This document shows positions 1 through 64,000 of a DNA stretch of 64,000 bases, one piece after another; the first letter of the stretch is position 1, and each line of letters begins with the position of its first letter. The stretch covers positions 1 through 64,000 of the forward strand of contig CAMCYP010000017.1 in NCBI GenBank assembly GCA_945885345.1, read 5' to 3'. The DNA is from Bordetella parapertussis (GTDB lineage: Bacteria; Pseudomonadota; Gammaproteobacteria; Burkholderiales; SG8-41). A program made the position numbers and the translations under genes. The notes beneath the pieces are model-generated. The model worked only from the letters and a program-made list of their open reading frames with translations, searched no databases and was not told where the DNA came from.

Positions 1-22
1 CAATAAGTTATGATGTATCTCG

Positions 23-967
23 TCATAAGTTCAGCAACAGCGTCCGCAACCCGCGTTTTTCCCGTGCCGCACTGATCAATTTTCGGCGTTCTGCGCACTG
101 TGTGCGCAGCGCAGCGAGGAATTCCGCTTGCGTTTCTATTCTTTCCAGCAGTTTTGCCAGCGCGCGCGCATCACCGACCGGGTAATAACCGCGATAACCG
201 CGGCCGAGCATGCCGATGTTGCCGGGGATTTTCGAGGCGATCACCGGCACCCGTGCAACCAGCGCTTCGCTGATGACATTGGCGCCGCCTTCCATCCGCG
301 AACTGAGCAACATCGCGCGGGCGCGTGCCAGTGTCGCGAGCGCCTGCGGTCGCGCAAGTTCGCCGGGCCAGACATAACGCGGCTCGCGTTTCATCCAGCG
401 CCGTGCTTCGGCGGCCATGGCAGGATCGCGCGCGCCGCCGATGTGCGTGAGGCGGATGCGGCTGTTGGCGGGCAGGTATTTCAGTGCCGCCGCGCCGCAG
501 AAGGGATCTTTTTCCTCGCGCAGATGGCCGCTGATGACGATTTCAAATGAGGATTTGAGCGGGGGCTGGCGGAGGATGGCCTCGCACGATTGATAAATTA
601 CATGCGTTTTGCGGCGCAGGCGCGGCGCGAGTTCGCGCAGTCCCATGTCCTGCAGTACGACCATGCGCGTTGCCAGTTCCAGCGATTCCTGGGCGTTGGC
701 GTCGCTTTGGATATCACGATAAAGATCGGTACCGGTCAGCACGACGACCAGTGGACGTTCCGGATAACGTTCGGCAAAACGCGCGATCGAATCATGGCTG
801 CGTCGCGCATGCAAAGCCAGTAGCAGGTCAGTGCTGCGGCCATTCCACTGCTGCTGCACATCGACCTGATGTCCCAGTGCTCTGAGCAGTTGTGCCCAGC
901 GCACGGCGGTATTGCGATTGCCGTAACGCGAGTTCGCAGCAGCAGGGGTGATCAGCGCAATTTTCAT
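23..967 (-). CDS. senB: Selenosugar synthase (SenB-type GT-B glycosyltransferase)
   Basis: A 314-residue GT-B-fold glycosyltransferase. The N-terminal half begins MKIALITPAAANSRYGNR; the C-terminal donor-binding half carries EGGANVISEAL at residues 226-236, the usual nucleotide-sugar acidic motif. The sequence matches the family found beside EgtB-like SenA enzymes. There SenB couples selenophosphate to a UDP-sugar to make a selenosugar, the selenium donor for selenoneine. The start at 967 was preferred to the longer open frame because the conserved Rossmann strand begins there and the upstream codons overlap senA antisense. It is divergent from senA, with 61 bp between the two starts that must hold both promoters. 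The frame stops at 23, so the gene is complete. The function rests on family resemblance and the senA neighbour. Confidence 0.82.
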   Translation of the reverse strand: MKIALITPAAANSRYGNRNTAVRWAQLLRALGHQVDVQQQWNGRSTDLLLALHARRSHDSIARFAERYPERPLVVVLTGTDLYRDIQSDANAQESLELATRMVVLQDMGLRELAPRLRRKTHVIYQSCEAILRQPPLKSSFEIVISGHLREEKDPFCGAAALKYLPANSRIRLTHIGGARDPAMAAEARRWMKREPRYVWPGELARPQALATLARARAMLLSSRMEGGANVISEALVARVPVIASKIPGNIGMLGRGYRGYYPVGDARALAKLLERIETQAEFLAALRTQCAERRKLISAAREKRGLRTLLLNL

Positions 968-1028
968 CAGCAGGCTTATCCGGATACACTTCGGGGCCAA
1001 TATAACAAAATCGTGAATCACCGACCCG

Positions 1029-2321
1029 ATGAATGTCGTTGCACAACACGCTGTCCCTGCGTTATGCGCCATGCTCAATGCTGCGCGCACGCGCACGCGC
1101 GCGCTGATCAACGGCCTTGCAGGTGAGCAGTGGCTGGGCCCCCGGATGAATATCGTCAATCCGCCGCTGTGGGAGGTCGGCCACCTCGGCTGGTTCCAGG
1201 AATACTGGTGCCTGCGCCGCCGGCAGGACGGCACGCTGTCGGCGAGCCTGCTGCCGCAGTCAGATACGCTCTACGATTCGGCAAAAGTGCCGCATCGTGT
1301 ACGCTGGGACCTGCCGTTGCCGGACGTGGCCGCCACACTGCACTATCTGGCCGATGTGCATGCAGCGGTAAACGAATGCCTGATGCGCAATACCGGAAAT
1401 TCTGCCCTGCAGTATTTCGCACAGCTCAGTGCATTGCATGAAGAGATGCACGCCGAGGCGCTGACTTATACGCGGCAGACGCTGGCTTATGCGGAGCTTT
1501 CGCAACCGGCAAGGGTCATCAGCGGCGGTCCTTGCCCGGGAGATGTGAAAATTTCCGGCGGGCCATTTCAGCTGGGCGCGGTGAATGACGGCCATTTTGT
1601 GTTCGACAATGAAAAATGGGCGCATCAAGTCGATGTGCCGCCATTCCGCATGGCGCGCGCGCCGGTGACTAATGCGCAGTTCGCCGAATTCGTCGATGCC
1701 GGCGGTTATAGCGAACAACGCTGGTGGAATGATGCAGGCTGGACATGGCGCGTCGGCGAGGGAGCAACAGCGCCGCTGTACTGGCGGCGCGAGTCGGGCA
1801 TCTGGCGAAAGCGGTATTTTGATCGCGAAGAAATCCTTGCGGATGACGAACCAGTGATCCACGTCAACTGGCATGAAGCCACGGCCTGGTGTCGCTGGGC
1901 TGGACGGCGTCTGCCGACGGAGGCCGAATGGGAGTTTGCCGCTGCGACCGTGCCCGGCATGCCAGACATCAAACGTCGTTATCCCTGGGGCGATGCTGCA
2001 CCTGCAGCAGATGCTGCCAATCTGCATGGAACAGCAGGCCGTTGCGTGCCAGTCGGTGCCTTTGCGGCGGGTGACAGCGCCTGGGGCCTGCGCCAGATGA
2101 TCGGCAATGTCTGGGAATGGACGGCGGACTGGTTTCAGCCGTACCCGGGTTTTGTGCGCGACCCCTATGCCGAATATTCCGAACCGTGGTTCGGCAACCA
2201 CAAGGTGCTGCGTGGCGGCTGCCATGCCACCAGCGCCGGCCTGATCCGCAATACCTGGCGCAATTTCTATATGCCGGACCGGCGTGACGTGTTCGCCGGA
2301 TTCCGTACTTGCGCGTTATAG
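1029..2321 (+). CDS. senA: Selenoneine synthase SenA (EgtB-like nonheme iron enzyme)
   Basis: A 430-residue EgtB relative with an N-terminal DinB-like helical domain and a C-terminal formylglycine-generating-enzyme/sulfatase-modifying domain. Putative iron ligands are His52 (in PPLWEVGH) and His137/His141 of HEEMHAE, the HX3HXE motif of sulfoxide synthases. The C-terminal part shows typical W-G-R-LPTEAEWE and GNVWEW motifs. In this subfamily the enzyme joins a selenosugar to hercynine rather than adding cysteine or gamma-glutamylcysteine, which fits the divergent senB. No EgtD-type histidine methyltransferase is in the window, so hercynine must come from elsewhere. The start at 1029 has no strong Shine-Dalgarno; an in-frame ATG at 1071 is an alternative. 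The subfamily call (SenA rather than plain EgtB) depends mainly on the neighbour. Confidence 0.82.
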   Translation: MNVVAQHAVPALCAMLNAARTRTRALINGLAGEQWLGPRMNIVNPPLWEVGHLGWFQEYWCLRRRQDGTLSASLLPQSDTLYDSAKVPHRVRWDLPLPDVAATLHYLADVHAAVNECLMRNTGNSALQYFAQLSALHEEMHAEALTYTRQTLAYAELSQPARVISGGPCPGDVKISGGPFQLGAVNDGHFVFDNEKWAHQVDVPPFRMARAPVTNAQFAEFVDAGGYSEQRWWNDAGWTWRVGEGATAPLYWRRESGIWRKRYFDREEILADDEPVIHVNWHEATAWCRWAGRRLPTEAEWEFAAATVPGMPDIKRRYPWGDAAPAADAANLHGTAGRCVPVGAFAAGDSAWGLRQMIGNVWEWTADWFQPYPGFVRDPYAEYSEPWFGNHKVLRGGCHATSAGLIRNTWRNFYMPDRRDVFAGFRTCAL

Positions 2322-2331
2322 AAGACCCCTG

Positions 2332-3114
2332 ATGAAAACCATTACCTCTACTGACAATCCGCGGTTTCGTGCGCTGCTGAAACTGGCGCAGTCATCGCGT
2401 GAACGTCGCGATGCGGGACTGTCGCTGCTCGACGGCATACACCTGGTCGCAGCGTATGCGGAGCATATCGGCGCGCCAGATGAAATCGTGCTGAGCCGCG
2501 GTGGTGCCGACAACGCCGAAGTGGCACAACTTCTGGCTACGCTGAAGGTCGACAACGCGCTGCTGCTGTCCGACGCCTTGTTCCGCCAGCTGTCTTCGGT
2601 AGCCACACCCACCGGCATCATCGCCGTGGTGCCGACGCCGCGCGTCGAGGCGCCGCAGGTACTGCAGGGCGCCAGCGTGTGGCTGGAAGACATTCAGGAT
2701 CCGGGCAACGTTGGTTCAATTCTGCGCTCGGCGGCAGCGGCCGGCATTGCCACCGTCTGCCTGTCGCGGCATTCGGTGCATGCCTGGTCACCGCGGGTGT
2801 TGCGCGCCGGCATGGGCGCGCATTTTGCGCTGCGCGTGATCGAGGGCGTGGATCTGTCGCGGCTGGCGCAGGGTTATGCCGGGCGCATCATTGCCACCGG
2901 GATGGGCCGCGGCAAACCGGTGTTTGAGGTCGATCTGACTGGCGACGTGGCGCTGTTGTTCGGCAATGAAGGCGCGGGACTGTCACCGGCGCTGGCTGCA
3001 CTGGCACATGAAACCGTGCATATCCCGATGCCGGGTCGGGCCGAATCGCTGAATGTTGGTGCGGCGGCAGCAGTGTGCCTGTTCGAGCGGGTACGGCAAA
3101 TACGGGCTCAGTAG
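2332..3114 (+). CDS. TrmH/SpoU-family RNA 2'-O-methyltransferase
   Basis: A 260-residue SPOUT methyltransferase. The N-terminal part (about residues 1-105) looks like the substrate-binding domain of RlmB/TrmH-type enzymes. The C-terminal knot contains the three family motifs: [29 protein letters not shown] and [17 protein letters not shown]. It should transfer a methyl group from S-adenosylmethionine to a ribose 2'-OH of rRNA or tRNA; the target nucleotide cannot be read from the sequence. The ATG at 2332 lies 11 bp after senA and begins the conserved N-terminus; the open frame also extends upstream into senA. The 3' end overlaps the convergent ppsR gene by 7 bp. Confidence 0.9.
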
Positions 3115-3932
3115 ATCCGCCGCTCGAGTTTGGCTTCCTGCAGGATGGTGGTCGCCAGTTCCTCGACCGATTTGCTGGTGGCATCAAGGTAGGGTATGCC
3201 TTCCTGGCGCATCAGGGCTTCGGCTTCGCGCACTTCGAATTCGCAGTTGGTCAGCGTGGCGTATTTGCTGCCGGGGCGGCGTTCGTTGCGGATCTGCTGC
3301 AGGCGGGCAGGGCGGATAGTCAGTCCGTACAGCCGGCCGCGCAGGGTTTTGATCTGGGCTGGCAACTGCATGGTGCTGAAATCTTCCGGAATCAGCGGAT
3401 AGTTGGCGGCACGGATGCCGAATTGCATGGCCAGGTACAGGCAAGTCGGTGTTTTACCGCAGCGTGAAACGCCGACTAGAATGATGTCAGCCTCGGTCAG
3501 TTCGCGCTTGGATACACCGTCGTCATGCGACAAGGCATAGTTCACGGCCTCAATCCGGTGGTGGTAGTTCACAAAATCATCGGTGCTGTGGGAACGGCCG
3601 ATGGCATGGGAGGCTTTGACGCCCAGTTCCCGTTCCAGTGGCGCAATAAAAATCTCAAAGGAATCAAGGAATAAGGCTTTGGCGGTGGCCACGATGCCGG
3701 CAATCTCGGTATTGACCAGGGTGCTGATCACAATGGGCCGAACGCCATCCACGGTGCCGGTATCGTTGATTTGTTTGACAAAGGCCAGGGCTTTTTCGGC
3801 GGAATCGACGAATGGCACCGTGATTTCCTTGAGACGGACACCTTCAAACTGGGTCAGCAGGCTGTGGCCGAGCATTTCTGCGGTAATGCCGGTGCGATCG
3901 GAGACAAAAAAAGCAGTGCGGGAGGTGTTCAT
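3108..3932 (-). CDS. ppsR: PEP synthase regulatory protein (bifunctional kinase/pyrophosphorylase)
   Basis: A 274-residue DUF299-type protein. It inactivates phosphoenolpyruvate synthase by ADP-dependent threonine phosphorylation and reactivates it by Pi-dependent dephosphorylation. The N-terminus [12 protein letters not shown] and the P-loop GVSRCGKT (residues 154-161), followed by TPTCLYLA, are hallmarks of the family. It is divergent from its target ppsA with 69 bp between the starts, a common betaproteobacterial arrangement. The frame is open far upstream into antisense ppsA, but the family N-terminus fixes the start at 3932. Confidence 0.97.
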
Positions 3933-4001
3933 GCTCGGAACCGGAGTGAGGATTCTGTAAAATATCGCCTTTTGACGCGGCTTACAATCAAGGAACACGG
4001 T

Positions 4002-8124
<4,123 letters not shown>

Positions 8125-8136
8125 GCGAGACGTGCC

Positions 8137-8153
8137 ATGAATACTGTTCAGTC

Positions 8154-8157
<4 letters not shown>
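8137..8157 (+). other. Six-codon open frame coupled to the kdsA start
   Basis: ATG AAT ACT GTT CAG TCA TGA lies in the pyrG-kdsA gap and its TGA overlaps the kdsA ATG as ATGA. This arrangement can support translational coupling. There is no strong Shine-Dalgarno before it and it may be chance. Confidence 0.2.
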
Positions 8158-10296
<2,139 letters not shown>

Positions 10297-10331
10297 ACAG
10301 CACCCGCGTGCCGTTCGCGCGGCTTGATGCC

Positions 10332-10658
10332 ATGCGACTGCTGGCCATCGCGCTCACCGGACTGATCCTGCTGATCCAGTATCCCTTGTGGCTGGGCAAG
10401 GGCGGGCTGCTGCGCGTCTGGGAAATGGAGCGCCAGATCGAATCGCAACGCGCTGCCAACGGTGGCTTGCAGGCGCGCAACGCCGCGCTGGACGCCGAGG
10501 TTCGCGACCTGAAGCAGGGGTTGGAAGCGGTGGAGGAGCGGGCGCGCAACGAACTGGGCATGATCAGGCGCGATGAAATCTTTTTTCAGGTACTGGAAAG
10601 CGCTCCGACCGGTGCTGCAGCAGCAGCTGAGCCGATGGCGGTACCGACAAAAAAATAG
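10332..10658 (+). CDS. ftsB: Cell division protein FtsB
   Basis: A 108-residue bitopic divisome protein that links FtsL and FtsQ. A short cytoplasmic start is followed by one membrane helix ([18 protein letters not shown], about residues 3-20). A periplasmic coiled coil (about 30-75) contains the family end [17 protein letters not shown]. The Ala-rich tail is dispensable-looking. An in-frame ATG at 10308 would add eight residues; 10332 starts right at the helix as usual. It lies directly after eno, as in many proteobacteria. Confidence 0.93.
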
Positions 10659-10717
10659 CGCAGGGATGACCGTGATTTCAACTTATTTTCAACCCGACGT
10701 AATGTGAACGCAATGCG

Positions 10718-11569
10718 ATGAGCGCAATCATCATCGACGGCGTCGCCATGGCGAAACAGGTCCTCGCGGAACAGAAAACGCGGGCGGATCGGCTGGCGCA
10801 GTTGGGAAAGCCCCCAGGCCTGGCCGTGGTGCTGGTCGGTGACGACCAGGCCTCAGCAGTGTATGTGCGCAGCAAGGAGCGCGCCTGTCGCGAGGCGGGT
10901 GTGCGTACCTTTGATACCCGTTTGCCGGCAACGACAACCGAGACCGAGTTGCTGCAAAAAATTGACAACCTCAATCGTGATCAACAGGTGCACGGCATCC
11001 TTGTGCAACTCCCGCTGCCCGCGCACATCAATGCGGTTACCGTGCTGCAGCGGATTGCGCTGGCCAAGGATGTCGACGGTTTTACCTGGCGCAGCCTCGG
11101 CGCGCTGCTGGATGGCCATCCCAGCCTTGCGCCGTGCACCCCATCGGGCAGCATGCTGATGCTTGAGCGCGCGGGTGTGCCCATCGCCGGTCGCCATGCA
11201 GTGGTGATCGGTCGCAGCAGCATCGTCGGAAAACCGGCGGCCCTGATGCTGCTGGAACGCAATGCAACGGTGACCATTTGCCATTCACGCACAACGGATC
11301 TGGCGGCGATGACCCGTCAGGCCGACATCCTCATCTGTGCCATCGGCAGGCCGCGCATGGTCAGCGCCGATATGGTCAAACCGGGGGCAGCTGTGGTCGA
11401 TGTCGGCATCAACCGCACAGCCGACGGCAAATTGTGCGGTGATGTGGATTTCGAAGCCGTGCGTGAACGCGCCGGCTGGATCACCCCGGTGCCGGGCGGT
11501 GTCGGGCCGATGACGGTGGCGATGGTCATAGCCAACGTCATCACTGCTGCAGAACGCGCTGCCGGCTGA
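10718..11569 (+). CDS. folD: Methylenetetrahydrofolate dehydrogenase/cyclohydrolase
   Basis: A 283-residue bifunctional enzyme interconverting 5,10-methylene-, methenyl- and 10-formyl-tetrahydrofolate with NADP. The catalytic lysine sits in YVRSKERACREAG, the dinucleotide site is GRSSIVGKPAALML, and the C-terminal PVPGGVGPMT is intact. One segment departs from the norm: after KDVDGF the usual HPxNxG is replaced by TWRSLG, so this may be a divergent or second FolD. The start follows ftsB by 59 bp. It is the last gene before a 205-bp AT-rich gap. Confidence 0.93.
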   Translation: MSAIIIDGVAMAKQVLAEQKTRADRLAQLGKPPGLAVVLVGDDQASAVYVRSKERACREAGVRTFDTRLPATTTETELLQKIDNLNRDQQVHGILVQLPLPAHINAVTVLQRIALAKDVDGFTWRSLGALLDGHPSLAPCTPSGSMLMLERAGVPIAGRHAVVIGRSSIVGKPAALMLLERNATVTICHSRTTDLAAMTRQADILICAIGRPRMVSADMVKPGAAVVDVGINRTADGKLCGDVDFEAVRERAGWITPVPGGVGPMTVAMVIANVITAAERAAG

Positions 11570-11660
11570 ATTTTTCGTGGCAGCACTGCAGGCCACTCCC
11601 TGTGCGTGTCTGGGTGGCATGCACCGTTCGGGTGCGAGGACCTGACGTTTCGCATCGGTA

Positions 11661-11700
11661 AATAATATATAAGTATTTGATTATATTATTTTTTTTATAA
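11661..11700. promoter_or_regulatory. AT-rich intergenic element A (IHF-like 13-mer)
   Basis: In the 205-bp folD-gntR gap a block of almost pure A/T contains ATATAAGTATTTG at 11667-11679. Its reverse strand reads AATCAAATACTTA, fitting the IHF consensus WATCAANNNNTTR. ATATAA (11667-11672) and TTATAT (11681-11686) form inverted arms around it. The same 13-mer recurs at 23633 and 58378. Confidence 0.5.
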
Positions 11701-11712
11701 TTCCCTGGGCGT

Positions 11713-11728
11713 GCCGTGTTGGCACGGC
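11713..11728. promoter_or_regulatory. GC-rich inverted repeat upstream of the GntR regulator
   Basis: GCCGTG-TTGG-CACGGC is a perfect 6-bp inverted repeat 46 bp before the gntR start. It could be an autoregulatory operator or part of a weak hairpin. No T-run follows, so a terminator is less likely. Confidence 0.3.
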
Positions 11729-11774
11729 TTGTGCAAGTTATCGCAACAAGTTCCTCAGGCGTCGTCCACCCACC

Positions 11775-12545
11775 TTGAACCAGGCAGGCCAGACAGCGGA
11801 TCACAGCGGGCAGCCCGCAATGGCAGCGGGGCGTCGTGTGCCTTTGCACGAACAGGTCTGCAACAGCCTGCGCGAACGCATCCTGTCCGGCGCTCTGGCG
11901 CCGAATGCGCGCCTGCCCAGCGAAGCCTGTCTGATGCAGTCCTTCGGCGTCAGCCGTGTCACTGTGCGGCAGGGATTAAAAGATCTGGCTGCAGAAGGGC
12001 TGGTTTACAGCCAGCAGGGCAAGGGCAGTTTTGTCAGCGCGCCACACGCAACCTACAACCTCAGTGCATTGCTAGGGTTTCACGAGGCGATGCAGGGCAA
12101 ACCTTTTTCCGCCACTTCCCAACTGCGATCAATCCGTGATGTCGCGGCTTCCCGTGAAATCGCCACGGCGCTGAATCTGAAACGTGGCGACGGCGTGTTC
12201 GAAGTCAAACGCATTCGCTGCCTCAATGCGCGGCCGGTGTCGGTGGACCTCAGTTATTTTCCGCCCGATGTCGGTGACCGGCTGCGCGACCAGGACCTCA
12301 ACCAGGATATTTTTCCGCTGCTGGAAACCCGCGGCATCAGCCTCGGGCGTTCGCGGATGTGGATCGAGGCCCAACCCTGTCCAGCCGAGTTCGCCGATGA
12401 TCTGGCGGTCACTTCCGGTGAGCCGGTGCTGCATCTGGCAAGGCTGACTTACAGTTCGTTTGACCGGCCTGTCGATTACGAACATCTCTATTGCCGCGGC
12501 GATTCATACCAGTACAAGGTCGAATTGCACCGGCGACCCGGCTAG
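11775..12545 (+). CDS. GntR-family regulator, HutC subfamily (UTRA domain)
   Basis: A 256-residue transcription factor. Residues about 22-90 form the GntR winged helix, with LPSEACLMQSFGVSRVTVRQGLKDLAAEGLV read as recognition helix and wing and QGKGSFV closing it. Residues about 95-250 are a UTRA ligand-binding domain, with VFEVKRIRC, PVSVDLSYFP and PVDYEHLYCRGDSYQYKVEL. Members bind a small metabolite and usually repress an adjacent operon. It precedes the flavoprotein/ferredoxin/ABC operon in the same direction and is its likely regulator. The ATG at 11775 is inferred; an in-frame ATG at 11820 is possible. Ligand unknown. Confidence 0.9.
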   Translation: MNQAGQTADHSGQPAMAAGRRVPLHEQVCNSLRERILSGALAPNARLPSEACLMQSFGVSRVTVRQGLKDLAAEGLVYSQQGKGSFVSAPHATYNLSALLGFHEAMQGKPFSATSQLRSIRDVAASREIATALNLKRGDGVFEVKRIRCLNARPVSVDLSYFPPDVGDRLRDQDLNQDIFPLLETRGISLGRSRMWIEAQPCPAEFADDLAVTSGEPVLHLARLTYSSFDRPVDYEHLYCRGDSYQYKVELHRRPG

Positions 12546-12603
12546 CCTGCGCCATGACGGTGCGGGTGCCTCCCGACTGCACTCCTGTGGCGCGTTCCGG
12601 TTA

Positions 12604-12669
12604 ATACAAGTTGTCTGGTTCATGGCGGCCATGCCCGCCCCGGGCATCGGCATGAGTGACGGCTTGTAT
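12604..12669. promoter_or_regulatory. Candidate operator half-sites before the AprA-like operon
   Basis: The 212-bp gap between the regulator and the flavoprotein gene holds ATACAAG at 12604-12610 and its reverse complement CTTGTAT at 12663-12669. The overlapping palindrome ACAA-G-TTGT lies at 12606-12614. Half-sites of this kind are plausible for HutC-type GntR proteins. This is inference only; I found no clear promoter boxes in the gap. Confidence 0.3.
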
Positions 12670-12757
12670 CGTGGCATGGCGGTTGCTGTATCTGGTTCAA
12701 CGAACCGGGCGTAATCAAGCGCTTGCCCGGCATGACAGCAGTGAACCGGAGAGCATT

Positions 12758-14497
12758 GTGAGCATACCCGAACCGATCATGATGGAAACCGACGTGCTGG
12801 TAGTCGGTGGCGGTACCGCAGGCCCGATGGCGGCGGTCAAGGCCAAAGAGAAAAACCCGAAGCTGCGGGTAATGCTGCTGGAAAAAGCCAACGTCAAGCG
12901 CAGCGGCGCGATTTCGATGGGCATGGACGGGCTCAACAATGCGGTGATTCCCGGCCATGCCACGCCGGAGCAGTACACCAAGGAAATCACCATCGCCAAC
13001 GACGGCATCGTCAACCAGAAAACCGTCTACGCCTACGCCACCAACAGTTATCGCACGATCCAGGAACTCGACCGCTGGGGCGTGAAGTTCGAAAAGGACG
13101 AGACCGGCGATTACGCGATGCGCAAGGTGCACCACCTCGGCACTTACGTGCTGCCGATGCCCGAGGGGCATCACATGAAAAAAATCCTCTACCGGCAGCT
13201 GAAGCGCACGCGCGTTGATGTCGTCAACCGCGTGATCGGCACCCGCATCATCACCGACAAGCAGGGGCGGGCAGCGGGACTGATGGGCTTTGACTGCCGC
13301 ACCGGGCAATTCACGGTGATCCGCGCGAAGGCGGTGATCCTGTGCTGCGGCGCGGCCGGTCGCATCGGCCTGCCGTCTTCCGGCTACCTGTTCGGCACCT
13401 ACGAGAACCCGACCAATGCCGGCGACGGTTATGCCATGGCCTATCACGCTGGCGCCGAACTGGCGAACCTTGAATGTTTCCAGATCAATCCGCTGATCAA
13501 GGACTACAACGGCCCGGCCTGTGCCTACGTCACCGGTCCATTCGGCGGCTACACCGCGAATTCGCATGGCGAACGCTTCATCGAGTGTGATTACTGGAGC
13601 GGCCAGATGATGTGGGAGTTCTACAACGAACTGCAGAGCGGCAAGGGGCCGGTGTTTCTCAAACTCGACCACCTCGCCGAAGAAACCATTGCCAACATCG
13701 AAGTCATCCTGCACACCAACGAACGGCCGAGCCGCGGCCGTTTTCATGACGGTCGCGGCACGAATTACCGGCAGAAGATGATCGAGATGCACATCTCGGA
13801 AATCGGTTTTTGCAGCGGCCACAGCGCTTCGGGTGTCTGGGTCAATGAAAAAGCCGAAACGACCGTGCCCGGGCTCTATGCTGCCGGCGACATGGCGAGT
13901 GTCCCGCACAACTACATGCTGGGCGCATTCACCTACGGCTGGTTCGCCGGCGAAAACGCCGCGCAGTACTGCGCCGATACCATGGCCGGAGAAGTGGACG
14001 ATACGCAGATTGCAGCCGAACACGCGCGGGTGATGGCACCCTTGTCCTGCACCGACGGCATTCCGCCGAGCCAGCTTGAATACAAACTGCGGCGCATGGT
14101 CAACGACTACCTGCAGCCGCCCAAGGTCACGCGCAAGATGGAACTCGGACTGGAGCGCTTTGCCGAAATCGGCGAAGACATCGGCCACCTCAGCGCCACC
14201 AATCCGCACGAACTGATGCGCGCCATGGAGGTTCAGCATATCCATGATTGCGCCAACATGGCGGCCCATGCTTCGCTGTTCCGCACCGAAAGCCGCTGGG
14301 GCCTGTATCACTACCGCGCCGATTTCCCGCAGCGCAATGATGAAGAGTGGTTCACCCACTGCCATCTGCGCAAATCTGCCGCCGGCCTGATGGAAAGCAT
14401 CAAGCGCCCGGTCGAACCCTACATCCTGCCGCTGGATGACGAAGAGAAGACCGCCTACCAGCGGCTGCGCGTCGTCAAAGAAGCGGCCAACGTCTGA
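12758..14497 (+). CDS. AprA-like FAD-dependent oxidoreductase (fumarate reductase superfamily)
   Basis: A 579-residue flavoprotein of the fumarate reductase/succinate dehydrogenase/adenylylsulfate reductase superfamily. The FAD Rossmann motif DVLVVGGGTAGPMAA is at the N-terminus, VILCCGAAG is the second flavin segment, and GLYAAGDMASV is the C-terminal FAD motif. The order flavoprotein then dicluster ferredoxin recalls AprA-AprB. However, no ATP sulfurylase, QmoABC or Dsr gene is in the window, so APS reductase activity should not be assumed. The start is GTG at 12758, eight bases after GGAGAG. Eleven bp separate it from the ferredoxin, so the two are probably translated together and form a complex. 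Substrate unknown; the downstream importer suggests an organosulfur or similar anion. Confidence 0.8.
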   Translation: MSIPEPIMMETDVLVVGGGTAGPMAAVKAKEKNPKLRVMLLEKANVKRSGAISMGMDGLNNAVIPGHATPEQYTKEITIANDGIVNQKTVYAYATNSYRTIQELDRWGVKFEKDETGDYAMRKVHHLGTYVLPMPEGHHMKKILYRQLKRTRVDVVNRVIGTRIITDKQGRAAGLMGFDCRTGQFTVIRAKAVILCCGAAGRIGLPSSGYLFGTYENPTNAGDGYAMAYHAGAELANLECFQINPLIKDYNGPACAYVTGPFGGYTANSHGERFIECDYWSGQMMWEFYNELQSGKGPVFLKLDHLAEETIANIEVILHTNERPSRGRFHDGRGTNYRQKMIEMHISEIGFCSGHSASGVWVNEKAETTVPGLYAAGDMASVPHNYMLGAFTYGWFAGENAAQYCADTMAGEVDDTQIAAEHARVMAPLSCTDGIPPSQLEYKLRRMVNDYLQPPKVTRKMELGLERFAEIGEDIGHLSATNPHELMRAMEVQHIHDCANMAAHASLFRTESRWGLYHYRADFPQRNDEEWFTHCHLRKSAAGLMESIKRPVEPYILPLDDEEKTAYQRLRVVKEAANV

Positions 14498-14508
14498 GAG
14501 GAATTGCC

Positions 14509-14742
14509 ATGACCTATGCGACACAGCGAACCAGCGTTCCCGTAACCGTTGACGAGGAAAAATGCATCGCGCAAAAAGGCTGCACGGTTTGCGTCGATGT
14601 CTGTCCGCTGGATGTGCTGGCCATCGACATGCTGAAAGGCAAGGCCTACATGAAATACGACGAATGCTGGTACTGCATGCCCTGCGAGAAGGACTGTCCG
14701 ACCGGCGCGGTGCATGTAGCCATTCCTTACCTGCTGCGCTGA
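14509..14742 (+). CDS. Dicluster 4Fe-4S ferredoxin (AprB-like, short)
   Basis: A 77-residue protein with two [4Fe-4S] motifs: KCIAQKGCTVCVDVCP near residues 18-34 and CWYCMPCEKDCP at about 52-63. The insertion between the first two cysteines of the first motif recalls AprB. It lacks the C-terminal tail that makes canonical AprB roughly 150 residues, so it is at most a minimal AprB. An AGAGGAA Shine-Dalgarno precedes the ATG. Expected role: electron-transfer subunit of the upstream flavoprotein. Confidence 0.85.
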   Translation: MTYATQRTSVPVTVDEEKCIAQKGCTVCVDVCPLDVLAIDMLKGKAYMKYDECWYCMPCEKDCPTGAVHVAIPYLLR

Positions 14743-14756
14743 CCGGGGAGCAATTG

Positions 14757-15728
14757 ATGAGCACTTTTCAGGCTGCTGAATCCATGCCGGGTGACCTGGC
14801 GGCGCGTCTCGTTGATGCTGACGCCGAAGTGCGGCGCATCGCGGTGATGGAGCTGCCGTACAGTGACGAAGACGACATCCTGCCGTTGCTGTTGAAAGCG
14901 CTGGCCGACACTGATCCGCAGGTGCGCGCCGAAGCGGCGAAAGCAGTGGAGGGTTTCGAGGAGCCCGAGGCGGTGACCGCATTGCTGGGTTTGTTGCATG
15001 ACCCGGCGGAGGAGACGCGCCGCGCCGCGGCCGACACGCTGTCCGAACTGAAGGAGAGCAGCAACGGCGGGTTGTTGCTGCAGGCTGTGGCGGATGCCGA
15101 TCCCTTCGTGAAGGCTGCCGTGTTCCGCGCATTACGTCCGTTGCGGGTGGCTGACAGTCTGGCACCGGCACTGTCCGGCCTCGACCATCCGTCGCCGCAG
15201 GTGCGGCGCGAAGCCACCGGCGTGCTGGGTTATCTCAAACATGCCGGCTCGCTGGGGCCGCTGACGCGCGTTGCGATGAACGATCCCGATCCCGAAGTGC
15301 GGCGCATCGCTGTCGGCGCACTGGGTTTTGCCACCGATGTGGAGGTATTGCCGGCGTTGACCCATGCGCTGGGGGATACCTCCTGGCAGGTGCGTGAAGA
15401 AGCTGCCGGCACTCTCGGGAAACTGAAGCTCATCGGCGCTGTTGATCATCTGATTACGGCAATGGCTGATCGCTACTGGCAGGTGCGGGTGCGTGCGGCA
15501 CGCAGCCTGGGGCGATTGAAGGCCGTGGCGGCGCTGGACGTATTGAGCGAAGCGTCAATGCATGAAATCAGCAATTTGCGCAAGGAGGCCGTGATTGCCC
15601 TGGGTGAAATCGGTGATCCGCGGGCGATACCCGTGCTGGAAGTCACGCTCAAGGACGCGGATCCCGATGTGCGCAAACTGGCCCAGCTTGCACTGAAGCA
15701 GATCCAGGTCAACAACGCAGGGCACTGA
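14757..15728 (+). CDS. HEAT-repeat protein
   Basis: A 323-residue solenoid made almost wholly of about ten HEAT_2/PBS-lyase-type units of ~31 residues. Each carries a D-x-D-P/W-x-V-R-x-x-A core (e.g. DTDPQVRAEAAKAV, DPDPEVRRIAVGAL, DADPDVRKLAQLAL). There are no cysteines, signal peptide or catalytic motif. HEAT proteins of this sort act as scaffolds or as cofactor-insertion chaperones. Placed between two ferredoxin genes, it may assemble or hold the redox complex. The start at 14757 follows GGGGAG; the longer open frame starting inside the ferredoxin gene is not used. Confidence 0.88.
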   Translation: MSTFQAAESMPGDLAARLVDADAEVRRIAVMELPYSDEDDILPLLLKALADTDPQVRAEAAKAVEGFEEPEAVTALLGLLHDPAEETRRAAADTLSELKESSNGGLLLQAVADADPFVKAAVFRALRPLRVADSLAPALSGLDHPSPQVRREATGVLGYLKHAGSLGPLTRVAMNDPDPEVRRIAVGALGFATDVEVLPALTHALGDTSWQVREEAAGTLGKLKLIGAVDHLITAMADRYWQVRVRAARSLGRLKAVAALDVLSEASMHEISNLRKEAVIALGEIGDPRAIPVLEVTLKDADPDVRKLAQLALKQIQVNNAGH

Positions 15729-15745
15729 GGTACACGGAGAATTTC

Positions 15746-16072
15746 ATGGCTTATGTCGTCACCGAACCCTGCGTCAACTGCCGTTACACGGATTGTGTCG
15801 AGGTCTGCCCGGTGGACTGTTTTCACCAGGGACCGAATTTCATGGTGATCAATCCCGAGGGCTGCATCGACTGCACGCTGTGCGTGGATGAATGCCCGGT
15901 GGAGGCGATCTGCGAAGTTTCCGAAGTGCCGCCGGGACAGGAACATTTCATCGAACTCAATGCACGTTATTCAGCCCTGTGGCCGGTGGTGACCGACAAA
16001 ACGGAGCCCCTGCCAACAGCCGAAGTCTGGGCGACGGTCAGTGAAAAATTCGCCGAACTGAAGGAAGCCTGA
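15746..16072 (+). CDS. 7Fe-type ferredoxin (FdxA-like)
   Basis: A 108-residue ferredoxin starting MAYVVTEPCVNCRYTDC. The first set (C9, C12, C17, C21) combined with CIDCTLCVDECP is the arrangement of [3Fe-4S]/[4Fe-4S] ferredoxins of the FdxA group. The ~50-residue C-terminal extension (HFIELNARYSALWPV and following) is also characteristic. It lies 17 bp after the HEAT gene with a CGGAGA ribosome-binding site. Probably a low-potential carrier between the flavoprotein complex and the NAD(P)-linked 1193-residue flavoprotein further on (inference). Confidence 0.9.
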   Translation: MAYVVTEPCVNCRYTDCVEVCPVDCFHQGPNFMVINPEGCIDCTLCVDECPVEAICEVSEVPPGQEHFIELNARYSALWPVVTDKTEPLPTAEVWATVSEKFAELKEA

Positions 16073-16136
16073 GCGGGTGTACAGCGAATCCATAGCAGCG
16101 GTGCTGGAGGAGAATTTGACTGGTTTTCGTATCTTA

Positions 16137-16150
16137 TTGTTTTTAAACAA
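16137..16150. promoter_or_regulatory. Inverted repeat before the ABC-transporter genes
   Basis: TTGTTT-TT-AAACAA is a perfect inverted repeat 17 bp before the binding-protein ATG and close to its CAGGGAG ribosome-binding site. The first 12 bases (TTGTTTTTAAAC) recur exactly at 23643-23654. A TTGACT box at 16116-16121 could be a -35, but no good -10 follows. Candidate operator. Confidence 0.35.
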
Positions 16151-16167
16151 ATTATCAGGGAGTCGCC

Positions 16168-17622
16168 ATGAACAGCACAAATGTGGGTACGGCAGTTGGA
16201 GCGAAACGATTGTTGCGGCTGCTGCGCAGTGTGTTGCCCGCACTGTGCCTGGTCGCGGGGCTGGGCCATGCCCAGAGCGTGATCAAGATCGGCATCGGCA
16301 CCCAGAATACGACGACGAATACGGTGACCGGCGGCATTGTCATCAAGGAACTCAAGTTGCTTGAAAAGCACCTGCCGAAAACCGGCAAGTACGCCGGCGT
16401 GAAGTACGAGTTCGACTGGCAAAACGCCACCTCCGGGCCGCCGATCACCAACGGCCTGATGGCGGACAAGATCCACATCGGCATGATGGGCGACTATCCC
16501 TTGTTGGTAGCGGGAGCGACCGGGCAGGCTACGAAGAACGAAACGCAGTTGGTGGCAATCATCGCCTATAACCAGTTCGGTGCCGGCAACGGCGTGGTGG
16601 TGCACAAGGATTCGCCGTATTACGAGCTGGCGGATCTGAAAGGCAAGCAGGTGTCGGTGCCCTTCGGCTCCGCGGCGCACGGCATGATGCTGCAGGCGAT
16701 GCAGGCGCGGGGCTGGCCGGAGAATTTCTGGAACCTGGCGAGCCAGTCACCCGAGGTCGGCACCACCAATCTGCAGGAAAAACGCATCGACGGCCACGGC
16801 GATTTTGTGCCCTTCGCCGAACTGCTGCCATTCCGCGGCTTCGCGCGCAAGATTTTTGACGGCGCAGAAACCAAGATTCCGACTTTTCACGGCGTGGTGA
16901 TCCGCAAGGATTTCGGCGAGAAATATCCGGAAATCGTCGTCGCCTACATCAAGGCGCTGATGGAAGCCAATGACTGGGTGCGCAAGAACCCGAAGCTGGC
17001 GATGGAGAAAATCGAGGAATGGACCAAGATCGAAAAAGAGGTCGCTTACGTATTTCTCGGACCCAGCGGCGTGCATACGCTGGATCCGACGATCAAGCCG
17101 AAATGGGTGGAAACCCTGGGCGTGGTTCACGGCGTGCTGCAGAAAATGGGCCGCGTCAAGGAGTTCGACGCCAATGCCTGGGTCAACGAAAGCTACCTGA
17201 AGCAGGCTTTCAAGGAACTCAAACTCGATTACGACAAGCAGAAGGCTTCGTTCGCCGGGTACGAAATCAGCGGCAAGGATGCACTGTGCAATGTCCCGAT
17301 CAAGCAGCCGCGTGAAGCCGGCGAGATCTGGGTGACCGGCGGCAATATCGAACCCTACAGTTCTGCCCTGTGCACCCTGGCCGGCGTCAAAAAATACATG
17401 AGCGAAGGTAAAAAAATCAACGTGGCCTATGTGTTCGACAGGTCGCTGGGCATCAAGATGTTCGCCGACAAGGCGTTTTACGCAGTCAATGCCTCGGATC
17501 CGAAAAAACCGCAGATCGTGCCGTTCCTGCTGAAGAAGGATGCCGAGGCGCATGTTGCCAAGGGTGGCGGCAAGCTGGCGACGTATGCCGAAGCACTGGC
17601 AGCGGCGACCATCGGCAAATAA
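16168..17622 (+). CDS. ABC substrate-binding protein (NrtA/SsuA/TauA class) with C-terminal NosL-like domain
   Basis: A 484-residue periplasmic binding protein. Residues 1-36 look like a signal peptide (two Arg-rich turns, hydrophobic core, cleavage near GHAQS). Residues about 37-365 form the CmpA/NrtA/SsuA-like two-lobed fold, with LKGKQVSVPFGSAAH and PEIVVAYIKALMEAN. The family usually ends near 330-350 residues. Here about 120 extra residues follow, and 397-478 resemble NosL: a Cys402 region, KINVAYVFDRSLGIK, ADKAFYAVNAS, then IVPFLLKKDAEAHVAKGGGKLATYAEAL. NosL-type domains bind copper; the Met ligand of NosL is not evident, so metal binding is uncertain. The permease and ATPase follow directly. 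Confidence 0.85.
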   Translation: MNSTNVGTAVGAKRLLRLLRSVLPALCLVAGLGHAQSVIKIGIGTQNTTTNTVTGGIVIKELKLLEKHLPKTGKYAGVKYEFDWQNATSGPPITNGLMADKIHIGMMGDYPLLVAGATGQATKNETQLVAIIAYNQFGAGNGVVVHKDSPYYELADLKGKQVSVPFGSAAHGMMLQAMQARGWPENFWNLASQSPEVGTTNLQEKRIDGHGDFVPFAELLPFRGFARKIFDGAETKIPTFHGVVIRKDFGEKYPEIVVAYIKALMEANDWVRKNPKLAMEKIEEWTKIEKEVAYVFLGPSGVHTLDPTIKPKWVETLGVVHGVLQKMGRVKEFDANAWVNESYLKQAFKELKLDYDKQKASFAGYEISGKDALCNVPIKQPREAGEIWVTGGNIEPYSSALCTLAGVKKYMSEGKKINVAYVFDRSLGIKMFADKAFYAVNASDPKKPQIVPFLLKKDAEAHVAKGGGKLATYAEALAAATIGK

Positions 17623-17643
17623 TCGGCAACCGGGAGCCGGGCA

Positions 17644-18570
17644 ATGAGCACCGTGCAGGCACTGCGCAAGAAGGACGAGCTGGTGACAGAGGACCGTGAA
17701 GCCGATGGTCCGGCGCCGGTGGCGGCGGTGATCAAGCAGCCGGCGATACAAGCGCCGGCTGCCCGGAATCCGGTCCTGCTGTGGTTGCGCAGCAATGGCG
17801 TCAGCATGCTGCTGTGGGTCGTTTCCATCGGCATCCTGCTCGGCATCTGGTATATCGGCACGCGGTACAAGCTGGAGTTCTACATCCGCTTCACCAATGT
17901 GCCGACGCCGGCGGAAGTGCTGCAGAAGGTGGTGGAGGTCAATAAGTCGGGGAAATTCCTGGTCAATATCGGCATCAGCGTGCGCCGCATCCTGATCGGC
18001 TTTTCCATCGCGGTGGTGCTGGGCTCGTTGCTGGGCCTGTTGATTGGCCGTTATCGTGTCATGCGCGACCTGCTGTTTCCGATCTGCGAAGTGCTGCGGC
18101 CGATTCCGGCGATTGCCTGGGTGCCGATGGCGATCATGTTGTGGCCGACGAATGAAGTCAGCATTGTGTTCATCACCTTCCTCGGTTCGTTTTTCCCGAT
18201 CCTGATCAACACCATCCATGGCGTGCACTCGATAGACCCGGTGCTGATCCGCGCGGCACGCTCCCTGGGCGCCAATGAATTCCGCCTATTTGCAAACGTG
18301 ATCCTGCCCGGGGCGATGCCGCAGATCTTTACCGGCTTCTCGGTGGGCATGGGGGTGGCCTGGGTGTCGCTGATCGCGGCAGAAATGATCTCCGGGCAGT
18401 TCGGCATCGGTTATTTCACCTGGGAAGCCTATTCGCTGGTCAGTTATTCGGAAATCGGCCTAGGCATGATCACCATCGGCGTGCTCGGGCTGGTGTGCAG
18501 CGGCGCCATCCAGATCATCGGCAGGTTGCTGATGCCCTGGTCCACCTATGCCAGTGCGGGAAAGAAATGA
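17644..18570 (+). CDS. ABC transporter permease (SsuC/TauC/NrtB family)
   Basis: A 308-residue inner-membrane permease. A ~45-residue charged, Ala/Pro-rich cytoplasmic head precedes about six membrane helices, the first near VSMLLWVVSIGILLGIWYIG. The EAA loop reads IRAARSLGANEFRLFANVILPGAMPQI, matching the SsuC/TauC group, and should dock onto the next gene's ATPase. The unusual feature is the long N-terminal head. It is 21 bp after the binding protein. Confidence 0.93.
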   Translation: MSTVQALRKKDELVTEDREADGPAPVAAVIKQPAIQAPAARNPVLLWLRSNGVSMLLWVVSIGILLGIWYIGTRYKLEFYIRFTNVPTPAEVLQKVVEVNKSGKFLVNIGISVRRILIGFSIAVVLGSLLGLLIGRYRVMRDLLFPICEVLRPIPAIAWVPMAIMLWPTNEVSIVFITFLGSFFPILINTIHGVHSIDPVLIRAARSLGANEFRLFANVILPGAMPQIFTGFSVGMGVAWVSLIAAEMISGQFGIGYFTWEAYSLVSYSEIGLGMITIGVLGLVCSGAIQIIGRLLMPWSTYASAGKK

Positions 18571-18580
18571 GCAAAAACGA

Positions 18581-19441
18581 ATGAGCGAACAGTCGAGAGG
18601 GGCCATCGACATCAAGGACCTCGGCGTGGTGTTCAACGCCGGCGGCAATACCGTCGAGGCCGTGAGTTCGGTGAGCATGGACGTCAAGCCCGGCGAGTTT
18701 GTTTCGCTGATCGGACCGTCAGGCTGTGGCAAGTCGACCCTGCTCAATATCGTGGCCGGTTTTGTGCGTCCGACTTCGGGCAGCGCTTTGCTGGACGGTG
18801 CGGCGATCAAGGGGCCGGGTTCGGACCGCGGCGTGGTGTTCCAGCAGTATTCGCTGTTTCCCTGGCTCTCGGTGCGCAAGAACGTCGAATTCGGGCTGAA
18901 AATGAAAGGCGTGTCGGCGGCGCAACGGGTGCCGCAGGCGCGGACGCTGCTGGGCCTCGCCGGCCTGCTGGCGTTTGAAAACCACTATCCGGATCAGTTA
19001 TCGGGTGGCATGAAGCAGCGCGTCGGCATCGTTCGCGCGCTGGCGACCAGTCCGCAGGTGTTGCTGATGGACGAACCCTTCGGCGCGCTGGATGCGCAGA
19101 CCCGGGTGGTGATGCAGGAAATCCTCACCAACATGTGGCAGCAGTTCCGGATTTCAGTGCTGTTTGTGACCCATGATATTGATGAGTCGATTTTTCTCTC
19201 GGACAAGATTTATGTGATGACGGCACGGCCGGGCCGCATCAAGGCCGAGATCAAGGTACCGCTGCCACGACCGCGCACGCCGGAAATGACCTACACGCCG
19301 GAATTCATCGGTCTGGTGCAGCAACTGCGGGCACTGATCCGCGAGGAATCCCTGGCCGCGATGGGTTCTGAACTGAAAGACGGCGGGCTCAGCGGTTTCG
19401 GCATGGAAATCGGTCCCCAGGGTGTCGAGAAGGTGGTTTGA
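18581..19441 (+). CDS. ABC transporter ATP-binding protein (SsuB/TauB/NrtD family)
   Basis: A 286-residue ATPase with Walker A GPSGCGKST, Q-loop VFQQYSLFPWL, signature LSGGMKQRVGIVRAL, Walker B VLLMDEPFGALD and the switch His in VTHDIDES. The tail of ~45 residues resembles that of nitrate/sulfonate importers. The ATG at 18581 lies 10 bp after the permease stop; a longer frame beginning in the permease gene is not favoured. The DUF971 gene begins inside its stop codon (TGATG), showing translational coupling. Confidence 0.95.
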   Translation: MSEQSRGAIDIKDLGVVFNAGGNTVEAVSSVSMDVKPGEFVSLIGPSGCGKSTLLNIVAGFVRPTSGSALLDGAAIKGPGSDRGVVFQQYSLFPWLSVRKNVEFGLKMKGVSAAQRVPQARTLLGLAGLLAFENHYPDQLSGGMKQRVGIVRALATSPQVLLMDEPFGALDAQTRVVMQEILTNMWQQFRISVLFVTHDIDESIFLSDKIYVMTARPGRIKAEIKVPLPRPRTPEMTYTPEFIGLVQQLRALIREESLAAMGSELKDGGLSGFGMEIGPQGVEKVV

Positions 19442-19758
19442 TGGCAGCCGTTGTTCAGCCCCTTGAGGTCTGCAACCATGGCACGGAAGGCGTACTGGAA
19501 ATTGCCTGGTCCGACGGCATGACCGGACGCATGGCACACCGGTTGTTGCGCGAAGCCTGTCGTTGCGCGCATTGCACGGCAGTTGCCCGTGGTGGTGTGC
19601 CGGTGCGCGCGGAAACCGGCATCCGCATCACTGCCGTTGAAGCTTATGGCAGCAATACGCTACGCCTGAGTTTTAATGATGGCCACCAACGCGGCCTTTA
19701 TCCCTTCGATTTCCTGCGGTCGCTGGCTGCGCCGGTGTCTCCGGCGCTGAAGCAGTAG
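19441..19758 (+). CDS. DUF971 / GBBH-like N-terminal domain protein
   Basis: A 105-residue protein consisting of one DUF971 domain: IAWSDGMTGRMAHRLLREACRCAHC near the N-terminus and RLSFNDGHQRGLYPFDFLR near the C-terminus. The domain also forms the zinc-binding N-terminal part of gamma-butyrobetaine hydroxylase; here the Cys-x-Cys-x-x-Cys cluster could hold zinc or assist Fe-S work. Stand-alone copies are often near Fe-S or quinone genes, and the role is unknown. The start overlaps the ATPase stop, and this is the last gene of the operon before a convergent small ORF. Confidence 0.88.
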   Translation: MAAVVQPLEVCNHGTEGVLEIAWSDGMTGRMAHRLLREACRCAHCTAVARGGVPVRAETGIRITAVEAYGSNTLRLSFNDGHQRGLYPFDFLRSLAAPVSPALKQ

Positions 19759-19776
19759 AGCGGCATTGCTGCGATG

Positions 19777-19911
19777 TCAACAAACAAAGGCGTTGGCAAA
19801 ACCCAGCAGCAGGTCCGGGTTGAGGTAGCCGCGGAAAATCAGGTAGGTCATGGCCGCGGCCAGCACCGACAACACGGTCCATACCAGCATTTTAATTCGA
19901 GCTGTGTTCAT
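19777..19911 (-). CDS. Conserved-looking 44-residue membrane peptide
   Basis: A short minus-strand frame encodes MNTARIKMLVWTVLSVLAAA followed by a second hydrophobic stretch, the motif FRGYLNPDLLLGFA and a final Cys. One helix (residues 8-26) is predicted to span the membrane. The composition, Met start and compact stop look like a real small protein rather than a shadow, and I recall similar FRGYLNP-ending peptides in betaproteobacteria, though this was not verified. It converges with the DUF971 gene (18 bp apart) and is divergent from the 1193-residue flavoprotein (119-bp gap). Function unknown. Confidence 0.65.
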   Translation of the reverse strand: MNTARIKMLVWTVLSVLAAAMTYLIFRGYLNPDLLLGFANAFVC

Positions 19912-20030
19912 CACGGATGTCCGCCCCGAAAGTGCAGAATCATCCGAATTATTGCACGGGAGGCGCAGGCGCCCCGACTTGCCGCCGTTATCACCAAAAA
20001 CTCTAAGAAAATAACATCCTGATCCAAGTC

Positions 20031-23000
20031 ATGGATACTCCAGTTGATATAATTTCCCCTTTGCACGGCACCAGGAAAATTTTGAACCTATCCGCCGCAA
20101 ATTCCCTGCAGTTCGGTTTTTCCTTCGAAGACTTTTACAGCCGCGATGGTCTGATCCGTGTGGATCAGGTCTTCCTGCGCGAACTGGGGCAGGCGGATGC
20201 CGCATTGCATGCGCAGTTGCTGGCAGCGCGTGCCGCGGCTGATCCGCTGGTGGCAAAAACCGAGTCGGAACTGCTGCTCGCGCTGACACCGCACCTGGAA
20301 GACTTCATCGGTGAACTGTTCGGCATCACGGCGGAGGTTCGCGCGCTGTCGGCGCGGCACCATGATCTGGCGCCACTCTACAGCGTCAAGCGCCTGTTCG
20401 TGCAGCGCAAGGCCATGCACAAGTACAAGGCCGATGCGGCTGCAGCCATCGATGGTCCGGCAGTTGGTGAAAAACTGGCAGCATTGTGTGGCGAGCCGTT
20501 GACGGAACTGGTGTTTGCGAAACAAGTGACGGCCTGGCAACAAGACGAGCAGGCTCATGCCGAAGCGCTGGAACTGGCGCTGCAGTACGCAGCCTGGGCG
20601 GCGCATACGCCCGCGGGACATGAGCGGCATCATGCCGGCGTGCTGTTCAAGTCGCCGCACAAACTGGACATACAGAACCTGGTGCCGGTGCAGACCACCG
20701 CGGCGGCGGGTTATACCGAGCATCGTTTCGATGTGTCACGTCTGCGCCTGCGCCAGGGGTTCAAGCTGACCGATAAGGGTACCGACCTGACCGGTGCGCT
20801 GGACGAGGCGAATTACTGCATCTGGTGCCATGAGCAGGGCAAGGATTCCTGTTCGAAGGGTTTGAAAGAGAAGGGCGCCAGCGGCCGCGGTGCGCAATCC
20901 TTCAAGAAGTCGCCTTTCGGCATCACGCTGGCCGGTTGTCCGCTCGAAGAAAAAATCTCCGAATTCCACAAGGCCAAGACCGAAGGCCTGGCGATCGGCG
21001 CGCTGGCGATCATCACGGTCGATAACCCGATGGTTGCCGCTACCGGGCATCGCATCTGCAACGACTGCATGAAGGCCTGCATTTACCAGAAGCAGGAACC
21101 GGTCAATATCCCGCAGGCGGAAACCCGCACGCTGAAGGATGTGCTGGAACTGCCCTGGGGATTCGAGATTTACGGCCTGCTGACACGCTGGAATCCGCTG
21201 AACCTGCGCCATCCCTGTCCCAAGGCACCCAGCGGCAAGCGGGTACTGGTGGCAGGCATGGGGCCGGCGGGATTTTCGCTGTCCCATTTTCTGATGAACG
21301 ACGGCCATACCGTGGTTGGCATCGATGGGCTGAAAATCGAGCCCTTGCCGGCGGAATTGTCCGGCGTTGACATCACTGGTCGCCGTGTCGCATTCAAACC
21401 GATTCGCGACGTGCGCGAATTGCATGAGTCGCTGGATGAGCGCGCGATGGCCGGATTTGGTGGTGTCGCCGAGTACGGCATTACCGTGCGCTGGGACAAG
21501 AATTTCCTCAAAATCATCCGCCTGCTGCTGGAGCGCCGTTCGCAGTTTGCGTTATTTGGCGGTGTGCGCTTTGGCGGCACGATCACCGCCGAGGATGCTT
21601 TCGCGATGGGTTTTGATCATATTGCGCTGGCAATAGGTGCGGGGCGGCCGACGGTGCTCGATATGCCCAACGGCCTGGCGCGGGGTGTGCGTACGGCCTC
21701 GGATTTTCTGATGGCACTGCAACTGACTGGAGCGGCAAAAACCGATTCGATTGCCAACATGCAGCTGCGGCTGCCGGTGGTGGTGATCGGCGGTGGCCTG
21801 ACCGCCGTGGATGCGGCCACTGAATCACTGGCCTACTATCCGCTGCAGGTCGAGAAATTCCTGCTGCGCTATGAACAGCTGGCGCGCGAACACGGCGAGG
21901 CCGCGGCGCGCATTGCGTGGAATCCGGAGGAGCGCGAAACCGCCGATGAATTCCTTGCGCATGCGCGGGCGATTCGCGCCGAGCGCGCTGCAGCCGCAAA
22001 AGAAGGCCGCGAACCGCGGGTGCTGCAGTTGCTGCAGTCCTGGGGCGGCGCAACCATCGCCTATCGCAAGCGGCTGGTCGACAGCCCGTCGTACACGCTG
22101 AATCACGAAGAGGTGCATAAGGCACTGGAGGAGGGCATTACCTTTGGCGAGTGCCTGACGCCACTGGCCATCAAGGTCGATGCTTATGGGCATGCCCGCG
22201 CATTGAAAGTTGTGGTGCATGCCAAGGGTGAAGACGGCGAATGGCGGGAAACCGGCCGAGTGGAAATGCCGGCGCGGGCGATCCTGATTGCGGCCGGCAC
22301 CCAGCCCAATACCGTGCTGGCGCGCGAGGATGCTGAACATTTTGTGCTCGATGGCCGTTACTTCCGCGCATGCGATGCCAGCGGCCAGCCGGTGGCGGCG
22401 GAGAAGGCGATTTCCAAGCCCAATGCAATCAATGTGCTGCTGTCGAAACGCGATGACGGGCGTTTCATCAGTTATTTCGGTGATGTACATCCGTCATTTT
22501 TCGGCAATGTTGTCAAAGCAATAGGCAGCGCCAAGCAGGGTTATCCGGTGGTCAGCGGTGTGCTGGCGCAGATGAAGCCCGCGGCGGCAGTCGATGACGC
22601 GACCTTCCTCGGTGCCTTGCAGCGTGATTTGCGCGCAACGGTGCACGAGGTGAAACGCCTGACGCCGCAGATCATTGAAGTCGTGGTGCATGCGCCACTG
22701 GCGGCGCGGCGTTTCCAGCCGGGCCAGTTTTATCGTCTGCAGAATTTCGAAGCACTGGCACCACGTACCGCGGGCAGCACGCTGGCCATGGAAGGTCTGG
22801 CGCTTACGGGGGCCTGGGTCGATGCGGAGCAGGGGCTGCTGTCGACCATCGTGCTCGAAATGGGCGGCTCCAGCGATCTGTGCGTGCAGCTCAAGCCCGG
22901 CGAACCCATTGTGCTGATGGGACCGACCGGTACGCCGACCGAAATTCCTACTGGTGAGACCGTGGTACTGGTCGGTGGCGGGCTCGGCAATGCGGTGCTG

Positions 23001-23612
23001 TTCTCGATCGGCCAGGCCATGCGCAAGGCCGGCTGCCGCGTGTTGTACTTCGCCGGCTACAAACACATGATCGATCGTTACCGCATCGAGGATATTGAAG
23101 CCGCCAGCGATGTCGTGGTCTGGTGTTCGGATGACGAGCCTGGATTCATGCCGGCGCGTCCTGATGACCGCCGCTTCGTCGGTAATATCGTACAGGCGAT
23201 GAACGCTTATGCATCGGGTGAGCTCGGCGCGCAGGCGATCCCGTTCAGCGATGCCGACCGCATCATCGCCATCGGTTCCGACAAGATGATGGCTGCCGTG
23301 GCGCGGGCGCGGCACGAGGTGCTGAAGCCGCACCTGAAGCCGCAGCACCATGCGATCGGTTCCATCAACTCGCCGATGCAGTGCATGATGAAAGAGGTTT
23401 GCGCGCAGTGTCTGCAACCACAGATTGATCCGCTGACCGGTAAAACGAGTTATGTATTTTCCTGTTTCAATCAGGATCAGCCGCTGGATTGTGTGGACTG
23501 GAAGGCACTGGATCAGCGTTTGAAACAGAACTCGACGCAGGAAAAACTCACTGCCGAGTGGCTGGACCATTGTCTGGTCAAGCTGGAGCTGCGCGACATT
23601 CAGCGGGTTTGA
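20031..23612 (+). CDS. Single-chain NfnAB/GltD-PyrK-like iron-sulfur flavoprotein, 1193 aa
   Basis: Three modules. Residues 1-250: helical region of unknown family. Residues about 255-830: GltD/NfnB-like unit with two [4Fe-4S] sites (C263, C266, C274, C303; C343, C346, C350, C396), FAD motif VLVAGMGPAGFSLS (406-419) and a second dinucleotide fold VVVIGGGLTAVDAATES. Residues about 860-1193: ferredoxin-reductase/PyrK-like unit with FQPGQFYRLQ, an NAD site ETVVLVGGGLGNAV and a C-terminal [2Fe-2S]-type set C1118, C1124, C1127 plus a cysteine near 1145. The NfnB+NfnA order suggests ferredoxin:NAD(P)H electron transfer, possibly bifurcating; that is inference. The ATG at 20031 has a weak ribosome-binding site. 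The gene stands alone, between the 44-residue peptide and a convergent gene. Confidence 0.82.
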   Translation: MDTPVDIISPLHGTRKILNLSAANSLQFGFSFEDFYSRDGLIRVDQVFLRELGQADAALHAQLLAARAAADPLVAKTESELLLALTPHLEDFIGELFGITAEVRALSARHHDLAPLYSVKRLFVQRKAMHKYKADAAAAIDGPAVGEKLAALCGEPLTELVFAKQVTAWQQDEQAHAEALELALQYAAWAAHTPAGHERHHAGVLFKSPHKLDIQNLVPVQTTAAAGYTEHRFDVSRLRLRQGFKLTDKGTDLTGALDEANYCIWCHEQGKDSCSKGLKEKGASGRGAQSFKKSPFGITLAGCPLEEKISEFHKAKTEGLAIGALAIITVDNPMVAATGHRICNDCMKACIYQKQEPVNIPQAETRTLKDVLELPWGFEIYGLLTRWNPLNLRHPCPKAPSGKRVLVAGMGPAGFSLSHFLMNDGHTVVGIDGLKIEPLPAELSGVDITGRRVAFKPIRDVRELHESLDERAMAGFGGVAEYGITVRWDKNFLKIIRLLLERRSQFALFGGVRFGGTITAEDAFAMGFDHIALAIGAGRPTVLDMPNGLARGVRTASDFLMALQLTGAAKTDSIANMQLRLPVVVIGGGLTAVDAATESLAYYPLQVEKFLLRYEQLAREHGEAAARIAWNPEERETADEFLAHARAIRAERAAAAKEGREPRVLQLLQSWGGATIAYRKRLVDSPSYTLNHEEVHKALEEGITFGECLTPLAIKVDAYGHARALKVVVHAKGEDGEWRETGRVEMPARAILIAAGTQPNTVLAREDAEHFVLDGRYFRACDASGQPVAAEKAISKPNAINVLLSKRDDGRFISYFGDVHPSFFGNVVKAIGSAKQGYPVVSGVLAQMKPAAAVDDATFLGALQRDLRATVHEVKRLTPQIIEVVVHAPLAARRFQPGQFYRLQNFEALAPRTAGSTLAMEGLALTGAWVDAEQGLLSTIVLEMGGSSDLCVQLKPGEPIVLMGPTGTPTEIPTGETVVLVGGGLGNAVLFSIGQAMRKAGCRVLYFAGYKHMIDRYRIEDIEAASDVVVWCSDDEPGFMPARPDDRRFVGNIVQAMNAYASGELGAQAIPFSDADRIIAIGSDKMMAAVARARHEVLKPHLKPQHHAIGSINSPMQCMMKEVCAQCLQPQIDPLTGKTSYVFSCFNQDQPLDCVDWKALDQRLKQNSTQEKLTAEWLDHCLVKLELRDIQRV

Positions 23613-23632
23613 TGCTGTCGATCGGAAATATA

Positions 23633-23671
23633 ATATAAGTATTTGTTTTTAAACGATATTATATAATATCG
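23633..23671. promoter_or_regulatory. AT-rich intergenic element B with 18-bp palindrome
   Basis: Between convergent genes lies ATATAAGTATTTG (23633-23645), the 13-mer shared with elements A and C. TTGTTTTTAAAC (23643-23654) is shared with 16137. The perfect palindrome CGATATTATATAATATCG (23654-23671) overlaps the last codons of the minus-strand gene. It could be a bidirectional terminator stem, though AT-rich, or a protein-binding site. Confidence 0.5.
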
Positions 23672-24237
23672 GACGGCAGGTGGGCTATGCGGCAGAGGCT
23701 GCCTTCAATGCGCAGTGGAAGCTGGCCCAGCTGCGCCAGGAGCGCCGGCGACAGCCCGGTTTCAGCAGATTCAACAATGAAGCGCGGGACATCCGCGCCG
23801 CCGGAAATGAATTCCACTGCCGGCTGCATGATCAGCGTTGCGCGAACAGCAGCGCAGGCGGATTCCTCACAGTACAAACCATAAATCATCAGATTCTGCT
23901 GCGGGCTTGTGGCGCCGGGCTTTGTTGCGTTGTCGATCGACACGGGTGCATACAGCGGACGTTCAAAGCGCCGGTAGAGCTGGCGCATGCCGATGCGTAT
24001 GGCTTCAAACTCGGGGCTGTCGGCCCGCACCTTCATATCGGCATCCTGTGCTTTCATGTCAGGGAAATCCAGGTGCCAGGCCACATCCGGCCAGTGCAGG
24101 CTGCCTTTGATTTTGCTGATGATGCGACCGCGCGGCAGGTCGAGTCGCTGGCGTACATCCGACGCCTGGATTCGCTGCTGCAGCACCGCGTACTCGTTGC
24201 CGGGACGGGCGTAATAAAAATTCCAGGAAACGATCAC
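23659..24237 (-). CDS. Hypothetical protein, 192 aa
   Basis: I do not recognise this family. The protein starts MIVSWNFYYARPGNEYAVLQQR, has WPDVAWHLDFPD near residue 50 and RQLYRRFERPLYAP near 85-98, and shows no signal peptide or membrane helix. The opening resembles small dimeric alpha-beta barrel proteins (EthD/Dabb-like), but this is only an impression. It lies 29 bp downstream of the aminotransferase on the same strand, so the two are probably co-transcribed. Codon use looks like its neighbours. Its stop codon sits within the 18-bp palindrome. Confidence 0.75.
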   Translation of the reverse strand: MIVSWNFYYARPGNEYAVLQQRIQASDVRQRLDLPRGRIISKIKGSLHWPDVAWHLDFPDMKAQDADMKVRADSPEFEAIRIGMRQLYRRFERPLYAPVSIDNATKPGATSPQQNLMIYGLYCEESACAAVRATLIMQPAVEFISGGADVPRFIVESAETGLSPALLAQLGQLPLRIEGSLCRIAHLPSDII

Positions 24238-24266
24238 GCTGAAACGGCCTTCACGGGTGCTATGCT

Positions 24267-25592
24267 TTAATTGCGTCCGACCTCACGCAGTGCATCGGCG
24301 AGCTTGCCGACCAGTTCATCGATCTGTGCCTTGCTGATGATCAGCGGCGGCGACAGCGCAATGATGTCGCCGGTGGTGCGGATCAGCACGCCCTTTTCGT
24401 AACACTTGAGGAAAGTCTCGAAGGCACGTGCTGTGGGCGCGCCGGGCCTTGGTTCGAGTTCGATGCCGGCGACCAGGCCCATGTTGCGCACGTCGATGAC
24501 ATTGGGCATTTCGCGCAGCGACTGCACTGCCTGCTCGAAATAGGGTGCGAGTTCCTGCGAACGCTGGAACAGTCCTTCCTCCTCGAAGGTGTCGAGGCTG
24601 GCCAGCGCCGCGGCCGTGGCCAGCGGGTGTCCGGAATAGGTATAGCCGTGAAAGAGTTCGATGGTGCCGGGAGGCGCGCTGTTGACCACGGCATCGTAAA
24701 TGCCGCGGCGCGCGATCACCGCACCCATCGGCACGGTGCCATTGGTCAGGCCTTTGGCGATGATCATCATGTCGGGCACCACACCGACCACGTCGGCGCC
24801 AAAGCAGGGGCCGGTGCGGCCGAAGCCGGTGATGACTTCATCAAATATCAGCAGCAGACCGTATTTGTCGCAGATCTGGCGCAGCCGTTCGAGGTAACCC
24901 TTGGGCGGGACCAGCACGCCGGTGGATCCGGCCAGTGGTTCGACGATGACCGCAGCGATGTTGCTGGCGTCGTGCAGCGGGATGATGCGTTGTTCGAGTT
25001 CATCGGCGAGATGCGCGCCCCAGGCAGGCTGGCCGCGGCTGAAGGCGTTTTCCTTCAGGTTGTGTGTATGCGCGAGGTGGTCGACGCGGAACAGCATGTT
25101 GCCGTAAGCCTTGCGGTTGGCTGGGATGCCGCCGACCGAGATGCCGCCGAAGCCGGCGCCGTGATAGCCGCGTTCGCGGCCGATCAGCACATTGCGTTGG
25201 CCTTCGCCGCGGGCGCGGTGGTAGGCGAGTGCGATTTTGAGCGCGGTATCGACGCCTTCCGAGCCGGAGTTGCAGTAAAACACGTGGTCAAGGTCGCCCG
25301 GCGCCAGCGCGGCCAGGCGTTCGGCGACGCGGAAGGCATCCGGGTGCCCCATCTGGAATGCCGGCGCGTAGTCCATCGCTGCGACCTGTTTCTGCACGGC
25401 TTCGACGATGCGCGGGCGGCAATGGCCGGCGTTGACACACCACAGGCCGGCGGTGCCGTCGAGGATCTGGCGGCCGTCATCGGTGGTGTAGTGCATGTCC
25501 TTGGCGGCGACCATCATGCGCGGCGCCTGTTTGAATGCGCGGTTCGCGGTGAACGGCATCCAGAATGATTCGAGGTTGTTGCGTGCAGTCAT
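24267..25592 (-). CDS. Class III omega-aminotransferase (beta-alanine/omega-amino acid:pyruvate type)
   Basis: A 441-residue PLP-dependent aminotransferase. Characteristic stretches are ESFWMPFTANRAFKQAPRM at the start, FYCNSGSEGVDTALKIA (phosphate binding), LLIFDEVITGFGRTG, and the Schiff-base lysine in IIAKGLTNGTVPMGAV. It most resembles beta-alanine:pyruvate or omega-amino acid:pyruvate transaminases, which may also accept taurine, putrescine or GABA. Substrate specificity cannot be read. The start at 25592 matches the family N-terminus; the frame continues upstream. It is divergent from the osmoprotectant-type ABC gene, with a 136-bp gap. Confidence 0.9.
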   Translation of the reverse strand: MTARNNLESFWMPFTANRAFKQAPRMMVAAKDMHYTTDDGRQILDGTAGLWCVNAGHCRPRIVEAVQKQVAAMDYAPAFQMGHPDAFRVAERLAALAPGDLDHVFYCNSGSEGVDTALKIALAYHRARGEGQRNVLIGRERGYHGAGFGGISVGGIPANRKAYGNMLFRVDHLAHTHNLKENAFSRGQPAWGAHLADELEQRIIPLHDASNIAAVIVEPLAGSTGVLVPPKGYLERLRQICDKYGLLLIFDEVITGFGRTGPCFGADVVGVVPDMMIIAKGLTNGTVPMGAVIARRGIYDAVVNSAPPGTIELFHGYTYSGHPLATAAALASLDTFEEEGLFQRSQELAPYFEQAVQSLREMPNVIDVRNMGLVAGIELEPRPGAPTARAFETFLKCYEKGVLIRTTGDIIALSPPLIISKAQIDELVGKLADALREVGRN

Positions 25593-25728
25593 GGAAAACC
25601 TTTGCCTGGAGTGAATGCGCAGCCCCCGGTGCCGCGCGGTTTGCAGTGCGCAGCATGCTACCATCTTCACGCCATGACACGACACAGGCGGGTTGCGAAA
25701 CAGTTGGGTTGCAAATGAGGGCTGCCGG

Positions 25729-27249
25729 ATGCACGGTTTTTACAGGATGACCCGCCGCTGCGCATGCTGGATTGCCGCGGCACTGTTGCTGTGTACGGTC
25801 ACTGTGGCGGCGGCGGATGATGTGCTGCGAGTCGGCTCCAAACGCTTTACCGAATCCTACATTCTTGGCGAAATCATTGCGCGCACTGCGCAACGCGCTC
25901 CCGGCTTGCGCGTGGAGCACAAACCCGGACTGGGCAATACCGCAATCCTGTTTGCCGCGCTGAAAAGCGGCGCCATTGATGTCTACCCGGATTACACCGG
26001 TACCATCGCGCTGGAACTGCTCGGTTTGCCGGGGGTACCCGCCCTCGAGGAGATCAACCGCCAGCTTGCGCCGCACGGATTGGCTGCCGGGATGTTTTTC
26101 GGTTTCAGCAATGGTTACGCGCTGGCGATGCGCGAGGAGCTGGCGGCGCGCCACGGTATCCGGCGGATTTCCGATTTGATGAATTTCGGGACGGCCCGCC
26201 TTGCCCTGTCGCCCGAATTCCTGAACCGCAGGGATGGCTGGCCGGCGATGCGTGATACCTACGACCTTGAAGGCCTGCCGGTTCGCGGACTGGATCACGG
26301 GCTGGCCTATGAAGCGCTGGCTAAAGACCAGGTCGACGTCATCGATGTGTATACGACGGATCCGAAAATTGTCCGTAACGGATTGCGCGTGCTCGAGGAC
26401 AATCAGCGGTTTTTTCCCGATTACGAGGCCTTGCTGGTTTATCGCGCAGAACTGCCGCAACGGTACCCGGCTGCGTGGGCTGCGATGAGCCGACTGCAGG
26501 GAACGATTACCACCGCGGACATGATCGCGATGAATGCGGCGGTGGAGTTGGACGGACGCAGTTTTGCGACCGTCGCCGCCGGCTGGCTGCGGGAAAAACG
26601 CGTGGTAAGGGATTCTGCCGCAGCGCCCGGGCTGGGCGCCGTGTTGTTCGGCCCTGACCTCGGGCGGCTTACGCTGGAACACCTGTTGCTGGTCTGCGCA
26701 TCGTTGCTGCTCAGCGTGGCGGTCGGCGTGCCGCTGGGGATCTGGGCGCAGCGCGCGCCGCGGACCGGCACCTGGATCCTGGCCCTGACCGGCATGCTGC
26801 AGACGGTACCCAGCCTGGCGCTGCTGGCGTTCTTGATTACCGCGCTGGACCGGATTGGCGCCGTGCCGGCGATACTGGCCTTGTTCCTGTATGCCCTGCT
26901 GCCGGTGGTGCGTGCCACCGAAACCGCATTGGCGGGTGTGGGCGGCGGCATGCGTGATGCAGGACGCGCGCTGGGCCTGGACGGCAGGCAACTGATGCGC
27001 CTGATCGAATTGCCGCTGGCCATGCCCGGGGTATTGGCCGGCATCAAGACTGCGGCGGTGATCAATGTGGGTACCGCGACGGTTGCGGCATTCATAGGTG
27101 CCGGGGGCTATGGTGAACGCATCGTGGCAGGACTGGCCGTCAATGACCACAAGCTGCTGCTGGCTGGTGCGCTCCCGGCAGCGGCGCTGGCCTTGATGCT
27201 GGAATGGGGCTTCCGCTGGCTGGACCGGCATTTGCTGTGCCGGAATTGA
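25729..27249 (+). CDS. Fused ABC substrate-binding/permease protein (OpuB/Osm, glycine-betaine family)
   Basis: A 506-residue fusion. After a signal-like helix (CWIAAALLLCTVTVAAAD) residues about 28-290 form an OpuBC/OsmF-type binding domain (VGSKRFTESYILGEI, DVYPDYTGTIALELL, VDVIDVYTTD). Residues about 310-506 form a ProW/OpuBB permease (VGVPLGIWAQ, TVPSLALLAFL, the EAA loop GRALGLDGRQLMRLIELPLAMPGVLAGIKTA). Fused binding-permease proteins of this type occur naturally for quaternary amines. No ATPase gene is adjacent, so the energising subunit must be elsewhere. The start at 25729 is chosen; ATG at 25747 is possible. Confidence 0.9.
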   Translation: MHGFYRMTRRCACWIAAALLLCTVTVAAADDVLRVGSKRFTESYILGEIIARTAQRAPGLRVEHKPGLGNTAILFAALKSGAIDVYPDYTGTIALELLGLPGVPALEEINRQLAPHGLAAGMFFGFSNGYALAMREELAARHGIRRISDLMNFGTARLALSPEFLNRRDGWPAMRDTYDLEGLPVRGLDHGLAYEALAKDQVDVIDVYTTDPKIVRNGLRVLEDNQRFFPDYEALLVYRAELPQRYPAAWAAMSRLQGTITTADMIAMNAAVELDGRSFATVAAGWLREKRVVRDSAAAPGLGAVLFGPDLGRLTLEHLLLVCASLLLSVAVGVPLGIWAQRAPRTGTWILALTGMLQTVPSLALLAFLITALDRIGAVPAILALFLYALLPVVRATETALAGVGGGMRDAGRALGLDGRQLMRLIELPLAMPGVLAGIKTAAVINVGTATVAAFIGAGGYGERIVAGLAVNDHKLLLAGALPAAALALMLEWGFRWLDRHLLCRN

Positions 27250-27307
27250 TGGTGTGGCGTCCTTTTTTCATATGATGGAACTACGGCCGCAGACTGTTGC
27301 GCAGCGT

Positions 27308-27334
27308 GAACTTAATCGAGAGCAGCCGGTCAGT
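27308..27334 (+). promoter_or_regulatory. Candidate sigma-E promoter of rpoE
   Basis: GAACTT at 27308-27313, a 16-bp spacer and TCAGT at 27330-27334 fit the extracytoplasmic sigma-E pattern (GAACTT-N16-TCnnA) fairly well. The site lies 120 bp before rpoE, as expected for autoregulation. A second GGAACT at 27277 has no matching -10. Confidence 0.45.
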
Positions 27335-27453
27335 GCACTATCGCTGTTGCGGCACATTTCGCGCCTACTTACAGGCGGTTATACTGCGGCGCCTGCCCGA
27401 ACAGCGACTCCGTTGACCGGGATCAGGGTGGCGGTATCAGGGAACGGATAATA

Positions 27454-28053
27454 ATGAGCGATCGCGAAGTCGATCAGCAGCTGGTAGAGCGCGTACAACG
27501 CGGCGACAAACGCGCCTTCGATCTGCTGGTCACCAAATACCAGCGCAAGCTGGGGCGCTTGCTGTCGCGCTTTATCCGCGATCCCAGCGAGGTGGAGGAT
27601 GTGACGCAGGAAGCGTTTATCAAGGCGTACCGGGCGTTGCCGGGGTTTCGCGGCGACAGCGCTTTTTATACCTGGCTGTACCGGATCGGCATCAATACCG
27701 CCAAAAACCACCTGGTGGCAATGGGGCGGCGGGCACCGACCAGCACGGAAATGGATGCCGAAGAGGCTGAAAACCTGGAATCCGGCGATCAATTGCGGGA
27801 CCTGAATACCCCGGAAAACCAGATGATGAGCCGGCAGGTTGGCGATACGGTGAACCAAACCCTGCAGGAGTTGCCAGAGGAACTGAGGACGGCAATCACC
27901 CTGCGCGAAATCGAGGGTTTGAGTTACGAGGAAATAGCCACCGTCATGCAGTGTCCGGTGGGTACGGTGCGGTCCCGGATCTTTAGGGCCCGCGAGGCGG
28001 TGGCGGCAAAATTGAAACCCTTGCTCGACACGGGCAAGGACAGGAGATGGTGA
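27454..28053 (+). CDS. rpoE: Extracytoplasmic-function sigma factor E
   Basis: A 199-residue group IV sigma factor (AlgU/RpoE). Region 2 has FDLLVTKYQRKLGRLLSRFI, DVTQEAFIKAYRAL and TWLYRIGINTAKNHL; region 4 has LPEELRTAITLREIEGLSYEEIATVM and CPVGTVRSRIFRARE. It directs the cell-envelope stress response and is held by the next gene's anti-sigma factor. rseA starts one base after its stop. The upstream 204-bp gap holds a candidate self-recognised promoter. Confidence 0.97.
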   Translation: MSDREVDQQLVERVQRGDKRAFDLLVTKYQRKLGRLLSRFIRDPSEVEDVTQEAFIKAYRALPGFRGDSAFYTWLYRIGINTAKNHLVAMGRRAPTSTEMDAEEAENLESGDQLRDLNTPENQMMSRQVGDTVNQTLQELPEELRTAITLREIEGLSYEEIATVMQCPVGTVRSRIFRAREAVAAKLKPLLDTGKDRRW

Positions 28054-28054
28054 G

Positions 28055-28573
28055 ATGGAAAATATTTCGGCACTGATGGACGGCGAAGCAGACGGGCAGG
28101 AGGCGCATCAGGCCATGTTGCGGCTGAAGGATACCGGGGAAGCCCGTCAGACCTGGGCGAGCTATCACCTCATCGGTGACGTGATGCGCGGCGATGCCTT
28201 GCCGGCATTTGATGTTTCGCAGCGAGTGTCTGCTGCCCTCGACCAGGAGCCGACGGTCATGGCGCCGCAACGGGCATTGCGCACCAGTCGGACGTTGACA
28301 TATGCCCTGTCGGCCGCAGCGTCATTTTCAGCGATTGCCGTCGTCGGCTGGATGGCTTTTTCAACCGGCAACGTCATCAGTCCTGCGGTGGAAGTGGCGC
28401 AGGCGCCGGTGCCGGTAGTTGTGCAGCCGGAAGCGCAACTGGTCAGTGCGCCCAGTGACATCCAGATGAACGGATACCTGCTGGCACACCAGGGTGTGTC
28501 GCCGAGCACGAGTCTGCATGGTGTCGCGCCGTACATCCGTACTATTTCCACAGCACCGGCTGCGGGCCGCTGA
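28055..28573 (+). CDS. rseA: Anti-sigma-E factor RseA/MucA
   Basis: A 172-residue inner-membrane anti-sigma factor. The cytoplasmic N-terminus carries ENISALMDGE and RQTWASYHLIGDVMRGD, the RseA N-domain that wraps RpoE. A membrane helix spans about residues 80-105 (ALSAAASFSAIAVVGWMAF), and the rest is a periplasmic tail. Regulated proteolysis of the tail releases RpoE. The position between rpoE and rseB supports the call. Confidence 0.93.
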   Translation: MENISALMDGEADGQEAHQAMLRLKDTGEARQTWASYHLIGDVMRGDALPAFDVSQRVSAALDQEPTVMAPQRALRTSRTLTYALSAAASFSAIAVVGWMAFSTGNVISPAVEVAQAPVPVVVQPEAQLVSAPSDIQMNGYLLAHQGVSPSTSLHGVAPYIRTISTAPAAGR

Positions 28574-28579
28574 CATCCC

Positions 28580-29563
28580 ATGAAATTCTGGTGGATGGTT
28601 GTTCTCGGGTTGCTGCCGGGTGTTGCGGTAGCGGACGAGAACTCACGCGAAGCCTTGGCCATGCTGGAGAAAATGGCTGAAGCCAGCCGCAAGGTGAATT
28701 ATTCCGGTACCTTCATGTTCCAGCATGGCGGGCAGGCTGAAACGTCGCGCATTGCGCATTTCGTCAATCCCGCCGGCGGTGTGCTGGAGCGGCTGGAGAC
28801 GATGGACGGGCCGGCGCGCGAAGTCATACGTACCAATGACCAGGTAACCTGCTATCTGCCTGGCAGCAAGGTGGTGCTGGTTGATCCGCGGGGTTCCCGC
28901 CAGTTTCCGGTACGCGTCGATCAAATCCAGGAAATCGTCGAGCACTACCGTGTGGTCAAAGGCGGCATGGATCGCGTGGCTGGCCATGAGTGTCAGTGGG
29001 TGGCCTTGATGCCCAAGGATGCGTTGCGCTATACCCGGCGTTTCTGTGCCGAGGTCAATACCGGTTTGCCGTTGCGCGCGCGCGCATCGAACGAAAAAGA
29101 CGAAACGTTGGAGACTTTCGTTTTTTCCACATTGAGCATCGGCGGCTCGTTCCGGCGCGAACTGGTGCGGTCAAAATATGCCACGACCAGCACCAAGCAG
29201 GGCTGGCGCGTGGATCGTTCGGCATTGACGGCCGGCGACAGCGGGGATTCCGGCTGGGTGGTACATAACCAGCCAGCGGGTTTCCGCAAACTGATGGAGT
29301 TGCGGCGCTCGATGGTTGGCAAGAAGGGTACGGTTTCACACCTGGTATTTTCCGATGGTCTGGCTGCGGTATCGATATTCATCGAGCCCAACGCCGGGCA
29401 TAATAACCGGCAGTTGCTGCAGCATCAGGGCGCGGTTCATATCTACAGTCGCGCGGTTCCGGGTTATACGATCACCGTGCTGGGCGAGACCCCGGCGGAG
29501 ACCGTGATGCAGTTTGCGCGCTCGCTGGAACCCAAGGCCACTGCCGCAGCCCAGCAACGCTGA
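28580..29563 (+). CDS. rseB: Sigma-E regulatory protein RseB/MucB
   Basis: A 327-residue periplasmic protein that binds RseA and protects it from site-1 cleavage. The signal peptide is about residues 1-19 (MKFWWMVVLGLLPGVAVAD). The LolA-like N-domain has MAEASRKVNYSGTFMFQHGG and RLETMDGPAREVIRTND, and the C-domain carries SDGLAAVSIFIEP. It sits 6 bp after rseA and 62 bp before mucD. Typical size. Confidence 0.93.
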   Translation: MKFWWMVVLGLLPGVAVADENSREALAMLEKMAEASRKVNYSGTFMFQHGGQAETSRIAHFVNPAGGVLERLETMDGPAREVIRTNDQVTCYLPGSKVVLVDPRGSRQFPVRVDQIQEIVEHYRVVKGGMDRVAGHECQWVALMPKDALRYTRRFCAEVNTGLPLRARASNEKDETLETFVFSTLSIGGSFRRELVRSKYATTSTKQGWRVDRSALTAGDSGDSGWVVHNQPAGFRKLMELRRSMVGKKGTVSHLVFSDGLAAVSIFIEPNAGHNNRQLLQHQGAVHIYSRAVPGYTITVLGETPAETVMQFARSLEPKATAAAQQR

Positions 29564-29625
29564 CCGCGTTTCGTTTCAGGCAGTCCCCTCATGTACCATC
29601 CATGCATTTCCAGGAAAGGCTGAAC

Positions 29626-31053
29626 ATGTTCAGATATCTGGCTCTGGCGTTGTGCCTGCTTGCGCCGTTGCAATCCGTTGCGCAACTTCCCGATTTCACC
29701 GATCTGGTGGAAAAACAGGGGCCGGCGGTGGTCAATATCAGTATTACCCAGACGGCATCGCGCAATGCGCTGTCGCAGCAGTTGCCACAACTGGACGAAA
29801 ACGATCCCCTGTACGAGTTTTTCCGCCGCTTCATGCCGAACCCGAATCAGCCGGGCCCCGGCCAGACTCCCGGCCAGCCAAACCCCGCGCCGCGGGAATT
29901 CCAGACCCAGTCGCTGGGCTCGGGTTTCATCATTTCTGCCGACGGTTACATCATGACCAACGCGCATGTCATCGATTCTGCGGATGAGGTGACGGTGCGC
30001 CTGACTGATAAACGTGAATTCAAGGCCAAGGTCATTGGTGCTGACCGGCGAACCGATGTGGCGTTGATCAAGATCGAAGCGGGTTCGCTGCCGATGGTGC
30101 GTTTCGGCGATCCGGGCAAACTCAAAGTAGGCGAATGGGTGGTGGCCATCGGTTCGCCTTTCGGTTTTGACAACACGGTGACGGCGGGTATTGTCAGCGC
30201 CAAAGGGCGGTCGCTGCCACAGGAAAATTTTGTGCCGTTCATCCAGACCGACGTTGCGGTGAATCCCGGCAATTCCGGCGGACCGCTGTTCAACCTGAAG
30301 GGCGAGGTGGTCGGTATCAATTCACAGATTTACAGCCGTACCGGCGGTTTCATGGGCCTGTCTTTCGCGATTCCGATCGATGTGGCCAACAACATTGCGC
30401 AGCAGTTGCGCACCACCGGCAAGGTGACGCGCGGGCGCATCGGCGTGGTTATTCAGCCGATGACCAAGGAACTGGCCGACGGTTTCGGTCTGGCCAAGGC
30501 GCAGGGCGCACTGGTCAATTCGGTCGAGAAGGGCGGTCCTGCGGACAAGGCCGGCATTGAGGCCGGTGATGTCATCCTGCGTTTCGACGGCAAGCCGGTG
30601 GAGGCTTCCGAAGATTTGCCGCGGATTGTTGGCGGCACCAAGCCAGGCAGCAAAATTGCCATCCAGGTCTGGCGCAACAAGGCGGCACGGGATCTGCAGG
30701 TGATTGTCGCCGAGTTGTCTGATGAACGTCCCGGCCGGCAGGCGCGCAGCGGGAAACCACGGCCGCCCGCAGCAACCCAGTTCGGCATGGGCCTCGTTGA
30801 TCTGACCGATGCGCAGCGCAAGGAGTTGAAGGTCGAGGGTGGTGTATTTGTTGACAGTGCCCAGGGTGCAGCCGCCCGGGCCGGCATCCGGCGCGGCGAC
30901 GTGATCCTTGGTGTCAACAATCAGGACGTGAAGTCCGTCGAACAATTCCGTCAGCTGATGGCCGGGATGGAAAAAGGCCGGATTGTGGCGCTGCTGGTGC
31001 GGCGCGGCGCCAATGCGCTGTATATCCCGTTCCGTGCTGACGGGAATGGCTGA
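29626..31053 (+). CDS. mucD: DegP/MucD-family periplasmic serine protease
   Basis: A 475-residue HtrA protease with a signal peptide (residues 1-20, ending SVAQ). The trypsin-like domain has the triad His in IMTNAHVID, Asp in RRTDVALIK and Ser in NPGNSGGPLF. Two PDZ domains follow, the first around RIGVVIQPMT and the second around AARAGIRRGDVILGV. A Pro/Gly/Gln-rich linker (PNQPGPGQTPGQPNPAP) sits in the LA-loop region. It degrades misfolded envelope proteins. The start at 29626 follows AGGAAAGG; the ATG at 29602 lacks such a site. Confidence 0.95.
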   Translation: MFRYLALALCLLAPLQSVAQLPDFTDLVEKQGPAVVNISITQTASRNALSQQLPQLDENDPLYEFFRRFMPNPNQPGPGQTPGQPNPAPREFQTQSLGSGFIISADGYIMTNAHVIDSADEVTVRLTDKREFKAKVIGADRRTDVALIKIEAGSLPMVRFGDPGKLKVGEWVVAIGSPFGFDNTVTAGIVSAKGRSLPQENFVPFIQTDVAVNPGNSGGPLFNLKGEVVGINSQIYSRTGGFMGLSFAIPIDVANNIAQQLRTTGKVTRGRIGVVIQPMTKELADGFGLAKAQGALVNSVEKGGPADKAGIEAGDVILRFDGKPVEASEDLPRIVGGTKPGSKIAIQVWRNKAARDLQVIVAELSDERPGRQARSGKPRPPAATQFGMGLVDLTDAQRKELKVEGGVFVDSAQGAAARAGIRRGDVILGVNNQDVKSVEQFRQLMAGMEKGRIVALLVRRGANALYIPFRADGNG

Positions 31054-31303
31054 TTCCGGACGGATCACGCTGACGCTGTACAGCCGTTCCTGGTGCCATC
31101 TTTGTGAGGACATGCTGGCGGGACTGCAGGTTTTGCGGGCCCGCCAGCCGTTTGAACTGACTATTGTCGATGTCGACAGCGAGCCCGCGCTGGAGCGGCG
31201 TTTTGGCGAGTGGGTACCGGTGCTGATGCACGGTGAACGGGAACTCTGCCATTACCACCTGAATGCGGCGGCTGTTACTGATTACTTGCGGGATTTCCGC
31301 TAA
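31046..31303 (+). CDS. Glutaredoxin-like protein
   Basis: An 85-residue thioredoxin-fold protein with the redox motif CHLC in LYSRSWCHLCEDM and the cis-Pro loop EWVPVLM. This small glutaredoxin-like type recurs between mucD and lepA in betaproteobacteria. It starts inside the last codons of mucD (8-bp overlap), so it belongs to the sigma-E operon by position. Substrate unknown. Confidence 0.85.
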   Translation: MADSGRITLTLYSRSWCHLCEDMLAGLQVLRARQPFELTIVDVDSEPALERRFGEWVPVLMHGERELCHYHLNAAAVTDYLRDFR

Positions 31304-31327
31304 AATACGCGGCCTTACGAACGGAAC

Positions 31328-31360
31328 GGGGCACTCCGGGAGACCTTGAGTGCCCCTTTT
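31328..31360 (+). terminator. Rho-independent terminator (or leader attenuator) before lepA
   Basis: GGGGCACTC (31328-31336) and GAGTGCCCC (31348-31356) form a perfect 9-bp stem with an 11-nt loop, followed by TTTT. It ends the sigma-E operon 24 bp after the glutaredoxin stop. A TAAAAT box at 31301-31306 upstream raises the alternative of a short lepA leader with attenuation. Confidence 0.8.
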
Positions 31361-31398
31361 GTTGACCGCTGTTGGACCCTGCCGGACCTCACACCGCA

Positions 31399-33189
31399 AT
31401 GCAGCACATCCGCAACTTTTCCATCATCGCGCACATCGACCACGGCAAATCGACGCTGGCAGATCGGTTCATCCAGCATTGCGGTGGCCTGTCCGACCGG
31501 GAGATGGAATCCCAGGTGCTCGACTCCATGGACCTCGAGCGCGAGCGCGGCATTACCATCAAGGCCCAGACCGCATCGCTGAGCTATCTTGCCCGCAATG
31601 GCCAGACCTACCAGCTGAATCTGATCGATACGCCCGGGCACGTCGATTTTTCCTATGAAGTATCGCGTTCGCTGGCGGCTTGTGAGGGCGCATTGCTGGT
31701 AGTGGATGCCTCGCAGGGCGTGGAGGCGCAGACGGTGGCCAATTGCTATACGGCCATTGAGCAGGGCGTAGAAGTCGTGCCGGTGCTGAACAAGATGGAT
31801 TTGCCGCAGGTCGAGCCTGAGCGCGTGGCCGCGGAAATCGAGGACATCATCGGCATCCCGGCGAAAGATGCCGTCAGGGTCAGCGCCAAGAGCGGTGAGG
31901 GCATTACCGAGGTCCTCGAAGCGGTGGTGCACCAGATGCCGCCGCCGAAGGGGGATCCTGCGGCGCCGCTGAAGGCGCTGATCATCGACTCGTGGTTCGA
32001 CAATTATGTCGGCGTGGTGATGCTGGTGCGGGTGGTCGACGGCGAACTGAAACCCAAGGATCGTATCCTGCTGATGGCCGGCGGCGGCAACTTCCTGTGC
32101 GAGCAGGTCGGCAAGTTCACGCCGAAATCACAATCGATGGAGCGCCTGGCTGCCGGTGAAGTGGGATTCGTCATCGCCGGCATCAAGGAACTGCAGGCAG
32201 CCAAGGTCGGCGATACGCTGACGCTGGTGAACAGGCCGGCCGCAGCGGCGCTGCCCGGATTCAAGGAGATCAAACCGCAGGTATTCGCCGGACTGTATCC
32301 GGTGGAGTCCAATGAATATGAAGCACTGCGTGATGCGCTGGAAAAGCTGCACCTGAATGATTCCTCGCTGCGCTTCGAGCCCGAGTCCTCGCAGGCGCTG
32401 GGCTTCGGTTTCCGCTGCGGATTCCTCGGGTTGCTGCACATGGACATCGTGCAGGAGCGCCTTGAACGCGAATACAACATGTCGCTGATCACCACCGCGC
32501 CCACGGTGGTCTACCAGGTGGTGACGCGCGACGGCAACGTGGTTGAAATCGAGAACCCGTCGCGGCTGCCCGATGTGTCGCAGATCGAGGAAATCCGCGA
32601 GCCGATCATCACCGCATCGATACTGGTGCCCAGTGATTACGTCGGCCCCGTGATGACGCTGTGCACCGAAAAGCGCGGTACTCAACGCAACATGCAGTAT
32701 CTGGGACGGCAGGTCATGCTGACCTATGAGTTGCCGTTGAACGAAGTGGTCATGGATTTTTTTGACCGCCTGAAGTCGGTATCGCGCGGTTATGCCTCCC
32801 TCGACTACGATTTTCTGGAATACCGTGCCGGCGACCTGGTGCGCCTGGACATTCTCATCAACAGTGAGCGGGTTGACGCGCTGTCGCTGATCGTGCACAG
32901 GGCTAATGCCCTGTACCGCGGGCGCGATGTGGCAAGCCGGATGCGCAAGCTGATTCCGCGCCAGATGTTCGATATCGCGATACAGGCGGCCATCGGCGCG
33001 CAGATCATTTCACGCGAAACCGTCAAGGCCATGCGCAAGAACGTGCTGGCCAAATGTTACGGTGGTGATATATCGCGCAAGAAAAAACTGCTGGAGAAGC
33101 AGAAAGCCGGCAAGAAGCGCATGAAGCAGGTCGGCACTGTCGAAATACCGCAGGAGGCCTTCCTCGCCATCCTGCAGGTTGATAAATAA
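31399..33189 (+). CDS. lepA: Elongation factor 4 (LepA)
   Basis: A 596-residue ribosome-associated GTPase. G1 is [10 protein letters not shown]2 lies in the switch around RGITIK, G3 is DTPGHVDF and G4 NKMD. Domains II, III and V follow, and the LepA-specific C-terminus ends with [17 protein letters not shown]. Start: ATG 31399 beginning [14 protein letters not shown]; the longer frame from TTG 31372 is not family-like. The lepB reading frame begins next to its stop codon. Confidence 0.97.
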
Positions 33190-33202
33190 CAGGGGGGGCG
33201 TC

Positions 33203-34006
33203 TTGAATTTTGCGTTGATCATGCTGGTTCTGTTGCTGGTCACCGGCGTCGTATGGCTGGCCGAGTCGCTGTATTTCCGCAGGCATCGTATGGCGGGTGA
33301 GCAGCAGCCCTGGTGGATCGAATATCCGGTGAGTTTTTTTCCGGTGATCCTGGTGGTGTTTGTGCTGCGTTCGTTCCTGGTCGAGCCGTTCAAGATCCCC
33401 TCCGGGTCAATGCTGCCCACGCTGCTGGTCGGCGATTTCATCCTCGTCAACAAATTTACCTATGGCATCCGCCTGCCGGTCATCAATACGCGGTTGATTG
33501 CGGTCAATGAACCGCAGCGCGGCGAGGTCATGGTGTTCCGCTATCCGGAAAACCCGGCGCTGGACTACATCAAGCGGGTGGTTGGCGTGCCCGGTGACGA
33601 AGTTGTTTACAGCAATAAACGCCTCACCATCAACGGCAAGGAAGTGCCGCTGAAGGCGAACGGCGAATTCAATTACCTGGAAAGTGGACTTAATTTTGTC
33701 GCCACCAGCCGTTTTCAGGAGCAGCTTGGTGAACACACGCACTCGGTACTGGTGCAGGCTGCGACGCCCCCGCTGCAATTGAGCGGGGTGCAGCGCTTTC
33801 CCTTCCGTGACAATTGTGCATACAATGAGTCGGGTTTCCGGTGCAAAGTGCCCGCACAGCATTATTTCCTGATGGGAGATAATCGCGACAGCAGCAGCGA
33901 CAGCCGCTACTGGGGTTTCGTGCCGGAGCAGAACATTGTCGGCAGGGCATTTCTGATTTGGTGGAATTTCGACGACCTGAAACGCATCGGGAACTCGATC
34001 AACTGA
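33203..34006 (+). CDS. lepB: Signal peptidase I
   Basis: A 267-residue membrane-bound leader peptidase. Two N-terminal helices (NFALIMLVLLLVTGVVWL and FFPVILVVFVLRSFLV) precede the catalytic serine in PSGSMLPTL and the lysine in DYIKRVVGVPGDE. GDNRDSSSDSRYWG is box E. The likely start is TTG at 33203, giving an L/M-NFALI N-terminus as in relatives and preceded by a GGGGGGG ribosome-binding site; ATG 33221 would truncate the first helix. It is 13 bp after lepA. Confidence 0.95.
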   Translation: MNFALIMLVLLLVTGVVWLAESLYFRRHRMAGEQQPWWIEYPVSFFPVILVVFVLRSFLVEPFKIPSGSMLPTLLVGDFILVNKFTYGIRLPVINTRLIAVNEPQRGEVMVFRYPENPALDYIKRVVGVPGDEVVYSNKRLTINGKEVPLKANGEFNYLESGLNFVATSRFQEQLGEHTHSVLVQAATPPLQLSGVQRFPFRDNCAYNESGFRCKVPAQHYFLMGDNRDSSSDSRYWGFVPEQNIVGRAFLIWWNFDDLKRIGNSIN

Positions 34007-34025
34007 CATGGACGTGGAGGACAAA

Positions 34026-34382
34026 ATGCACAAGCAGCGCGGAATTACGATTACCGGTTTCCTGATATTTGCGATTCTTTTTTTCGCAGCTCTGCTGCTC
34101 GGTTTCAAGATCGGCCCGGCGTATATGGAGTTCTACACCATCCAGAAAACATTGCGTGTAATGGCTGCAGAGCCGGCCATGAAAACGGCATCACGCGGTG
34201 AATTCAACAGTGCCTGGAATGCCCGTGCCGGCATGGACAACATCAAGGCCATCGGCTATGACGACATCCAGATCGAAAAGGATGGCTCGGGCATCGTTTT
34301 GAGTGCTGAGTATTCCGTACGGGTGCCGCTGTTCGCCAATCTCAGCGCGCTGATGGAATTCAAGCCCAGGTCTGATCAGTAG
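34026..34382 (+). CDS. DUF4845 membrane protein
   Basis: A 118-residue protein with one N-terminal membrane helix (ITITGFLIFAILFFAALLLGF) and a small extracytoplasmic domain. The pilin-like start KQRGIT is notable but there is no processing glutamate at position 5. Members occur consistently between lepB and rnc in beta- and gammaproteobacteria; function unknown. A GTGGAGGAC ribosome-binding site supports ATG 34026 over 34008. Confidence 0.9.
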   Translation: MHKQRGITITGFLIFAILFFAALLLGFKIGPAYMEFYTIQKTLRVMAAEPAMKTASRGEFNSAWNARAGMDNIKAIGYDDIQIEKDGSGIVLSAEYSVRVPLFANLSALMEFKPRSDQ

Positions 34383-34390
34383 TCCGGCGG

Positions 34391-35080
34391 TTGAGCGCAT
34401 CGCCGGTTGTGGACCCCGACGCCGTCAGCGGAAGCATCGGGTATCGTTTCCGGGATCCCGGATTGCTGCGACGGGCATTGACCCATCGCTCGCACGGTGC
34501 CGACCACAACGAACGCCTGGAATACCTGGGCGACAGCATCGTCAATTGCATCATTGCCCTGGAGCTCTATGAGCGGTTTCCCGCGTTGAGTGAAGGCGAA
34601 CTATCCCGCCTGCGTGCCAACCTGGTGAACCAGCAATCGCTGCTTGGCATCGCGCGGCACATGGGCATCGGCGATCACCTGCTGCTGGGTGAGGGTGAAA
34701 TCAGAAGCGGCGGCGCACAACGACCGTCGATACTTGCCGACAGCGTGGAGGCCATTCTCGGCGCTGTCATGCTCGACGGTGGATTCACGGCAGCGCAGGG
34801 CGTCGTGCGCCGGCTTTTTGCCGGCAGCCTCGCAGCGATCAATCCCAATGTCAGCGGCAAGGACGCCAAAACCATGTTGCAGGAATTTACCCAGGGTCAG
34901 GGCATTGCTCTGCCGGTGTACACGCTGCTCGGCACCCAGGGGCATGCTCATGCCCAGATCTTCCAGGTGCAATGCGCGATTGACGAACTGAAAATCCGCA
35001 CCGAAGGCCAGGGTGCCAGCCGGCGCGCGGCGGAGCAGGATGCGGCGGGCAAGGCCTGCGCGCTGGTGGTCCGGGCATGA
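34391..35080 (+). CDS. rnc: Ribonuclease III
   Basis: A 229-residue double-strand-specific endoribonuclease. The catalytic domain carries the signature NERLEYLGDSIVN, and the second acidic set lies in SVEAILGAVMLDGG. A dsRNA-binding domain occupies about residues 155-229 (KTMLQEFTQGQGIALPVY). The start is probably TTG at 34391 or GTG at 34409, since no ATG is available before the conserved region. The stop overlaps the era start by 4 bp (ATGA). Confidence 0.96.
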   Translation: MSASPVVDPDAVSGSIGYRFRDPGLLRRALTHRSHGADHNERLEYLGDSIVNCIIALELYERFPALSEGELSRLRANLVNQQSLLGIARHMGIGDHLLLGEGEIRSGGAQRPSILADSVEAILGAVMLDGGFTAAQGVVRRLFAGSLAAINPNVSGKDAKTMLQEFTQGQGIALPVYTLLGTQGHAHAQIFQVQCAIDELKIRTEGQGASRRAAEQDAAGKACALVVRA

Positions 35081-35961
35081 CCGGCCATCGGGCCGGCTAT
35101 GTCGCGATCATCGGCAGGCCCAATGTCGGCAAATCGACCCTGCTCAACCGCCTGGTCGGCCAGAAAATCAGCATCACTTCGCGGCGCCCCCAGACCACGC
35201 GCCAGCGCATTATCGGCATCGTGACCCGGGCCGATGCCCAGTACGTATTCGTCGATACTCCCGGTTTTCAGAATCGCCACGGCAATGTGATGAACCGGCT
35301 GATGAACCGCAGCGTGTCGCGCAGCATTGCCGACGTCAATGTCATCGTATGGGTGGTCGAGGCGCGCCATCTGACTGCGGAAGACAAGGCGGTACTGGCT
35401 TTGCTGCAGGACTGTGCGCCGGTGGTGCTTGCCGTCAACAAGATCGACGAACTGGCCAACAAGAACGAATTGCTGCCGTTCATGCAGGAGCTGGAGTCGC
35501 TGGCGCATCCGGCGGCGATCGTGCCAGTGTCTGCCAAAAACGGCGTTGGTGCCGACAACCTGCTCGATGCCATTGCCGGATTGCTGCCGGAGCAGGAGCG
35601 CCTCTATGCGGAGGATGAAATCACCACCGCCAGTGAGCGCACCCTGGCTGCGGAGCTGGTGCGCGAAAAACTGTTCCGGTTGCTGGGGGAGGAATTGCCG
35701 TATTCGACGGCGGTGGAAATCGAAAAATTCGAAATCGTCGACGGCCTGCGCCGCATCAATGCCGCCATCCTGGTCGACAAGTCGGGGCAAAAGGGCATCG
35801 TCATCGGCAAGGGGGGCGAGAAGCTGAAGCAGATTGGAACCCAGGCGCGGCTGGACATGGAGCGCCTGTTCGGCGGCAAGGTATTCCTTGAGGTCTGGGT
35901 CAAGGTGAAGTCGGGTTGGGCGGATGATGATGCCGTGCTGAAGCGCACTGGCATAGAATAA
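35077..35961 (+). CDS. era: GTPase Era
   Basis: A 294-residue GTPase needed for 30S assembly. G1 GRPNVGKS is at residues 13-20, G2 lies in RRPQTTRQRIIG, G3 is DTPG and G4 NKID. The C-terminal KH domain carries VIGKGGEKLKQIGTQAR and FLEVWVKVKSGW. It binds near the 3' end of 16S rRNA. It is translationally coupled to rnc, as usual, and is followed by an AT-rich hairpin. Confidence 0.97.
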   Translation: MTGHRAGYVAIIGRPNVGKSTLLNRLVGQKISITSRRPQTTRQRIIGIVTRADAQYVFVDTPGFQNRHGNVMNRLMNRSVSRSIADVNVIVWVVEARHLTAEDKAVLALLQDCAPVVLAVNKIDELANKNELLPFMQELESLAHPAAIVPVSAKNGVGADNLLDAIAGLLPEQERLYAEDEITTASERTLAAELVREKLFRLLGEELPYSTAVEIEKFEIVDGLRRINAAILVDKSGQKGIVIGKGGEKLKQIGTQARLDMERLFGGKVFLEVWVKVKSGWADDDAVLKRTGIE

Positions 35962-35968
35962 AATTGTA

Positions 35969-35998
35969 AATAAAAACAATATGTTATTGTGTTTTATT
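35969..35998. repeat. AT-rich hairpin between era and recO
   Basis: AATAAAAACAATA (35969-35981) and TATTGTGTTTTATT (35985-35998) pair over 13 bp with one bulged G and a 3-nt loop. The A/T-only stem with a U-rich 3' arm could act as a weak bidirectional terminator or a processing site in the otherwise tightly packed rnc-era-recO run. Confidence 0.55.
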
Positions 35999-36029
35999 AA
36001 AGTTTCGTCGCGATTGATTCCGCTACGTC

Positions 36030-36761
36030 ATGGCCATGGCTGAACGCGCCCGCCGCGACGGCCAGCCGGCGTACCTGCTGCACACCTATCCGTACCGGGA
36101 GACCAGCCTGGTCGCCGAAATCTATACCCGGGACAGCGGGCGGGTGGCACTGATCGCCCGCGGTGCACGACGGCCGCGGTCGGCGCTGCGTGGTGTGCTG
36201 ATGGCTTTTCAGCCGCTGCTGCTCGCCTGGTCGGGCAAATCCGAACTCAAAACGCTGCATAAAGCCGAATGGCAGGGTGGGTACGTACCTTTGCGCGGAC
36301 TGAGCCTGATCTGCGGGTTTTACCTCAATGAACTGCTGCTGAAACTGTTGCCGCGGGAGGATCCCCATGAGCAGCTGTTTGAGGCTTACGCGGCTGCTCT
36401 GGCGCAACTGCCGGACGCGCAGGATCATGCCGCGGTGCTGCGCCGCTTCGAACGCGTGTTGCTGCGCGAGCTGGGTTACGGCCTGGTGCTGGACCGCGAG
36501 GTGAACAGTGGCCATCCGATCAAACCGGCGGCACATTATCTTTATGTGCCTGAACGCGGGCCGCTGCCGGCGCGCGAAGGCGGCGAACAAAGCGGCGTAG
36601 AATTGGCAGGGCAGACGCTGATCGACATGGCCGTCGATCGCTACGCGGACCCCCGGACGGTGCAGCAGAGCAAGGCGCTGATGCGCGCGCTGATCAACCA
36701 TTGCCTGGGCCAGCAGACGCTGCATACGCGGCAACTGCTGCGCGACCTGCAGCAGTTGTAG
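36030..36761 (+). CDS. recO: DNA repair protein RecO
   Basis: A 243-residue recombination mediator. The N-terminal OB fold has AYLLHTYPYRETSLVAEIY and SGRVALIARGARRPRSALRG; a helical C-domain with VLLRELGYGLVLDREV follows. It helps load RecA onto SSB-coated single strands with RecR. The zinc-site cysteines of some RecO proteins are absent, as is common in proteobacteria. Start ATG 36030, with 36036 possible. Confidence 0.93.
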   Translation: MAMAERARRDGQPAYLLHTYPYRETSLVAEIYTRDSGRVALIARGARRPRSALRGVLMAFQPLLLAWSGKSELKTLHKAEWQGGYVPLRGLSLICGFYLNELLLKLLPREDPHEQLFEAYAAALAQLPDAQDHAAVLRRFERVLLRELGYGLVLDREVNSGHPIKPAAHYLYVPERGPLPAREGGEQSGVELAGQTLIDMAVDRYADPRTVQQSKALMRALINHCLGQQTLHTRQLLRDLQQL

Positions 36762-36807
36762 CGATTGTGGCGACGATGGTAGCGATAAATCCAGTGCAAG
36801 CGATGTC

Positions 36808-37560
36808 ATGACCAGGCTCAGCGTCAACCTCAACAAAGTGGCATTGCTGCGCAATTCGCGCAGCCTCGGCATCCCGGGTGTCACCCGGGCGGCGGGTATC
36901 GTGCTTCAGGCCGGCGCCCACGGCATCACCGTGCATCCGCGGCCGGATGCGCGGCATATTCGCAGCGCCGACGTGCACGATCTGGCTCAATTGCTCAAAT
37001 CCTCGCCTGAGGCTGAATTCAATATCGAAGGCAATCCTTTTGAGCCGCCGCTGCTTGATCTGGCGCGCGCAGTCAGGCCGCAGCAATGCACGCTGGTACC
37101 GGATGATCCCGGCGCATTTACATCGGATCACGGCTGGAATATTGAACGTGATGCGTCACGGCTGCGACCGGTGGTGGACGAGCTGCATCAACTGGGCATT
37201 CGCGTCAGCCTGTTCATGGATCCGCTGCCGGAGATGATGGCCGCAGTTGCCGGCATTGGTGCGCAGCGCGTGGAGTTGTACACCGAACCGTATGCCCGCG
37301 CATTTGGCACCACCGATGAATCGGCAATGGTGGAGCGTTATGCGGCCACAGCGCGCAGCGCACAGGCAGCCGGTCTCGGCGTCAATGCAGGCCATGACCT
37401 CAACCGCGAAAACCTGCCGCGGTTTCTGGCGGCAGTGCCCGGTGTAGCCGAGGTGTCGATCGGTCATGCGCTGATTGCTGACGCACTGGAGCTGGGGCTG
37501 GCGGCGACGGTCAGGGATTATCTGCGGGTAATGGCTGCGGCCAACGGGGCGACGAAATGA
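36808..37560 (+). CDS. pdxJ: Pyridoxine 5'-phosphate synthase
   Basis: A 250-residue TIM barrel condensing 1-deoxyxylulose 5-phosphate with 3-amino-2-oxopropyl phosphate. Motifs: LSVNLNKVALLRNSR, GITVHPRPDARHI, FNIEGNP, QCTLVPD, RVELYTEPYA, LGVNAGHDLN and VSIGHALI. It is coupled to acpS by a 4-bp overlap, the same order as in E. coli. Confidence 0.97.
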   Translation: MTRLSVNLNKVALLRNSRSLGIPGVTRAAGIVLQAGAHGITVHPRPDARHIRSADVHDLAQLLKSSPEAEFNIEGNPFEPPLLDLARAVRPQQCTLVPDDPGAFTSDHGWNIERDASRLRPVVDELHQLGIRVSLFMDPLPEMMAAVAGIGAQRVELYTEPYARAFGTTDESAMVERYAATARSAQAAGLGVNAGHDLNRENLPRFLAAVPGVAEVSIGHALIADALELGLAATVRDYLRVMAAANGATK

Positions 37561-37934
37561 TTTACGGTATCGGCATCGACGTCATCCAGCCACACCGCGT
37601 AGCGCGGCTGCTGGAAAAATACGGCGAGCGTTTTGTGCAGCGGGTGCTGACGCCACTGGAACGTCCCCGTTATGAAAAGACAAAACGGCATGTGCTGTTC
37701 CTAGCCAACCGCTTTGCCGCCAAGGAAGCATTTTCCAAGGCCATGGGCACCGGTTTCCGTTACCCCGTAACCCTGCAATGCATCAGCGTGATCCAGAACA
37801 GTGCCGGCAAGCCCAGCCTTGAATTCAATGATCCGTTGGCTGAGTTGGTGAAAAGCCGGGGCATCAACGGGCATCATCTGACCATCAGTGACGAATCCAA
37901 CCTGGCCTGCGCCTGCGTGGTGCTTGAAATATGA
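37557..37934 (+). CDS. acpS: Holo-acyl-carrier-protein synthase
   Basis: A 125-residue phosphopantetheinyl transferase that activates ACP from CoA. It has the start [18 protein letters not shown] and the metal-binding motif [19 protein letters not shown]. The stop overlaps the nagZ start (ATGA). Confidence 0.96.
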
Positions 37935-38992
37935 ATAAATCGATACCCCTGGGACCGGTGATGCTGGATGTGGCGGGGACGGCGCTGACCGGCGAAGACC
38001 GGCGACGGCTGCAGCACCCGCTGGTCGGTGGCGTGATCCTGTTTTCACGCAATTTTGAATCCTGCACACAGCTGACGCAATTGACAGCCGACATCCATGC
38101 GCTGCGCAGTCCGCCGCTGATCATTGCCGTCGATCATGAGGGCGGGCGTGTACAGCGCTTCCGCGAGGGATTCACACAGTTGCCGCCGATGCGCGAATTG
38201 GGGCTGGTGTGGGATCGCGACCGCCGCAAGGCAGTGGCGCTGGCCCAGGCGCTGGGGTTTGTGCTTGCGGCGGAACTGCGAGTGTACGGCGTCGACCTGT
38301 CGTTCACGCCGGTGCTGGATGTCGATTACGGCAACAGCAGTGTCATTGGAGACCGCGCCTTTCACGCCAAACCGGAGGCGATCGCCGAACTGGCCATTGG
38401 CCTGATGCATGGCCTGCGCGACGGCGGCATGACGGCAGTGGGCAAGCATTTCCCCGGCCACGGCCATGTGCGCGCCGATTCCCACCATGAGGTGCCGGTG
38501 GACGAACGCTCTCTCGCCGATATCCAGAGCGAAGACCTGATTCCGTTCCGCCGCATGGTCGAGGCCGGCATGGGCGGCGTGATGCCGGCGCATGTGATTT
38601 ATCCCGAGGTGGATACCACGCCTGCAGGCTTTTCCGAAATCTGGATCAAACGCATCCTGCGCGGCGAACTCGGTTTCGACGGCGTGATTTTCAGCGATGA
38701 CCTGAGCATGGAGGGTGCCAGTGTTGCCGGCGGCGTGGTGGATCGCGGCATGGCAGCGCTGAAGGCGGGTTGCGACATGGTGCTGGTCTGCAACAACCCG
38801 CAATCGGCAGACGAGCTGCTCAACGGCCTGCAATACACCATGCCGGCGGTTGCGCTGGCGCGCATGGCACGCATCCACGGTCGAGCGCATGCGGCGGATG
38901 CGGTCAAGCTGCGCGAGGACGCGCAATATATGGCAGCGCTGCATGCCATCAACGGACTTGGCGCGCACAATCGTGAATTGCCGCTGGCCTGA
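37931..38992 (+). CDS. nagZ: Beta-N-acetylhexosaminidase NagZ
   Basis: A 353-residue glycoside hydrolase family 3 enzyme that removes N-acetylglucosamine from cytosolic muropeptides during peptidoglycan recycling. Visible motifs: [19 protein letters not shown], the [12 protein letters not shown] loop with the acid/base His-Asp pair region, and the catalytic aspartate in [10 protein letters not shown]. No signal peptide, as expected. Start overlaps acpS by 4 bp. Confidence 0.96.
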
Positions 38993-39015
38993 GCGGGCCG
39001 CGCCGGCATGATGGC

Positions 39016-39684
39016 ATGAGCCGGTCGCGCACTGCGGCGACGACACAGCCGCAACCATTTTCACTGGATTGCACGCGCTGCCCGCGCCTGGCGACGCATC
39101 TGGCTGGCGTGCGCACCGAATATCCGGATTACCACGCACGTCCGGTGGCACCTTTCGGAGACGGCAAACCCGGATTGCTGATCGTCGGTCTTGCCCCGGG
39201 CATGCATGGTGCCAATCGCACCGGGCGGCCATTTACCGGGGACCATGCCGGCATCCTGCTCTACGAGACCCTGCACCGTTATGGTTTCGGCAGCCAGGCG
39301 ATTGCGATTGATCCCGATGACGGACTGGTGCTGCACGGCTGTCGCATCACCAATGCCGTCAAATGCCTGCCGCCGGAGAACAAGCCGCTGCCGGCGGAGA
39401 TCCGTGAATGCAACGTTTACCTGAGAGCTGAGCTGCAGGTGCTGACGCCGGCCGCGATACTCGCACTGGGCACTGTCGCGCACCAGGCGGTGCTGCGTGC
39501 GCGGGATCATCGTATTGCCGATTTTCCGTTTGCGCATGGCGCCCGGCACACGCTCGACAGCCACACCCGACTCTTCGACAGCTATCACTGCAGCCGTTAC
39601 AACACCAACACGCGACGCCTGACGCCGGAGATGTTCCACCAGGTTTTTGCGGACATCAGAAAATATCTGGACCGGCAGGCATGA
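39016..39684 (+). CDS. Uracil-DNA glycosylase, family 5 (UDGb) type
   Basis: A 222-residue UDG-superfamily protein. The motif GLAPGMHGANRTGRPFTGD matches family 5 enzymes, which use no Asp/Asn general base in motif 1 and can also act on hypoxanthine and other deaminated bases. Cysteines in DCTRCP and later ones (NAVKC, then SYHC) probably form the [4Fe-4S] site. It lies between nagZ and uvrC; its stop overlaps the uvrC start by 4 bp, so two repair genes are coupled. Confidence 0.9.
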   Translation: MSRSRTAATTQPQPFSLDCTRCPRLATHLAGVRTEYPDYHARPVAPFGDGKPGLLIVGLAPGMHGANRTGRPFTGDHAGILLYETLHRYGFGSQAIAIDPDDGLVLHGCRITNAVKCLPPENKPLPAEIRECNVYLRAELQVLTPAAILALGTVAHQAVLRARDHRIADFPFAHGARHTLDSHTRLFDSYHCSRYNTNTRRLTPEMFHQVFADIRKYLDRQA

Positions 39685-41483
39685 GCGAACCTGCAGAGAT
39701 TGCCGCCGGATTGCCCCACCTGCCGGGTGTGTACCGGATGCTCGACAAGGAGGGGATCGTGCTCTACGTCGGCAAGGCACTGGATCTGCGCAAACGCGTC
39801 AGCTCCTACTTTCAGCGGGCCGAGGCGCTGTCGCCGCGGATCCGCCTGATGGTGGCGCAGATCGTGAATATCGAAACCACGGTCACCCGCTCGGAGGCTG
39901 AAGCGCTGCTGCTCGAAAACAACCTGATCAAGTCGCTGGCGCCGCGTTACAACATCCTGTTCCGTGACGATAAATCCTATCCGTATCTGATGCTCACCGG
40001 ACACCGTTATCCAAGGCTGGGATTTTTCCGTGGCAACCCGGACAAGCGTCACCGCTATTTCGGGCCGTTTCCCGATTCCGGTGCTGTCCGCGAAAGCATA
40101 CAACTGCTGCAGAAGGTATTTCGCCTGCGTACCTGCGAGGACAGCGTATTTACGCACCGTTCGCGGCCTTGTTTGCTGCACCAGATCCATCGCTGCACGG
40201 CGCCCTGCGTGGGGCTGATCAGCGACACAGATTATGCGGAAGACGCGCGCAGCGCCGAACTGTTTCTCGATGGCCAGGAGGATGCGGTGTCGGCGCGGCT
40301 GGATGCACGCATGAATGCCGCGGCGGAGGCGCAGCGTTACGAGGAGGCCGCGGTGTACCGCGACCAGATCGGGGCGTTGCGCAAGGTGCGCGAGCGGCAG
40401 TATGTCAGCGATGAATCCGGACGCGACGCCGATGTCATCGCCTGCGGCATCGCAGTCGGCATCTGTTGCGTCAATCTGGTGATGATCCGTGGCGGCCGTC
40501 ATCTCGGTGACAAGAATTTCTTTCCGCAGAACGCGGATGAAGTCGAACCCGCTCAGATCATCGAAGCCTTCATCGCCCAGCATTACCTGGTACATCCGGT
40601 GCCGCCGCAACTGGTGGTCGGGGAGGCGATCCCGGTAGAGGTGCTGCAGGACACGCTGTCGGAGCGTACCGGTCGGCGCATCCAGATCAGTGCCAATCCG
40701 ATCGGCAGCCGCCGTGCCTGGCTGCAGATGGCAACCAAAAACGCCGAGCTTGGCGCTGCGCAGCGCAAGGTGCAGCACATGGGCGATGCAGCGAAGTTGA
40801 TCGCTTTGCAGCAGGGACTGGGATTGCCGGAAACGGTACAGCGCATTGAATGTTTCGACATCAGCCATACCCAGGGCGAGGCCACAGTCGCATCCTGTGT
40901 GGTCTACGACCGCGGCGCGATGCAGAATGGCGAATATCGCCACTTCAACATGCGGGATGTGGTGCCGGGCGACGATTACGGTGCGATGCGCGAGGTACTG
41001 ACGCGACGTTATCGCAGGGCGGTCGCCGGAGAGGGTAAGATGCCTGATCTGGTGATGATCGACGGCGGGCAGGGGCAACTGGGCGTGGCGATTGAAGTGC
41101 TGACGGAACTGGGACTGAGTGATGTGCCGTTGCTTGGCGTTGCCAAGGGTGAGTCACGCAAGCCTGGCATGGAGCAGTTGCTGATGCCCGGGCGCGAAGC
41201 TGCATTCCGGCTTGATGCCGACGATCCGGGCCTGCACCTGATTCAGCAGATCCGCGACGAAGCCCACCGTTTTGCGATCGAAGGACACCGGGCACGGCGT
41301 GCCCGGGCCCGCAATGTCTCACCGCTGGAAGGCATACCCGGGGTGGGCGCCAAGCGCCGCCAGCGACTGCTGACCCGTTTTGGCGGCTTGCGCGGACTGG
41401 TGGCGGCCAGTGTCGAGGAACTGGCGCAGGTTGACGGCATCAGCCCGGCACTGGCCGAACGGATTTATGATGAGCTGCATTGA
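39681..41483 (+). CDS. uvrC: Excinuclease ABC subunit C
   Basis: A 600-residue nucleotide-excision-repair nuclease. N-terminal GIY-YIG domain (PGVYRMLDKEGIVLYVGKA) makes the 3' incision; a Cys-rich stretch (RPCLLHQIHRCTAPCVG) and the UVR helix pair (about 200-235, AAEAQRYEEAAVYRDQIGAL) bind partners. The RNase H-like domain (ECFDISHTQGEATVAS, LVMIDGGQGQL) makes the 5' incision, and tandem HhH motifs (IPGVGAKRRQRLL) end the protein. Usual length. Confidence 0.97.
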   Translation: MSEPAEIAAGLPHLPGVYRMLDKEGIVLYVGKALDLRKRVSSYFQRAEALSPRIRLMVAQIVNIETTVTRSEAEALLLENNLIKSLAPRYNILFRDDKSYPYLMLTGHRYPRLGFFRGNPDKRHRYFGPFPDSGAVRESIQLLQKVFRLRTCEDSVFTHRSRPCLLHQIHRCTAPCVGLISDTDYAEDARSAELFLDGQEDAVSARLDARMNAAAEAQRYEEAAVYRDQIGALRKVRERQYVSDESGRDADVIACGIAVGICCVNLVMIRGGRHLGDKNFFPQNADEVEPAQIIEAFIAQHYLVHPVPPQLVVGEAIPVEVLQDTLSERTGRRIQISANPIGSRRAWLQMATKNAELGAAQRKVQHMGDAAKLIALQQGLGLPETVQRIECFDISHTQGEATVASCVVYDRGAMQNGEYRHFNMRDVVPGDDYGAMREVLTRRYRRAVAGEGKMPDLVMIDGGQGQLGVAIEVLTELGLSDVPLLGVAKGESRKPGMEQLLMPGREAAFRLDADDPGLHLIQQIRDEAHRFAIEGHRARRARARNVSPLEGIPGVGAKRRQRLLTRFGGLRGLVAASVEELAQVDGISPALAERIYDELH

Positions 41484-41515
41484 GCAATGACACCGTGCTG
41501 CCGCATCGAGCCCAA

Positions 41516-42085
41516 ATGACATTCAACTGGCCCAACTTGCTGACATGGCTGCGGATTGTGATGATTCCGCTGTTTGTCGGCGTGTTCTATTTCGAACAGC
41601 ACTGGATTTCGCACGCTACCCAGAACCTGATTGCCATGGCCATTTTTACTGCTGCGGCGATTACCGACTGGCTGGATGGCTGGCTGGCGCGCAAGCTGAA
41701 TCAGACTTCAGCATTCGGCGCTTTCCTCGATCCGGTGGCGGACAAGCTCATGGTCGCTGCGGCATTGATCATCCTGGTGCAGCTGGGACGGATCGACGCA
41801 GTCATTGCGCTGGTGATCATCGGCCGCGAAATTGCCATTTCGGCGCTGCGGGAATGGATGACCTCCATCGGACATGGCAAAAGCGTCGCGGTATCGATGG
41901 TCGGCAAGATCAAGACCGCTGCGCAGATGATTGCCATTCCGATGCTGCTCTACCACGACATGCTTGGCGCTTTTGATCCGCAGTACTGGGGCACCTGGCT
42001 GATCTGGGTGGCGGCCGTGCTGACCCTGATTTCGATGGGGTATTACCTGAAAATGGCCTGGCGTGCCGCCAAAGGGAGCGGCTAA
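41516..42085 (+). CDS. pgsA: CDP-diacylglycerol-glycerol-3-phosphate 3-phosphatidyltransferase
   Basis: A 189-residue integral membrane enzyme making phosphatidylglycerol phosphate. The CDP-alcohol phosphotransferase motif reads DWLDGWLARKLNQTSAFGAFLDPVADK (D-x2-DG-x2-AR-x8-G-x3-D-x3-D). About five hydrophobic helices. The start at 41516 gives the family N-terminus TFNWPNLLTWLR; a TTG overlapping the uvrC stop at 41480 is an alternative. Confidence 0.94.
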   Translation: MTFNWPNLLTWLRIVMIPLFVGVFYFEQHWISHATQNLIAMAIFTAAAITDWLDGWLARKLNQTSAFGAFLDPVADKLMVAAALIILVQLGRIDAVIALVIIGREIAISALREWMTSIGHGKSVAVSMVGKIKTAAQMIAIPMLLYHDMLGAFDPQYWGTWLIWVAAVLTLISMGYYLKMAWRAAKGSG

Positions 42086-42106
42086 TGCGGGGGCGAAGCG
42101 TGTGGG

Positions 42107-42136
42107 TTGCAGGGCGTGGAGGGGTTGAATTATAAT
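42107..42136 (+). promoter_or_regulatory. Promoter of the tRNA-Gly/tRNA-Cys unit
   Basis: TTGCAG (42107-42112), an 18-bp spacer and a perfect TATAAT (42131-42136) lie 25 bp before tRNA-Gly in the gap after pgsA. A GC-rich discriminator (GCGCGG) follows, as expected for stringently controlled stable-RNA promoters. Confidence 0.65.
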
Positions 42137-42160
42137 GCGCGGCTGATAAGCGATAGCAAC

Positions 42161-42236
42161 GCGGGAATAGCTCAGCTGGTAGAGCGCAACCTTGCCAAGG
42201 TTGAGGTCGGGAGTTCGAACCTCCTTTCCCGCTCCA
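42161..42236 (+). tRNA. tRNA-Gly (GCC)
   Basis: A 76-nt cloverleaf including encoded CCA. Acceptor GCGGGAA pairs with TTCCCGC; the anticodon arm is CAACC-TTGCCAA-GGTTG with GCC at 42194-42196; the T loop has GTTCGAAC. Located after pgsA as in related genomes. Confidence 0.98.
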
Positions 42237-42243
42237 GATCTCC

Positions 42244-42283
42244 GGGGAAAACGGTTGAAGCAAACCAGCCGTTTTCCCCTTTT
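42244..42283 (+). terminator. Intrinsic terminator after tRNA-Gly
   Basis: GGGGAAAACGG (42244-42254) and CCGTTTTCCCC (42269-42279) form a perfect 11-bp stem with a 14-nt loop followed by TTTT. It lies just 7 bp after the tRNA, so tRNA-Cys downstream probably needs readthrough or its own promoter. Confidence 0.8.
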
Positions 42284-42290
42284 GTTGAAA

Positions 42291-42354
42291 ATTGCGTAAA
42301 TAATGACAAAAACATGCCTCTGACGAGGCTGTCATGTTTTTGGAAATACGCAAT
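42291..42354. repeat. 64-bp composite inverted repeat between two tRNA genes
   Basis: Nested arms ATTGCGTA/TACGCAAT, CAAAAACATG/CATGTTTTTG and CCTC/GAGG are separated by short mismatched bulges and close on a TGAC tetraloop. The element fills the space between the terminator and tRNA-Cys. It could be a processing stem, an attenuator or a small mobile-element relic. Confidence 0.6.
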
Positions 42355-42363
42355 AGTTACAGC

Positions 42364-42437
42364 GGCGCGGTAGCAAAGCGGTTATGCAGAGGACTGCAAA
42401 TCCTTGTAGGGCGGTTCGACTCCGCCCCGCGCCTCCA
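42364..42437 (+). tRNA. tRNA-Cys (GCA)
   Basis: A 74-nt cloverleaf with encoded CCA. Acceptor GGCGCGG pairs with CCGCGCC; anticodon GCA at 42396-42398 in the loop CTGCAAA; T loop GTTCGACTC. The only cysteine tRNA in the window. Confidence 0.97.
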
Positions 42438-42482
42438 CTAAAACAGTCAGTCAAAGCGAAAAATCCGCTGGCTGTCTGATCC

Positions 42483-42502
42483 CGGCGAAACCGCTTTCGC
42501 CG
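42483..42502. repeat. Short GC hairpin downstream of tRNA-Cys
   Basis: CGGCGAAA-CCGC-TTTCGCCG is a perfect 8-bp stem with a 4-nt loop in the 189-bp gap before the Bug gene. No T-run follows, so termination would need other factors. I see no gene in this gap. Confidence 0.4.
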
Positions 42503-42626
42503 TCCGCCCGCCAAAAACGTTCAATCGCTGCTGGGGCCACTGGCCCGGATCAGCGCTTTCCCGTCTGCGGAAATGGAACGACAATTGCTTATTACTTCGG
42601 GCATTGCCAATTGAAAAGGGTTGAAC

Positions 42627-43610
42627 ATGAAGCCGCATCATCTGGTGTTTGGCTCGTTGCTGGTCTGTGCAGTCACTGCGATTAATCCAGCCTGGTCTCA
42701 GTCAACCACGGGTACGGCCTTTCCGACAAAGACAGTGCGTATCGTTGTGCCCATCGCACCGGGAGGGGGCGCCGACATCCAGGCGCGCCTGTTTGGCAAA
42801 AAGCTGGGGGAAAGCGCCGGGCAGCAGTTCATCGTCGACAACCGTCCGGGGGCGGGTGGGGTCGTAGGCGCAGAAGTCGTGGCCAAGTCGCCTGCGGATG
42901 GTTATACGTTGCTCTTTACCACCGCCCAACTCGCCGTCAATGCCAGCCTGAATAAAAATATGACACTGGATCCGGTGCGGGACTTGCTGCCTGTATCGAT
43001 CGTGTCCACGTCGCCGCTGGTCCTGTCCGTGCACCCGAGCATGCCCGTACGCAACGTTGCCGAGTTCGTGGCGCTGGCGCGCAAGCGCGGTGGTGATCTG
43101 GTAGGCGGTTCCAACGGCACCGGCACTACCAGCCATCTGGCGCTGGAGATGCTGAACCAGATTGCGAAGCTGAAATTGGTGCATGTTCCGTACCGGGGCG
43201 GTGTTCCGTCGATGACTGCGCTGGTTAGCGGCGAAGTCGATTTTGGTTTCACCACGGTGCTGACCATTCAGCCTTTTATCAAACTCGGCAAGGTGCGTCC
43301 GTTGGCGGTGACGACACCCAAACGTTCCTCGTCGCTGCCCGAGTTGCCCACCATGAAGACGACGTTTCCGGATTTCGAGATCGATAATTGGTACGCGTTC
43401 TTCGTGCCCAAGGGAACACCACGCAGTGTAATAAACCGCTTGAACGAGGAAGCGATCAAGGCGCTGAAATCCAGGGACATCGCGGATTACCTCGCGCGTG
43501 ATGGCGGTGAGTCACTGGGCAGTTCGGTCGATGCTGCCGGCACGCATTTCCGCAAGGAAACCGAGAAATATGCAAAGATCGTCGCCGCAGGCAACTTGCG
43601 CGCGGATTGA
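42627..43610 (+). CDS. Bug-family (TctC-type) tripartite tricarboxylate binding protein
   Basis: A 327-residue periplasmic binding protein with signal peptide (residues 1-25, ending NPAWSQS). Family signatures: FPTKTVRIVVPIAPGGGADIQARLF, VDNRPGAGGVVGAEVVAKSPADGYTLL, GSNGTGTTSHLALEM and VPYRGGVPSMTALVSGEVD. These receptors are hugely expanded in Burkholderiales and often lack adjacent membrane subunits, as here. Ligand probably a carboxylate, unknown. Start at 42627 with AAAAGGG before it. Confidence 0.95.
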   Translation: MKPHHLVFGSLLVCAVTAINPAWSQSTTGTAFPTKTVRIVVPIAPGGGADIQARLFGKKLGESAGQQFIVDNRPGAGGVVGAEVVAKSPADGYTLLFTTAQLAVNASLNKNMTLDPVRDLLPVSIVSTSPLVLSVHPSMPVRNVAEFVALARKRGGDLVGGSNGTGTTSHLALEMLNQIAKLKLVHVPYRGGVPSMTALVSGEVDFGFTTVLTIQPFIKLGKVRPLAVTTPKRSSSLPELPTMKTTFPDFEIDNWYAFFVPKGTPRSVINRLNEEAIKALKSRDIADYLARDGGESLGSSVDAAGTHFRKETEKYAKIVAAGNLRAD

Positions 43611-43663
43611 TCCGTGATTTTACGGCGGGGAGAGACGGGGGATTCAGCGCGGCGGGAATGCCA

Positions 43664-43748
43664 TGGTACCCGGGGCCGGACTCGAACCGGCACGCCATTC
43701 GGCTTCGGATTTTAAGTCCGATGCGTCTACCAATTTCGCCACCCGGGC
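43664..43748 (-). tRNA. tRNA-Leu (TAA)
   Basis: An 85-nt class II tRNA on the minus strand with encoded CCA. Acceptor GCCCGGG pairs with CCCGGGT (G1-U72 wobble); anticodon loop CTTAAAA with TAA at 43714-43712; a long variable arm follows; T loop GTTCGAGTC. A weak TAGAAT -10-like box sits just upstream on the same strand (43763-43758). Confidence 0.96.
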
Positions 43749-43921
43749 ATTGCGCGCATTCTACTCCACGGAGATTTTGTGCGGCATATGCCGTCCGCTA
43801 CAAAACGTGTCGCCCCGGCAAGGGATGCGGGCCGCTGGGATATAATCGCACTCCTGTTGCATTCATTGCTGAATTGAAATTTATCCCGTCTGCGACAAGG
43901 CCGTTTTAATCAGGCATATCC

Positions 43922-44377
43922 ATGATTGTTTTTGATCTCGGTTGCGACAATGACCACCGGTTCGAGGGCTGGTTTTCCTCGAGTGTGGATTTTGAGCGCC
44001 AGCAAAAGGAAAATCTGCTGAGTTGCCCGCTGTGCGGCAGCCCGCACATCAATCGCTTGCTGACCGCGGCGCGGCTCAATACCGGCCGTGCTGCGCCGCT
44101 TGAGGGTGGTCAACCGGAACCGGCTGCAGCCGGCGCCGCGCAATATGCCAACTTCGATGCTGCGCGCATGCTCAGGCTGATTTCGCATATCGTCGACAAC
44201 ACCGAAGATGTCGGCAAGGCATTTCCGGAAGAGGCCCGCAAAATCCATTACAAGGAATCTCCGGAGCGCCATATCCGCGGCACTGCATCGCCGCGGGAAA
44301 TTGATGCCTTGCGTGATGAAGGCATTGAAATCGTTGCGTTGCCGGTGCCCGAACATCTCGCAAACAAACCGCATTAA
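43922..44377 (+). CDS. DUF1178 protein
   Basis: A 151-residue cytosolic protein. N-terminus MIVFDLGCDNDHRFEGWFSS and the zinc-ribbon-like CPLCGS are family marks; C-terminal half has GKAFPEEARKIHY and RHIRGTASPREIDALRDEGIEIVALP. Function unknown. Only CPLC plus Cys8 are obvious metal candidates. A TATAAT box at 43841-43846 could be its promoter although no clear -35 was found. Confidence 0.92.
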   Translation: MIVFDLGCDNDHRFEGWFSSSVDFERQQKENLLSCPLCGSPHINRLLTAARLNTGRAAPLEGGQPEPAAAGAAQYANFDAARMLRLISHIVDNTEDVGKAFPEEARKIHYKESPERHIRGTASPREIDALRDEGIEIVALPVPEHLANKPH

Positions 44378-44416
44378 AGCGCTTCGGTGCCGGCATCATC
44401 TCCGGTCTGAAAAATG

Positions 44417-44432
44417 AATCAAATATTTGATT
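44417..44432. promoter_or_regulatory. 16-bp perfect palindrome matching the IHF core on both strands
   Basis: AATCAAATATTTGATT is a perfect palindrome and reads AATCAA-N4-TTG on both strands, fitting WATCAANNNNTTR. It lies 40 bp after the DUF1178 gene in a 323-bp gap (44378-44700) that otherwise shows no gene apart from the tandem repeat. Confidence 0.45.
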
Positions 44433-44533
44433 TTATTGATGTAATTCCGTAACGGCCCAGTGGTATTTCGCTGTTCCACAGTCGCGTCCTGCGATTGATT
44501 CCGGTCAAAGCCGGCCATGCCCTGCGTGTTAAT

Positions 44534-44578
44534 CTGGATGCAAAGCGCTGGATGCAAAGCGCTGGATGCAAAGCGCTG
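44534..44578. repeat. Three tandem copies of a 14-bp unit
   Basis: CTGGATGCAAAGCG is repeated exactly at 44534-44547, 44548-44561 and 44562-44575, with CTG of a fourth copy. The unit length is not a multiple of three and no gene covers it. It lies 125 bp before the CBS/nucleotidyltransferase gene, so copy-number change could affect its promoter. Confidence 0.85.
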
Positions 44579-44700
44579 AAACATGAAGGGTTTCATTCCG
44601 TGTTTTTCATTGGGTTATGGCGTTGTCCGGAGGGGGGTGGCATGTCCTGCGCGTACTGTTGCTCATCGGTAACGTGTCCGTCAGCGGCAAGGTGCGCTGA

Positions 44701-46623
44701 GTGCCGGAGCGACTGATGGCTGTTGCCCAGGTCGGCAATCCCGCCATGCTTGCTGATGGTGTGGCGCGTTTCCTGCGGCAGTACCTGCCATTTGCGCAGA
44801 TGGAGCAGGAGGCACTGGAGTTTATTGCCGCCAATGTCGATCTTGGTTATTACCCGGCAGGCACAGTCATCCTCGACCCCGCGCAGGCCGAACCGGACGT
44901 GTTCTACATCATTCAGCGCGGCACCGTGCAGGTTGTGCCCTTTGTCGTCACGCAAAGCGGTGAAGCACAGCCGGTCAGCATCGGCACCGGGGAGTGTTTT
45001 TCAGTCAGCGCGCTGCTGGAAAAGCGCCCGGTGATGGCGCCGTACACTGCAACCACCGACACTTTCTGCTATGAATTTCCTGCAGCACAGTTCCCGGAAT
45101 TACTGAACCGCAGTCCGGTGTTCCGAGAATTTGCGACGCGTTACCTGGCGGCGATGCTGCGCGAGTCGCGACGGCTGATCAAGATGAATTTTACTGCTGC
45201 GGCAGGAGAGCAGCAGGCCATGAGCCGGAGCTTGCGTTCGCTGGTGACGCGTGCGGCGGTGACCTGTACACCGCAGACCCCGGTGGGAGAAGTGCTGCGC
45301 ACCATGCAGGCACTCAAGATCGGTTCGATGCTGGTTATTGATGATGCGGGCTGTCCGGCCGGTATTTTTACCCGACACGACGTGCTGGATCGCGTTGCGC
45401 TGGCGCAGTGCGATCTGTCGCGACCGGTCAGTACCGTCATGACGCCGGCGCCACAGACAATGCCGGCGGATGCCAGTGCCTACGAGGCTGCATTGCTGAT
45501 TGCCCACCGCGGCATCCGCCACATCCCGGTCTGTGACGGTGGCCGGCTGATCGGCGTGGTCACCGAACGGGACCTTTTTACACTGCAGCGGGTGAGTGTC
45601 CGTGCGATCAACCATACGGTGGCGGAGGCGGATTCCATCGGCACGTTGCAGCTCGCCGTGTCCGACATCCGCCGGCTGGCCCGCAGCATGGTGGGGCAGG
45701 GCGTGGCCGCAGAACAGCTGACGCTGATCATTTCGACGCTGAACGATGCGCTGGTGCGGCGGGTGCTGGAAATCGAGCAGGCGAATTTCCCGCTTGCCGG
45801 CATCCGCTGGTGCTGGCTGGCATTCGGCAGTGAGGGACGTTACGAACAGACCATCAGTTCCGATCAGGACAACGGCCTGCTTTTCGATCCCGAAGCCGGC
45901 GATGCTGACGGTGTGCGCGCACGTTTGTTGCCTTTTGCGCAGGCGGTCAACCGCGATCTTGATGCCTGCGGATTTCCCCTGTGCAGGGGCAACATCATGG
46001 CGGGCAATCCGCAGTGGTGCCTGAGCCTGGGCGAGTGGCGCGAACGATTTGATTCCTGGATCGCCAACACCGATCCGCAGGCGTTGCTGAATGCGGCCAT
46101 TTTTTTCGATTTTCGGCCCCTGCATGGCGACGCAGTGACAGCGCAGGTGTTGCGCAGCCATCTTTCCGGGCTGGCAAAGGGCAACCAGCGGTTCCAGCGC
46201 CAGATGGCGCAATATGCCCTGGAAACGCGGCCCCCACTCGGCAGGATCAGCGATTTTGTGACTGAGAACAGTGAGCTCGGCGACATCATCGATCTGAAAA
46301 AGTCGGGTGCGCGACTGTTCATTGATGCAGCGCGCGTTCTTGCGCTTGCGGCCGGTGTTGAACATACCAACACCGCACAGCGATTGCGCCAGGCCGGGCC
46401 GCTGCTGAATATGCCGCAGGAGGAAATCGCTTCGATCAGTGACGGATTTTTTTTCCTGCAGGCGCTCCGGCTGCGCGGGCAGATGGCGGCGGATGCCGCG
46501 CTGCGGGGTGCCAATCGCGTCAATCCGGCAGAACTGAATGAGGTTGATCGCCGCATCCTCAAGGAAAGTTTTCGTCAGGCGCGCAAACTGCAAAGCCGCA
46601 TTGCGCTTGATTACGGCTTATGA
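44701..46623 (+). CDS. cNMP-binding/CBS/DUF294 putative nucleotidyltransferase signalling protein
   Basis: A 640-residue cytosolic protein. Order: cyclic-nucleotide-binding-like domain (about 25-145), two CBS domains (about 180-305, e.g. GSMLVIDDAGCPAGIFTRHDVLDRV), DUF294 nucleotidyltransferase related to GlnD (LAFGSEGRYEQTISSDQDNGLLFD, keeping the GS-x-gR-x-E and DxD-like acidic pair), and a helical DUF294 C-domain. Such proteins are often near acetate uptake or acetyl-CoA synthetase genes; here an acyl-CoA synthetase is two genes on. The start is GTG 44701, or ATG 44716. The stop overlaps the exonuclease start by 4 bp. Confidence 0.9.
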   Translation: MPERLMAVAQVGNPAMLADGVARFLRQYLPFAQMEQEALEFIAANVDLGYYPAGTVILDPAQAEPDVFYIIQRGTVQVVPFVVTQSGEAQPVSIGTGECFSVSALLEKRPVMAPYTATTDTFCYEFPAAQFPELLNRSPVFREFATRYLAAMLRESRRLIKMNFTAAAGEQQAMSRSLRSLVTRAAVTCTPQTPVGEVLRTMQALKIGSMLVIDDAGCPAGIFTRHDVLDRVALAQCDLSRPVSTVMTPAPQTMPADASAYEAALLIAHRGIRHIPVCDGGRLIGVVTERDLFTLQRVSVRAINHTVAEADSIGTLQLAVSDIRRLARSMVGQGVAAEQLTLIISTLNDALVRRVLEIEQANFPLAGIRWCWLAFGSEGRYEQTISSDQDNGLLFDPEAGDADGVRARLLPFAQAVNRDLDACGFPLCRGNIMAGNPQWCLSLGEWRERFDSWIANTDPQALLNAAIFFDFRPLHGDAVTAQVLRSHLSGLAKGNQRFQRQMAQYALETRPPLGRISDFVTENSELGDIIDLKKSGARLFIDAARVLALAAGVEHTNTAQRLRQAGPLLNMPQEEIASISDGFFFLQALRLRGQMAADAALRGANRVNPAELNEVDRRILKESFRQARKLQSRIALDYGL

Positions 46624-47339
46624 ACGGAAGTGTGATCAGCCTGCTGCGCCGGCTGTTCGGAACCGGCCCGCGCCTGGACGCGGAACAGTCGCTCGCCCTG
46701 GCCGCGTATCACGCGCGGTCGGAGATTCCCGGCACAACTCCGCTGGGCACATTGCGCTGTGTGGTGGTGGATGTCGAAACCACGGGCCTGGATCCGTACG
46801 TTGACCGCCTGATTGCCATCGGTGCGGTGATGGTGGAAAACTGCACTGTGCGGCTGAACAGCGGTTTTGAAGTCGTGCTGCGCCAACCGCAAGCCAGCGC
46901 CCGCGCGAATATCCTGATTCACGGCATCGACGGCACAACCCAGCTCGGCGGGCTGGCGCCGGCGAGCGCCATTCTCCGTTTTCTTGATTATGTGGAACGG
47001 GCGCCGCTGGTCGGATTCCATGCCGATTTCGATCGGGTGATGATCGATCGCGCCGCACGAGAGGCGCTGGGGCGCACAGCTTCTGCCGTCTGGCTGGATC
47101 TGGCGTACCTGGCACCGGCACTGCTCGCCGAACCTGGTGTGGTGATACCGCAGGGACTGGATGAATGGACGCAGCGCTTCGGCATCGAAAACCAGGCGCG
47201 ACACAATGCGCTGGCCGACGCGCTGGCGACAGCGCAATTGCTGCAGGTTGTACTGGCGCGCGCCATTGCCACGGGAGCCAACACCCTGGCAGACCTGCAA
47301 CGCATCGAAAGTGATCAGCGCTGGCTCAACAGGCGCTGA
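46620..47339 (+). CDS. DEDDh 3'-5' exonuclease (DNA polymerase III epsilon-like)
   Basis: A 239-residue exonuclease. The DEDDh set is visible: Asp/Glu in VVVDVETTGLD, Asp in VGFHADFDRVM, then His/Asp in RHNALADALATA. A ~45-residue N-terminal helical region precedes the fold. It is not the replicative epsilon subunit by context but a stand-alone paralogue, coupled by ATGA overlap to the CBS/DUF294 protein. This pairing recurs in proteobacteria and suggests joint action on a nucleotide or nucleic-acid end (inference). Confidence 0.9.
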   Translation: MNGSVISLLRRLFGTGPRLDAEQSLALAAYHARSEIPGTTPLGTLRCVVVDVETTGLDPYVDRLIAIGAVMVENCTVRLNSGFEVVLRQPQASARANILIHGIDGTTQLGGLAPASAILRFLDYVERAPLVGFHADFDRVMIDRAAREALGRTASAVWLDLAYLAPALLAEPGVVIPQGLDEWTQRFGIENQARHNALADALATAQLLQVVLARAIATGANTLADLQRIESDQRWLNRR

Positions 47340-47471
47340 ACAGTTTTTCGGCGGCAATCCCTTTGCGGAGGAAGACCCGGTCAGCATCCGCTCCTGCCAA
47401 TGTGTTGCAATTCATGCAGGCTGTGCGATAGTGCCGCACCAGCCGCTGCCCGCAATTTCACAATACGAACA

Positions 47472-49559
47472 ATGAACGAATTACAGGCGCTGATCAGTCC
47501 CCGTTCGATTGCCATCCTTGGTGCATCCGCCGACCTGAACAAGGTCAACGGGCGCACGCTGCGTTTTTTGCAGGAAAAGGGATACGCGGGGCGCATTTTT
47601 CCGGTGAATCCGAAATACACATCGATTGCCGGCCTGCAGTGCTATCCCGATATTGCAGCATTGCCCGAGACACCGGATCTTGCGGTGATCGCCGTGCCGG
47701 CGGCGCAGGTGCTGGCATCGGTGCGCGGACTGGTGCAACGCGGCGGACGCGCCGCGGTGATTTTCAGTTCGGGTTTTGCCGAACTGGGCGAGGCGGGGCG
47801 CAAGCTCGAACGCGAAGTGGCTGATGCGGCGCGCGCCGGCGGCCTGCGCCTGTGCGGTCCGAATTGCCTGGGGTTGATCAACGCCTTTGATAATGTCATC
47901 GCCACCTTCGGCCAGTTCGCCGAAGGCGCGACGCCGCCAGGCCCGGTGGGTTTCGTTACCCAGTCCGGTGCATTCGGCACGGCGATTGCCGCGCTGGCGC
48001 GGCGGCGGGCGCTGGGACTGGGTTATTTCATCAACACCGGCAACGAGTGCGATGTCGATTTTGTACAGATGATGCGCGCGGTCCTCGACGATGCGCGCAT
48101 CCGCGTCGGTGCCGGTTATCTTGAAGGCGTGCGCGATGGCGCGGGACTGCGCGCATTGGCCGAAAACGCGCTGACATTGGGAAAACCGCTGACCCTGACC
48201 AAGGTCGGACGCACTGCTGCGGGGGCAAAGGCTGCGGCATCGCATACCGGCGCGCTGGCTGGTGCTGACATGGTGTTTGACGGCGTGATTCGCGGCCTGG
48301 GTATCACCCGCGCCCGCAATGAAGAACACATGCTCGATATCGTCGAAGTACTGGGTGCGTGCAAATTACCAGAAGGCCGCGGCATCGGCATCGTTACCCA
48401 GTCCGGTGGCGCCGGCGTACTGATGGCGGATCGTGCCGAAGAGATGGGCTTGCAGGTCGCCGAGCTTGCGCCACAGACGCGCGATGCATTGAGCAAAGTC
48501 ATTCCGGGATTCGGTACTACCGGCAATCCGGTGGACGTGACCGGGCAATTTGTGGCCGATCCCCGGTTGCTGCTCGATAGCGTACGCATCGTGATGGATG
48601 ATCCGCAGGTGCATGTCGGCATCGTGTGGTTGCAGCTGATGGACGGTCACGTTGATCACCTTTCTGAAATTTTCAACAAAATCAATGAGATAGTAAATAA
48701 GCCCTGGGTGGTGTGCTGGGTCGCTGCGCCGGATGCCGCGCTGGCCAAATTGCGTGCTGCGGGCATTGCGGTATTGCGTGGCGCTGAACCCGCGGTGGAT
48801 GCCGTGGCTGCGCTGGTGCGTTACGCCGAAGCACGCCGCAACTGGTTAAACGATGCCGCCGCGCGTGCGGCGCTGCAACTGTCCAAACCGAAACTGCCTG
48901 CAGCCGCTGGTGCGGTGGGCAGCATCGAAGGCCGGGCCTTGCTGCAATCGTTTGGCGTTGTCACGGCAGCGGCACGATTGGCAACAAGCGCAGACGAAGC
49001 CGTAGCCGCGGCGAAGGCGCTGGGCTATCCGGTGGTGCTGAAGATCGAATCGCCGGACATCCTGCACAAGACCGAAGCCAGGGGTGTCGCGCTGAATCTA
49101 GGTGATGACGCCGCGGTGTACGGCGCTTTTGCTGCTCTGGTCGCCAATGCCAAACAGTACAAGGCCGGGGCCCGCATCGCCGGCGTGCTGGTGCAGGCGA
49201 TGGTCAAAGGCGACGTCGAGCTGGTGATCGGCCTGAAACGCGATCCAACCTTCGGTGCCGTGGTGATGGTGGGCCTGGGCGGGGTGCTGATCGAAGTGTT
49301 CAGGGACGTGGTGTTCCGTGCGGCACCGGTGACGGAAGTCGAAGCGCTGCGCATGCTGGATGAACTGAAAAGCAAAGTCATACTCGATGGTGTGCGCGGC
49401 AAACCGCCGGTCAACAAGACAGCGCTGGCGCAGATGATCAGTGCGGTATCGTGTTTTGGTGCTGCGGCCGGACCCCGGCTGGCCGAACTCGATCTCAATC
49501 CGGTGCTCGCCGGGCCGCAGCGCGTCACCGCCGTCGACTGGCTGATGGTGCTGGATTGA
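47472..49559 (+). CDS. ADP-forming acyl-CoA synthetase / protein acetyltransferase-like ligase
   Basis: A 695-residue fusion in the alpha-beta order: CoA-binding domain (ALISPRSIAILGASADLNKV), two succinyl-CoA-ligase-like domains with the phosphohistidine region AAASHTGALAGADMVFDGV, and an ATP-grasp beta part (ALGYPVVLKIESPDILHKTEARGVALNL; GVLVQAMVKGDVELVIGLKRDPTFG). It interconverts an acyl-CoA with ADP/ATP; the acyl group (acetate, or an aryl or branched acid) cannot be told. There is no GNAT domain. A possible promoter TTGCAA-N16-GATAGT lies at 47405-47432 in the 132-bp gap. Confidence 0.9.
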   Translation: MNELQALISPRSIAILGASADLNKVNGRTLRFLQEKGYAGRIFPVNPKYTSIAGLQCYPDIAALPETPDLAVIAVPAAQVLASVRGLVQRGGRAAVIFSSGFAELGEAGRKLEREVADAARAGGLRLCGPNCLGLINAFDNVIATFGQFAEGATPPGPVGFVTQSGAFGTAIAALARRRALGLGYFINTGNECDVDFVQMMRAVLDDARIRVGAGYLEGVRDGAGLRALAENALTLGKPLTLTKVGRTAAGAKAAASHTGALAGADMVFDGVIRGLGITRARNEEHMLDIVEVLGACKLPEGRGIGIVTQSGGAGVLMADRAEEMGLQVAELAPQTRDALSKVIPGFGTTGNPVDVTGQFVADPRLLLDSVRIVMDDPQVHVGIVWLQLMDGHVDHLSEIFNKINEIVNKPWVVCWVAAPDAALAKLRAAGIAVLRGAEPAVDAVAALVRYAEARRNWLNDAAARAALQLSKPKLPAAAGAVGSIEGRALLQSFGVVTAAARLATSADEAVAAAKALGYPVVLKIESPDILHKTEARGVALNLGDDAAVYGAFAALVANAKQYKAGARIAGVLVQAMVKGDVELVIGLKRDPTFGAVVMVGLGGVLIEVFRDVVFRAAPVTEVEALRMLDELKSKVILDGVRGKPPVNKTALAQMISAVSCFGAAAGPRLAELDLNPVLAGPQRVTAVDWLMVLD

Positions 49560-49563
49560 GTTC

Positions 49564-50820
49564 ATGAGTGCCGCTGCGCGGGTTTCCGCACTCGCCCCGT
49601 TCCGCGTCCGCAGTTTCCGCTTTCAATGGCCCGCCGACCTGGCGACGTCATGGGCCTTCGAAATGGAAACGCTGATCCTCGGCTGGTATGTGCTGGTCGA
49701 GACCAAATCCGTTCTGATGCTGACCATCTACGCATCCCTGCAATACATCGGCACGCTGCTGGCGCCGATGTTCGGCGTGATGGGGGACCGGGTTGGCCAT
49801 CGCAATGTGCTGTGTGCCATGCGCGGGCTGTATGCAGTGCTGGCGACGTTGTTAATGTTTCTTGCCTTCATGGGGGCGGTGACGCCGATGATCGTGCTGG
49901 TCATTGCCGCCATGCTGGGTCTGGTGCGGCCGTCGGACATCGGCATGCGCACCGCGCTGGTCGGCGAGACCATGCCGCCGTCGCAACTGATGGGGGCGAT
50001 GAGCATCCAGCGCACCACCCAGGATTCGGCGCGCATCGCCGGCGCGCTGACCGGCGCGGGACTGGTCGCGATACTGGGCATGGGGGCAGCTTATGCCGCG
50101 GTGGTGTGTTTTTATCTGATCAGCCTGTTACTGACCTGGCAGGCCGGCAGTGCGCATCCAAAGCCGGCAGCGGTGAAACAGCTTGTGCAGCGCGCCTCGC
50201 CGTGGCGCGAATTGCTGGAAGGCCTGTCCTATGTCTGGCAGGCACCGCAGCTGCGTGCCGCCATGCTGTTCGCGTTTCTGCTCAACCTCACGGCGTTTCC
50301 GCTGTTTACCGGTTTGATGCCATATGTGGCGAAGGAGGTTTACGGTGCCGACCAGACCACGCTGGGTACCATGGTGGCATCAGGGGCCACCGGCGCATTG
50401 ACCGGCTCGATCATCATGAGCCGTTTCGGCGGCGCATTCCGGCCGGCGCGTGCGATGGTCGTGTTCGGCATCGGCTGGCTGGCGATGCTGCTGCTGTTCA
50501 TCCAGACGGAAAGCCCCGCAACCGGCATACCGGTGCTGATGATTGCCGGCTGCATGCAGACCATGGGACTGATTCCAATCAATGCATTGTTGCTGCGCAC
50601 TTCCGATGAGCGTTACCGCGGGCGCATCATGGGCATCCGCATGATGGCGATTTACGGCAACCTGCCGGGCTTGCTGCTGGCCGGACAGCTGATCGCCGGT
50701 TACGGCTACAAGGCGATGGCCACGGGTTATTGCCTGTTCGGCATCGTGTTTGCCGTGCTCATTGCACTGTACTGGCGCAGGCACCTCTGGCAGAGCGGGG
50801 CGGCGGCGAACTTGCAGTAA
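49564..50820 (+). CDS. Major facilitator superfamily transporter
   Basis: A 418-residue membrane protein with about 12 helices. Loop 2-3 carries GVMGDRVGHRNVLCAMRG, the MFS motif A. It most resembles the MFS_3/enterobactin-exporter-like (EntS) group. Start is 4 bp after the acyl-CoA synthetase stop, so the pair is one operon and the transporter may move the acid used by the ligase, or its product. Substrate unknown. Confidence 0.9.
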   Translation: MSAAARVSALAPFRVRSFRFQWPADLATSWAFEMETLILGWYVLVETKSVLMLTIYASLQYIGTLLAPMFGVMGDRVGHRNVLCAMRGLYAVLATLLMFLAFMGAVTPMIVLVIAAMLGLVRPSDIGMRTALVGETMPPSQLMGAMSIQRTTQDSARIAGALTGAGLVAILGMGAAYAAVVCFYLISLLLTWQAGSAHPKPAAVKQLVQRASPWRELLEGLSYVWQAPQLRAAMLFAFLLNLTAFPLFTGLMPYVAKEVYGADQTTLGTMVASGATGALTGSIIMSRFGGAFRPARAMVVFGIGWLAMLLLFIQTESPATGIPVLMIAGCMQTMGLIPINALLLRTSDERYRGRIMGIRMMAIYGNLPGLLLAGQLIAGYGYKAMATGYCLFGIVFAVLIALYWRRHLWQSGAAANLQ

Positions 50821-50931
50821 TTACCGGGGATGGAGTAATCCTGGCGCGAATGAACAGGCGCTGGACGTTACTTTTTGTTTGCGGGTGGCATTCCCGATAA
50901 AATGCTGCCAGCTTACCCAGGAGGCACGGCC

Positions 50932-52488
50932 ATGGACGACGGCGTCATCACCATCAAGGACAAACCCGCAGCGGGACTCGCGATCCGGCTGCATGAGATC
51001 GACAATGTGCTGATTGCGCGCAGCGATATCGCGATCGGCGCCAAAATCGAAAACGGGCTGACTTCGAAAAGCCAGATACCCGCCGGCCACAAGATTGCCG
51101 CGCGGGCGATCAAGCAGGGCGAGCCCATCCTCAAATACGCGGTGACCATCGGCTTTGCGTCTGCTGACATTCCGGCCGGCACCTACGTGCATTCACATAA
51201 CCTCGAGTTCCGCGAGTTCGACCGTGACTACGCCTACGCCCGCGACTACAAGCCGGTGGAAATGATTCCGGAAGCGGAACGCGCCTCGTTCATGGGCATC
51301 GTTCGTCCCAATGGCCAGGTGGCGACGCGCAATTATCTGGGTATTCTTGCGACAGTGAATTGTTCTGCAACGGTGGCGCACAAGATTGCGGAATATTTCA
51401 CGCCGGAGCGGCTGGCGGATTATCCGAACATCGACGGCGTCTGCGCCTTCGCCCACGGCACCGGTTGCGGCATGGAAATGACCGGCGAACCGATGGACCT
51501 GCTGCGGCGGACCATGGCGGGTTATGCACGCCATGCCAACCTGGCCGGCGCACTGATCGTCGGCCTCGGTTGCGAGCGCAACCAGATCAAGGGGCTGATG
51601 AAGGAAGAGGGCCTCGACGTCAGTTCGCGCCTGAAAACCTTCGTCATGCAGGAATCCGGCGGAACGCGCAAAACCATCGAAGCGGGGATTGCCGCGCTGA
51701 AGGAAATGCTGCCCGAAGCCAACAAGGTGATGCGCCAGCGCGTACCGGCCAGCCACCTGATGATGGGCCTGCAATGTGGCGGTTCGGACGGATTCTCGTC
51801 GATCACCGCCAACCCGGCACTGGGCGCTGCAATGGACCTGCTGGCGCGCCACGGCGGCACTTTCATCCTGTCGGAGACGCCGGAAATCTACGGCGTCGAA
51901 CACACGCTGACGCGCCGCGCGCGCAGCCGCGAAGTCGGCGAGAAACTGATCGAGCGCATCCGCTGGTGGAAGGACGTCTACACCGTCGGCCGCGACACCC
52001 AGATCAACGGCGTGGTCAGCCCTGGCAACCAGCACGGCGGCCTGGCGAACATTTTCGAAAAATCACTGGGCTCGTCGATGAAGGGCGGCACCGGACCGCT
52101 GAACGCGGTCTATCGTTATGCCGAGCCGGTGACGGAGAAGGGGTTTGTGTTCATGGATACGCCGGGTTTTGATCCGACCTCGGCCACCGGCCAGATTGCC
52201 GGCGGCGCCAACATGATCATGTTCACCACCGGCCGCGGATCGATGTTCGGCGCGAAACCGGTACCGTCGATCAAGCTGGCGACGAATACCCCCATGTTCA
52301 ATCGCCTGAGCGAGGACATGGACATCAACTGCGGCGAGATCCTCGAAGGCACGGCAACCCTGACCGACGTTGCGCAGAAGATTTTTGACCTGATGCTGCG
52401 TACCGCCTCGGGCGAAAAAACCAAGAGCGAACTGCTGGGGCTGGGTGACCACGAGTACGTTCCCTGGAACATCGGCGTCACCGGCTGA
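50932..52488 (+). CDS. UxaA/GarD-family dehydratase (altronate/galactarate dehydratase-like)
   Basis: A 518-residue enzyme with an N-terminal SAF domain (about residues 5-90, AIRLHEIDNVLIARSDI) and the UxaA catalytic region (FMGIVRPNGQVATRNYLGI, GCGMEMTGEPMD, VGLGCERNQIKGL, GLQCGGSDGFSSI, MDTPGFDPTSATGQIAGG, INCGEILEG). The cysteines likely hold iron. Members dehydrate sugar acids such as altronate or galactarate, but the family is broad and the substrate is open. Start ATG 50932 after CAGGAGG. The 111-bp gap before it holds a TAAAAT box near 50898. Confidence 0.88.
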   Translation: MDDGVITIKDKPAAGLAIRLHEIDNVLIARSDIAIGAKIENGLTSKSQIPAGHKIAARAIKQGEPILKYAVTIGFASADIPAGTYVHSHNLEFREFDRDYAYARDYKPVEMIPEAERASFMGIVRPNGQVATRNYLGILATVNCSATVAHKIAEYFTPERLADYPNIDGVCAFAHGTGCGMEMTGEPMDLLRRTMAGYARHANLAGALIVGLGCERNQIKGLMKEEGLDVSSRLKTFVMQESGGTRKTIEAGIAALKEMLPEANKVMRQRVPASHLMMGLQCGGSDGFSSITANPALGAAMDLLARHGGTFILSETPEIYGVEHTLTRRARSREVGEKLIERIRWWKDVYTVGRDTQINGVVSPGNQHGGLANIFEKSLGSSMKGGTGPLNAVYRYAEPVTEKGFVFMDTPGFDPTSATGQIAGGANMIMFTTGRGSMFGAKPVPSIKLATNTPMFNRLSEDMDINCGEILEGTATLTDVAQKIFDLMLRTASGEKTKSELLGLGDHEYVPWNIGVTG

Positions 52489-52489
52489 G

Positions 52490-52882
52490 ATGGGAGGATT
52501 GAACGCTGCAGGGTTCGTCGCTGTTGGCACCGGCGCGGTGCTGGGCGCGTGGCTGCGCTGGGGTTTTTCCGCGGCCTTGAATCACATGTTGCCAACGCTG
52601 CCGCTGGGTACCCTGGCGGTCAATCTGATGGGCGGCTTCCTGATTGGCGCTGCGCTGGAATTTTTTGTGCAGAACATGACGCTGCCGGTGGAATACCGGC
52701 TGTTTTTCATCACCGGTTTTCTCGGCAGTCTGACCACGTTTTCGGCGTTCTCACTGGAAGCGGTGATGCTGATGCAGGAAGAGCGTTACGGCTGGGCGAT
52801 GGCGCTGATCGGCACCCACCTGTTCGGTTCGCTGGCAATGACCATGCTCGGCTTTGCCGTGGTGCGTGCACTGTTCGCCTAG
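52490..52882 (+). CDS. crcB: Fluoride exporter CrcB/Fluc
   Basis: A 130-residue four-helix membrane protein forming dual-topology fluoride channels. Typical signatures GAVLGAWLRWGFS, PLGTLAVNLMGGFLIG and TGFLGSLTTFSAFS (F-box Phe residues and central Na-site Thr-Thr) are all present. The ATG starts one base after the uxaA stop, with GGCTGAG just before it. No fluoride riboswitch precedes it. It ends 12 bp before the convergent nnr. Confidence 0.95.
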   Translation: MGGLNAAGFVAVGTGAVLGAWLRWGFSAALNHMLPTLPLGTLAVNLMGGFLIGAALEFFVQNMTLPVEYRLFFITGFLGSLTTFSAFSLEAVMLMQEERYGWAMALIGTHLFGSLAMTMLGFAVVRALFA

Positions 52883-52894
52883 GCGGCGTAGGGA

Positions 52895-54379
52895 TCAACT
52901 GCGATTGAGCAGCAGGCGCGCAACATCAATGATTTCACTTGCGGTCAGGCCGATCGGGCCACAGCCGCTTTTCACCAGCTGATCCGCGGCAGCGCCATGC
53001 AGGTAAACCCCCGCGGTCAATGCATGCCGTTCATCGACGCCCTGTGCCAGTAGCGCCGTGATGATCCCGGTCAGCACGTCGCCCATGCCGGCCGCTGCCA
53101 TGCCCGGATTGCCCGAGGTGTTGATCGCCCAGTGTCCATCGGGCCAGGCGCAGAGGCTGCCCGCTCCCTTGAGCACCACACCCGCGTTGTATTCGCGTGC
53201 GAGTCGCAGTGTCGCGGTGACGCGATCCTGCTGCACTTCATCCGTGGTGCAGCCGAGCAGGCGTGCCGCTTCAGCCGGATGGGGTGTCAGAATTGCTGGT
53301 TTAACCCTTTGTTTTAATTTTCTTTTTTGTCCCGCATCAGAGGCGATCCGGTTCAGCGCATCGGCATCGAGCAGCAGCGGCACAGTCGCTTCCAGCGCCC
53401 AATCCAGATATTCAGCGGCATCGGGCGAGTCGCCGAGACCGGGCCCGATGGCCAGCGCGCTCAGATGATCGAGGCGCAATACCGCATCGGCTGCACGCAG
53501 CATCAACTCGGGTTGCAGCACATCGACCAGTGGTGCATCGCTGGCCAGCAGCCCTGCATAAACACGGCCGGCGCCGCATCTCAGCGCAGCACGCGCGGCA
53601 AGCAATACGGCGCCAACCATGCCATGTGCGCCGCCGATAATGCCGGCGCTGCCATAGGTACCCTTGTGTGAATTGCGTGGTCGCGGTGGCAGCACATGCT
53701 TCAGCACACCGTCGGCGATCAACACACCATGCGGAGCGGCATCAATTTCTGCAGACAATCCGAGATCGGCAACATGAATGACGCCGCAGTGATCGGGGCC
53801 ATCCAGTGTCAGCAGGCCGGGTTTCAGTGCGATGAACGTGATCGTGTGGTCGGCCTGTACAGCGCAGCCCAGCACGCGACCGGTATCGGCATCGAGCCCG
53901 CTGGGGATATCCAGCGCCAATACCGGCGCATCCAGGGCGTTGACCTGTTCGACCAGAGCAGCATGGTCGCCATCAATATTGCGTTTGAGACCGATGCCGA
54001 ACAGGCCGTCGATGACCAGCGCCCAGTCCTGCGCCACGGGAATTTCCGTGACCAGTTCTCCGCCGGCCTTGCGCCAGGCCTGCAATGCCGCTGCGGCGTC
54101 ACCGGAATATTGTTGCGAGCCGGTGCAGACCACGCTGACCTTGAACCACCATTGTTTCAGATGGCGGGCAAGGACCAGCGCGTCGCCACCGTTGTTGCCG
54201 GGGCCGGCGAGGATCAGCACCGGTTTGCCGCTGTCGCCGGCCAGTGTGCGGGCGAGTTCGGCGGCGGCACGGCCCGCAAGTTCCATCAATGGGGCGGGGT
54301 TACGGCGGCTCAGGACCGCCTGTTCGACCTGGCGCAGGTCGGCAGTCAGCAATATCGGTGCGGTGTGCGGCAGATTCAT
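52895..54379 (-). CDS. nnr: Bifunctional NAD(P)H-hydrate epimerase/dehydratase
   Basis: A 494-residue metabolite-repair enzyme. The N-terminal YjeF domain epimerises R/S-NAD(P)HX ([45 protein letters not shown]). The C-terminal ribokinase-like domain dehydrates S-NAD(P)HX with ADP ([54 protein letters not shown]). Start 54379; the frame extends upstream without family similarity. Divergent from purL, with an 82-bp gap. Confidence 0.96.
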
Positions 54380-54461
54380 GATGGCCGCAAGTTTAACGCA
54401 TGCGCTCCTGTGGAATGATGCGGCTTCGGGTAAAATTGCGTTTTCCGGACAGCCATTGATC

Positions 54462-57400
54462 ATGCCGCATTTCCTACGCCTGAGAGGGCGCGACGCACTC
54501 TCTGCTTTTCGCAGGAAAAAACTCCTACAGGCCGCTGCCGCAGACATACCCGGCCTGCAGATTGCCGCCGAATACTGGCATTTCATCAGTCTGAACCGTG
54601 AGCTGGACGCCGCGGGACTGCAACAACTCGATCGTTTGCTGAGCTATGGTCCTGCCACGGCGCCAGTCGCGCAGGATGGCATGCTGCTGCTGGTGACGCC
54701 GCGACTGGGTACGATTTCCCCCTGGTCTTCCAAAGCTACCGATATTGCCAAACATTGCGGTCTGCCTGCAGTGGAGCGCATTGAGCGCGGCGTAGCTTGG
54801 TGGTGTTCAGTCGGCGGCAAACCTTTGAATACTGCGCAACGCGCGGCATTGTTGCCGCATGTGCATGACCGGATGACCGAATCAGTGTTGAACGGCTGGG
54901 ATGAGGCCGAAGGTCTGTTCCGCCGCATCAGTCCCAAACCGCTGGCCACAGTCGATGTGCTGGGTGGTGGTCGCGACGCATTGGCAAAGGCCAATGTCGC
55001 AATGGGGCTGGCCTTGTCCGCGGATGAGATCGACTACCTGTACGACAATTTCAAGCGCATCGGCCGCAATCCGACGGATGTCGAGCTGATGATGTTCGCG
55101 CAGGCGAATTCCGAGCATTGCCGGCACAAGATTTTCAACGCCGACTGGGTCATCGACGGTGAGAAGCAGGGGCACTCACTGTTCGGCATGATCCGCACGA
55201 CACACCAAAAACATCCGCAGGGGACCGTGGTGGCCTACTCCGACAACTCGTCGGTGATTGAAGGTGCAACGGTCGAGCGCTTCTATCCGGGTGCTGCGCA
55301 GGGTTACGGCTACTCCCGGGAGCTGACGCATATCCTGATGAAGGTTGAGACCCACAACCACCCGACTGCGATTTCACCATTTCCCGGTGCGTCCACCGGT
55401 TCCGGCGGCGAGATCCGTGACGAAGGTGCGACGGGCCGCGGCGCGAAACCCAAGGCCGGACTCAGCGGATTCTCGGTATCCAATCTGCGCATTCCCGGTT
55501 TTGAGCAACCGTGGGAAGCCAATCCCGTCGGCAAACCCGGACGCATCGCATCGGCCTTGCAGATCATGCTTGACGGGCCGATCGGCGGCGCATCGTTCAA
55601 CAATGAATTCGGCCGGCCGAACCTCACCGGTTATTTCCGCAGTTACGAAATGCGTGTGGGCAGCGAAGTGCGCGGTTATCACAAGCCGATCATGATCGCC
55701 GGCGGTCTGGGTAACATCGCTGCGCAACACACGGCAAAGAATGCAATACCGGAAGGGGCCCTGCTGATTCAACTGGGTGGGCCAGGCATGCTGATCGGTC
55801 TGGGTGGTGGTGCGGCTTCGAGCATGGATACCGGAGCCAATCAGGAAGACCTTGATTTTGATTCGGTGCAGCGCGGCAATCCGGAAATCGAACGCCGCGC
55901 GCAGGAAGTCATTGACCGTTGCTGGGGGCTGGGCGAAAAAAATCCGGTACTGTCGATCCACGACGTTGGTGCCGGCGGCCTGTCGAATGCCTTGCCGGAA
56001 CTGGTGCATGGCGCACAGCGCGGTGGACATTTCCAGTTGCGCGATGTGCCCAGCGAAGAACCGGGCATGTCACCGATGCAGATCTGGTGCAACGAGGCGC
56101 AGGAACGTTATGTGCTGGCGATTGCACCACAGGATTTGGAAATCTTTCGCGCGATCTGTGAGCGTGAGCGTTGCCCCTTTGCCGTGGTCGGCACGGCGAC
56201 CGGCGATGGCCGGCTGAAGGTCGACGACACCGTGTTCAACAACAATCCGGTGGACATGGAACTCGCCGTACTGCTCGGCAAGCCGCCGAAAATGACCCGT
56301 GATGTAAAGCGCCTGGTACGCGAAGGGCAGGTATTCGACGCGGCCGGTATCGATATCCGGGAAGCGCTGTACCGCGTACTGCGTTTGCCGACGGTCGCGG
56401 ACAAGACTTTCCTGATCAGCATCGGTGACCGTACTGTTGGCGGCATGACAGCGCGTGACCAGATGGTCGGCCCGTGGCAGGTGCCAGTGGCGGACGTTGC
56501 GGTGACTCTGATGGGTTTTAATACCCACTGCGGCGAAGCGATGGCCATGGGCGAACGCACGCCGCTGGCGGTGCTTAATCCTGAAGCCTCGGGTCGCATG
56601 GCGCTGGGCGAGGCCATTACCAATATCGCTGCGGCTGCCATCGAGAAACTGGGTGACGTGAAACTATCGGCGAACTGGATGGCCGCTGCCGGACATGCCG
56701 GTGAGGATGCGGCGCTGTTCGATACCGTGCATGCGGTGGCGATGGAACTGTGCCCGCAGCTGGGTATCAGCATTCCGGTAGGCAAGGATTCGCTGTCGAT
56801 GAAGACGTCATGGAGCGAAGCTGGGGTGCGCAAGGAAGTGGTTGCGCCGCTGTCGCTGATCATCTCGGCCTTCGCACCGGTGACTGATGCAACAAAGACG
56901 CTGACCCCGCAGCTGCGCACCGACTGTGGTGATACGGATTTGTTGCTGATCGATCTCGGCCGCGGCAAGAACCGACTCGGCGGCTCGGCATTGGCACAGG
57001 TTTATGACGTGATCGGGGACGTGACGCCGGACGTGGTCGACGCTGCTGACCTGAAGCATTTTTTTGGTGTCATCCAGCAATTGAATCGCGATGGTCTGCT
57101 GCTGGCGTACCACGACCGTTCCGATGGCGGCCTGCTGGCGACCATTTGCGAAATGCTGTTCGCGGCGCGTTGCGGAGCGCAGATTGAATTGCAGGGTGAA
57201 GTTGCCGCAGCACTGTTTAACGAAGAGCTGGGCGCGCTGCTGCAGATCAGGCATGGTGATCGTGATGCCGTCTTTTCAGTGCTGAAGAAGGCCGGGCTTG
57301 CACAGCACAGCGTGATCATTGGTACGGTCAACAGCGGATCGCGGCTGGTGGTAAAAGTGGACAGCGAAACCGTGCTCGATGAGTCACGCATGGATCTGCA

Positions 57401-58337
57401 CCGTGCCTGGTCCGAAACGACTTATCGCATGCAGATGCTGCGCGACAACCCCGATTGCGCGCAGCAGGAATACGACCGCCTGCTGGATATTGGTGACCCC
57501 GGTATCACGACCAATCTGAGCTTTGATCCGAATGAAGACATCGCTGTGCCGTTGATCAATCGCGGTGTCAAGCCGCGGGTTGCGATCCTGCGTGAACAGG
57601 GCGTCAACGGACAGATTGAAATGGCGGCCGCCTTCGACCGTGCCGGGTTTGCCGCGGTTGATGTACACATGAGCGATATCATCGCCGGCCGCATCAGCCT
57701 GAAGGATTTCAGCGGTTTTGCTGCCTGCGGCGGTTTTTCCTACGGCGACGTGCTGGGGGCGGGTGAGGGCTGGGCCAAGTCGATTTTGTTCAATGCCCGT
57801 GCCCGTGACGAGTTCGAAGCCTTCTTCAAGCGCGCCGATAGTTTTGCGCTGGGCGTGTGCAACGGTTGCCAGATGATGAGCAATCTGCATGAGCTGATTC
57901 CGGGTGCGGAACGCTGGCCGCATTTCGTGCGCAATAAATCGGAACAGTTCGAGGCGCGTTTTGTCACGCTGGAAGTGCAGCAGTCGCCGTCACTGTTTTT
58001 CCAGGGCATGGCCGGTAGCCGCATTCCGGTGGCGGTGGCACATGGCGAGGGTTATGCCGAATTCGCTGATGCAGCAGCGCTTGCAGCAGCGCAACCGCTG
58101 GTGGCATTGCGGTTTGTCGATAACCGCGGCGTTGCGACCGAACAATATCCGCTGAATTCGAATGGCTCACCGCAGGGCATCACCGGCATGACCACGTCGG
58201 ACGGACGATTCACGATCCTGATGCCGCATCCGGAGCGTGTGTTTCGCACGGCGCAGAATTCCTGGTATCCGGCAGGTTGGGAAGAAGACGGGCCGTGGCT
58301 GCGCATGTTCCGCAATGCAAGGCGCGCCGCCGGCTAG
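54462..58337 (+). CDS. purL: Phosphoribosylformylglycinamidine synthase (single chain)
   Basis: A 1291-residue large-type PurL. The FGAM-synthase core has [63 protein letters not shown] and [17 protein letters not shown]. The C-terminal glutaminase has Cys1133 in GVCNGCQMM and His1256/Glu1258 in MPHPERVF. It makes FGAM from FGAR, glutamine and ATP in purine synthesis. Length normal for the proteobacterial form. A TAAAAT box at 54431 precedes the ATG; the frame open to 53832 is antisense to nnr and not used. Confidence 0.98.
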
Positions 58338-58352
58338 ACAGGTTGCTCTGCG

Positions 58353-58390
58353 ATATTGACTAAATTGTCAATATAAACAAATACTTATAT
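58353..58390. promoter_or_regulatory. AT-rich intergenic element C (IHF-like 13-mer plus hairpin)
   Basis: ATATTGAC (58353-58360) and GTCAATAT (58367-58374) form a perfect 8-bp hairpin, directly followed by CAAATACTTATAT (58378-58390), the 13-mer shared with elements A and B. It lies between the convergent ends of purL and the minus-strand transglutaminase gene; the last base is the first base of that gene's stop. Confidence 0.5.
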
Positions 58391-61300
58391 CATTCCTTCG
58401 GCATGGCCTGCCAGCGCAGGTCCAGCGTCATCGGGAATGCCGGATTCGGCACTTCAGCCACGACATTCATCGGCCCCGGCGAGTGGCCATGGTCCCAGAA
58501 CCGCGCAACGCGCCGTGCTTCGGCCTCGTTGGCATTGACCGGGAAGGTGCTGTAGTTGCGGCCGCCCGGATGTGACACGTGATAGGTGCAGCCGCCAATA
58601 GAACGTTTGCTCCAGGTATCAATGACATCGAATACCAGCGGCGCATGCACGCCGATGGTCGGGTGCAGCGCGGACGGCGGATTCCATGCGCAGTAACGCA
58701 GGCCGGCGACAAATTCACCCGGTGTGCCGGTGGCCACCAGCGGCAACGCACGGCCGTTACAGGCAATCAGGTGGCGCGATTCTGTCAGGCCGCGTGCGCG
58801 CACCTGCAGCCGCTCCACCGATGAATCGACATAACGTGCCGTGGCATTGAGGCCCATTTCTTCGCCGAGCACGTTCCACGGTTCGATCGCCTGACGCAGT
58901 TCGACTTCGATGCCGTTGTAGTTCACCGTGCCGTAGCGCGGGAAACGGAATTCGTGGAAGGGCGCATACCAGGCGTCATCGAAGGCGTAACCGGCACGGC
59001 GCAGATCGGTCATTACGTCGTGAAAATCGGCCGCGACGAAATGGGGCAGCATGAAGCGGTCGTGAAGCTGCGTACCCCAGCGCACCAGCTTGGACTGATA
59101 GGGTTTTTCCCAGAACCAGGCCACCAGTCCGCGCAGCAGCAGCATCTGCGCTAGACTCATCTGCGGATGCGGCGGCATTTCGAAGCCGCGGAATTCGAGC
59201 AGCCCCAGCCGGCCCGTACCGCCATGCCCGGCATAGAGCTTGTCAATGCAGAATTCGGCGCGATGGGTGTTGCCGGTGAGATCGACGAGGAAATTGCGCA
59301 ACAGGCGGTTGGTGGTTTCTGGCGGGAGTGAGGCACCGTGTTTTTTCTGCAGCGCAGCCATTTGCTGGAAAGCGATTTCCAGTTCGTACAGATTGTCGTT
59401 GCGCGCTTCGTCGACGCGCGGCGCCTGGCTGGTCGGCCCGATGAACATGCCGGAGAACAGGTACGACAGCGAGGGGTGGTTCTGCCAGTAGGTGATCAGG
59501 CTGCGCAGCAGGTCAGGGCGGCGCAGTAGCGGGCTGTTGGCGGGCTTGGCACCGCCCAGCGTGATGTGATTGCCGCCGCCGCTGCCGGTGTGGCGGCCGT
59601 CGAGCATGAATTTTTCAGTGCCCAGCCGCGTTTCCCGCGCTTCTTCATATAGCGCGTTGGTGTTGGCGACGAGTTGATTCCAGTTGCCTGCCGGATGGAT
59701 GTTGACCTCGATGACGCCGGGGTCCGGTGTCACGTGCAGCACGGTCACCAGTGGATCGTGCGGTGGTCCGTAACCCTCCAGCCGGATACGCAGATTGAGC
59801 TGAGCAGCGACGCGCTCAATGACCGCGAGCAAATCGAAATAAGGCTTGATGGCCTCGAACGGCGGCATAAAGATGTGCAGCCGGCCTTCGCGTGCCTCGA
59901 TGCACAAGGCCGTGCGTACGACTTTGCCGCCCTCAGGCAGCAAGTCCGGCAGCGCTGACAAGGGCAGGCGATAGCCGATGGAAGAGTCGCCGTTGATCAG
60001 GATGACCTGCTTGTCCGGCAAGGGCCAGGGCGAACTGGTCCAGCCTTTTTCATCAGCGCCCAGCGGCAGCACATGGCCGGCAGCCTCTTTGCTGCCCGGC
60101 ACGTGCTGCGCTTTTTCTGCCGAGAGATGGGTCAGCGGGTCTTCCCAGGCCGGCAGCAAACGCGCCGGCGCCAGACCGAGCGCATCGGTCAACGCAAGGG
60201 CAAAACGCCGGGCATCGACAGGGCGGGTATCGGCCGGCGTTGCCGCAGCAGCAATCAGCGCCGGATTTTTCCACAATAGCTGGCCGTCATTGCGCCACTG
60301 AATGCCCAGTGCCCAGCGCGGCAGCGGTTCACCCGGATACCATTTGCCCTGGCCATAGAACACCACACCACCCTGGGCAAAACGGTCCTTGAGCCGCCAC
60401 GCCAGTTGTTCGGCGAGCTGCCATTTTTTCTCCGACAGCGCGGCGGTATTCCATTCCTCGCCTTCCATGTCGTCGATTGATACGAAAGTCGGCTCACCGC
60501 CCTGGGTCAGGCGCACGTCCTGCGCCGCCAGCTTGATGTCGATCTGCTGTCCCAGCGCATCAATGGCCAGCCACTGTGCCGCGTCGTACGGTTTGGTGAC
60601 GCGTGGATCCTCGTGGATACGCGTCACGGTCATCGCGAATTCGAATTGCGTTTCGCAGGGATCTACGCCGCCGATCACCGGCGCGGCACTGGCCGGCGAT
60701 GGCGTGCAGGCGAGGGGAATGTGGCCTTCGCCGGCGAGCAGGCCCGAGGTTGGGTCGAGACCGACCCAGCCGGCACCGGGAATATAGGCTTCGGCCCAGG
60801 CATGCAGATCAGTGAAATCGACTTCGGTACCCGAAGGGCCGTCGAGCGCCTTCTGGTCAGCCTTCAGCTGGATCAGGTAGCCGGAAACAAAACGTGCGGC
60901 GAGGCCGCAGTGACGGAGGATCTGCACCATCAGCCAGCCGCTGTCGCGGCAGGAACCGCTTTTATGCTGCAATGTGTGCTCACAGGTCTGCACGCCGGGT
61001 TCCATGCGTACCAGATAGCGAATGTCATGCTGTAATTGCTGATTGACCGCAATCAGGAAATCGATGGTTGCGGCTGGTCCGGTATGTGCGGCGCGGAAAT
61101 CGGTCAGCCATTTCTGCAGCAGCGCCCCCTGTTCGTCGATCGCCAGGTACGGCGTCAGGTCGCGCATCAGCTCGGGGCGGTAGGCGAAGGGAAATTTTTC
61201 GGCGTAAGACTCGATGAAAAAGTCGAAGGGATTGATCACCGTCATGTCGGCGACAAGGTCAACGGTGATTTCCAGTTCGCGGGTTTTTTCCGGGAATACG

Positions 61301-61497
61301 AAACGGCCGATGTAATTGCCGAAAATGTCCTGCTGCCAGTTGATGAAGTGCTCCGCCGGCTTGACGTTCAGCGAATACGACAGGATGGGGGTGCGGCAGT
61401 GCGGCGCAGGGCGCAGGCGGACCTCGTGTGGCGACAGGCTGACATCGCGGTCGTAACGATAGCGGGTCTGGTGATGCAGCGCGACGCGGATACTCAT
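58390..61497 (-). CDS. Transglutaminase-like/DUF2126 protein of the Anbu operon
   Basis: A 1035-residue protein. N-terminal bacterial transglutaminase-like domain (about 1-290: start SIRVALHHQTRYRYDRD, nucleophile Cys in HKSGSCRDSGWLMV, His in DLHAWAEAYIPGAGWVGLDP), then the long DUF2126 region with GTEKFMLDGRHTGSGGGNH and LEFRGFEMPPHPQMS. It is the usual last gene in circularly permuted ATP-grasp/alpha-E/Anbu clusters, thought to make or trim a peptide-like tag or product. Its chemistry is unknown. Slightly shorter than many homologues (about 1100). The frame is complete. Confidence 0.92.
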   Translation of the reverse strand: MSIRVALHHQTRYRYDRDVSLSPHEVRLRPAPHCRTPILSYSLNVKPAEHFINWQQDIFGNYIGRFVFPEKTRELEITVDLVADMTVINPFDFFIESYAEKFPFAYRPELMRDLTPYLAIDEQGALLQKWLTDFRAAHTGPAATIDFLIAVNQQLQHDIRYLVRMEPGVQTCEHTLQHKSGSCRDSGWLMVQILRHCGLAARFVSGYLIQLKADQKALDGPSGTEVDFTDLHAWAEAYIPGAGWVGLDPTSGLLAGEGHIPLACTPSPASAAPVIGGVDPCETQFEFAMTVTRIHEDPRVTKPYDAAQWLAIDALGQQIDIKLAAQDVRLTQGGEPTFVSIDDMEGEEWNTAALSEKKWQLAEQLAWRLKDRFAQGGVVFYGQGKWYPGEPLPRWALGIQWRNDGQLLWKNPALIAAAATPADTRPVDARRFALALTDALGLAPARLLPAWEDPLTHLSAEKAQHVPGSKEAAGHVLPLGADEKGWTSSPWPLPDKQVILINGDSSIGYRLPLSALPDLLPEGGKVVRTALCIEAREGRLHIFMPPFEAIKPYFDLLAVIERVAAQLNLRIRLEGYGPPHDPLVTVLHVTPDPGVIEVNIHPAGNWNQLVANTNALYEEARETRLGTEKFMLDGRHTGSGGGNHITLGGAKPANSPLLRRPDLLRSLITYWQNHPSLSYLFSGMFIGPTSQAPRVDEARNDNLYELEIAFQQMAALQKKHGASLPPETTNRLLRNFLVDLTGNTHRAEFCIDKLYAGHGGTGRLGLLEFRGFEMPPHPQMSLAQMLLLRGLVAWFWEKPYQSKLVRWGTQLHDRFMLPHFVAADFHDVMTDLRRAGYAFDDAWYAPFHEFRFPRYGTVNYNGIEVELRQAIEPWNVLGEEMGLNATARYVDSSVERLQVRARGLTESRHLIACNGRALPLVATGTPGEFVAGLRYCAWNPPSALHPTIGVHAPLVFDVIDTWSKRSIGGCTYHVSHPGGRNYSTFPVNANEAEARRVARFWDHGHSPGPMNVVAEVPNPAFPMTLDLRWQAMPKE

Positions 61498-61533
61498 TGG
61501 TCGTGCCTTGATGGGGAATGCTGCGGGACTGCC

Positions 61534-62280
61534 TTATTGCTCGAAGCCGACGTTCCAGTCCGGATTGGGCAGTTCGGTAAAGACCTTGCGCAGGCCTTCT
61601 CCCCAGCGCTGATGCACCATGTTGAAGTAGGCATCGCTTTCATTGATCTGGTGCTGGAACGCGACGCGGAGCGTGTCGGTGCGGTAGATGAGCAGGTCGA
61701 TCGGCAGGCCGACGGAGATGTTGCTGCGCATGGTCGAGTCGAACGAGACCAGCAGGCACTTGGTCGCTTCGAGCAGAGTGGTATCCGGCGTGACCACGCG
61801 GTCGATGACCGGTTTGCCATACTTGCTTTCGCCGATCTGGAAATAAGTGGTTTCCGCGGTCGACTCAATGAAGTTGCCTTCGCTGTAGACATGAAACAGC
61901 CTTTGTCGCCCGCCGGCGATCTGGCCACCGACGATAAAGGATGCGCCGGCGCTGACATTGGACTGTTCCAGGTAGGGGGCGTCGCGCTTGCGCACTTCGC
62001 GCAGTGCCGCGCCGACCATTTCCGCGACTTCGTACATGGAGCGTGCGTCATACAGCGTACGGCTTTGGCTGCCGTCCCGTTGATCTTCCTGCAGCAGATT
62101 GATTGCGTTCTGGGTGATCGACAGATTGCCGGAACTCAAAATTACTATGACTCGGTCGCCCTCGCGGCTGAACACCCGCATCTTGCGGTAACTGGCGACA
62201 TGATCCACTCCGGCATTGGTGCGGGAGTCGGAGGCGAATACCATGCCGGCTTTGAGGGTTACAGCAACGCAATACGTCAT
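61534..62280 (-). CDS. Proteasome-type protease (Anbu, ancestral beta subunit)
   Basis: A 248-residue Ntn hydrolase. Start MTYCVAVTLKAGMVFASDSRTNAGVDH: initiator Met removal exposes the Thr nucleophile, and the Asp and Lys positions of proteasome beta subunits follow (SDSRTNAG, SYRKMRVF). Anbu assembles into helical or lock-washer rings rather than closed proteasomes. Start 62280 is preferred over TTG 62295 because Thr must follow the initiator. It lies 36 bp upstream of the transglutaminase gene, same strand; a 117-bp gap separates it from alpha-E. Confidence 0.93.
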   Translation of the reverse strand: MTYCVAVTLKAGMVFASDSRTNAGVDHVASYRKMRVFSREGDRVIVILSSGNLSITQNAINLLQEDQRDGSQSRTLYDARSMYEVAEMVGAALREVRKRDAPYLEQSNVSAGASFIVGGQIAGGRQRLFHVYSEGNFIESTAETTYFQIGESKYGKPVIDRVVTPDTTLLEATKCLLVSFDSTMRSNISVGLPIDLLIYRTDTLRVAFQHQINESDAYFNMVHQRWGEGLRKVFTELPNPDWNVGFEQ

Positions 62281-62397
62281 GTTGATCTTGGGCAAATAGC
62301 GGGAAAAAGATGTTGCGAAGCATAGGGGAAGCGGGAAGGGCTGACAAGCAAGGTTTGATGGCAGCAGTACATTGACAGTTGGTGGAGATTCTGCCCA

Positions 62398-63399
62398 TCA
62401 CTCGACCTGGGACTGAGTGCGCACGGTGGTGGTTGCAGGTTCGTAGTCAGGAGCCAGGAAATGATGATTCAGTTCGACGTTCAGAATGTGCAACTTTTCC
62501 AGAAACTCCATCAGGTGTTCATGCAAACCTATTTCCATGATCTGCTCCACGCGGCCGTAGTGTAGTTGCGCATGCAGTTCGCCGGCCAGGCGTTCCGGCT
62601 CCATAGATTCTCGTTTGCAGAGATCGCGCAGGATTTCGTATATCTCGTTCATGCAGGCGTGCAGCGAGCGCGGCAGGTCATCGCGTAGTACCAGCAGTTC
62701 GGCAACTCGGCGCGGCGTGATGACGTCGCGGTAAATGCGCCGGTAGGAGCTCAGGGCGCTGACGGAGCGCAGCAGGGCGCTCCATTGATAGTAGTCGACA
62801 GCGCCACCGACCTCAGCCGCGCTCGGCAGCAAGGTATGGTATTTCACGTCGAGCAGGCGCGCGGTGTTGTCGGCGCGCTCCATGAAAGTGCCGAGGCGAA
62901 TGAACTGGTAAGCCTCATCCCGCAGCATGGTGCCGAAGGTGACGCCGCGGAACTGGTGCGACTGGGTCTTGATCCACTCGAAAAATTCGTTGATGCCGCC
63001 AAGGTTCAGCGCGGCTTCGCTGCGCCCACGCAATTCCAGCCACATCGAATTCAGGTCTTCGTACATTTCGGAGGTCATGACGCCGCGCATGCTGCGGCCG
63101 TTCTCGCGGGCGGCATGCATCAGCGAATAAATGCTCGACGGATTGGTGCTGTCGAGAACCATGAAGCGCAGCACCTTGTCGGAGGCCACCGGTCCGGGAT
63201 TGCGCTCGTAATAGGTTTTCGCCAGTCCGTTGATGACCAGCGGCAATGCCCAGGGCTCGGCCCATGACTGCGCAGCATCGGTGATGCGGTAGGGTAGCAG
63301 CGACATCTGGTAGGTCACATCAAGCAGGCGTGCGGTGTTTTCGGCGCGCTCAATCTGCCGCGACATCCAGTACAGGTTGTTGGCGTGCCGACTCAGCAT
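62398..63399 (-). CDS. Alpha-E domain protein
   Basis: A 333-residue all-helical alpha-E protein, starting [27 protein letters not shown] second [14 protein letters not shown] repeat of this helix lies near residue 175. Members pair with circularly permuted ATP-grasp enzymes in predicted peptide-ligation or amide-bond systems. Start overlaps the ATP-grasp stop by 7 bp. Catalytic role unknown. Confidence 0.93.
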
Positions 63400-64000
63400 T
63401 GCAGGTCCTCCAGTACCCAGGTGTCCTTGGTGCCGCCGCCCTGGGATGAATTGACGACCAGTGAGCCTTCAGTTAACGCAACCCGGGTCAGACCGCCCGG
63501 AACCAGCGTGACTTCCTTGCCGGAGAGCACATAGGGCCGCAGATCGACATGCCGCGGCACGATGTCCGAATCGCGAAAGGTCGGGCAGGTTGACAGTGCC
63601 AGCGTCGGCTGGGCGATGTAATTTGCCGGATTCAGTTCGATGCGTTTGCGGAATTCTGCAATCTGTTCTTTGGTCGATGTCGGGCCGACCAGCATGCCGT
63701 AGCCGCCGGAACCCTGGACTTCCTTGACCACCAGTTCTGCCAGGTGCGCCAGTGTGTAGGCAAGGTCATCGGCATTGCCCAGCCGGTACGTGGGCACGTT
63801 GGAGATGATGGGTTTTTCGCCGAGGTAGAAATCGATCATCTGCGGCACGTACAGGTAGGTGGATTTGTCATCGGCGACGCCAGTGCCGATGGCGTTGGCC
63901 AGCGTGACGTTGCCGGCGCGATAGGCGGCGAAGATGCCGGGTACGCCGAGAGCGGAATCCGCCCGGAAGGCCAGCGGGTCGATGTAGTCGTCGTCAATGC
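63393..64000 (-). CDS. Circularly permuted ATP-grasp protein (partial, cut by window end)
   Basis: The C-terminal 201 residues of a circularly permuted ATP-grasp ligase. The reading frame stays open to the window edge: [20 protein letters not shown], then [20 protein letters not shown], and near the end GGYGMLVGP and [22 protein letters not shown]. The N-terminus (about 270 residues) lies beyond position 64000. The family joins alpha-E and the Anbu protease in a predicted peptide-modification system. Confidence 0.92.

Follow-up and report, generated by a model that had tools for sequence, protein, structure and literature searches.

Gene arrangement of the locus

The gene for an AprA-like flavoprotein lies in a run of plus-strand genes (Table 1) in the window, by which the whole 64,000-nucleotide stretch of DNA that was analysed is meant. 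The genes of 11775-23612 and three genes downstream of them were scanned with profiles. The genes that the original prediction had named, from the HutC-type regulator to a 1193-residue flavoprotein, are all present at this place and are backed by profile searches. The 44-residue peptide, which had been counted within the gene run, is encoded on the minus strand and is therefore ruled out as a member of the operon. The regulator starts with TTG as listed, and its real start is possibly further in, while the flavoprotein starts with GTG and may alternatively start with an ATG a few codons inward. Many HEAT units are seen by Pfam in the 323-residue protein.

Table 1. Features of the locus with their positions in the window
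Feature	Position	Strand	Evidence and remarks
GntR/UTRA (HutC-type) regulator	11775..12545	+	UTRA 8.5e-34, GntR 6.8e-20
AprA-like flavoprotein, 579 aa (NF006131, PRK08275 family)	12758..14497	+	1107.4 bits vs cut-off 587
Small two-[4Fe-4S] ferredoxin, 77 aa, like first half of AprB; Trp of CWxC is W54	14509..14742	+	Profile searches, alignment
HEAT-repeat protein, 323 aa	14757..15728	+	HEAT_2 2.7e-61; fused to flavoprotein in L136
Ferredoxin FdxA, optional electron module	15746..16072	+	NF045490 143.2 bits vs cut-off 135
ABC substrate-binding protein, SsuA/TauA-like domain and C-terminal NosL-like domain (~371-475)	16168..17622	+	Profile, structure and sequence comparisons
ABC permease	17644..18570	+	BPD_transp_1 6.6e-24
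ABC ATPase	18548..19441	+	ABC_tran 5.3e-33; start probably further in
DUF971 (GBBH-like_N, PF06155) protein with CRCAHC motif	19438..19758	+	3e-19; ATG at 19441
Hydrophobic conserved peptide, 44 aa	19777..19911	-	Linked, outside operon; homologues in 5 other loci
GltD-like and PyrK-like (Nfn-like) flavoprotein, 1193 aa, optional electron module	20031..23612	+	PF14691 (Fer4_20), PF07992 (Pyr_redox); N-terminal part without assignment

Conservation of the gene arrangement

The loci compared were chosen for the flavoprotein, and it is present in 107 of 107. The survey of neighbours left out 8 of 80 loci shorter than 17 kb, which gives a set of 72 loci, and one plasmid locus (L130) that has no annotation, so that 15 of 16 plasmid loci were used. 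The system is widespread among unrelated bacteria of soil, water and plants, whose carriers include some rhizobia, Pseudomonas, Burkholderia relatives, Acinetobacter and Cyanobacteria, and it is also found on plasmids. The original prediction of a redox-plus-import system built around the flavoprotein is borne out by a gene-neighbourhood comparison, in which the linkage of the genes is conserved across classes and phyla rather than absent. The controls were 36 stretches taken from 19 of the 20 same genomes (three stretches that were sought do not exist, and L183, with 75 bases, was left out). None of them encodes a flavoprotein of this family, a small ferredoxin, a HEAT protein, a binding protein, a permease or a DUF971 protein (0/36 for each), while homologues of the ABC ATPase, which is of a very common kind, are found in 13/36. 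This result indicates that the gene arrangement is not due to chance. The GntR/UTRA regulator gene adjoins the flavoprotein gene in most of 86 loci, and a Crp/Fnr regulator stands beside the genes of the system in some loci. Clustering of the flanking genes mostly reflects Pseudomonas synteny and shadow frames.

Sulfur-type neighbours are present in 9 of 20 loci and in 1 of 36 control stretches; the seeds for sulfur genes come mostly from plasmid loci, so that the plasmid column is not independent. Sulfite exporters (YeiH, TauE) adjoin the system in two Cyanobacteria and in Aquabacterium, metX/metY adjoin it in Nostoc, and FMN monooxygenases and AtsK are among the neighbours of some loci. YeiH gives sulfite resistance to Salmonella, according to the part available of one report (PMC12880088). 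These neighbours suggest that the system scavenges sulfur with sulfite as a product. Against this suggestion, the loci with sulfur-type neighbours represent just 4 of 10 genera, any sulfur-type neighbour is present in just 17 loci of the 72-locus set, and TauE and YeiH are found in 0/72 of that set. Among genomes that encode the flavoprotein, 5 of 12 have PF01507 (CysH/CysD), as do 23 of 49 genomes that lack the flavoprotein, and the possibility that the system is a mere stand-in for CysH/CysD is rejected on these counts.

The flavoprotein family

The flavoprotein passes the cut-off of NF006131 (PRK08275), a named model. Therefore, the description of the system as undescribed fails for the family; it holds for the function, for which no study was found in open-licence PMC papers. 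The term 'fumarate reductase' occurs 0 times in the available part of each of two sulfur-source omics papers (PMC7661421, PMC8557817). The family is sharply bounded: its members in Proteobacteria, Cyanobacteria and Actinobacteria are 58-97% identical, and the next match is at ~27%. The score of the flavoprotein against the AprA model TIGR02061 is 181.5 bits, below the cut-off of 641.75. A true AprA (1084.2 bits) is encoded elsewhere in the same genome, on C39, and the flavoprotein of the locus scores 109.6 in that genome search. In a tree of 45 rows, hand-picked from more than 100 available, 27 family members are separated from 13 AprA at 100/100, and the branch that parts the 27 members from all other rows has 91/97; the tree carries a long-branch warning. 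Thus, the phylogeny proposed in the original prediction does not place the flavoprotein inside the AprA clade. As judged from sequence, the family lies outside both AprA and the PAPS reductase of methanogens.

The family resembles AprAB (A. fulgidus 1JNR/2FJA) in the flavoprotein fold as seen by sequence, in the Asn and His of the flavin site, and in a two-cluster ferredoxin with a Trp residue. It differs in forming a separate clade and in having its own importer and HEAT protein. It also differs in the residues that hold APS. R265 and W234, which hold APS in AprA, and Q145 are replaced by L, Y and V, respectively, in 27/27 members, whereas R, W and Q are invariant in 13/13 AprA. This result makes APS an improbable substrate of the flavoprotein. 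The flavin-side Asn and His (Asn74 and His398 in AprA) are retained as N60 and H355 in 27/27 members. Of the AprA site, the family keeps Asn, Lys, Asp and His, and three invariant Cys residues (C240, C255, C352) are specific to it.

Q145 is described as an APS-binding residue of AprA in the part available of one study (PMC10322725), which also presents the PAPS reductase of Methanothermococcus thermolithotrophicus (8A8O) as an assimilatory enzyme that branched off from the AprAB plan. This reductase, which may resemble the family in this respect, is the best PDB match of the flavoprotein (215 bits, residues 10-557). Unlike the family, it clusters with AprA and still has R265 and W234, and its substrate loop (K120, R121, S122) is not found in the family, the members inspected having (K/R/Q)VH(H/R)xGxYVLPMPEG instead. 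The active-site Arg of succinate dehydrogenase, which lies in the GANRLG stretch and is R399 of the E. coli enzyme, falls in a gap in 27/27 members. The name of NF006131, fumarate reductase/succinate dehydrogenase, is therefore doubtful, as the active site does not appear to bear it out. Assignment of the flavoprotein as AprA is rejected on its sub-cut-off score, separate clade and replaced APS residues, assignment as PAPS reductase on its position outside the AprA rows, with which that reductase groups, and the absence of the PAPS loop, and assignment as succinate dehydrogenase/fumarate reductase on the missing Arg. The predicted structure of the flavoprotein is poor, with a mean pLDDT of 63.8.

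The small ferredoxin and the HEAT protein

The small AprB-like ferredoxin is present in 116 of 116 loci read, which is the figure to use, since the 107-locus survey undercounts it because of a 90-residue limit. Across 117 rows of small ferredoxins, the eight Cys residues and W54 are conserved in all rows but one at most. They correspond to the two-cluster Cys pattern and the cluster-to-FAD Trp of AprB, to which the small ferredoxin was aligned. The ferredoxin scores 40 bits against the AprB model TIGR02060, below the cut-off of 135.65, with residues 11-70 on positions 2-64 of a profile of 132, and is shorter than AprB (~150 residues). A separate HEAT protein is encoded in 106 of 107 loci, and in the remaining one (L136) HEAT is fused to the flavoprotein. 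This fusion is seen in Tsukamurella, an actinobacterium, and the HEAT-fused form already has a named model, NF010374 (PRK13800).

The importer

The binding protein is nearest to SsuA and TauA both by structure and by sequence, with binders of bicarbonate and nitrate scoring only just behind. It differs from the SsuABC/TauABC systems in that it scores 113.4 bits against the SsuA model TIGR01728, below the cut-off of 163.5, and is also below the cut-off of the TauA family, and in that it has an added NosL-like domain at its C-terminus. The VIA-align rows span residues 35-362 and are therefore uninformative on this domain. The domain scores 17.4 against a Pfam gathering score of 24, and of eight binding proteins scanned, two pass, five are under this score and one is without a match. 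A profile search retrieves NosL 7OG7 at 2.8e-4. The ATPase and permease of the importer give their top scores against the SaoA and SaoP models, yet are under the cut-offs. The importer and DUF971 recur among the loci. The binding protein is missing from 16 loci of the 72-locus set, and in three cyanobacterial loci a Mrp Fe-S carrier occupies the place of DUF971. The cargo of the importer is likely a sulfonate-type anion, in agreement with the original prediction that an organic sulfur compound or a similar anion is imported.

The substrate may alternatively be free of sulfur. The flavoprotein would then be a redox enzyme, similar to fumarate reductase or of another type, that acts on a carboxylate or on a compound of nitrogen, a metal or a metalloid, and the NosL-like domain would handle a metal. 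NosL binds copper, and this explanation is consistent with the database name of the family and with the best scores of the ATPase and permease. It is unlikely, however, in view of the gap at the succinate dehydrogenase Arg in all 27 members, of the closeness of sulfonate binders to the binding domain, and of the sulfur-type neighbours. NosL carries a Cys-Gly-Met motif, which was not seen in six binding proteins inspected, and this also argues against it.

Electron partners

Where electron partners are encoded, FdxA and a ferredoxin-NADP reductase (FNR) occur singly or together, or else FdxA is accompanied by the Nfn-like protein of 1193 residues. FNR is present in 9 of 20 loci and in 0 of 36 control stretches, while 87 of 107 loci are without the large protein, FNR or a lone FdxA. 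The large protein matches Nfn and PyrK chains in the PDB. By homology alone it resembles NfnAB and GltD-PyrK in its GltD-like and PyrK-like halves, and it differs from them in being one chain with an extra N-terminal part and in scoring 835 bits against NF005128 (PRK06567), below the cut-off of 1072. It is encoded in 11 of 86 loci, with FdxA alongside in every one. Of 249 Pseudomonadota genomes, 14 encode it; among 21 genomes that carry the flavoprotein, only that of the window has it. On these counts, the large protein is rejected as a defining part of the system. FdxA and the large protein, which the original prediction had included, are present here as an optional module outside the general system.

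The occurrence of NADPH-ferredoxin reductase, or of the Nfn-like protein with FdxA, as partners, together with the sulfite exporters among the neighbours, favours reduction of the substrate. The more likely course of the electrons is therefore from NADPH to the flavoprotein, which is the reverse of the proposed transfer by ferredoxin to NAD(P). It is improbable, though consistent with several observations, that the imported compound is instead oxidised by the flavoprotein, with ferredoxin carrying the electrons on to NAD(P), as a step in degradation or for energy. The reactions of FNR and the Nfn-like protein could run both ways, and several carriers of the large protein among the matches listed belong to sulfur-oxidiser lineages (Thiobacillus, Halothiobacillus, Hydrogenophilales, Acidithiobacillus). 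Dissimilatory AprAB is also described as reversible in the part available of the study cited above (PMC10322725). Oxidation is disfavoured by neighbours of the sulfur-starvation type, by the lack of a dedicated electron acceptor at most loci, and by the surroundings of the large protein outside this system, where it adjoins the reductive genes cysH, cysD and cysN in 2 of 12 loci, the cys seeds coming from these two loci and both being identified by NCBIfam. The other 10 of the 12 loci show no cys genes. Several of the 12 end at a contig edge.

Possible function of the system

The best explanation, tentative and with a probability a little short of even, is that a sulfonate or sulfate ester is imported and that sulfite is released from it in a reaction that depends on ferredoxin. 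The cargo of the ABC importer would be an organic oxyanion of sulfur, most likely of one of these two kinds, and in the cytoplasm the flavoprotein and the AprB-like ferredoxin would form a complex of the APS-reductase type. Reduced FAD, supplied through the two clusters, would attack the sulfur and release sulfite, without a need for oxygen or for ATP to activate the substrate. The electrons would pass from NADPH to ferredoxin, through FdxA and the Nfn-like protein at this locus, through FNR, in some cases together with FdxA, in other lineages, and through general ferredoxins where neither exists. The HEAT protein may keep the complex together, DUF971 or Mrp may aid the loading of Fe-S clusters, and the sulfite would then be reduced for cysteine, with the surplus exported.

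From the observed family boundary, gene linkage, loss of APS-holding residues, retained flavin-site residues and neighbour genes, we infer the class of substrate, the sulfite product, the direction of electrons and the roles of HEAT and DUF971. The AprB-like ferredoxin, the HEAT fusion, the SsuA/TauA-like binder, the electron partners, and the cys genes beside the large protein in two loci elsewhere also point to scavenging. Counted against it are the loci without an electron partner or without the binder, the close scores of bicarbonate and nitrate binders, the absence of TauE/YeiH from the 72-locus set and of cys genes from ten loci of the large protein, and the lack of a link between PF01507 and carriage. 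In addition, we know of no precedent for a flavin attack that cleaves an unactivated C-S bond. It is quite improbable that the flavoprotein reduces a sulfur compound, made in the cell or imported, that is activated or contains an S-S bond (a nucleotide other than APS/PAPS, or a thiosulfonate such as S-sulfocysteine) by leaving-group chemistry near that of AprA. The retained AprA-site Asn, Lys, Asp and His, the invariant C240, C255 and C352 and the absence of the importer from 16 of 72 loci favour this, but the adenylate-holding residues are lost, and where there is an importer, it belongs to a class for which we know of no nucleotide transport.

A narrower form of sulfite release from an imported compound is possible but on the doubtful side. 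According to it, the enzyme would be an oxygen-independent assimilatory desulfonase, in which a ferredoxin-fed reduced flavin splits an unactivated organosulfonate or sulfate ester to sulfite, as a third use of the APS-reductase plan. The assimilatory sulfonate enzymes SsuD and TauD require oxygen. To our knowledge, the oxygen-independent enzymes act on a few activated C2/C3 sulfonates (Xsc, SuyAB, CuyA) or rely on glycyl radicals. Oxygen-independent glycyl-radical cleavage of isethionate is described in the part available of one report (PMC6453916). If the desulfonase exists, organic sulfur would be usable where a lack of oxygen stops SsuD, TauD and AtsK, and flavin-ferredoxin chemistry would be a new addition to the desulfonation enzymes. 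An operon labelled 'fumarate reductase' would then be a route of organic-sulfur uptake, and a doubtful database name would be corrected. The family is a clean test case for a change of substrate in the APS-reductase site.

Organization of the locus

The window lies on contig C17 of the B. parapertussis genome GCA_945885345.1 (G000; 3.59 Mb, 69 contigs). Profile searches agree with the original prediction on the presence and position of the genes that it named. The 44-residue peptide that it described also exists, but is coded opposite to the plus-strand cluster genes.

Features of the cluster and its flank in the window
Feature	Position	Strand	Basis or remark
GntR/UTRA regulator	11775-12545	+	profile search
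AprA-like flavoprotein	12758-14497	+	profile search
dicluster ferredoxin, 77 residues	14509-14742	+	profile search
HEAT protein	14757-15728	+	profile search
FdxA	15746-16072	+	profile search
ABC binding protein, permease, ATPase	16168-19441	+	profile search
DUF971	19438-19758	+	profile search
44-residue peptide	19777-19911	-	kept in 5 other loci
1193-residue flavoprotein	20031-23612	+	profile search
omega-aminotransferase, AptA-type	24267-25685	-	after cluster; 728.9 bits (cut-off 500)

The hydrophobic peptide (LLL/MLLNFAN...C) ends in Cys and is encoded on the strand opposite the cluster. Its gene is situated either between those for DUF971 and the 1193-residue flavoprotein (hereafter the large protein) or upstream of the whole cluster. 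Among the loci around relatives of the window genes, it occupies the same position as in the window in L048 and L049; in L051 and L052 it lies upstream of the regulator, and in L013 it precedes the flavoprotein.

Boundary and spread of the flavoprotein family

With 1107.4 bits, the window flavoprotein passes the NF006131 cut-off of 587 and, among the matches listed, lies below the cut-offs of the aprA, sdhA, frdA and nadB models. A 45-row tree separates 27 family members from 13 AprA proteins at 100/100 and groups the methanogen PAPS reductase with AprA, also at 100/100. The branch isolating the 27 members from every other row receives 91/97, with the deeper branching order unsure because of a long-branch warning. 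Full-length plasmid-encoded relatives are 77% identical to the flavoprotein in Cupriavidus and Paraburkholderia, 65% in Cyanobacteria and 59% in Actinobacteria, below which the identity falls straight to 27.5%, that of an annotated AprA. As judged from sequence comparison, the flavoprotein represents a single bounded family.

The flavoprotein is carried by 12 of 61 relatives (6 of 21 within the genus, G000 included), by 21 of 398 Pseudomonadota genomes and by none of 14 control genomes. Relatives are encoded in 55 of 72,556 plasmid records (E 1e-40) and by at least 582 of the 598 matches listed in a pattern scan of genome contigs (E 1e-3), the best 80 of which were retained. G000 also contains a second paralogue on contig C5 (L041, 1423-3216), downstream of an AraC-type regulator, with 354 bits to NF006131, under the cut-off.

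Active site

Asn74, Lys267, Asp268, R265, W234 and Q145 are numbered as in A. fulgidus AprA. All 27 family members retain Asn74 (N60 in the window), Lys267 and Asp268, as well as the G-S/G-H motif His (H355 in the window). R265, W234 and Q145, invariant in 13/13 AprA, are substituted in every member (L246, Y215 and V131, respectively). The methanogen PAPS reductase retains R265 and W234, unlike the flavoprotein family. Three cysteines (C240, C255 and C352) are shared by all 27 members, and the 13 AprA proteins lack Cys at those positions. The loop that discriminates APS from PAPS in AprA and PAPS reductase is replaced by a longer stretch, which among the members inspected reads KVHHxGxYVLPMPEG in Proteobacteria and xVHRxGxYVLPMPEG in Cyanobacteria and Actinobacteria. 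Gln145 of A. fulgidus AprA is named in PMC10322725.

In 27/27 members, the alignment has a gap where succinate dehydrogenase carries its active Arg (GANRLG), so the active site does not support the database name fumarate reductase/succinate dehydrogenase.

Partner proteins

The small ferredoxin is present in all 116 loci read, and at least 116 of 117 rows conserve its eight Cys and Trp54. Its sequence aligns to the N-terminal half of AprB. A Trp is proposed for electron transfer in the PAPS reductase in PMC10322725, and in our reading Trp54 is its counterpart. A separate HEAT protein occurs in 72/72 loci of the 72-locus set, 20/20 of the 20-locus set (survey genomes) and 14/15 plasmid loci. 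In the remaining plasmid locus, Tsukamurella L136, HEAT is fused to the flavoprotein (893 aa), which argues that the two proteins may act together.

The ABC binding protein is found in 56/72, 18/20 and 13/15 loci of these sets, and DUF971 in 60/72, 18/20 and 7/15. The flavoprotein, small ferredoxin, HEAT protein, binding protein, permease, regulator and DUF971 occur in none of 36 control stretches from the same genomes as the 20-locus set; ABC ATPase homologues occur in 13 of them. In three cyanobacterial loci, an Mrp/NBP35 Fe-S carrier follows HEAT at the position of DUF971 in many others. HCF101 is a fusion of DUF971 with an Mrp/NBP35-type carrier (PMC7980591), and the bacterial motif in that paper is similar to CRCAHC of the window. 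DUF971 may have a role in Fe-S loading.

L133 encodes a LysR regulator (9661-11661) with a second part weakly like an NMT1-type binding domain (E 3e-4, under the cut-off); a LysR of similar length adjoins the genes in L134 (9388-11424); and two HAD hydrolases, a methyltransferase, a GNAT and a VOC protein separate the flavoprotein from its ferredoxin in L135 of Nostoc edaphicum (13692-16873).

Neighboring sulfur genes

The flavoprotein, ferredoxin, HEAT, Mrp, YeiH and TauE/SafE genes are consecutive in Pseudanabaena; Leptolyngbya has the same set with TauE/SafE ahead of the YeiH-type exporter. The Nostoc region contains metX, O-acetylhomoserine sulfhydrylase, YeeE and sulfonate-binding proteins, and TauE/SafE lies immediately upstream of the regulator in Aquabacterium. 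An M20 protein and two FMN-type oxidoreductases are found in Sinorhizobium, a second importer of the same class and an NtaA/DmoA monooxygenase in Cupriavidus, and an AtsK alkylsulfatase (620 bits to PDB 1OIH) in Pseudomonas sp. UFMG81 (L074). The AtsK type occurs in 8/72 and 2/20 loci of the two sets.

Any of six sulfur-gene groups is present in 9/20 loci of the 20-locus set versus 1/36 controls (Fisher p 1.8e-4, which overstates the independent evidence, because the nine loci represent 4/10 genera, a single genus accounts for five of the six YeiH cases, and only 17/72 loci of the 72-locus set have such a neighbor). Neither TauE nor YeiH is found in the latter (each 0/72). According to PMC12880088, YeiH is the main driver of Salmonella sulfite resistance. 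These neighbors, together with this role of YeiH, suggest that sulfite is the likeliest product of the flavoprotein system.

Electron supply and predicted function

Profile and PDB searches assign GltD-like and PyrK-like parts to the large protein, with an N-terminal part beyond these. FdxA accompanies it in 11/11 loci. A ferredoxin-NADP reductase (FNR) type gene occurs in 9/20 loci of the 20-locus set (all in the same phylum as G000, but a different class) and in Methylobacterium. The large protein and an FNR occur together in 0/107 loci, and neither is found in the control stretches. The large protein also occurs in genomes without the flavoprotein system, and in two of 12 such loci (L242 and L245) it lies beside cysH, cysD and cysN; one of the two also has a sulfite reductase gene, the other a siroheme reductase piece. 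It is therefore plausible that the large protein feeds ferredoxin for sulfur reduction, and possible that it is an electron donor for assimilatory sulfate reduction where the flavoprotein system is absent. This role favors electron flow from NADPH through ferredoxin to the flavoprotein, but the argument is only moderate, because most loci have neither partner.

The flow from the flavoprotein to NAD(P) in the original prediction is thus probably reversed. The large protein is present in the window with FdxA, but its central role was overstated. Otherwise the proposal of a redox-plus-import system, while unproven, is right in kind. We tentatively suggest, with slightly less than even confidence, an assimilatory system, in which a sulfonate or sulfate ester would be imported and sulfite would be freed from it by an AprAB-type flavoenzyme supplied with electrons by ferredoxin. 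The parts are of known kinds; their combination and likely substrate are new.

Sulfur genes elsewhere in G000

A PF01507 protein (CysH, CysD) is not detected in G000 at E 1e-3 (genome 93.6% complete). Its absence is ruled out as a rule for flavoprotein carriers, since 5/12 carriers have PF01507, as do 23/49 non-carriers. G000 encodes a true AprA on contig C39 (1084.2 bits) and, on contig C16, a siroheme reductase for which every model scored under its cut-off and whose nearest kind, in L242, adjoins cysHDN.
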